DNA of 28,332 nucleotides, taken from a virus. The notes under the pieces are model-generated. The model was not told the DNA's origin, made no database searches, and was given only the letters and a program-made list of their open reading frames with translations. A program made the translations under genes and the position numbers. Location of the stretch: the IMG/VR virus record IMGVR_UViG_3300032181_000406, positions 1 to 28,332 of that record. The stretch is one strand, 5' to 3'. Positions 1 through 28,332 of the stretch are shown one piece after another; the stretch's first letter is position 1; every line of letters begins with the position of its first letter.

Positions 1-791
1 CTATTAATATCTTCTAGTTCTTGTTCATTAATATCATCCGATATAGATACAGACCAGTGATTATCACCCTCTAGATATGGTGTTTCGTGTTCTGGATCTA
101 GAATGTTATAACCAATAGGAGATATTGGCCATCTAAAATCAGCATTATATACAAGATAATCTAGATCAGTATCAAACATATCCGGAGATTTGATGATATT
201 TCTCATTGTATCTCTAAACAATAACCAATTATCTTTTTCACCCTCATATTCTTCTACATAATCAGGTAAAACTCGGAAATCACATGCTCTAAGTTGTTTA
301 TCTCTTGTTGCCAACTTTTCGGTGTGCATTTTATCTAGATAAGGTCTCTTTTTAACAAGTTCTAGCATTTGATCTCTTACCTGAACTTCCGAGACTACTT
401 CTTGTGTCCATACTGCTGCTTTAATAGCCTCAAATATAGTTTGTGCCTGCTCTAAAGATAGATCTTCATAAGTATATTTTATCCATGTACTTGTTTTTGT
501 AGCAAAACTATACTTTAATTTTTCTTTTTCTAGTCGATAAGATCCATCTTTTCTGATGTAGAAAAGAATGATACGATCATTTCTATTTGAAAACTCATCA
601 GGAAGATTTTCCAATAGGTTTGTATTTAACTGTTCCGACAGTTGACATGCTTTATACTTTAATTCATCAATATCAGGATTGACAGTTCTAACTAAAATAA
701 ACTTTTGAACTGCATCATATTCTATGAGAGTAGGATTTTCCTCAGGTACAGGAATATCAGTAAAAACAAAATCGTCAGGATTGAATGTCAT
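1..791 (-). CDS. Putative tail-fibre assembly chaperone-like protein, 3' end outside window
   Basis: Reading from the ATG at 791-789 gives 263 codons without a stop, and the frame is still open at base 1, so the C-terminus is missing. The protein is acidic and soluble, with no signal peptide or membrane segment. The middle (about residues 60-130) looks like a small alpha/beta domain. Around residues 175-240 the pattern R-D-x-Q-L-R-A-C-D, then V-L-P-D, W-x-x-F-R-D and finally W-P-I-S-P resembles the phage tail assembly chaperone family (Phage_tail_APC: RD-LL--DW--LPD, W--YR--LRDI, WP). That assignment is inference from short motifs. It is the last gene of the fibre operon seen here, 19 nt after the 1979-aa fibre gene; fibre chaperones commonly sit just downstream of their fibre. 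An alternative is an unrelated conserved cyanophage structural protein. Confidence 0.6.
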   Translation of the reverse strand, partial: MTFNPDDFVFTDIPVPEENPTLIEYDAVQKFILVRTVNPDIDELKYKACQLSEQLNTNLLENLPDEFSNRNDRIILFYIRKDGSYRLEKEKLKYSFATKTSTWIKYTYEDLSLEQAQTIFEAIKAAVWTQEVVSEVQVRDQMLELVKKRPYLDKMHTEKLATRDKQLRACDFRVLPDYVEEYEGEKDNWLLFRDTMRNIIKSPDMFDTDLDYLVYNADFRWPISPIGYNILDPEHETPYLEGDNHWSVSISDDINEQELEDIN

Positions 792-802
792 TGTTTTATT
801 TT

Positions 803-810
803 TATTTAGT
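803..810 (-). promoter_or_regulatory. Weak late-promoter-like octamer ACTAAATA
   Basis: The minus strand reads ACTAAATA in the 19-nt gap before the start at 791. It differs from the T4/cyanophage late consensus NATAAATA at the second position. Similar CTAAATA octamers occur at two other gene junctions in the window (6782-6789 and 7223-7230). The transcription start it would imply (about 797) leaves only a 5-6 nt leader, and CTAAATA arises easily from a TAA stop followed by AT-rich sequence, so this is a weak candidate. Confidence 0.15.
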
Positions 811-3800
811 TTAGTATGCTTTAATCAACCATCTTGTCCAGATGTATGGAGTAATCAAACCAACCTTTTCTTGTGGTGAGAAAGATGGCGTGGGAATAAT
901 TTGCTTATTTTGATCTAAAGTAAATCTACCAGGAAGAACTTCTATTCCTAGATCTCCACTGTTAAATTGTGCTTCAATAATAGGAGTGGATGGTACACCA
1001 GACTGTACTACTCCACCATCAGAAACATTACCATAACTAAATTTAGTGGGATCTCCCTGAACATTTTCTCTAGTTAAATAATGACTATGACTTAATCGAT
1101 TGACAGGTCTGAATTGATTAATACTAATTTGTCTTTCAGCAGCATCAATAGAAGCAACCCATTTGTGAAGATCTCCAGAAGAAACACCGCCAGGAGGAGC
1201 AGTATCTAGATCAATAAAACTGTTAATCTCATTATAAAAAGGGCTACCAACTTCCAATCCAGTCTGTCTATAGTTTACATCAGACCAACTATTGGTAATA
1301 TGCTCTCCATCACGACCATCACCTTGAACCAGAACAATACCACTACAGAATGATGGTTCCCAATCTTCTGTTGTATTTACCCAAGACGAATCACCCGCAG
1401 ATGTAGTTGTAATAGTATCATCAGCATCAAGTTCGATACCATCGAATACAGCATATCCCCAAAGGTTAATGAATGTATTATATTCAGGTTGTTGTGGTAG
1501 AGCATCTGTATTATAATTTACTGTTTGAAGATCATTACTCCTTCCGCCATTTCCACCCCATGAAATTCTACCTTTAAATCCCTGGTCAATAATACCAGTA
1601 ACAAGTTCATGAACGTGAGTTGGAATTTCAAACAATCTCTGTTCTTTCAAAGAAATATCTCCTCTAGATTCTCCTGTTGTGATGAATTCAATAGTAGATT
1701 GAACATCAACGTATCCACTAGTTCTAATACTACCAATGTCAAAGAACTGAGAATCAATAGGTTCTTGTCCTGTAGGTGGTTGTTCTACCTGTGGAATATC
1801 CTGAGCTGATGGAGAAGCAATAGTATCAATGAACCACAATCCACCATGAGATCCAGGAACAAATGCTGATCTATTTGCTGTATTCTTTGCTGGTCCAAAA
1901 TTAGGAGATAGAATAGCGGAAGACTGTCTGTTTCCATCAACAGGACCAGTACCAACTACTTTCTTATTTCTAAGATCAGGTAATCGGAATCTAGGTGGAG
2001 TTCCAACAAATTGCCCATATGTATATCCAAGAACATCAAATAGAGCAGGATATTCTAATGGATCTAAAGATTGACCATCACAGTAAATAAATCCAGGGAA
2101 TCTAGATACGATTGATCCATCGAGTTCACCAAATCCCGTAACTCCCGGATCTACACTATCTTTAAATACTGGCATCATTGTACCAATAGGTAATCCATCA
2201 AATTTAGTGGCATACTTAGTCTCTTCTATAACTGGTCCAGGAAGTAGATTTCTAAGAATAACATTCAAAGAACTATACCACTGTCCAAGAATAGGTTCTT
2301 GTGGTGGAGTTTCGAGGAATACAGTAAATGTTCCTTCGCCATCACCAATAAAAACTGTACCTACTCTCTGGAATCCAGGGAATAATGGAGATAAAAGTCT
2401 TGCTCTAATTAAAGTTCCATTAATAACTTGTATAGCACTGCCAACACCAGCATAAGTAGTATAGTTTCCTGTAAAACTACCACCAGGAGGAACAACTTCT
2501 AGTTCAATACCACTACCTTCATCTGTAAAGAGAGGAACACCACCGGGATTTGTAATACCAGCAAGTACCACAATAGCAGTGCTCTCTACTAACTGACTAG
2601 GAATTGCAGTTGAATCAACACCAAATGTAAAGTTGTCAGGAGTTGTGCCGAAGTTACCAGAGTTTGTAACACTCCAAGGAACAGGAAGATTAACACCAGC
2701 AGTAACTTGGAATACAACTTGTTCACCAGGAATAAGAGATGTAGTGTAATATAATCTAATAACATCAAACTCAGATACTACGGCACTACTTACACCTAAT
2801 TGAACACCATTGACTTCTAAAAATGCCTGTGCTCCAGTTGTAGGATCAGGAGCAATAGAAACAGTAATATCCTCACTAATATCCTGAATTACTTGTAAAT
2901 TACTAAAGACTTCAACAGCAGGATCCTGATTAATTAATGGAACGAATGCTAAAGTATCAGGTTCTAAGTCTGGCTCTGCTTGTGTTGTAACACTCCACGT
3001 AACTAGATTACTACTACCAACAACTACACCAGTGCTAACTGTACTTACAAAGTTTGGAGATGATGTTAATCTTAGTTGTAATCTTTGTCCGTTTTCGATA
3101 GTAGCTGGAGAAGGATCACTAGGATCCGAAGTTCTCCATGCTCCAAAAATATATGTTCCAGGATTACCAGGATCTTCTATTCCTACTCGTAGTTCAGCAC
3201 CATTAGTAGCGGTAACGTCAACTACTTGGTTAATACCACCAATAGTTACTTGATTAGATTCAACCAAAGTATTGATTGGTTGTAAAAATAGATCTTGGAA
3301 ACTAAAAGAAGAAGGACTTGTATCTGGAGGATCTCCAGTTGTTACAACCCATACAACTTCAGAACCATCACCAGGAGTTACAGTTACAGAATATCCAATG
3401 TTATACAAGAATCCAGTATTAATTCTAAGTTGAATGTAATAATTATTTCTTACAGCAGCACCAATACCCCATGGAGTAGTTAGTAGTGTTGCTATGTCTG
3501 GTGCTGTTCTAATAGCAGCACTTTGACCATTTGTAATTACATCAAATGATACAGTTCCTGTAATACCTGTGATTTGAACAATTTCAGATTCTACCTCGGT
3601 ATCTGGATCTACAGGTCCAGCAGGAGTAAAACTAAAAGGATCAGGTATTGTATCTTGAGGAGGCCAGGCAACAATTACAAGACCATCTTCTCCAGGACCA
3701 AATCCATTTTCAGAATTTGTTAAAGGAGATGTAATATTGGTGAATACAGCAGGATCATAATACCATCCACCACCAGTACCACCTGTAGCGTCAAGATCTT

Positions 3801-6750
3801 CAGACTCGGAAGGAGAAACAATAGATCCAATACGACCACCAAACTCATCAAACTTATCAGTGGTAGTAGTACCGCCAGTACCCCATCCACCACCGGCACC
3901 TCCACCGCCACCACCTTTAGTGGGGTTGTCTTCTCCATCATCACCTACAGAAATAATAGTACCAATAGGTTCAAGTGCTCCACCACCTAAGTTTTGGTTT
4001 CCATTTTGTGATGGTTCTGGAATTGTGGTATCACCACCGGCACCACCGCCACCACCACCGCCTCCAGCAACTACAAGAGTTTGAAGAACAGCAGAACTGA
4101 AAATATCTCCAACTAGTTGGTTGACACCAGAAGCACCGCCACCTCCTCCTCCACCACCGGAGAATTCATTAACAGCACCAGACCCGCCATTACCACCTGT
4201 AGCAAAACCAACGCCACCAGCTCCTCCAGCAGCACCATTGGCAAAACTATCACCATCTTCTCCTGCTGTGCCAACAATAATTTGTACTCTTCTATTATCA
4301 GGATCTTCCCAGAATGCAGCAGGGGAAGAAAGAGTTCCAGAGACCCAGTTTCCAGGAGCTCCTCTACCGCCAATACTGTTTGGTTGATCATCACCACCAT
4401 CACCACCACCAGCACCATAGACATAGAAATCAACCTCATCTGCCCAGTTAGGTAAGAATAATGTAGTGTCTTGTCCTCCCGTTTTTATGTCATATGTATA
4501 TTCATCTTTACGAGTAAGAACAGCAAATTTTTCTGTGACAAATGTAGCACCAAGACCTATTCTGTACGTCATCTCAACAACAGTTCCTGGTGGTCCTGCT
4601 TCAATACCAACATAAGCAGTACCATTGTTAACAGTAACTGCAGTTTGATACACTACATCATTAGTGGATACTCCAGCATTTGAAAATGGAGTAGCACTAA
4701 CAAGACTCAACGTAGTAGCAGCATCTAATCCTTGAAGATTAATTGGAGAAACAACAAATTCACCAGCATTTTCAACAACCTGAAATTCACTTTTAAATCT
4801 TTCTGGAACAATTCTAGGATCTCTAGTTGTTAGAGTTATTGTATCTGTAACATACGGAGGAACATTAAATACCGGACCAAGAGTAGGATTACCTAAAGGA
4901 CCACCATTTGGAGGACCTTGGAATACGATAGAACTTGTTAAAGTTTGATCATAAGAAGTAGAAGATCTAAATCGTAAATTCAATACATCGCCATTTTCTA
5001 CAAATATAGATGTTGACCAACTACCAGTATCATTTTTTCTTATTTCAGCACCACCCTGATTAACAACAGCAGCAATTCTTACATCTTCTCCATCGACAGC
5101 ACTAGTGTCGATAGGTAATGTTGGATTACCATCATCCCCAGCGAGAGGATCTTCTAAATCATTATATGCTCCATCTGGATATTCTACACCAAGTCCACTA
5201 ATAGGAACATCAACATAATATAACCTATCCACTTCGGCATTAGGTAGTGTAGTTGTTGTAGATACTCTTACTTTTCTGTATTGATTAAGTATAAAAACAG
5301 CATCATTATTACCACCATTAATTCTAATCTGATCTAAATCTTGATATCCAGTTCCTCTTTCGACGATTTCTAAAATAGCAATGCCGAAAGCAGGATCAGC
5401 TTGGAGAGTTCTAATTGTGAGGCCAGTAGCAGATGGGGTGGTAAGATTGGTAGTGGTGTATATCGTGTTATTAGTATATCCCGTTCCTTGTTGGTTGATA
5501 TCAATTTCAACATCATCGGAGAATGTAAAAATAGGACTTAAAGTAATGGGATCAGGATATCTATCTACTTCTGTCCAGATTTGTTGATCATCATTTCTAG
5601 TTCCTACTATTTGAGTTACTTCGAAGTTTCCATTGCCTTGATTAGCACCATATGTTCCAGCTGGATTATTGTCAAATCCACCTGGCAAAGTTTTATTTGG
5701 AACGGCAAATATAGTTAAATCACCAGTAGTTTTTGTAGTATAATCTAAACCAATAAGAGTTCTTGCTGTAATAGAATCTCCTAAAGTTAAATCATTAATA
5801 GTTTGTACCCAGTTAACTCCATCGGTAGAGATTTCAATATCACCAGTAGATTCTGCTTCGACAATAGTATCATCATCGATACCTGTGATAGGAAATGTTC
5901 TTGTCTTATAAGTACCAAAATCAAAATCTCTTTGGTCAATAAAATCAGTAAATACACCATCAAATAATGAAGTTACTTCCTGAAGTTGTGCTCTTGTAGT
6001 AATACTCCAAGTGTCTGATACAGCACCATTAGTGCCAGTCTCATTCCAATATTCATCAGAAATAGTAAGTGTTACGTTTGTATTAGTGGTATACCAATCT
6101 TCTGTAAGAATTCTAAGTCTTACTGTATTTCCTGCCTGTACTGTAAAATAAACATTTCCTGATGTATTTCCACTAGCCGATGCTGGTTCAACTACCGTAA
6201 CATTGTTTCCGGAAATATTAATAATTTCTCCTGTAATGTTAGGAGTATCAACATATCTTCCTACTGCTAATTGACCAACATTTCCGGAAGTAACAGTAAA
6301 CGTTTTGCTACCGTTAGTTGTACTTGCTGTAATTGCTATAAATTGATCTTGTTCTCTAATATATGGACCATCGTTAATACTAAATGCTGCTTCTGCTGAG
6401 TTTGGATATACTCCTTTAGGACCACTAGCAGATACAGCAATACGAATAGGAACTCTAAGTTCTATTCCAGAGACTTGAATTGCTTGAGAATAATATGTTG
6501 TGTTCTTTTCAAATACACCAATAAATGAACCAGATGTGGGATTTGTTCTACCAAATTGATCAGTAAATGAAAAGAAATCTGGTTGTGCGTCAGGAAGTTT
6601 CGTACCTACAGTGACATCATCAGTTCCTTCCCCAATCTGAACCTGAAAAGTAATATTAGTATTCCAAGTATCTGGAGTTGGATACCTTAATTCAATAAAA
6701 TCACCAGGATTAACAATAACCCCAGTAGAGCCTGCTGGAAGAAATGGCAT
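811..6750 (-). CDS. Mosaic tail-fibre protein: Ig-like repeats, glycine-rich domain, tail-collar domain (1979 aa)
   Basis: Probable distal tail-fibre/adhesin component of the virion. Residues 1-750 are beta-rich modules, including a small G-x-G-Y...D-x-I-x-I-x-G module near 455-480. Residues about 752-1030 are a glycine-rich domain with runs of 8 Gly, ending in the typical G-x-D-G-L-V-I-V. About 1037-1465 holds four Ig-like repeats of roughly 100-115 residues, most starting F-x-F and most ending W-S/V-V-T-T or similar. A tail-collar domain (PF07484 type: GFIYCDGQ, YPALF, LPDLR) lies at about 1525-1600. His-x-His motifs occur near 1710 (HVH) and 1890 (HSH), and the protein ends in L-I-K-A-Y, close to the L-I-R-A-Y end of the 569-aa collar protein. 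The N-terminus starts in mid Ig-like domain (NPGDFIELRY). The ATG at 6750 has an in-frame stop 21 nt upstream and no clear Shine-Dalgarno. The domain calls are strong; the exact role in the tail is inferred. Confidence 0.9.
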   Translation of the reverse strand: MPFLPAGSTGVIVNPGDFIELRYPTPDTWNTNITFQVQIGEGTDDVTVGTKLPDAQPDFFSFTDQFGRTNPTSGSFIGVFEKNTTYYSQAIQVSGIELRVPIRIAVSASGPKGVYPNSAEAAFSINDGPYIREQDQFIAITASTTNGSKTFTVTSGNVGQLAVGRYVDTPNITGEIINISGNNVTVVEPASASGNTSGNVYFTVQAGNTVRLRILTEDWYTTNTNVTLTISDEYWNETGTNGAVSDTWSITTRAQLQEVTSLFDGVFTDFIDQRDFDFGTYKTRTFPITGIDDDTIVEAESTGDIEISTDGVNWVQTINDLTLGDSITARTLIGLDYTTKTTGDLTIFAVPNKTLPGGFDNNPAGTYGANQGNGNFEVTQIVGTRNDDQQIWTEVDRYPDPITLSPIFTFSDDVEIDINQQGTGYTNNTIYTTTNLTTPSATGLTIRTLQADPAFGIAILEIVERGTGYQDLDQIRINGGNNDAVFILNQYRKVRVSTTTTLPNAEVDRLYYVDVPISGLGVEYPDGAYNDLEDPLAGDDGNPTLPIDTSAVDGEDVRIAAVVNQGGAEIRKNDTGSWSTSIFVENGDVLNLRFRSSTSYDQTLTSSIVFQGPPNGGPLGNPTLGPVFNVPPYVTDTITLTTRDPRIVPERFKSEFQVVENAGEFVVSPINLQGLDAATTLSLVSATPFSNAGVSTNDVVYQTAVTVNNGTAYVGIEAGPPGTVVEMTYRIGLGATFVTEKFAVLTRKDEYTYDIKTGGQDTTLFLPNWADEVDFYVYGAGGGDGGDDQPNSIGGRGAPGNWVSGTLSSPAAFWEDPDNRRVQIIVGTAGEDGDSFANGAAGGAGGVGFATGGNGGSGAVNEFSGGGGGGGGASGVNQLVGDIFSSAVLQTLVVAGGGGGGGGAGGDTTIPEPSQNGNQNLGGGALEPIGTIISVGDDGEDNPTKGGGGGGAGGGWGTGGTTTTDKFDEFGGRIGSIVSPSESEDLDATGGTGGGWYYDPAVFTNITSPLTNSENGFGPGEDGLVIVAWPPQDTIPDPFSFTPAGPVDPDTEVESEIVQITGITGTVSFDVITNGQSAAIRTAPDIATLLTTPWGIGAAVRNNYYIQLRINTGFLYNIGYSVTVTPGDGSEVVWVVTTGDPPDTSPSSFSFQDLFLQPINTLVESNQVTIGGINQVVDVTATNGAELRVGIEDPGNPGTYIFGAWRTSDPSDPSPATIENGQRLQLRLTSSPNFVSTVSTGVVVGSSNLVTWSVTTQAEPDLEPDTLAFVPLINQDPAVEVFSNLQVIQDISEDITVSIAPDPTTGAQAFLEVNGVQLGVSSAVVSEFDVIRLYYTTSLIPGEQVVFQVTAGVNLPVPWSVTNSGNFGTTPDNFTFGVDSTAIPSQLVESTAIVVLAGITNPGGVPLFTDEGSGIELEVVPPGGSFTGNYTTYAGVGSAIQVINGTLIRARLLSPLFPGFQRVGTVFIGDGEGTFTVFLETPPQEPILGQWYSSLNVILRNLLPGPVIEETKYATKFDGLPIGTMMPVFKDSVDPGVTGFGELDGSIVSRFPGFIYCDGQSLDPLEYPALFDVLGYTYGQFVGTPPRFRLPDLRNKKVVGTGPVDGNRQSSAILSPNFGPAKNTANRSAFVPGSHGGLWFIDTIASPSAQDIPQVEQPPTGQEPIDSQFFDIGSIRTSGYVDVQSTIEFITTGESRGDISLKEQRLFEIPTHVHELVTGIIDQGFKGRISWGGNGGRSNDLQTVNYNTDALPQQPEYNTFINLWGYAVFDGIELDADDTITTTSAGDSSWVNTTEDWEPSFCSGIVLVQGDGRDGEHITNSWSDVNYRQTGLEVGSPFYNEINSFIDLDTAPPGGVSSGDLHKWVASIDAAERQISINQFRPVNRLSHSHYLTRENVQGDPTKFSYGNVSDGGVVQSGVPSTPIIEAQFNSGDLGIEVLPGRFTLDQNKQIIPTPSFSPQEKVGLITPYIWTRWLIKAY

Positions 6751-6781
6751 GTTGCTACGAAAATTCCATTACTAGTCCTAC

Positions 6782-6789
6782 TATTTAGG
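6782..6789 (-). promoter_or_regulatory. Late-promoter-like octamer CCTAAATA before the 1979-aa gene
   Basis: The minus strand reads CCTAAATA across the TAA stop of the 65-aa gene, 32 nt upstream of the ATG at 6750. That places it at a suitable distance for a late promoter of the 1979-aa fibre gene, but it differs from NATAAATA at position 2. The same octamer recurs at 7223-7230. Overlap with a stop codon makes chance occurrence plausible. Confidence 0.25.
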
Positions 6790-6982
6790 CTTGATTCTGC
6801 TCGTCTAGTGCTTTAATATCTACCCACGGACCTCCATTTACTCTCACTTGAAGAGGAATAGATGCTTTTATTTCCGATTGCTCGTCGATATTGTTTAAAC
6901 TAATTCTTCCGGATTTATAAAAATCCGATTTTTCTGGATGAATACCAGACTGGTTAATTTTATTCTTCTTAAATTCTTTCAT
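6785..6982 (-). CDS. Small protein resembling the isolated first half of an Ig-like fibre domain (65 aa)
   Basis: The start ATG overlaps the TGA stop of the 77-aa gene as ATGA (4 nt), so translation is probably coupled. The N-terminal ~25 residues are basic and lysine-rich. Residues about 28-58 (ISLNNI...SEIKA...QVRVNGGPWVDIK) align by eye with the C-terminal segment of the three glycine-rich paralogues (sEIkT..PD.QVSVN.Gg) and with the first half of the Ig-like repeats in the 1979-aa protein. There is no room for the second half of the sandwich, yet the next gene begins with a segment like that second half. No family is recognised. It may be a fibre adaptor, or a remnant of a split fibre gene. 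I am confident that it is a gene, not of its function. Confidence 0.75.
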   Translation of the reverse strand: MKEFKKNKINQSGIHPEKSDFYKSGRISLNNIDEQSEIKASIPLQVRVNGGPWVDIKALDEQNQA

Positions 6983-7212
6983 AGTGTACTAAAAAATGTA
7001 TTAATCAATGTTTGAATGTTATCAGGTAAAGAAGAAATATCGTCTCCTTGATTATAGTTTTCTTTTCTTTTAGTTGATGTCTTTACCTGAAAAGGAGTTT
7101 CCGAGTTAGAATCAAAATTATATTGTTCAGTTGTATATACCACCTCCACATATGGATCACTAATACGCGGATATTTAAATTGAACTGCCGAAATAAATGT
7201 TGTACTGTCCAT
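6979..7212 (-). CDS. Small hypothetical fibre-operon protein (77 aa)
   Basis: It is preceded by 13 nt after the 536-aa gene and overlaps the next gene by 4 nt (ATGA). There is no signal peptide or membrane segment, and the protein is polar and rich in Ser, Thr and Asn. Residues about 18-47 (YVEVVYTTEQYNF...PFQVKT) resemble the second half of the Ig-like fibre modules (GD-x-I-x-L-R-x-x-T/S...V-x-T-T), while the C-terminal 25 residues look helical. The upstream 536-aa protein ends in the matching first half, so the two could form one domain. I do not recognise a family. The packed operon position and the coupled overlap argue that it is a real gene. Confidence 0.75.
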   Translation of the reverse strand: MDSTTFISAVQFKYPRISDPYVEVVYTTEQYNFDSNSETPFQVKTSTKRKENYNQGDDISSLPDNIQTLINTFFSTL

Positions 7213-7222
7213 GGTTTTTAGA

Positions 7223-7230
7223 TATTTAGG
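7223..7230 (-). promoter_or_regulatory. Late-promoter-like octamer CCTAAATA before the 77-aa gene
   Basis: It is the same octamer as at 6782-6789, overlapping the TAA stop of the 536-aa gene and lying 10 nt upstream of the ATG at 7212. The implied transcription start (about 7217) would leave a leader of only about 5 nt, so it is a poor promoter candidate for this gene. Confidence 0.15.
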
Positions 7231-8836
7231 ATGAAGGTGGTGTACCTATTTGTCTCATGTTCTGCCAAGTAGAACTACTATTAACACTTACTTGACTATC
7301 TGGATCTTCTGTCTTGATTTCTACGGGTATTTCACTATCATTGATATTAATTTGCTGTGAGAATATATACTGCTGGTTTAAGTCAGGAACAACAGTATCA
7401 ATATCTGGATTAGGATAAGCGTTAGGAGATAATGGTTGCCCTTCAGCATCAAATGTTTCTTCTAAACGTGGTGCTCTAGTTGTACAATTAAAAGTATAAC
7501 TATCCGTCCCAATACTTATCGAGTAAGAACGAGTAGTTGTTTGACCAACAACAAATCCACCAGAAGTACCACCGGGAGTTCTTGATTGATTGAACGGGGC
7601 AGATGTATATCTCACAAAAATAAATTTCTGTGTAGTGGGAACCAAAATTTGATTTGTAGTCCAACTGCTAGCATTTAAACTGAGTCTTGTTCCTACACCA
7701 GAGACAGAATTACATCTACAAGGCATATCAGTTGTATTTCCCCAATCAACCCTAGAATAGTAATCTTGATCGTCTTCTGCGTTTAGAATAGTATTTCCAC
7801 TAGCAGTTTTAGTTCCACCGCTGCTGGTTCCGATTGGTATACCATTTCCTAAAGTTTTAGGACCTGGATTGTTATCGTTAAATACTCTGGCTGTTGTAGA
7901 ACTGAATGTTCTTAAGGTCGGACTAGCAATAGTATTTCTTGCTTCCAAAACATATGTTCTAGTTGCCGGAGAATTAGATCCTGCAGTTGAATTTAATCCT
8001 GTATTAATAGTAGTGGTATTACCAGTTGCTGCTGTACCCAATCCAGTGGCAACAATAGGACCACTAGAACTATTTGCTCTAATACGGACAGCATTAGCAA
8101 GAGTGACACCCCATTGGAAAGTTACATTACTGCTTGGATTGCCATTTGCAGATGTCTGAGTTGTCGATGTAAAGAAAGAAATACTTGGTGGAGTAAAATT
8201 ATAGATTAGTCTAGCGCCACCTCGAGCCCCTGATCCTGCTGGGGCTTCTGTTTGCGTGAATCCGCCAGGTCCGAAAGAGATCTCGATTTTATTACCAGCA
8301 CCTCCACCACCCATCGTTCCTCCATTAGTACCAGCAGGTCCTTGACAGGCACCACCATATCCTATTCCCTGCCCTCCTTGATTGTCACTATTTCCTCTAG
8401 GGCATCCCCCAGCACCGCCACCGACTCCATCAGGGTTTCCATCATCATCACCACCAGATCTTCCAGGTCTTACACTATCACCGGGACCAAACTGGCCTCC
8501 GCCACCTCCACCTCCACCATTATCATCTGTTCCTCTACCTCCACCATTAGCTTGAATAGTAAGTCCGCTCCATCCAGAAATGAAACTACTACCCCCGCTG
8601 TTATTAATACTTCCACCGCTACCAACTCTAATGCTTATATTTTGACCATTTGATACAGGTCTTGCGGGTCCGGCGGAAACCCATCCGCCACCGCCGCCTC
8701 CGCCTCCTTGACGGTCATTATCATCATCACGATATCCACCTCCACCTCCACCAATGACAACACCCCTCATACTAATTACGCCAAAGGGAACATTAAAATT
8801 ATAATTTCCTGGTGAGTTATAATTGACGTTAATCAT
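7226..8836 (-). CDS. Glycine-rich tail-fibre paralogue, copy 3 (536 aa)
   Basis: Probable virion adhesin or fibre component. Residues 1-35 (INVNY, FNVPFGVISMRGVVIGGGGGG) followed by 36-213 form a glycine-rich domain of the phage Gly_rich_2 type: an initial beta hairpin, Gly runs broken by V-S-N-G-Q-x-I-x-I-x-V-G-x-G-G, and a closing G-G-A-R-L-I-Y strand. Residues about 215-320 are an Ig/PKD-like domain, 320-450 a second beta module, and 450-536 the C-terminal segment shared with the 873- and 551-aa proteins, ending M-R-Q-I-G-T-P-P-S-S. The start codon directly abuts the TAA of the 873-aa gene in the same frame, with an AGG about 12 nt upstream. The first 23 residues resemble those of the 551-aa copy (INVNY, VPF or IPF, VIS), so these two are the closest pair in their tips. 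The receptor role is inferred. Confidence 0.9.
   Translation of the reverse strand: MINVNYNSPGNYNFNVPFGVISMRGVVIGGGGGGYRDDDNDRQGGGGGGGGWVSAGPARPVSNGQNISIRVGSGGSINNSGGSSFISGWSGLTIQANGGGRGTDDNGGGGGGGGQFGPGDSVRPGRSGGDDDGNPDGVGGGAGGCPRGNSDNQGGQGIGYGGACQGPAGTNGGTMGGGGAGNKIEISFGPGGFTQTEAPAGSGARGGARLIYNFTPPSISFFTSTTQTSANGNPSSNVTFQWGVTLANAVRIRANSSSGPIVATGLGTAATGNTTTINTGLNSTAGSNSPATRTYVLEARNTIASPTLRTFSSTTARVFNDNNPGPKTLGNGIPIGTSSGGTKTASGNTILNAEDDQDYYSRVDWGNTTDMPCRCNSVSGVGTRLSLNASSWTTNQILVPTTQKFIFVRYTSAPFNQSRTPGGTSGGFVVGQTTTRSYSISIGTDSYTFNCTTRAPRLEETFDAEGQPLSPNAYPNPDIDTVVPDLNQQYIFSQQININDSEIPVEIKTEDPDSQVSVNSSSTWQNMRQIGTPPSS
7229..7483 (-). repeat. Paralogous C-terminal coding repeat, copy in the 536-aa gene
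   Basis: This encodes the ~85-residue module T-T-R-A-P...D-I-D-T...Q-V-S-V-N...M-R-Q-I-G-T-P. The same module is encoded at 8840-9079 and 11466-11717. Similarity is visible at DNA level as well as protein level, especially in the last ~90 bases before the stop, which implies gene duplication within the operon. Confidence 0.85.
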
Positions 8837-11458
8837 TTATGGAGTACCTATCTCTCTCATGTCTTGGAACCCACCAGTATTTATTGAGACTTGAACATCA
8901 GGATTATCTGTTTTTATTTCAGAAGAAACTTCAATGTCATTCATATTTGCTGTATTGGTAATAATATAGGCATCGCTAGGATTAAATGTCGTATCAATAT
9001 CTGGATTAGGATAAGCATCTGGTGATAAAGGCAATCCATCAAAGTTAAAAGTTTCTTCAAGGATTGGTGCTCTAGTAGTTACATTAAATGATGAAGATTG
9101 TGTACCAAAAGAAAAGTTAATTGTTTGTGTATTAGTCTGACCTAAAGTTTGTCCTGCTTGGTTTTGACCACTAGGAGTTCTATCAGAATTAAATGGTGGC
9201 GAAGTATATTCTACATAGAAAAAACTTTGTGTTGTGGGAATTAGAACATTAGTATCCCATGTTATAGCATCTGCTGATACTCTCACCCCAGCACTACCAT
9301 TAGCAAATGTATTCATATCAACTCCTGTAAAATCTACCCGAGTATAATATACCACATTAGGTTCTAATGATGTTATATTAAGTGTACCAGGAGATGCTGT
9401 TGTCCCTGGAGTAATACTAGTGGGGGTATTATCATTAAGAGCACTTACTGTTATAGTTTGTGATGCTGTTCCGGCAGCATTAGTAACAGTCATTGTGTAA
9501 TCTCTTGTCCGAGGAGAAGTAACTCCTGCTTCGGATTGCCCTACATCGTTGACAACTAACGTACCACTACTTCCAGAAACAGAATAAGAAGTAACGCCAC
9601 TTTGTATTGTAAATGTTGTAGCAACAGAGTTACCACTACCATCTTCACTAGTATATGACCAACTAATTATGGTACTAGAAGAAGGAACACCATTGGAACT
9701 TGTTATAGGATTAGGAGAGGCAGAAAATACATCGATAGTTGGAGGTATAGCAACAATAGCTATTTCAGCACTAACAAAGGTAGCACCCGAAGATTCCGAA
9801 ATACTAAAGTTAGTGGCAAAACTAGCATTTAATACAGGGATTTCTACTGGTGAATAAATCTGAAGAGGATTTACAGCAGGGTCTGGGAGTCCACCGGCAT
9901 ATGAAGATCCACCACCTCCACCTCCACCAAAGTATCCGCCAAAATCAAAGTCAGTGTCCCATCCACCGCCGCCACCGCCGCCGCCGTAGTAACCTTGTCC
10001 ACCATCGCCACCAGTTCCATCAACACCATCACCACCAGCACCGCCACCAGCACCAGGAATGTTGTAGTTGATTGTTATATATCCAGTATCAGAATCTGAC
10101 TCTTCTAATATAGCCGGAGCAATAGTATGATAGTTTGGGTTGTAATATCCATCTCCTCCACTGCCGGGGTATCCACAGATATGATTACCAGCAGCAGAGT
10201 CAATACCACCAAGACCGCTATTGAAACCTCCACCTCCACCACCGGATCCACCATTAGCATTAAATCCATTACCGCCAGATGCGGCAGTGCCACCTACACT
10301 AGGCACTACACCACCTAAATCAGAAAGGATAATGCTAGTTGTTCCAGGATTGTCTCCAGCTATGAAATTGGTTGCAGTAACATTAGCGGCAGCGCCTGGA
10401 CCACCACCACCACCGCCAGCAGCAACAACAATATCACCGTTAAATGCTATAGCGGCGGCTCCACCTCCGCCACCTCCACCACCAGAAGTTCCCCAAGTTT
10501 CACTGCCGATTGCTAGACCACCCGTACCACCAGAATTAGCTCCAACAGCGCCAAATCCACCTACAACAGTACCAGCTCCAGTTTGACCATTGCCACCATT
10601 ATTGCCAGAGATAATATCTAATGTTAGACCAGCAACTCCGGTGATACTACCAGATATTTTCTGTCCTCGTCCCCCTTCTCCACCAGGATTGTTATTGAAA
10701 GTTGGAGGTGAACCTATTAGTAGAAAAGAATCACCACCAGAACCACCTTTACCGCCATGTATGACGTAGTTTATCTGATCAACCGAAGCAGGTATTGTAA
10801 TATTTGTGTTACCTGATGTAAATGTTTCCCCAAATGTTCCTACATTTCCATTAGGATCCCATAATCCTCCAGGTTGAGCAGGAACATTTGCAAGATCACC
10901 ACCAGATACTCCAGCAGTTCCACCAATACCAGACAAATATCCGAGTGTAGTTCCGCCTCCTCCACCTGTAGAACCATTTAAGTCTTGACCAGCTGCTCCA
11001 CTTGGAGATCCAGCATTACCACCAAGAGTATTTCCAGGTCTAGGTGGATGACCAGTGCCGAGGAAAGAGAGATCATCTCTAGGAACACCTTCTCTTCCAC
11101 CACCACCAGCCATCATTATGATACGACCAGCATCACCATTGTTATCATAGAATACGCCAGCATAGTCATAGTCACCCTTTACAACAGTTAAGTAATTGCC
11201 AGATTCAATACGAACTGTTCCGGTAACTCTACTTCCATATCCACCATTTCCAAGTGCTGGATCGGCTCCAGGGGGAGCATTATCAGGAAGAAGTCCTCTT
11301 CTACCGTCAAGTCGAAAAGTTATATCGTAAGTAGTTCCTGCTTGGAACACACCACTTTCATCATTTATTTGAAGTAGGCAGATATCACCCGGAAAGGAGT
11401 AATTTGTGAAGTTAGTAATATCTGTGATAGGACCTTGATTAATAAGTTCTATTGTCAT
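8837..11458 (-). CDS. Glycine-rich tail-fibre paralogue, copy 2, with ALK/LTK-like glycine domain (873 aa)
   Basis: It shares its C-terminal 300 residues with the 536- and 551-aa proteins but has a larger and different tip. Residues 1-60 are a beta segment (FPGDICLLQ...YDITFRLDG) resembling the second half of an Ig-like fibre module. Residues 64-205 and 210-525 are two glycine-rich stretches. The second has the order poly-Gly, hydrophobic strand (IAFNGDIVVAA), poly-Gly seen in the ALK/LTK-type glycine-rich family (PF12810), and closes with GYITINY before a further Gly tail. About 572-672 is an Ig/PKD-like domain (I-S-W...Y-T-M-T-V-T-N). From 675 on are the shared modules, ending ...MREIGTP without the final PPSS of its relatives. 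The start has no good Shine-Dalgarno and lies 4 nt after the 551-aa gene. A structural role is well supported; receptor binding is inferred. Confidence 0.9.
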   Translation of the reverse strand: MTIELINQGPITDITNFTNYSFPGDICLLQINDESGVFQAGTTYDITFRLDGRRGLLPDNAPPGADPALGNGGYGSRVTGTVRIESGNYLTVVKGDYDYAGVFYDNNGDAGRIIMMAGGGGREGVPRDDLSFLGTGHPPRPGNTLGGNAGSPSGAAGQDLNGSTGGGGGTTLGYLSGIGGTAGVSGGDLANVPAQPGGLWDPNGNVGTFGETFTSGNTNITIPASVDQINYVIHGGKGGSGGDSFLLIGSPPTFNNNPGGEGGRGQKISGSITGVAGLTLDIISGNNGGNGQTGAGTVVGGFGAVGANSGGTGGLAIGSETWGTSGGGGGGGGAAAIAFNGDIVVAAGGGGGGPGAAANVTATNFIAGDNPGTTSIILSDLGGVVPSVGGTAASGGNGFNANGGSGGGGGGFNSGLGGIDSAAGNHICGYPGSGGDGYYNPNYHTIAPAILEESDSDTGYITINYNIPGAGGGAGGDGVDGTGGDGGQGYYGGGGGGGGWDTDFDFGGYFGGGGGGGSSYAGGLPDPAVNPLQIYSPVEIPVLNASFATNFSISESSGATFVSAEIAIVAIPPTIDVFSASPNPITSSNGVPSSSTIISWSYTSEDGSGNSVATTFTIQSGVTSYSVSGSSGTLVVNDVGQSEAGVTSPRTRDYTMTVTNAAGTASQTITVSALNDNTPTSITPGTTASPGTLNITSLEPNVVYYTRVDFTGVDMNTFANGSAGVRVSADAITWDTNVLIPTTQSFFYVEYTSPPFNSDRTPSGQNQAGQTLGQTNTQTINFSFGTQSSSFNVTTRAPILEETFNFDGLPLSPDAYPNPDIDTTFNPSDAYIITNTANMNDIEVSSEIKTDNPDVQVSINTGGFQDMREIGTP
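8840..9079 (-). repeat. Paralogous C-terminal coding repeat, copy in the 873-aa gene
   Basis: Same module as at 7229-7483 and 11466-11717. This copy is the most diverged (MREIGTP) and stops four codons earlier than the other two. Confidence 0.85.
8878..8885 (-). promoter_or_regulatory. Possible internal late promoter AATAAATA
   Basis: The minus strand reads AATAAATA, an exact NATAAATA match, 42 nt upstream of the 536-aa gene start. It lies inside the coding end of the 873-aa gene, where it encodes part of S-I-N-T. The two paralogous copies of this segment do not keep the octamer, so it could be chance or a copy-specific promoter for the 536/77/65/1979 genes. Confidence 0.35.
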
Positions 11459-11462
11459 TTTT

Positions 11463-13118
11463 TTAAGATGATGGTGGAGTTCCTATTTGTCTCATGTTTT
11501 GATATCCTCCGCTATTAACACTTACTTGAGTGTCCGGATCATCAGTTTTAATCTCAACACCAACTTCGGCGTCGTCCGAGATAACAGTATTACTAAAAAT
11601 ATAAGGTTGATTTACATCCGGTTCTAAGGTATCAATGTCTGGATCAGGATAAGCGTTAGGAGATAGTGGTTGACCTTCATAGTCAAAATCTTCCTGGAGA
11701 ACAGGTGCTCTAGTTGTAACTGTCACCGTAACATTATCAGTTCCACAAGTAAAAGAAATATTTTTGCTATTAGTTTGTCCAATAACTTTACCATTACTAT
11801 TAGTACCACCAGGAGTTCTGGATGTATTAAACTCAGGAGATGTAAATCTTACATAAAACTCGTTATTAGTACCTGTTGTAGTTAATCTAGAAGGTCCAAA
11901 AGTGCTGTTATTTAAACTTACCTCAGTATCTGTTCCGGCAGTAACCTGAGTATTCATATCTACTCCGGTTGGTCTATATCGTATAGAATACACTGTGTCT
12001 GGTTCTAAAGCACTTAGTTCAGTATCATCTACTGTCTGTGTACCATTCTGATTTACAACACTAGTAGGATTGTTGTCATTTCTTACATTGGCAGTGGCAC
12101 TAGTGCTAGTACCAACATTGGGTTGTCCAGGACGAGTTTGTCGAGCAACTAAATACAAAGTTTTTTGAGCAGGACTAGTAACTCCTGCTACCGACGTTAA
12201 TTCAGTGTCTAGATCTACACTCCCACTGCCAGTTACACCATCATAGACGAGATTGTCCACAAGTAGATTTCCCGGAGATCCAAAAGCAGCATCTCTTATT
12301 CGTAGATCAGTAGCAAACTGAACGCCGGTCCAACTACATGTATTTACAGACGACGGGACACCAGTTGTTGAGTTTTGAGCCTCAACAGTAAAAGTTCCGA
12401 TTACTGGATCTTCAAACTCATATTGTATTCTAGCGCCTCCAGTTCCTCCATTTCCTGCTTGACTTGTTGCACCGGTTCCGGTTCCACCTCCGCCTCCACC
12501 ATAAGTTCCACCAACTCCGTTACTAGGACATGGCTGACCACCTCCTCCAAATCCTATTCCTTTACCACCATTTCCAGCAAAACGGGATTCGCCGCCGGGA
12601 ACACATGATACTTCTCTATATCCACAGTCACCATTTAAATTTCCAGCATTTCCTCCTCTTCCAGCACGTAAAGCAGTAGCAGCGCCACAACTACCAGATC
12701 CACCACCTTGATAAAAGTCATCTTCATTACCACCATCTTCTCCTGGTCGATTATCATCTACAGTGCCACCACAAGTTCCACCGGGACTTCCGCCACCGCC
12801 AGATCCTCCTATTCCGCCACCAGCAACTGTGCTTTGTCCTGTAGGAGCATATCTAATACGGGTCTGACCGCCAGGGGAAGAGGAATCAGGCGGAGCAGAC
12901 CCACCTGCCCCCACATTGATTGTCCATTGTTGTCCAGCAATAACAGAATGATTTCCAGCACAATAAGCGCCTCCACCACCTCCACCACCTAAGGCATCAC
13001 CATCATTATCAGCATTACCAGATCCACCAGCACCAATACAAATAGCACGTATGCTTATTACAGCAAAAGGTATAGTAAACGTACTATCTCCAGATGATGT
13101 GTAATTAACATTAATCAT
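11463..13118 (-). CDS. Glycine-rich tail-fibre paralogue, copy 1, Cys-rich tip (551 aa)
   Basis: Probable virion fibre or adhesin protein. Residues 1-235 are a Gly_rich_2-like domain: INVNYTSSG, FTIPFAVISIRAICIGAGGSG, several Gly runs, and the closing strand GGARIQYEF. Unlike the sister tips it holds seven cysteines in that domain (about residues 27, 53, 116, 144, 165, 172 and 197). Residues 238-347 are an Ig/PKD-like domain, 347-465 a beta module (LEPDTVYSIRY...GVDMNT), and 468-551 the shared C-terminal segment ending MRQIGTPPSS. It starts 2 nt after the stop of the 293-aa collar gene with no visible Shine-Dalgarno, so translation may be coupled. Paralogy with the next two genes is clear by eye. 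The binding target is unknown. Confidence 0.9.
   Translation of the reverse strand: MINVNYTSSGDSTFTIPFAVISIRAICIGAGGSGNADNDGDALGGGGGGGAYCAGNHSVIAGQQWTINVGAGGSAPPDSSSPGGQTRIRYAPTGQSTVAGGGIGGSGGGGSPGGTCGGTVDDNRPGEDGGNEDDFYQGGGSGSCGAATALRAGRGGNAGNLNGDCGYREVSCVPGGESRFAGNGGKGIGFGGGGQPCPSNGVGGTYGGGGGGTGTGATSQAGNGGTGGARIQYEFEDPVIGTFTVEAQNSTTGVPSSVNTCSWTGVQFATDLRIRDAAFGSPGNLLVDNLVYDGVTGSGSVDLDTELTSVAGVTSPAQKTLYLVARQTRPGQPNVGTSTSATANVRNDNNPTSVVNQNGTQTVDDTELSALEPDTVYSIRYRPTGVDMNTQVTAGTDTEVSLNNSTFGPSRLTTTGTNNEFYVRFTSPEFNTSRTPGGTNSNGKVIGQTNSKNISFTCGTDNVTVTVTTRAPVLQEDFDYEGQPLSPNAYPDPDIDTLEPDVNQPYIFSNTVISDDAEVGVEIKTDDPDTQVSVNSGGYQNMRQIGTPPSS
11466..11717 (-). repeat. Paralogous C-terminal coding repeat, copy in the 551-aa gene
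   Basis: Same module as at 7229-7483 and 8840-9079. It is closest to the 536-aa copy, sharing the terminal MRQIGTPPSS. Confidence 0.85.
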
Positions 13119-13120
13119 TT

Positions 13121-14002
13121 TTAAATTTTAATAACATACTCCATGAACATATAAGGAGATACAGCGTTATCTAACTTTTGAACATTGCTAGTATTAAGAG
13201 TAACATCCGTAACCAAACCCTGTGGATCTACTGGTGTAGTATTGACAGTAAATTTAAAATCTGATTTATCCCTAAGTTCTTGTGTTCCAGGAAGATTAAC
13301 ACTATGGTTATGAGAGGGAGCAGCAGTAGATGTAGGTGGTGGTTCAATCTGTACTAGTTCATTAGATCCCTCAGTTCTACCAGCATTATCTCCTCTTTCA
13401 AATGTATTAAAGAAAGCACTATCTTCCCAATTTCCAAGATATGTGTACACACCAACATTTGCTCTGTGACCATGAGCTTGGAAATTATCTTCCGTCAAGA
13501 AAGAATCTCTAGTGTTGCCTAAATTGTCTTCAGATCTAAAAATAGGATTACCATTAAAATCAACAGTTTTTTGTACAACTTCAAAAAATCCACCATAACT
13601 AATCTGGACTTGATCTCCAACTAAACTATTGACAACTACCTCAGCACCAACTCGGTTTATAATAGAATCAGGATCCTGAGCAATATTATCGTTAATATAT
13701 TCACCACTACTAAGAGAAGCAGTAACGTATTTAGATCCCAAGTCCGGAAGTTGAAAGAACTCATCATCTAGTTCATCTTTAGCAAAAGGACATTGATTTC
13801 CTACACCAATAACTCTTGCCAGAGCAGGATATAATTCTGCTCTAAGAATACTACCATCACACCTTAAAAATCCAGCTGGAATCAAATCCTTAAAGGCACC
13901 TGAATCTGGAAAATTTGTTAGAGGGAGTTGTATTGTAAAAGGTAAAATGGTCCCCGTGGTGCCGCCAAATTTTCCCTTTTCTGATGTGTAATACTTGGTC
14001 AT
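13121..14002 (-). CDS. Short tail-collar fibre protein (293 aa)
   Basis: A tail-collar domain (PF07484 type) occupies residues about 40-92: IPAGFLRCDGS, then E-L-Y-P-A-L, then FFQLPDLGSKYV, matching the usual P-x-G-x-x-x-C-D-G...Y-P-x-L...L-P-D-L order. Two His-x-His motifs follow, HGH at 177-179 and HNH at 231-233. In T4 short tail fibre gp12 and long tail fibre gp37, H-x-H motifs of the trimer bind metal ions, so a trimeric metal-bound tip is plausible here (inference). The protein ends P-Y-M-F-M-E-Y-V-I-K-I, a collar-protein-like terminus. The ATG at 14002 overlaps the previous stop as TAATG, implying reinitiation. It is shorter than the other two collar proteins of the operon and lacks extra modules. 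Confidence 0.9.
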   Translation of the reverse strand: MTKYYTSEKGKFGGTTGTILPFTIQLPLTNFPDSGAFKDLIPAGFLRCDGSILRAELYPALARVIGVGNQCPFAKDELDDEFFQLPDLGSKYVTASLSSGEYINDNIAQDPDSIINRVGAEVVVNSLVGDQVQISYGGFFEVVQKTVDFNGNPIFRSEDNLGNTRDSFLTEDNFQAHGHRANVGVYTYLGNWEDSAFFNTFERGDNAGRTEGSNELVQIEPPPTSTAAPSHNHSVNLPGTQELRDKSDFKFTVNTTPVDPQGLVTDVTLNTSNVQKLDNAVSPYMFMEYVIKI

Positions 14003-15711
14003 TAGTATGCTCGTATAAGAGTTAAACAGGTTACTGTTGGGGAGTTGGCGCTAATCTGAAGTTGAAAAGCATTAGGAACATTGTCGGGAACAATATTTGC
14101 TGATACATTAACAGAAACAAGTCCAGGAATATTTAGACTTCCGTTATCAAAAGTAATGTTAATCTCACCCTGGTGATCATGAGCATCAATAGTATCCTTT
14201 GTCGTAATCTCCACGGGAGTGACTCGTGTAAAGCTATTAGCAGCATTATTAAACAATACTTCTGTTGGAGTTACTACATTATCACTACCGTCGATAGGAT
14301 CAGCAGGTCCTAAATCATAATTAATGCTGTTTACTTGACTACTAGCATCGCTAAATGGTAACTTACTAGAAACATCAAATCTACCAAACTTTTTCAAGTT
14401 ATCTAAAGTTCCTTTTGCTGGTGTTCCAGGATCAATTCCTCTATCAGATGACACAATACCATCAGCATCTCTTAATTTGTATACAATACCTTCAAACCAT
14501 GGTTTACCAATACCATGACTTTGTGCCGCTGTTCTAATTGGAGTATGTGTTCTGGCGGGAGCAGTACCTTCAACTCCACCTAAACTATATCTACCAACTC
14601 CAGATGAAAATGGATTTTGAATTCCAGTAACTTCTCCAGTATCTTTAGAATCATTCCATTCAAAACCAACCTCCACTTCATCACTATCATATACAAATCC
14701 AACAAAAGGACAAGCACCTGCTCCGTCCTGATCAACTGTTCCATACCAATACTCTGTAATGGTAACTTCCGGGTTACTCCAAATACCAACACCTCTACCG
14801 GGTTGAGTAGAAGCATCATTTTTGTTAATAGTGCTATATGATCCTAGGTGAGCATGTGGAGGTAAATGTTCTCTACCTAGTTTCCTACCAACAATATTAA
14901 TTGTATCGATACCAAATCCAGGAACAAATTCTAAAGGATTTCCTTCTCCATCCCTATCAATAGTTCCAGTAAAGAATGGATTTCCGATCTGTGTTACTCT
15001 AATAAAAATATCATTACCGGGTGTAGTACCACCAACTAAGTTTCCTCTAATGATAAGCAAGTCATCAACTTCATACCCTTCTCCCTTTTCTCGTCTAGCA
15101 ATCTGATATGTACCATCGATGTCTTTAATGACATTGAAAGTAGCATCAATACCAGACGTAGGTGGTACTTGAACAGGATCAGGTTCTACAGGAACATTAC
15201 CGAAGAACAAAACACCACCCGAAACTTCAGCAGTACCGCTAACAATTTCAGCACTTTGTAGTGTGCCATCAGGATCAGGTGTAAACGAGAAGTTTAAATC
15301 TGTTTGAGCAAACTCAATTCCAGGTACACCAACATCACCTTCAGGTCCAATGTAAATACCAACTACATCTAAAGCATCGGCATTATCAATACCAAACTGA
15401 GGTTGATCAGCACCAGGAGTTAATGGTCCATTATCAGGAACAGAAAAATAATCTATGTAAATATCCGCCATTCCTTTCTGATTAGGATTAGGCAGTTTAA
15501 ACTGGCCAGTGTAATTAGGGAAATCTCCAGCGGAGTTTCCACCATATGTATTTTTAATAACTCTTCTCAATAATGGATATTCAGAAGCAGTTAGCTCCTG
15601 ACCATTACAAACTAACCACCCAGGAGGGATAGATGTTAATGACCCAACCCACGGAACAGCAGATCCGACAGGTTGGGCTTTAGCAGTTCTAACAGAGGAA
15701 TAATTGGGCAT
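14002..15711 (-). CDS. Tail-collar fibre protein with inserted beta modules (569 aa)
   Basis: The N-terminal tail-collar domain (residues about 16-80) shows PPGWLVCNGQ, E-Y-P-L-L, N-T-Y-G-G and F-K-L-P-N-P; the usual LPDLR is altered to LPNP. Residues 130-245 form a beta module with G-E-G-Y-x-x-x-D-x-L-x-I-x-G-x-x-x-G-G, a pattern that also occurs in the 1979-aa protein. H-x-H motifs are at 286-288 (HAH) and 511-513 (HDH). The C-terminus L-T-L-I-R-A-Y parallels L-I-K-A-Y of the 1979-aa protein. It starts 1 nt after the giant gene's stop and overlaps the next start by 1 nt. A role as a short fibre or fibre tip is inferred from family and location. Confidence 0.9.
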   Translation of the reverse strand: MPNYSSVRTAKAQPVGSAVPWVGSLTSIPPGWLVCNGQELTASEYPLLRRVIKNTYGGNSAGDFPNYTGQFKLPNPNQKGMADIYIDYFSVPDNGPLTPGADQPQFGIDNADALDVVGIYIGPEGDVGVPGIEFAQTDLNFSFTPDPDGTLQSAEIVSGTAEVSGGVLFFGNVPVEPDPVQVPPTSGIDATFNVIKDIDGTYQIARREKGEGYEVDDLLIIRGNLVGGTTPGNDIFIRVTQIGNPFFTGTIDRDGEGNPLEFVPGFGIDTINIVGRKLGREHLPPHAHLGSYSTINKNDASTQPGRGVGIWSNPEVTITEYWYGTVDQDGAGACPFVGFVYDSDEVEVGFEWNDSKDTGEVTGIQNPFSSGVGRYSLGGVEGTAPARTHTPIRTAAQSHGIGKPWFEGIVYKLRDADGIVSSDRGIDPGTPAKGTLDNLKKFGRFDVSSKLPFSDASSQVNSINYDLGPADPIDGSDNVVTPTEVLFNNAANSFTRVTPVEITTKDTIDAHDHQGEINITFDNGSLNIPGLVSVNVSANIVPDNVPNAFQLQISANSPTVTCLTLIRAY

Positions 15712-15712
15712 A

Positions 15713-18700
15713 TTAGATTTCCGTTAACCACCATCCAACATCAACACTTGCTCCAGTGCTAGTTCCATCATAGCGGACGTTTCCTAGATACACAAGACCA
15801 AATGCTGCGTTTGGCGTCTGAACTAGTAGTTCTCCACCATTGAATCCAGATCCTGTAATAGGTCCAGAGTTATCAGCACCACCTTGAACTCTTGTGCCAT
15901 CAACTGCTCTAATTCTTAGAGATACATTGTAAGTGAGTCTACCACCAACATCAGTAATACGGATCATATCTCCGTGAGTTGGAAGTTCTGGTAACTCAAG
16001 TAACATATCAGCAGCAGGAGCGATGAAATAGTTAGTATTTGAAGAGATAGGTTGAACCTGTACACCAGGACCAATATAATCCCATTGTCTTCCACCGGTA
16101 GGAGTCATGAAAGCTTCCTGGCCAGCGAAACTCATGGATCCATCATTATTTATGGAGAAGTTAGTCTCCCCAATTTGAGAAGATGTTAGGTTAGAACCAG
16201 ATCTATCAATTAAAGTATCGGCATTGACATTTAGATCAGCACCGTTGATAGTAACATCACCGGCAAAAATATTTTCTCCAGTGGCGTTAGTTCTAATAAC
16301 ACCAGCGATGGTCAGATCACCAGAAGCATTATTGAATACGAGTTGGTTATCATCAGTGGTATTCTTGATGACAAGATTTCCTTCCGTAATTGTTGTGTTT
16401 CCATTAGCAGATTCAACAATAAATCTATCAAGGTTATCTCTACCAACTCTCAAATCTCCACGGATAAATGTTTCACCGTCAAAACTATCAACAGCAAATT
16501 TTTCCTTATCGGCATCATTAGATCCATCAGTGATGACTAATCTTTCAAGATCAGGAGCAGTAGTACCTTCTAGACAGATACTCTTATCAACGGTTAACTT
16601 ACCACCAATAAAGGTGTCACCAGTAACAGAATCTACAGAGAAAGAAGTAATAGCAGGTGAACCACCATCAGTAATAACAAATTGTTGGTTAGTTACCTGA
16701 TTGATTGCTGTTACTGTAGTAAGTTCTCCGAGGTTGCTATTATCATCAGAAGATAGTCTAAAGATATCTCCCACATTAATAGATCCGCTGAAGTTACCAG
16801 TAGAAACATTTTCTAAAGTTCCTTCCGCAACATCTAAGAGATCTTGAGTTAAGAAACTGACATTGGCAGAGAAGTCAAAGCGAACAAGAACTGCTTGATC
16901 TGGGTGATCTGTTCTTAGGTACTTGTAGTTTGTAGGAGGTTCAGCATCAAGAGGAAGATTAGAAGGTGTACCCAGAATCATGTCACCATTGACATCTAGT
17001 TGGTTTCTAGCACGTCTTACTCTTACGTATAGAGGATCTGGACCAACATCATTTAGATTAGGAACACCAATAACTTCTAGAAGTTCACTATATTCTTCGC
17101 CAACAGGAGCATTTCCTTGTACTGGAGAAGGTACTGATCTATCAATCAAGACATAAGATCCAACTTCAAAGTCTAGAAGTGTAGCAGGTTGATCAATAGT
17201 TAATCTGTAAACTGTTGGGTCAGTAGCAAATCCAACACTAGTATCTTTAAACTCAGCTTCATTACCCCAATACTGAGCACCCTCAGAACTTAGTCTGATG
17301 TTAATTGGTGTTCTCTTATAGAAGTCAATGTTAGAGTCATCAATCTCATTTCCTTCACTGTGAGCTGTAGTTGGAGTTCCCAAGGAACCACGACGTAGTT
17401 CAAACTGACCAGCATTTAGACCACCCTGTAGTGTTACATCTCCAAATAGATCTGTATCAGCATTAACTTCGAGGGAGTTATTAACAACTGTAGTACCACC
17501 AAGAGCACCAATACTAATATTAGTAGAAGATAGTCCAAAGTTAATGTTTGTGGTAGTTGTTGTTAGTAAGTTGAACGTTTGAGCAGGAGAGTTAAATCTA
17601 GCAATACCAGATCCAGGTGTCAATGCTTGTCCAACTCTAATGTCTCCATCGAAGTAAGCAAATCTGTTATAAACCTTGAGGATAGATCCACTGAATAGGT
17701 CGTCAGATGTATTAGCATAAGCACCACCTAGTTCAATTACGCTAGAGAAACTAGAATCATTATTACCAGCAGTTGCTATTCTAACAACACCGTTTTCGGT
17801 AGTAGAATGTAGATTAAACTCAGTTACTGGAGAGAATCTACCAATGTTAACAATCTGATTACCAGAGATGTTGCCTAGGTTGATTTCTTGATCAGCAGTG
17901 GTTTGGTTGGCAATATTAAGTTCTTCGCCAATATTAACAAAGTTGAGTCTTGTTGTAACTGTTGGGAGAAGGTTGAAGTTTGTAGTTTGACTGATGAGAC
18001 TTTCACCACCAATGGTTAGATTCTGCTCTAGTAAGCAGTCATCGGTGATTCTCATGTCACCATCAACAACGAATGTTCTGTCTAGTTCAGAAAAATCTAC
18101 ATTGATACCAACTCTTCCATTATTAGTGGTAGAGATTCTAAATGTAGCTTCTTGTGATGGATCACTACTATCACCACCAACTAGGAAAGCGTGATCAACA
18201 GTTAAGAACGTTCTGTTATTAGGATCAGGATTGAGTAAGAAATTATTTGATACTCCAGTTTCTAGAACTTTACCACTAATCCATGCCGTACCAACAACAT
18301 CAAAGTTAGCTCTTGGTAATACAGCATCAGATACAAACCCTTCTTCTTGATCCCCACCCGGACCATGAGTAGCACGAGCTAAGGTATTAATACCAACTTT
18401 AAAGTCTCCGTAATCATCAGTTAATGTTCTGATAGATTCAGTTCCTAAGATACCAGTTTCTTTCCATTGATCAACAGATACTTCAATCAACGGACTTCCG
18501 GGTAGAGAAGTAATAGTAGTTGGATCACCAGGATCACTGACGATAAGGAATGAAATTTCAACTTCAAAGGATGTACCAGTGACGTTAAGAGCAGTTCTGA
18601 TACCATTGATATTCTGGAATCTGCCAGAAAATCCACTTAATCTAATCTGAGATCCAGTCGAAATGCCTAAATCAGCAGGAGATGTTCCGAAGATAGTTGT

Positions 18701-21700
18701 GAATACTGCTCTGTTACTTACAGGAGTTGTAGCACTAATTGTATTAATACCAGCAGTATTATCAACATAGAAGTTGGAATAGATCCAACCTAAAGATCCC
18801 GTCTTACCAACCTCTAATCCTTTATAAAGAGTATCTCCAGTGAGAGGAGAATCACTACCGTAAGTAATAGGAATACCTACAGACGCATTAGTTTGATTTG
18901 GAGTATGATTAGAAGGTAAATTACCATTAGAAGGATCTACATGAGTTCTCCAGCTATAGTTTTGACCAGATAAGGTTGTTGTTCCTCTTGGATTGAGTCT
19001 ATAGATAGCAGCATATAGATTGTTCTGTGTAGCAACGATATTACCCTCGGATGGGATATTGCTAAAGTTGAATGAAGAACTATCTAACGTTTGATCACCG
19101 CCGTTGTTGAAATCTACGTTCGAGACAACTGTAAGGGCATTACCTTCGATTGGATCAACACTAATCGTTACCGGATTGCCGAAGGAAGCATTGCCATCAA
19201 CGGTAATCTCTTTCTCAAATACAACTGGTAATGGGAAAGTAGTTACCAATCCACCAAGATCTCCCTCTTCATCATCAGTCTCAACTAGTTGAGCAGATTC
19301 TAGGAATGTCTCTTCACCAGTAATAGCATTGATTTTCTTATTACCAATGTAAAGATCACCATTAGAGTTTAGACCGGTATAGAATACAATACCAGCATCT
19401 TCTCTCTTAGACTGAGCATAGAAGTCCTGAATATCAGATAGGACAACTTCTTGTCTAAGTGGGAAACCAGTAGAGTAGTTACCAGGACCAAATCCTAGAT
19501 ATTCAAACGTGTGGTTTCCAGATCTAGCGATAGAAGGACGACGTAGTTCAACAAACAGTTTATTTTCACCAGAATTCTTGTAGAGAGAATCACCTACAAT
19601 AGAAATTCTACGGTCTTCTGAACCAGAAGTAGCATTACCTGTTTGTGCTTCGATAGAGTTAGTAATATACTCGTATCTGCTTAGAGCAGGGTTACTAATA
19701 AAATCAAGAATAGATTCCTTTGTTTCACTATTCTTGCTATCATTTGTTCTGACAAGACCATGTACATAGTTATCAGCAGCACAAATAGTCTCTGGGGGAT
19801 CTAAGATAGTGCTATCTCTGCTACCATCTGGCTGAACCTGGAACCAGAGAGGATCGTTCTTATAGTTTAGTGGATATAGTTGAGAAATAGGTTGAGAGAA
19901 CTTAAAGTTTCTGAAGTTATCACCTACACCAGGACCAGTTGGGAATGGAGAAATATTACCACGTAAGCAGGTTAGATAGTAAATACCTTCTTGCTGGTTA
20001 GGAATACGTCTCTGGATTTCATTAATATCAAAGATATAGAAAGAATCTTCGAAATCTCCAACATCTTCAACCGAGATAACTTCATAATCAGATGTGGAAT
20101 CATCAATAATAACATCACCAGGAACCATTGTAAGAACATTAGCGTCCTTATTGCTGTATAGATAATCTTCCTTAGCAGACTTGCTTAGTGCTTCATTACC
20201 AGCACTGTCTGGTTTTGCTTGTAAAGTAGCAAAGATGTTGATTGGATTACCATTGATATCGAACGTAGGATCATTATCACCATCAAGAACAGGTTGAGCA
20301 AATACAGTGTTGACAAACTGATTGTACTCGATGGGCTCACTAGACTCAATCGCTTTGATAATTAAGTAATGGTCATTAGTTCCATCGGGGTTAAAGTATC
20401 CCTGAATATAACCAGAACCAGAAGAATATCCACTCCAAGTAACTCTATTAAGAACTGTAGATTCTAATTCATCAACTCTAAATGATCCACCTTGAGGGGC
20501 ATTGATCTTAACAACTGTGAACTTCTCATTCTTTAGAGCGTTGTTGTTGATACCGTGGTTGAATACAGTTAGTTCTAATCTAAGATCATTAGGATCACCA
20601 ATACCACCGATATCAATCTGTCTAGCAGACATGATGCTAAACGAAATCTTAGAATCAGTTCTATCAGAATCAATAATCTTAACCTGGCTGGCATCATAAG
20701 CATCATAATCTAGATTTGGATCAAGTCCAGGATCACCTGTAGGTAGACCTAATGCTTGCTGAATTGTTCCCCCTGATGTAACAATAGGTACATTAAATGT
20801 AGCTACAGGAGCACCTCCACCTAGATTTTGTAGAACGATTCTTTGTGCTACAAGTCTTCTTGTTTCGTCAGTTCTTGCCTTAATGACAAATCCATTGAGA
20901 GGATCACGAACCCCAGTAGCATACCTAGGAATGACATAACGTAATCTATAGACTCTATCTTCAGCAGGTCTATCATCATTTAATCTAGTGAAGAAAGCAT
21001 TCTTTGTTCTAGTGTCAGTTAAAGTGACACCCAACTGAATCATTCTATCAATAATATTGTCAGAATTACCAATGTCAGGAACAGTTTGAATATACCATTG
21101 ACCAGTAGAAGTATTGGCGTTAGTTAATTCAGCATCAAACTTAACAGGAGATCTTCTCTTATCCGAGAATACATAGAAGTCTTGTCCAAATCCCTGACTG
21201 AACACGATTGGAGTAGCACCAGCAAGAGCTTCTGCTTCTGTTTCAAAGATAGAGAAGGTCTTAGGTGTTACATACCTGGCGTAGTAGTAGGTGTTTGGAT
21301 CAATAGGTCCTCCGCCAATTCCAGCAATTTGAGGAAGAGTAGAATTATTTCCAAAAGTTCTAAAGAATACTTTATGGATGGTATCTGTAGATCCAGGAAC
21401 ATCAAAGACGTGAGGTACATCTGTCTGTAAGACATCATTCAATCCACTAACTTCATTACATAGGTATTGGTGTAGACTATAGTCAAGATCAAGTACATAT
21501 TGCTGAATCTCAATTTCTAAATCTGGATCAACAGAATCAGTTTCAGAAGAATATAGATAGATACCAGCGGCAGCATTTTCTTTGGTGCTAGCCAGCATCA
21601 ATTTAGTTTGAGATGATGCTTCAAAAATACCAGGATAAGTAGCAGCATCAGCATAGTTTTCTGGTTGAGTAGTTCTACCAGGAGCAATTACATAGTAAAT

Positions 21701-24700
21701 AGTATTTGTTTCGAGTCCCCTGGGAAGTCTGATAACTCGCTTGTCTGGATTTGTACCAGCTCTTGCTTTAGGTACAAGTCTAATAGGAGTTCCTGTTTCC
21801 CATTTGTGTGGGTCAGATACACCACCGCCAGTATTGACAGTGAAAATAGTTGCTCTGGTGGCAAGGTTAGCGGTATTAACAGTTGGTTCAACTCTTGTTA
21901 CGCTACCACCAACTACAGGCTCAACTCTAGGAACACCAATAGATGTTACATCACCAACAATAACATCTGTGCCAATACCAGCATTAACAAGATCTCTGTA
22001 TTGACTTAGGTTAGCTTCAATATCAACGAAGTCTCCTGGTCCATATGTACCGGGAATTTGAGGAGGTAGATCAGGAACAATACTTAGATCAAATACCTGA
22101 TTTAATCCGTGATCACCTGTGATGATGACAGAAACGTTACGGATAACTTCATTTAAGATGTTGAATACTTCATCATACAAGAATGTGGTGAAGATTTCCT
22201 CTCCGTTAGTACGAGAAGGATTAGCAGTGTAGAAAACGCCACGATCATAAGATCTATCGTTTCCACCATATAAAACGTTGAAGGCATAAGCATCAATAGT
22301 CTCTTTTACATCATCAACTAGTTGTGCTTGATTAGATAAAAGTTGAGTTGGGAAGTTTGCCTTTGCTCTATCTAATGCTTCTTCGGTAGCAAGTTCTTTG
22401 TTAGCGAGAATTAATGTAGATAAACCTTGCTCTCTTTCACTAATTGGTTGTAGTCCTTGGTTAAGAATTACATTAATATCACCGAAGTATGTTTCGATAG
22501 TAGAAGCAATGTTGACACACTCAGGATATTCATTATCAAGTCCTGGCCATGGAGTAGGAGCAGCAACACCAGCACTATCTTGAACAATACTACTATCCCT
22601 TACAGGATTTTCTGCTGCCCAAGCACCAGTTAGTACATCGTCATCATCTAATAAAGTCGCTGTCTGTGGTAGAGAGAAGTAGATAAAAATGCTGTTGGTG
22701 TTTAGAGCAGGAACTTCATCACCAATAGTAGATGGTAAAGATCCAGAAATACCTAACTCAATTCTACTATCATCAATAATTCTCTTAATGAATGTATTAG
22801 CAGGAATAGATGGGTTTACAGATACTGGGGTAGCACCAGGATTTAGTCTACCATCCGTAAAGTTAGTGGTGTTGTAATCATATTGAACTACTTCCATACC
22901 AACTAGAAGACCAGTGGTATCCCCAACATCAACAACAGACGTGCCATCAGTTTGACAATCTCTGTATAGAATGTCAAAGTTTCTCATAGCAGCAATACAG
23001 AGATTCTTGACATAATCAAGCGCCTCTACAGTCTCATTGAGTTCTCCTGGAATGTATGTTAGAGAACCACCTACAAAGTATGCTTCTGCCGCCTGAATAG
23101 TCTGGATGTTACCACCAACTCTTAAATCTTGTACAACAGCATCAACAAAATATCCAATATCTCTTTCACACTTGCCAATCTCAATACCAGGCTTAGTTAA
23201 GAGATATGGATATTTGTCTAGAATATATCCATATGCTTCCTGTTGAATGTATAGTTTGTTTCTTTCAATAGAGTTAGAAGCATCCTGAGCATAGTTATCA
23301 ACAGCTAATCCGTCAGGATTTAAAGTATCCAAAGAAACTGTATATCTCTGGAATCCGGATGGAGTTACTTCAGCATTATAGATTTGGTTAATGCCGCCAG
23401 CACCTTTCAAGGAGAGGAACACTTCTTCTCCAGACTTAGCACCAAGTCTAAATCCTTCTACGCTAGTAACTGGTTTTTCAAAAGGATCGTAAATAGTATC
23501 AGCACCAAAGTATAATCTACCATCGGTGTTTGAAGCATCCTTAGTTACTTGAGCGTCTAAGGAGTAATACTTAAGTTGTGTTTCATTGAAAGCGGAATCA
23601 TTAACCTGTTCAACAGGAACAATATCAGTAATATATCCACCCTTATCCTGGTTAAAGGAGAATCCTTTGAAACCAATAGCATGTAGAGATGTATTACCGA
23701 AGTTAGAGTTAGAGTTGGTGATCGACATATCACCACCAGACTCCATCAAGAAGTGGTCGAAGAATCCAACAGCGAAGACCGATACACACTGGATGAACGC
23801 GTCATCAGAAGCACGGATGTGGAAGTTTCTCCAATCATCTTTCCAGTAAGCATCACCTCTGGTGTGATATGGTTCTGTAGCGAAGGCATCAGTGATAGAT
23901 GCTTGGTTCCAGGTATTTGTGAACTCATCGTAGCGGATGTATGCTCTGTCGTCTCTCTGGAGCGATACACCAGTGTACTGAGCAACAACCATCGACTTGA
24001 ATCCAGTTGCCTTGGATCCATCTGCCCACATACCACACTGACCCCAGGTGGATCTAATGGAGCAGTTGAAGACATATGGAGATGCCGATTCTACAGAGTC
24101 AATCTCTGCCTGTACTCTAGCAGCAATATCTAGAGCAGGAACAGAAGTAAAGTCATATCCCTGAGCGTTGATATCAAGACCTAAAACTAGTTCTGTTGTA
24201 TCAATTTCATACTTAAAGACTCTTGGATCATTATCATCAAGTTCCGTTACCTTAAACGTACCGTTAAGTAGATCGTTTAGACCATTGTCGATAATGGCAA
24301 CATACTGATCTCTAAAATAACCGTGAGCAATCTTTGTGGTTACAACAACAGTTGTCTTGGTTACATCAGGGTTATCTTCTAGTCTGATGTTGGTAATATT
24401 TCTTGTATCAGATAGAGGTCCAACGATTCTGTTCTCCTGAACAAGTGCCTCTAAATCACCATCATCAATAGTTGGTTGGAACAAGGAGAAAGATCTACCA
24501 ACCTTTTCGTAATACTCATCAAGATCTTTCTCATCAGCATAAGTCATGATAGTGATCTTATGGTGAGAATATTCTGGAGTTGCTAGATTAGTATTTCCTT
24601 TCTGGTAGTAAACTCTACCAACTTTATCAGATGGGTTGTATAGGGGAGAATTGCTAGATAGATCACCATCTTTGATAGTGAACTGCCATAGATAGCAACC

Positions 24701-26872
24701 ACCCGTTAGGTTAAAGATAGAGGTTCTTTCCTGTGTGGCATCAACAGGATCAGGAACATACAGTGGTCTGACTATAGTTCTACGTAGGTCATAACCAATA
24801 AGAGAACAACCCCTAGGGACGATAGCACCGCCTGTACTAGAGTTAAACTTATAAAGAGCGTTATCAGGGTTGGAGAGATCGAGAATAGTGTTATCATTCC
24901 ATTCCTCTAACGTCTGGTTATAGTTAAAAATAGGTACATCACCAGTAATAGTAACACCAGTTAGAAGAGATAAATCTCCAGCAGCTAATACATCTGTAAT
25001 AAGAGTTGTTAGTGTAGCAATACTACTCTGTACATCCACACAAGCAGCAGCATTACCCGAAGGTAATACAGGAATAACTGGTCCTTCTACTAGATATTCA
25101 GCTGGTCCAGCAAGAAGAGTAAGATCTTTAGACAGTAACTGATTAGTTACTGCTTTTTGCATCTCAACAGCAGCACGTTGGAAAGCAATAACGGATTGTG
25201 ATTCTTCTCCTAAGATGCCATTTTCAATAGGAAGTCCGTTGACATCAAAATATGCCTTAGCAGCGGCGATTGATTGAGCATTTCCGCCATTTGCTAAGTC
25301 AGAAGAAACAGCATCAACAATATATCCAATATCACGTTTACACTTAGTTTCTCCGGGATCTAGAGGTCCTACTTCTTCTGCTGGTAGTCCAAGGCTAGTT
25401 CCATTTGAAACAGCATCGGTAAGATATACAAATAGTGTAGTAATATAGTTTTGAACGTCTGCGCAGGCAGCAGGATCATATTCAATACCAGATCCAGTCC
25501 CAGCAGAATCATGAGTAACTGTAAGATCTTTATAATAAAGTTGATTAGTGATTGCTTCGAGCATCACATCTCTTGCTTTATTGAAGGCAGTAATAGATTG
25601 ATCTTCTTCACCCTGTAGACCATCGTCTACCCAATCTGTTCCTGCTTCGTTAAAATAATTTTGGACAACTTTACGGGTATATACATTACCACCACCCTGA
25701 GCAACATCAAGAGAAATGTAGTCAACAATAAATCCTAAGTCTCTCTTACACTTAATTTCACTGTCAGGAGCATCCCCCAAATCTTCAGGTGCTAATCCAG
25801 AAAGATCTTGAGCAGTTAAAGGATCTTTAACTGTTGTGGTTAAGTTATCGATAAATGTCTGAACGTCAAAACATGCCGAAGGATCTGTATTGGGAACATC
25901 TCCACCAGGATTACCAGGATCATATGTAGGATTACCAATAAGAACTGTTAGATCTTGATATTCTGTACCAGGAACAAGATCAGATACGTATGTATTCGTA
26001 ATTGCTGCCTTCATTCTAGCAGATGCTTCATCCCAAGCAAGGATAGCAGCATCTAAAGGATCACCAACTGGCAATCCATTTGGTAGAGGGACTCCAGTAC
26101 CATCAAAATACTGAATAACAAACTGCCTGGAGTAATAGTTACCACCAGTGAATACATCTAAAGATACAGCATCAATAAAGTAAGTGATATCACGCTTACA
26201 CTTAGTTTCAGTAGCAACAACAGAAGGATAAGCAGCAGCAACTTGGGCCCAAGTATCATTAACAATACGTACCTTGTTATTTTGAATCAAGCGATAGGCA
26301 TCTTTATATCTAGAATATTCTGTCTCTACAGGATCTTCTGGAAAATTAAAATCTTCCCAGTCAATAGCAATCTGAGCGACAGCAGTGTCAATGATCTGCT
26401 TGCGATTCTTTTGAATTAAGCGATAAGCATCATAATATCTGTTACTGTCTTGAACAGCACTATCACCAGGAACTACCCAATCAACACCCCATAGACTTTC
26501 ATCATACTCAATAGCAATTTCAGCAAATGCTCTATCAATAATTTCTTGACGATTAGCATTAATTAGATTTCTGGCATCATAATATCTTTGCCTTGACTTT
26601 CTATCAATGTCTACAAGTCCAGGACGGTTATCGATATAGTGATCACCAGGCATCAGCATAATGCTGAACTGGTCAAATCTATCATTATCAGATCCAGGTA
26701 AATACGAGAATCTTGCTACTTCAATAAATGCCCTTTGGATTGTTTTAAAAGGACGTAGTGGAGAATTTCCTCTATTATCTAACTCATCTGTAGCGTTAAA
26801 GTCATCAGGGGAAACATAAAGATATTTACCTGTTTTACTTGAATAAAGGTTATCAAGTCTAGTTAAAGCCAT
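15713..26872 (-). CDS. Giant virion/tail-fibre structural protein (3719 aa)
   Basis: The largest gene here; it resembles very long conserved cyanophage structural proteins. Residues 16-56 (KYLYVSPDD...RPFKTIQRAFIEVA) match the start of pectate-lyase/DUF1565-type right-handed beta-helices. Three short helical repeats (R-Y-x-D-A-x-x-L-I-x-x-N) lie at 95-214. Three long helical modules opening K-C-K-R-D begin near 224, 374 and 510, and a fourth (KCERD) near 1234. Beta-helix-like sequence fills about 640-1090, including ESGGDMSITNSNSNFGN. The C-terminal third is fibre-shaft-like, with G-D/E-T-x-I-x-G repeats at about 3411-3530. There is no signal peptide, membrane segment or visible S74 intramolecular chaperone at the end. 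The start lies 41 nt below an exact late promoter and has only a weak AGG. Virion location is strongly supported by domain types and context; the precise tail part is unknown. Confidence 0.92.
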   Translation of the reverse strand: MALTRLDNLYSSKTGKYLYVSPDDFNATDELDNRGNSPLRPFKTIQRAFIEVARFSYLPGSDNDRFDQFSIMLMPGDHYIDNRPGLVDIDRKSRQRYYDARNLINANRQEIIDRAFAEIAIEYDESLWGVDWVVPGDSAVQDSNRYYDAYRLIQKNRKQIIDTAVAQIAIDWEDFNFPEDPVETEYSRYKDAYRLIQNNKVRIVNDTWAQVAAAYPSVVATETKCKRDITYFIDAVSLDVFTGGNYYSRQFVIQYFDGTGVPLPNGLPVGDPLDAAILAWDEASARMKAAITNTYVSDLVPGTEYQDLTVLIGNPTYDPGNPGGDVPNTDPSACFDVQTFIDNLTTTVKDPLTAQDLSGLAPEDLGDAPDSEIKCKRDLGFIVDYISLDVAQGGGNVYTRKVVQNYFNEAGTDWVDDGLQGEEDQSITAFNKARDVMLEAITNQLYYKDLTVTHDSAGTGSGIEYDPAACADVQNYITTLFVYLTDAVSNGTSLGLPAEEVGPLDPGETKCKRDIGYIVDAVSSDLANGGNAQSIAAAKAYFDVNGLPIENGILGEESQSVIAFQRAAVEMQKAVTNQLLSKDLTLLAGPAEYLVEGPVIPVLPSGNAAACVDVQSSIATLTTLITDVLAAGDLSLLTGVTITGDVPIFNYNQTLEEWNDNTILDLSNPDNALYKFNSSTGGAIVPRGCSLIGYDLRRTIVRPLYVPDPVDATQERTSIFNLTGGCYLWQFTIKDGDLSSNSPLYNPSDKVGRVYYQKGNTNLATPEYSHHKITIMTYADEKDLDEYYEKVGRSFSLFQPTIDDGDLEALVQENRIVGPLSDTRNITNIRLEDNPDVTKTTVVVTTKIAHGYFRDQYVAIIDNGLNDLLNGTFKVTELDDNDPRVFKYEIDTTELVLGLDINAQGYDFTSVPALDIAARVQAEIDSVESASPYVFNCSIRSTWGQCGMWADGSKATGFKSMVVAQYTGVSLQRDDRAYIRYDEFTNTWNQASITDAFATEPYHTRGDAYWKDDWRNFHIRASDDAFIQCVSVFAVGFFDHFLMESGGDMSITNSNSNFGNTSLHAIGFKGFSFNQDKGGYITDIVPVEQVNDSAFNETQLKYYSLDAQVTKDASNTDGRLYFGADTIYDPFEKPVTSVEGFRLGAKSGEEVFLSLKGAGGINQIYNAEVTPSGFQRYTVSLDTLNPDGLAVDNYAQDASNSIERNKLYIQQEAYGYILDKYPYLLTKPGIEIGKCERDIGYFVDAVVQDLRVGGNIQTIQAAEAYFVGGSLTYIPGELNETVEALDYVKNLCIAAMRNFDILYRDCQTDGTSVVDVGDTTGLLVGMEVVQYDYNTTNFTDGRLNPGATPVSVNPSIPANTFIKRIIDDSRIELGISGSLPSTIGDEVPALNTNSIFIYFSLPQTATLLDDDDVLTGAWAAENPVRDSSIVQDSAGVAAPTPWPGLDNEYPECVNIASTIETYFGDINVILNQGLQPISEREQGLSTLILANKELATEEALDRAKANFPTQLLSNQAQLVDDVKETIDAYAFNVLYGGNDRSYDRGVFYTANPSRTNGEEIFTTFLYDEVFNILNEVIRNVSVIITGDHGLNQVFDLSIVPDLPPQIPGTYGPGDFVDIEANLSQYRDLVNAGIGTDVIVGDVTSIGVPRVEPVVGGSVTRVEPTVNTANLATRATIFTVNTGGGVSDPHKWETGTPIRLVPKARAGTNPDKRVIRLPRGLETNTIYYVIAPGRTTQPENYADAATYPGIFEASSQTKLMLASTKENAAAGIYLYSSETDSVDPDLEIEIQQYVLDLDYSLHQYLCNEVSGLNDVLQTDVPHVFDVPGSTDTIHKVFFRTFGNNSTLPQIAGIGGGPIDPNTYYYARYVTPKTFSIFETEAEALAGATPIVFSQGFGQDFYVFSDKRRSPVKFDAELTNANTSTGQWYIQTVPDIGNSDNIIDRMIQLGVTLTDTRTKNAFFTRLNDDRPAEDRVYRLRYVIPRYATGVRDPLNGFVIKARTDETRRLVAQRIVLQNLGGGAPVATFNVPIVTSGGTIQQALGLPTGDPGLDPNLDYDAYDASQVKIIDSDRTDSKISFSIMSARQIDIGGIGDPNDLRLELTVFNHGINNNALKNEKFTVVKINAPQGGSFRVDELESTVLNRVTWSGYSSGSGYIQGYFNPDGTNDHYLIIKAIESSEPIEYNQFVNTVFAQPVLDGDNDPTFDINGNPINIFATLQAKPDSAGNEALSKSAKEDYLYSNKDANVLTMVPGDVIIDDSTSDYEVISVEDVGDFEDSFYIFDINEIQRRIPNQQEGIYYLTCLRGNISPFPTGPGVGDNFRNFKFSQPISQLYPLNYKNDPLWFQVQPDGSRDSTILDPPETICAADNYVHGLVRTNDSKNSETKESILDFISNPALSRYEYITNSIEAQTGNATSGSEDRRISIVGDSLYKNSGENKLFVELRRPSIARSGNHTFEYLGFGPGNYSTGFPLRQEVVLSDIQDFYAQSKREDAGIVFYTGLNSNGDLYIGNKKINAITGEETFLESAQLVETDDEEGDLGGLVTTFPLPVVFEKEITVDGNASFGNPVTISVDPIEGNALTVVSNVDFNNGGDQTLDSSSFNFSNIPSEGNIVATQNNLYAAIYRLNPRGTTTLSGQNYSWRTHVDPSNGNLPSNHTPNQTNASVGIPITYGSDSPLTGDTLYKGLEVGKTGSLGWIYSNFYVDNTAGINTISATTPVSNRAVFTTIFGTSPADLGISTGSQIRLSGFSGRFQNINGIRTALNVTGTSFEVEISFLIVSDPGDPTTITSLPGSPLIEVSVDQWKETGILGTESIRTLTDDYGDFKVGINTLARATHGPGGDQEEGFVSDAVLPRANFDVVGTAWISGKVLETGVSNNFLLNPDPNNRTFLTVDHAFLVGGDSSDPSQEATFRISTTNNGRVGINVDFSELDRTFVVDGDMRITDDCLLEQNLTIGGESLISQTTNFNLLPTVTTRLNFVNIGEELNIANQTTADQEINLGNISGNQIVNIGRFSPVTEFNLHSTTENGVVRIATAGNNDSSFSSVIELGGAYANTSDDLFSGSILKVYNRFAYFDGDIRVGQALTPGSGIARFNSPAQTFNLLTTTTTNINFGLSSTNISIGALGGTTVVNNSLEVNADTDLFGDVTLQGGLNAGQFELRRGSLGTPTTAHSEGNEIDDSNIDFYKRTPINIRLSSEGAQYWGNEAEFKDTSVGFATDPTVYRLTIDQPATLLDFEVGSYVLIDRSVPSPVQGNAPVGEEYSELLEVIGVPNLNDVGPDPLYVRVRRARNQLDVNGDMILGTPSNLPLDAEPPTNYKYLRTDHPDQAVLVRFDFSANVSFLTQDLLDVAEGTLENVSTGNFSGSINVGDIFRLSSDDNSNLGELTTVTAINQVTNQQFVITDGGSPAITSFSVDSVTGDTFIGGKLTVDKSICLEGTTAPDLERLVITDGSNDADKEKFAVDSFDGETFIRGDLRVGRDNLDRFIVESANGNTTITEGNLVIKNTTDDNQLVFNNASGDLTIAGVIRTNATGENIFAGDVTINGADLNVNADTLIDRSGSNLTSSQIGETNFSINNDGSMSFAGQEAFMTPTGGRQWDYIGPGVQVQPISSNTNYFIAPAADMLLELPELPTHGDMIRITDVGGRLTYNVSLRIRAVDGTRVQGGADNSGPITGSGFNGGELLVQTPNAAFGLVYLGNVRYDGTSTGASVDVGWWLTEI
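16283..16642 (-). repeat. Four beta-shaft repeats near the C-terminus of the giant protein
   Basis: Residues about 3411-3530 contain four degenerate copies of F/L-x-V/F-D/E/N-S/N-x-x-G-D/E/N-x-x-I-x-G/E-x-L: FSVDSVTGDTFIGG, FAVDSFDGETFIRG, FIVESANGNTTITEG and LVFNNASGDLTIAG. Short repeats of this sort are typical of trimeric fibre shafts. Confidence 0.6.
23173..23400 (-). other. Displaced fourth helical module of the giant protein
   Basis: This encodes residues about 1158-1234, the lead-in to the fourth KCKRD-type module. It carries the short helical pattern (S-I-E-R-N-K-x-Y-I-Q-Q-E-A) followed by K-C-E-R-D-I-G-Y-F-V-D-A at its low-coordinate end. The module continues below 23173 into D-L-R-V-G-G-N. 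It is separated from modules 1-3 by about 600 residues of beta-helix. Confidence 0.65.
24953..26203 (-). repeat. Three tandem KCKRD helical modules in the giant gene
   Basis: Tandem coding repeats with starts near 26203, 25753 and 25345, with units of about 150 and 136 residues. Each unit reads K-C-K-R-D-I/L-x-x-x-x-D-x-x-S-x-D-x, G-G, Y-F, a run of about 30 helical residues ending A-I/V-T-N, K/Q-D-L-T, then A-C-x-D-V-Q. Conserved cysteines open (K-C-K) and close (A-C-x-D-V-Q) each unit. DNA similarity is visible, for example cttacactta at the start of units 1 and 2. Confidence 0.85.
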
Positions 26873-26912
26873 AATACTGCCGATGCCTATTGTGGTTGCT
26901 TATTCCTCTTGG

Positions 26913-26920
26913 TATTTATA
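26913..26920 (-). promoter_or_regulatory. Late promoter TATAAATA for the fibre operon
   Basis: The minus strand reads TATAAATA, the exact T4 late-promoter octamer recognised by the gp55 sigma factor. By the T4 spacing, transcription would start near 26907, leaving a ~35-nt leader before the giant gene's ATG at 26872. It lies 24 nt beyond a strong terminator, as expected at a boundary between transcription units. Confidence 0.85.
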
Positions 26921-26943
26921 CATCAAGGGCATCGATAATCATC

Positions 26944-26967
26944 AAAAAAGGTCCCCGAAGGGACCTT
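26944..26967 (-). terminator. Strong intrinsic terminator with TTCG tetraloop
   Basis: On the minus strand, an 8-bp stem AAGGTCCC/GGGACCTT closes a TTCG tetraloop (26956-26959) and runs into a tract of six T (26944-26949). It terminates transcription arriving from the tRNA/cpeT/51-aa block just before the fibre-operon late promoter. Confidence 0.92.
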
Positions 26968-26988
26968 AATCACACGGAAGGGGTTTGG

Positions 26989-27144
26989 TTAGAATGATAG
27001 TTCTTCTTTCTTGACAACCACCCAATCTAGAAGACTTTGATATTCTCGATGGGTTTCTGTGCCAATATCAGCACCTTTGCTGAAGAGATAAAAATCAAGT
27101 GCTTTGATTACCATATCATGATCCTTTTTAGAAAGTAATGTCAT
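26989..27144 (-). CDS. Small hypothetical protein with strong Shine-Dalgarno (51 aa)
   Basis: ATG at 27144-27142, TAA at 26991-26989. The minus strand has AGAGGT at 27154-27149, five bases before the ATG, the clearest ribosome-binding site in this part of the window. The product begins MTLLSKKDHDMVIKALDFYL and ends KKEELSF. It is charged and probably mostly alpha-helical, with no membrane segment, signal peptide or Cys. It lies between tRNA-Thr and the strong terminator at 26944-26967, so it is the last gene of its transcript. I do not recognise a family. Support comes from the ribosome-binding site, the fit between RNA signals and the sensible composition. Confidence 0.7.
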   Translation of the reverse strand: MTLLSKKDHDMVIKALDFYLFSKGADIGTETHREYQSLLDWVVVKKEELSF

Positions 27145-27172
27145 GATGACCTCTTTATTGAAGAACTATTTG

Positions 27173-27192
27173 TTTGGGATTTAATTCCCAAA
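27173..27192 (-). other. Inverted repeat directly 3' of tRNA-Thr
   Basis: A perfect 7-bp stem TTTGGGA/TCCCAAA with a 6-nt AT loop; its first base is the tRNA discriminator position. No T tract follows, so it is more likely an RNA-processing or 3'-stabilising hairpin than a terminator. Confidence 0.6.
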
Positions 27193-27263
27193 GCCCCCGA
27201 TCTGATTTGAACAGACGACCTGAGCTTTACAAAAGCCCTGCTCTACCACTGAGCTACAAGGGC
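27192..27263 (-). tRNA. tRNA-Thr(TGT)
   Basis: A full cloverleaf: acceptor GCCCTTG/CGGGGGC with G-T pairs, D arm GCTC/GAGC, anticodon stem GGGCT/AGCTC around loop TTTGTAA (anticodon TGT), variable loop AGGTC, T arm GTCTG-TTCAAAT-CAGAT. The discriminator is T, as in cyanobacterial and plastid tRNA-Thr. CCA is not encoded. It decodes ACA, suited to an AT-rich phage. Its first 10 bases overlap the end of cpeT. Confidence 0.95.
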
Positions 27264-27784
27264 GTTTTACGAACAAACTGGAACTGCCCGTTACGAGTGC
27301 CCCAGATTTGTTTCTTAGGGTTATTTACATCATATCCCTTGTCAAGGACATAATAGTGTGTTGGAGTGAGTTTAATTGATGTGGTCAAGAAAGTTCGTTG
27401 ACCTCCCCACTCCACAATACACTGATCACCTTCTACTGCCCCAACAAAAGCATCTCCATCCTTCTCAACGAAGAGTGAACATCCTTTTTTCAAGGATAGC
27501 ATATGATTCTTAATCTTGTCAAGATTCTTTCCACCAATAAATTGTTCTTTGTTTTCAATCTCAAAGTTAAGAATCTCAATCCTGTCTCCGTTCATTACTG
27601 GTTCAATAACGAACTGACGATATGGTTTATCAAGCTTATAATTGTATGCTTGCTCACCATAAAACTTTCCATTACCTAAAGCAATGTGAGTCACCCGAAT
27701 GTAAGCAAATCTACTAGGATTCGATAGTGCTTGAGTTCGGTTATCAAATTGACCTTCTAGTAGTTTAGAAAGTTCTTCAATCAT
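27254..27784 (-). CDS. cpeT: CpeT-type phycobiliprotein lyase (176 aa)
   Basis: A T-type lyase-like protein that would act on attachment of bilin chromophores to phycobiliproteins in the host cytoplasm; phage CpeT is a known auxiliary gene of cyanophages. Family features visible: L-x-G-x-F-D-N-R-x-Q-A near residues 9-19, G-E-Q-A at 43-46, P-Y-R-Q at 54-57, G-C at 101-102, C at 122, and the terminal D-x-G-Y-D...I-W-G-T-R-N-G-Q-F-Q-F. Length matches the family. I chose the ATG at 27784 because the conserved start (MIEELSKLLEG) begins there; an upstream TTG at 27823 would add 13 unconserved residues. It overlaps the 88-aa gene by 8 nt, which suggests coupling, and its stop codon lies inside tRNA-Thr. 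It probably belongs to the late transcript starting near 28060. Real lyase activity versus a binding-only role cannot be read from sequence. Confidence 0.95.
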   Translation of the reverse strand: MIEELSKLLEGQFDNRTQALSNPSRFAYIRVTHIALGNGKFYGEQAYNYKLDKPYRQFVIEPVMNGDRIEILNFEIENKEQFIGGKNLDKIKNHMLSLKKGCSLFVEKDGDAFVGAVEGDQCIVEWGGQRTFLTTSIKLTPTHYYVLDKGYDVNNPKKQIWGTRNGQFQFVRKTPL

Positions 27785-28043
27785 CTTTAGGTAACAACTC
27801 AGGATTATTAAGGGGAACATCAAACATTAGGGGATGACATCCTTCACACACCAAGTAACTTGATGCCATGTATAGTTCTTCATCGTCGTAGTCTTTAAAC
27901 TGAAGTGCTTCAGATTGGACTGCTGGATGCTCCTGAACTAAAATAGGAAGTTCATCAAAGGTATAAGGCATACCTTGAATGAAATACATTCTGACGACCA
28001 TCCCCATGTAATAGACATAGTTTTGGGATAGTTGATATTCCAT
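27777..28043 (-). CDS. Hypothetical protein upstream of cpeT (88 aa)
   Basis: The product begins MEYQLSQNYVYYMGMVVRMY and is acidic, with a mid-region run of D/E and two Cys near residues 66 and 69 (V-C-E-G-C-H-P). No family is recognised. A GTG at 28058 would extend it by five residues, but the predicted late transcription start at about 28060 would leave that codon with a 2-nt leader. The ATG at 28043 has a ~17-nt leader with GGAAA about 10 nt upstream, so I prefer it. The end overlaps cpeT by 8 nt (ATGATTGA), so the two are probably co-translated. The C-E-G-C spacing hints at metal binding, but with only two Cys and nearby His this is speculation. Confidence 0.8.
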   Translation of the reverse strand: MEYQLSQNYVYYMGMVVRMYFIQGMPYTFDELPILVQEHPAVQSEALQFKDYDDEELYMASSYLVCEGCHPLMFDVPLNNPELLPKDD

Positions 28044-28054
28044 TTTGGTGATTT

Positions 28055-28076
28055 CCACACATTTGTATTTATGTGG
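28055..28076 (-). other. Short inverted repeat 3' of tRNA-Leu enclosing the late promoter
   Basis: CCACA (28076-28072) pairs with TGTGG (28059-28055) around a 12-nt loop. It begins 2 nt after the tRNA end and contains most of the CATAAATA octamer. The stem is short, so it could be chance. Confidence 0.4.
28066..28073 (-). promoter_or_regulatory. Late promoter CATAAATA for the 88-aa gene and cpeT
   Basis: The minus strand reads CATAAATA, an exact match to the cyanophage late consensus NATAAATA. By T4 spacing, transcription starts near 28060, 17 nt before the ATG at 28043. It sits between tRNA-Leu and the 88-aa gene, so it would drive the 88-aa gene, cpeT, tRNA-Thr and the 51-aa gene up to the terminator at 26944. 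Confidence 0.75.
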
Positions 28077-28078
28077 AA

Positions 28079-28151
28079 TACCCGTAGTCGGATTCGAACC
28101 GACACTGTAGAGATTTTAAGTCTCCTGTCTCTGCCGTTGGACTATACGGGC
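28079..28151 (-). tRNA. tRNA-Leu(TAA), short variable loop
   Basis: 73 nt: acceptor GCCCGTA/TACGGGT, D stem of 3 bp GTC/GAC, anticodon stem GGAGA/TCTCT around CTTAAAA (anticodon TAA), five-base variable loop ACAGT, T arm GTCGG-TTCGAAT-CCGAC, discriminator A. CCA is not encoded. It would read UUA. The short variable loop is unusual, because bacterial tRNA-Leu normally has a long variable arm. Confidence 0.9.
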
Positions 28152-28177
28152 AAAAAAGAAGTCTCGCTGTTGACTTC
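28152..28177 (-). terminator. Probable intrinsic terminator between tRNA-Tyr and tRNA-Leu
   Basis: On the minus strand a 6-bp stem GAAGTC/GACTTC with an 8-nt loop is followed at once by TTTTTT (28157-28152), abutting the 5' end of tRNA-Leu. The stem is short and half AT, so it may be leaky; otherwise tRNA-Leu would need its own promoter. Confidence 0.5.
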
Positions 28178-28208
28178 GGATTTAGATGCTGCCAAGTGAG
28201 ATTGGCTA

Positions 28209-28230
28209 CCTCAACTCAGCGTTGTTGAGG
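28209..28230 (-). other. Inverted repeat directly 3' of tRNA-Tyr
   Basis: A perfect 7-bp stem CCTCAAC/GTTGAGG with an 8-nt loop, starting 2 nt after the tRNA-Tyr discriminator. No T tract follows. It probably marks or protects the tRNA 3' end. Confidence 0.6.
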
Positions 28231-28232
28231 AA

Positions 28233-28314
28233 TGGGCAGGGAGGGATTTGAACCCCCGTAGGCAGAGCCAGCGGATTTACAGTCCGCCTCCATTAACCAC
28301 TCGGACACCTACCC
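28233..28314 (-). tRNA. tRNA-Tyr(GTA)
   Basis: 82 nt with a class II variable arm: acceptor GGGTAGG/CCTGCCC, D stem TCC/GGA, anticodon stem GCGGA/TCCGC around CTGTAAA (anticodon GTA), 13-base variable arm, T arm GGGGG-TTCAAAT-CCCTC, discriminator A. CCA is not encoded. It reads UAC and UAU. Confidence 0.95.
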
Positions 28315-28332
28315 GATGGAACCAACTGGACT

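Follow-up and report, generated by a model that had tools for sequence, protein, structure and literature searches.

Two parts of one Ig-like module at the boundary of adjacent tail fibre genes in a cyanophage-like genome

In the DNA analysed here, a viral sequence of 28,332 nt (IMGVR_UViG_3300032181_000406; the whole stretch is referred to as the window), an Ig-like module, presumably a beta-sandwich, appears to be divided between a 65-aa ORF and the 1979-aa ORF that follows it. The original prediction offered two readings of this arrangement, namely fission of an ancestral fibre gene, or mutual completion of the fold by two polypeptides as an assembly lock. Which of them is the better explanation, and does the split concern only this gene pair? 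The first half of the module is referred to below as the plug, and the second half as the socket.

Half-modules in the tail fibre gene cluster

The window derives from a T4-type cyanophage-like genome and carries a tail fibre gene cluster on the minus strand. In the order of transcription, the cluster encodes a 3719-aa protein, two collar proteins (569 and 293 aa), P0007, P0006, P0004, P0003, P0002 and P0001 (Table 1). The 65-aa protein P0002 (MKEFKKNKINQSGIHPEKSDFYKSGRISLNNIDEQSEIKASIPLQVRVNGGPWVDIKALDEQNQA) has the module's first half at its C-terminus, its end lying eight residues past the quoted sequence QVRVNGGPWVDIK. The 1979-aa protein P0001 opens with the second half: the ORF starts with MPFLPAGSTGVIVNPGDFIELRYPTPDTWNTNITFQVQIG, with the quoted NPGDFIELRYPT from residue 14 onwards. 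The gap between the ORFs comprises 34 nt; they do not share a frame, and stops occur in both frames. The original prediction was correct on the sequences and coordinates of the two genes.

HMMs of the plug and the socket were built from other phages, excluding the window and its near relatives. A plug was found in P0002 (iE 3.2e-12) and a socket at residues 1-62 of P0001 (iE 4.3e-18); since the HMMs were built without these sequences, the two half-modules are not chance resemblances. The same HMMs detected plugs, missed by the original prediction, at the C-termini of P0004, P0006 and P0007 (iE 2.3e-13, 1.6e-13 and 1.5e-10, respectively). The 65-aa protein is therefore a free-standing version of a C-terminal tag that the larger proteins share. 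Of the four tandem modules found further along P0001, three are complete and the fourth matches profile positions 2-107 of 113. The C-terminal part of P0001 is gp12-like (phrog_4924, E 1.5e-112 at residues 1468-1979; Collar PF07484, E 1.8e-12).

Table 1. Positions of the genes, half-modules and sequence motifs of the tail fibre cluster in the window
Feature	Position	Strand	Basis
P0001, 1979-aa gp12-like short tail fibre	811..6750	-	
Four tandem Ig-like modules, P0001 residues 1035-1484	2299..3648	-	module HMM, iE down to 5e-27
Socket, second half of Ig-like module, P0001 residues 1-62	6565..6750	-	HMM
34-nt seam separating both halves	6751..6784	-	
TAAATA, T4-type late-promoter core	6782..6787	-	sequence
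P0002, 65-aa mini-plug protein	6785..6982; plug region about 6812-6958	-	
P0003, 77-aa companion gene between large plug proteins and mini-plug	6979..7212	-	
P0004, 536 aa, Gly-rich head	gene 7226-8836; C-terminal plug 7229..7408	-	
P0006, 873 aa	gene 8837-11458; C-terminal plug 8840..9004	-	
P0007, 551 aa, Gly-rich head	gene 11463-13118; C-terminal plug 11466..11627	-	

Two further features of the cluster were observed. The 3719-aa protein, P0010 (15713-26872, minus strand), contains repeated 'CKRDIGYIVDAVSxDxxxGGN' stretches at residues ~191-560, a region with a sub-threshold match to the Pfam Phycobilisome family (E 4e-4; 20.8 bits against a cut-off of 22.2 bits). A companion gene encoding 77-106 aa is located 5' of the mini-plug gene in several related loci (e.g. 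L009 5699-5998, L010 5691-6005); the encoded proteins have a common C-terminal motif like 'DISGEDEFTQKMIRSYWDxYK', and a family search with them gave no match.

One module in two parts

A profile of the complete module (124 columns) was constructed from 90 non-redundant modules of loci collected in two alignment-based scans of IMG/VR (80 of 211, plus 45 loci). In profile-profile comparisons, plugs aligned with columns 17-69 (E 3.6e-6) and sockets with columns 68-124 (E 1.8e-16) of the 124; the socket match is partly circular, as the modules had been picked with the socket HMM, while the plug match is not. Column-shuffled and reversed plug controls scored at best 10.5 and 9.1, compared to 32.5 for the real plugs. 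The plug and socket profiles did not resemble each other (probability 1%). The plugs of the mini-plug proteins and of the large proteins fell on the same module columns and matched each other at E 2e-16. With a 113-position module HMM, matches to C-terminal plugs ended mostly at positions 44-65 and sockets started at 55-65; individual plugs matched weakly (median iE about 1). Residues 7-60 of P0001 correspond to positions 59-113 of the 113 (iE 2e-7), and the domain is incomplete in that chain. A search of PDB sequences with the joined plug-socket profile gave no match up to E 1. By profile comparison, plug and socket are homologous to adjacent, non-overlapping parts of one module, which supports the split-domain reading.

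The original prediction had suggested a search for relatives in which both halves are fused. Such a module is present in phage Sf-CH1b: in SfCH1b_30, the plug HMM matches at 290-343 and 506-549, and the socket HMM at 345-402 and 558-606. As both HMMs match side by side, contiguous plug-socket modules exist, although the gene pair of the window itself was fused in 0 of 154 loci. SfCH1b_30 and SfCH1b_31 both end at module position 91/92 of 113 (...NLSVTIS and ...NMSITVGP, respectively). Sf-CH1b gp12, in which the phrog_4924 match begins only at position 517, starts with MSYTTTWSVSTYAS. This start reads as the last strand missing from both upstream proteins, its 15-residue module match being too short for significance (E 57). 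The alignments thus place the split in Sf-CH1b at the last strand of the module.

These comparisons also bear on the idea that the plugs complete one another, as homotypic C-terminal dimers or trimers, while some other protein fills the gp12 socket. The excess of plugs over sockets and the likeness of plugs within a genome (see below) would suit it. However, plugs represent the first half of the module only and show no similarity to the socket, contiguous modules occur in Sf-CH1b, and plug and socket co-occur and adjoin in the genome. We regard mutual completion of plugs as improbable.

To model both halves in a single chain, we used L113, the closest relative in which plug and socket share a frame, which was read through the stops and submitted to AlphaFold with a 50-row alignment. 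The model was of moderate quality (pLDDT 59.7, pTM 0.51) and contained eight strands, four per half. Its matches in the PDB spanned residues 20-131, and so both halves, and were weak (best Z 5.4). In a viral structure library the top match was gp12 of S-CAM1 (E 5e-3, but rmsd 12). The fold model of a large plug was too poor to use (pLDDT 45). The single-chain models neither prove nor exclude a joint fold of plug and socket.

Conservation of the split and of the seam

The socket forms the start of the gp12-like protein in all 154 loci whose 5' end is intact, and was never found fused behind a plug. In total, 153 plug-bearing proteins from 61 non-redundant loci end at the plug, and 100 of them stop exactly six residues past the last Trp/Tyr. 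One to five plug proteins per phage were identified within the DNA examined, three being the commonest number. In the isolates examined, two to five upstream proteins end with ...VEIKxxxPIQVxxxxxxW..VRQI or a variant of it. A socket is present in the short tail fibre gene of 49 phage records, including S-PM2 and Syn1. A family of 55-66-aa mini-plug proteins occupies the equivalent place in related loci, and isolate Sf-FR1 has the same gene order (82-aa, 58-aa and 1853-aa genes). A tblastn search of phages with the 65-aa protein gave no match, and its relatives were found via viral contigs and from the socket side.

Among 57 phage records with a gp12 trunk, the split was of the window type in 50 and of the shifted type in one, and the remaining six showed neither. 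In S-H9-1, S-RSM4 and ACG-2014h, the trunk forms the very beginning of the gp12-like protein, and neither plug nor socket was found in the region. Phages without plugs are also without sockets.

Strong plug matches outside the C-terminus were all located in plug proteins fused head to tail, except for one protein with a 27-residue tail. The internal plugs are followed by a linker of the 'RQIGTPP..GSS' type and another head, not by a socket. In fused plug proteins of L042, L039, L095, L097, L104 and other loci, the internal plug is kept and a 'RQIGTPPxxxGSSxGGNS' linker is added. This organization suggests fusion of neighbouring head genes.

The seam between the plug and gp12 genes is 9-46 nt long in the 61 non-redundant loci. 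The hexamer TAAATA is present 29-48 nt 5' of the gp12 ATG in all 61 of them, and begins at the plug stop codon in 20. In the window, the hexamer lies 37 nt 5' of the gp12 ATG and shares nucleotides with the stop codon of the 65-aa gene (TAA, 6785-6787). The longer sequence NATAAATA, which is the late-promoter motif of S-PM2 (PMC2984593), was found in the seams of 36 of the 61 loci. In background windows of 50 nt, TAAATA and NATAAATA occur at frequencies of 2.5% and 0.4%, respectively. Absence of the late promoter from clades with a 9-28-nt gap was considered and rejected, the motif being located inside the plug coding sequence there. A T4-type late promoter is therefore predicted before gp12 from its motif. 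A late-promoter core at the seam makes separate expression of gp12 a second reason for the gene boundary, and this leaves the common end point of several upstream genes unexplained.

The seam might be taken as a relic of fission: a late promoter would have arisen inside a module and cut the fibre gene, leaving halves that fold alone or are disordered, with nothing completed in trans. The promoter core at all 61 seams, starting at the plug stop codon in 20, and the only moderate fold models agree with this. A useless half should decay, yet several copies per genome keep their end point, even inside the head-to-tail fusions. In addition, plug and socket are missing together, and Sf-CH1b shows a split again, now at a different strand, with two plug proteins cut alike and no gap. 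We consider such a relic unlikely. The single fission event of the original prediction is too small an explanation for one socket and several plug proteins per phage, and for a split that recurs elsewhere in the domain in Sf-CH1b. Two polypeptides completing each other's fold, its other suggestion, fits better than fission, the complementation itself being what we infer.

The shortness of the seam also raises the matter of recoding, in which stop readthrough, frameshifting or ribosome bypass would yield a plug-socket fusion from both genes; in some loci, such as L015 and L153, both ORFs share a frame and are separated by just two stops. Against this, the lengths of the gap modulo 3 are distributed 25/27/9 in the 61 loci, so that no frame is kept; the seams contain several stops, and a separate promoter core lies 5' of gp12. 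Recoding would moreover fuse the last plug only and leave the others unexplained, and we judge it to be highly improbable.

Variable heads on a common tag, and comparison with known systems

The identity of plugs was 0.64 within a genome and 0.42 between genomes, compared to 0.24 and 0.25, respectively, for the N-terminal 150 aa of the same proteins. Plugs are thus alike within a genome while the N-termini are not, as expected of variable heads on a common tag. Higher similarity within than between genomes was likewise seen for the 85 aa preceding the plug (0.47 vs 0.28). Strict concerted evolution of plugs was only partially borne out, as 53 of 113 plugs had their nearest plug in the same locus. 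Distances between plugs correlate with those between sockets (Mantel r 0.75), and the partial correlation remaining after removal of the gp12 C-terminal distance was 0.57 (permutation maximum 0.13). This hardly exceeds the partial correlation between the plug and the next gp12 module (0.51) and may reflect general co-inheritance; the co-variation is supportive, not decisive.

An N-terminal SUEL galactose/rhamnose lectin domain, scoring above the Pfam cut-off, was found in two plug-type proteins from cyanophage-like contigs (L012 3754-5061 and L004 2710-3936). PHROGs 2155, 29022 and 9770 are labelled 'head and packaging', while their members in our loci are encoded in the tail fibre cluster and end with a plug. 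The literal label was rejected for the plug proteins, two of which have a lectin head and all of which belong to the tail fibre cluster; it is probably wrong.

The best explanation of these observations on ocean cyanophages, and in our opinion a probable one, is fold complementation in trans that docks variable heads on the gp12 trimer. The plug proteins and the gp12-like fibre would be made separately, and gp12 would trimerise by analogy with T4 gp12. Each N-terminal socket would then fold with one plug in trans, tethering a head-bearing protein to the fibre. The socket may accept any plug of that phage, and the variable N-terminal heads would be receptor-binding. The contact between plug and socket is a prediction from sequence. 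The excess of plug proteins over the single socket gene speaks against it. The head-less plug beside gp12 was added in the lineage of the window, and the 65-aa protein perhaps serves as a cap or placeholder, or assists assembly. More tentatively, each gp12 trimer might provide as many as three identical sockets, occupied by various adhesins or by the head-less 65-aa protein as a blank; virions of one genotype could then carry mixed, interchangeable heads, and new heads could join by acquiring a C-terminal plug. The observation behind the original prediction has thus been confirmed and is larger than stated, and its interpretation is partly supported and extended.

No function has been assigned to many cyanophage structural proteins, and 'missing' tail fibre proteins may be among them (PMC2984593, PMC3037559). 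A common half-domain tag would identify one set of such proteins and predict their attachment partner. It would also explain how strongly differing heads are combined with constant attachment. Moreover, at 65 aa and about 60 aa, plug and socket are small fragments whose pairing can be tested directly.

T4 gp12 forms a trimer and binds gp10 through its N-terminus (PMC3004832). P0001 resembles it in the C-terminal part, as indicated by the Collar and phrog_4924 matches, and differs in having an N-terminal part with Ig-like modules that starts with half of one. In the branched tail fibres of the T5-like phages DT57C and DT571-2, LtfA has been proposed to mediate the attachment of LtfB; the same study also discusses phiEco32, G7C and Vi-I-like phages (PMC4728585). 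As proposed here, several receptor-binding proteins would likewise be joined to the virion via one another, widening recognition. In contrast to LtfA-LtfB, docking would take place between two half-domains, one at the C-terminus of the plug protein and the other at the N-terminus of gp12, and several proteins would share one socket.

In the open literature we found no description of split or donor-strand domains in phage tails, which is not proof that none exist. Outside phages, SpyTag/SpyCatcher is an engineered split Ig-like CnaB domain whose parts reunite via an isopeptide bond. The likeness lies in the split Ig-like domain, and the differences in its being man-made and in the isopeptide bond; such a lock is not supported here, as the lysine of the plug EIK motif varies, with T in its place in one clade. 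In chaperone-usher pilins, donor-strand complementation means that another polypeptide contributes the sequence which an incomplete Ig-like domain lacks. The predicted arrangement shares with it an Ig-like domain completed in trans, Sf-CH1b, where only the last strand is missing, being the closest parallel. No chaperone-usher genes are present here and no sequence relation was seen. In contrast to the pilins, about half of the module, comprising several strands, would be supplied by the second polypeptide in the window, and this within a phage tail fibre cluster.

What the first reader, a model, noticed from the sequence alone, without database searches (positions are those of the whole stretch)
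7000..11720. The same half-domain pattern recurs at the 551|873 and 536|77 boundaries
All three glycine-rich paralogues end right after the first-half motif Q-V-S-V/I-N...M-R. The 873-aa protein starts with FPGDICLLQ...YDITF, and the 77-aa protein has YVEVVYTT...FQVKT, both resembling second halves. Three boundaries with the same cut point look less like accident and more like an ordered assembly code, in which each fibre segment docks on the next by completing a sandwich, analogous in idea to donor-strand complementation. The 873|536 boundary does not show it.
Basis: inference. Interest (0 to 1): 0.65.

Follow-up and report, generated by a model that had tools for sequence, protein, structure and literature searches.

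The report
Split domain docks cyanophage tail adhesins
In many viruses of marine cyanobacteria, several different tail proteins all end in the first half of one small protein domain while a single tail-fibre protein begins with the missing second half, so they probably plug into that one fibre, which would explain how these viruses carry interchangeable host-binding heads.

Summary
Only one gene, the 1979-aa gp12-like short tail fibre, starts with the second half (SH). The 873-aa and 77-aa N-termini are not second halves, so serial docking is not supported. FH and SH profiles tile the complete domain of gp12-like proteins (columns 3-54 and 64-106 of 106). The arrangement recurs across Kyanoviridae: every informative locus with FHs has one SH, on the gp12-like protein; 1-6 paralogues share the FH; next-paralogue N-termini lack SH. 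In phage Sf-CH1b the cut has moved: both paralogues end one strand short and the gp12-like protein starts with that strand. FH type follows the resident SH, not the paralogue's head. AlphaFold2 models of FH+SH read as one chain match gp12-like complete domains. Best reading: many-to-one trans completion of a split beta-sandwich, docking interchangeable adhesins on one gp12-like fibre. Shown: halves, conservation, co-occurrence. Inferred: physical pairing, stoichiometry.

The parts
11463..13118 (-). 551-aa Gly-rich tail protein (paralogue 1), C-terminal first half (FH)
   Evidence: Gly_rich_2 PF21722 E 5e-13; FH HMM at residues 491-545, E 5e-5
11484..11648 (-). FH of the 551-aa protein
8837..11458 (-). 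873-aa Gly-rich tail protein (paralogue 2); N-terminus is NOT a second half
   Evidence: phrog_29022 virion structural protein E 1e-24; no SH/CD match at the N-terminus
8849..9037 (-). FH of the 873-aa protein
   Evidence: FH HMM residues 808-870, E 2e-6
7226..8836 (-). 536-aa Gly-rich tail protein (paralogue 3)
   Evidence: PF21722 E 3e-8; C-term matches the very end (1154-1192/1193) of phrog_2155
7247..7417 (-). FH of the 536-aa protein
   Evidence: FH HMM residues 474-530, E 3e-9; complete-domain HMM columns 9-67 only
6979..7212 (-). 77-aa protein of a small conserved family; not a second half by these tests
   Evidence: family HMM hits only window-type loci; orthologue SfFR1_26
6785..6982 (-). 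65-aa stand-alone FH gene
   Evidence: FH HMM E 2e-7; orthologues of 57-62 aa in L003, L025, L026, L028, L030-L033
811..6750 (-). 1979-aa gp12-like short tail fibre
   Evidence: phrog_4924 short tail fiber E 1.5e-112; Collar PF07484; orthologue SfFR1_28
6601..6747 (-). Second half (SH) at the N-terminus of the gp12-like protein, the only acceptor in the window
   Evidence: SH HMM E 5.5e-10; complete-domain HMM columns 64-106 at residues 2-50
2317..3669 (-). Four complete copies of the same repeat domain inside the 1979-aa protein
   Evidence: complete-domain HMM, residues 1028-1478, E 1e-12 to 1e-25
6782..6787 (-). TAAATA, late-promoter-like, overlapping the 65-aa stop codon, before the gp12-like gene
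   Evidence: NATAAATA is the reported S-PM2 late promoter (PMC2984593)
7223..7228 (-). TAAATA overlapping the 536-aa stop codon, before the 77-aa/65-aa pair

Best explanation
A beta-sandwich repeat domain of gp12-like cyanophage tail fibres is split between proteins. A variable set of tail proteins, several with N-terminal glycine-rich heads of the kind that bind receptors in other phages, all end in the first half (about four strands, FH). The gp12-like short tail fibre begins with the second half (three strands, SH). In the virion the FH of a head protein and the SH of gp12 complete one sandwich in trans, locking the head protein onto the N-terminal end of the gp12-like fibre. Because every paralogue carries the FH type that fits the resident gp12, heads can be duplicated, lost or exchanged while the docking site is kept. 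In the window's clade a 65-aa gene supplies a free FH, probably a plug or adaptor for the same site. Shown: the halves, their profile complementarity, conservation and co-occurrence. Inferred: physical pairing, stoichiometry, and that the heads bind hosts.
For: (1) FH and SH profiles align to complementary parts of the complete domain: columns 3-54 (E 7.5e-5, probability 62%) and 64-106 (E 4.4e-11, probability 97%). (2) FH hits end within 10 aa of the stop in 333 of 363 unique sequences; SH hits lie at the N-terminus in 104 of 113; the internal SH hits inspected lie in complete domains. (3) Co-occurrence: all 48 INPHARED records with FH also have SH; in 231 loci SH follows the last FH, and the 16 others are 15 contigs cut inside the next paralogue plus L026, whose gp12-like start scores below threshold; S-H9-1, ACG-2014h and S-RSM4 lack both. 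(4) Moved cut: in Sf-CH1b the 681- and 1466-aa proteins end at domain column 95/96 and gp12 starts MSYTTTWSVSTY, the last strand. (5) FH type follows the genome's SH, not the head: 112 opposite versus 1 same-sign charged pairs among heads seen with both SH types; FH identity 67% within a genome across different heads versus 49% for the same head across genomes. (6) AlphaFold2 of FH+SH read as one chain: strands in both halves, core pLDDT mostly 75-93, pTM 0.62-0.64; Foldseek match to S-CAM1 gp12-like at E 3.6e-4, probability 1.00, about 120 columns.
Against: No complex was modelled: the AlphaFold2 chains are artificial read-throughs with stop codons read as Gly, from relatives and not from the window itself. 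PDB fold matches are weak (no E below 0.001). The charge swap is largely one lineage split on the gp12 tree, so it is not many independent events. FH numbers vary from 1 to 6, so no simple trimer stoichiometry. Some FHs lie inside fused paralogues. The window clade has four FHs for one SH, unexplained.
Confidence: 0.7

Rival explanations
1. Each half folds on its own or is completed within a homotrimer (strand swapping between identical chains), and the resemblance to one domain is only common origin.
For: Fibre proteins of this kind are usually trimers; FH occurs internally in fused paralogues without SH next to it; FH has a good predicted core.
Against: FH is always accompanied by SH in the same genome; FH type tracks SH across unrelated heads; the moved cut in Sf-CH1b keeps complementarity.
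Confidence: 0.17
2. Relic of a fission: an ancestral paralogue-gp12 fusion was cut where a late promoter arose, and the halves now have no joint function.
For: TAAATA lies at 95 of 96 unique FH-stop to gp12 junctions versus 9 of 180 FH-stop to next-paralogue junctions.
Against: Both halves are conserved between the window type and S-PM2 types whose following gp12 sequence aligns poorly; all 1-6 paralogues and a stand-alone 57-65-aa gene keep the FH.
Confidence: 0.07
3. One reading: each fibre segment docks on the product of the next gene.
For: FH at every paralogue C-terminus; 65-aa gene next to gp12-like gene.
Against: 203 of 204 distinct next-gene N-termini lack SH, the exception being a gp12-like protein; 873 and 77 N-termini do not match.
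Confidence: 0.03
4. Read-through or programmed frameshifting makes one FH-SH polypeptide.
For: The genes are adjacent and short-gapped.
Against: Gap frame is not conserved (unique gaps mod 3: 44/24/20) and gaps of 26-60 nt hold several stops; it could not serve the upstream paralogues.
Confidence: 0.02

Closest known systems
Donor-strand complementation in chaperone-usher pili
   Same: An incomplete Ig-like domain in one subunit is completed by sequence from another subunit; in Sf-CH1b the donated part is a single terminal strand.
   Different: Here the split is usually near mid-domain (about 4+3 strands), one acceptor serves many partners, and no usher or periplasmic chaperone is involved; not a family member.
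T4 gp12 short tail fibre and its N-terminal attachment to gp10
   Same: The acceptor is gp12-like (phrog_4924, Collar domain); in T4 the gp12 N-terminus is the attachment end (PMC3004832).
   Different: T4 gp12 binds gp10 coaxially; no split Ig-type domain is described there, and the cyanophage protein has many extra repeat domains.
Gly-rich tail fibre tips (Salmonella phage S16 gp38, cyanophage Pam3 gp24)
   Same: Gly-rich domains that serve as receptor-binding tips (PMC9608196); Pfam Gly_rich_2 matches the 551- and 536-aa proteins.
   Different: Here the Gly-rich part is N-terminal and attachment is by a C-terminal half domain.

Membership tests
Donor-strand complementation (chaperone-usher type) | Subunit lacks part of an Ig-like fold at sequence level | tested here: met
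   FH maps to columns 3-54 of 106 and ends at the stop; Sf-CH1b C-termini stop at column 95/96
Donor-strand complementation (chaperone-usher type) | Missing strand(s) supplied by another subunit | tested here: inconclusive
   Complementary SH on gp12-like and AlphaFold2 of joined halves support it; no physical complex shown
Donor-strand complementation (chaperone-usher type) | Dedicated periplasmic chaperone and outer-membrane usher | not tested
   Not expected in a phage and none of the window proteins scanned matched such a family, but no directed search was made; not filed as a member
T4-type short tail fibre gp12 (1979-aa protein) | Short tail fibre profile and collar domain at the C-terminal part | tested here: met
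   phrog_4924 E 1.5e-112 and PF07484 E 1.8e-12
Gly-rich receptor-binding tip (551, 873, 536 aa) | Gly-rich domain profile | tested here: met
   PF21722 for 551 and 536; 873 has no Pfam hit but matches phrog_29022
Gly-rich receptor-binding tip (551, 873, 536 aa) | Binds a host receptor | not testable with these tools
   Inferred from PMC9608196
Ig-like beta-sandwich fold (FH+SH) | Fold match over both halves | tested here: inconclusive
   PDB hits to Ig/Fn-type sandwiches over about 116-133 columns but E 0.03 or worse; strong only against predicted gp12-like domains

The most novel reading that the evidence does not exclude
A one-acceptor, many-adhesin docking code: each gp12-like fibre has identical split-domain sockets that can take any of 1-6 different head proteins from the same genome, so virions of one clone could carry different or mixed head sets, and heads spread between phages only together with the FH type that fits the resident gp12.
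Probability: 0.3. Interest if true: 0.85.

Novelty: new variant of a known kind. Interest (0 to 1): 0.66.

Why it matters
Many T4-like cyanophages carry tandem 'virion structural proteins' of unknown role. A shared C-terminal half domain matched to the gp12-like N-terminus gives them a testable function (heads docked on the short tail fibre), a rule for how heads are exchanged between phages, and a small two-piece interface (about 60+60 residues) that can be tested directly. No description of such a split domain was found in the papers searched, which is an open-access library only.

Tried and rejected
tblastn of the 65- and 77-aa proteins against INPHARED found nothing, which would have suggested orphans; gene order in Sf-FR1 and HMMs showed otherwise. 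A joined window FH+SH chain needed a four-letter codon that the structure tool does not accept; not pursued, and relatives with in-frame gaps were used with stops read as Gly. Alignments mixing FH-only, SH-only and joined rows were misplaced by MAFFT and not used for folding. The idea of exactly three FHs per gp12 trimer was dropped: counts run 1-6, with mode 3. Charge covariation as many independent events was dropped: six parsimony changes, mostly one lineage split. A Pfam/PDB sequence identity for the complete domain: none significant.

Full report
What is in the window. The window is a 28-kb viral record. Its minus strand carries a tail operon of T4-like cyanophage type: 3719 aa; 569 and 293 aa collar proteins; 551, 873 and 536 aa; 77 aa; 65 aa; a 1979-aa gp12-like short tail fibre; and a 263-aa ORF running off the end. 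The same gene order with 58- and 82-aa counterparts of the two small genes is found in the isolate Synechococcus phage Sf-FR1, so the small ORFs and the split are not sequencing errors.

Checking the observation. I built a first-half (FH) HMM and a second-half (SH) HMM from annotated cyanophages without the window. FH matches the C-termini of 536, 65, 873 and 551 aa (E 3e-9, 2e-7, 2e-6, 5e-5). SH matches only the N-terminus of the 1979-aa protein with confidence (5.5e-10), plus weaker hits inside that protein's complete domains. A complete-domain HMM from gp12-like repeats matches the 1979 N-terminus only with columns 64-106 of 106 and the 536 C-terminus only with columns 9-67, the latter weakly (E 0.01). 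Profile-profile alignment puts FH on columns 3-54 and SH on 64-106. The 873 N-terminus and the 77-aa family do not pass. So three C-terminal halves are confirmed, both second halves named in the title are not, and the best boundary is 65|1979.

Generality. In 14 annotated cyanophage records the 1-6 tandem 'virion structural proteins' before the gp12-like gene all end in FH, and the gp12-like protein starts with SH. Three phages without these paralogues (S-H9-1, ACG-2014h, S-RSM4) have a gp12-like protein without SH. Viral contigs found by SH and, separately, by FH agree: 333 of 363 unique FHs end within 10 aa of the stop, 104 of 113 unique SHs are N-terminal, and SH follows the last FH in 231 loci. 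Of the 16 loci without a called SH, 15 are contigs that end inside the next paralogue and one (L026) has a gp12-like start below threshold. In INPHARED all 48 FH records are SH records; the three extra SH records are AG-345-P14 and Sf-FR1, where FH is found by HMM, and Sf-CH1b, whose hit is an internal complete domain. The loci were selected by FH or SH, so these are tests of association, not a census.

Topology. Of 204 distinct next-gene N-termini after an FH, excluding those called as gp12-like, only one has an SH hit at E up to 1, and that is the L026 gp12-like protein. This rejects serial docking on the next gene product. The FH-to-gp12 gap is mostly 26-60 nt, its frame is not conserved, and it contains TAAATA at 95 of 96 unique junctions versus 9 of 180 FH-to-paralogue junctions; the S-PM2 late promoter is NATAAATA (PMC2984593). 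The halves are therefore made as separate polypeptides, with the gp12-like gene probably under its own late promoter (inference).

A natural experiment. In Sf-CH1b the 681- and 1466-aa proteins have three complete domains and a fourth that stops at column 95 or 96 at the C-terminus, and the gp12-like protein starts MSYTTTWSVSTY, which resembles the missing last strand by eye; the HMM itself does not score so short a piece. The cut has moved but the parts still add up.

Specificity. FH column 61 and SH column 23 carry opposite charges in 267 of 350 unique pairs and the same charge in 6. This is mostly one lineage split, so it is not proof by repeated coevolution. More telling, six head-domain clusters occur in genomes of both SH types, and FH matches the resident SH (112 opposite, 1 same among charged pairs). 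FHs in one genome on different heads are 67% identical, against 49% for the same head in different genomes and 47% for unrelated pairs. FH therefore evolves with the genome's gp12, as expected for a shared partner; gene conversion among the FHs of a genome could contribute.

Structure. Relatives whose gap is in frame allow FH, gap and SH to be read as one chain with stops as Gly; this is a modelling device, not a claim about translation. AlphaFold2 gave pLDDT 69 and 74, pTM 0.62 and 0.64, with strands in both halves and a disordered linker. Foldseek found predicted gp12-like proteins of S-CAM1 (E 3.6e-4) and ACG-2014e (E 2.6e-3) over about 120 columns and only weak Ig/Fn-type hits in the PDB. 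The rows were paired by genome, so the model uses real pairing; it does not show that separate chains bind.

Mechanism. Shown: two complementary half domains on different proteins, conserved and co-occurring, one acceptor and several donors. Established elsewhere: Gly-rich domains are receptor-binding tips in Pam3 gp24 and S16 gp38 (PMC9608196), and the T4 gp12 N-terminus is its attachment end (PMC3004832). Inferred: the paralogues are heads docked by their FH to SH on the gp12-like fibre. Selection on S-PM2 short tail fibre ORFs during coevolution (PMC9910659) is compatible but not specific.

Open points. The window clade has four FHs (three paralogues plus the 65-aa gene) for one SH; whether the free FH competes, caps or links to the baseplate is unknown. 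FHs inside fused paralogues show that FH need not be at a C-terminus. The binding itself is untested.

Noticed in passing
window 6782-6787, 7223-7228, 26913-26918, 803-808 (minus strand): Late-promoter-like NTAAATA sites lie just upstream of the gp12-like, 77-aa, 3719-aa and 263-aa genes; two overlap the upstream stop codon. At FH-to-gp12 junctions in relatives TAAATA is near universal.
   Followed up: partly
window 6979-7212; L025 9492, L028 7962, L030 9560, L031 9555, L033 7644, L003 12499: A 71-102 aa protein family of unknown function sits directly before the stand-alone FH gene only in window-type loci.
   Followed up: partly
L006 8751-14120, L008 10209-15794, L039, L046, L107-L113: Some paralogues are fused end to end and keep an internal FH followed by a linker, never by SH.
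   Followed up: partly
window 15713-26872: The 3719-aa protein repeats a motif KCKRD(I/L)G(Y/F)(I/F)VDA(V)S.D...GG several times; not studied.
   Followed up: no
L173: The one unique FH-to-gp12 junction without TAAATA has a 1-nt gap (TAAAATG).
   Followed up: no
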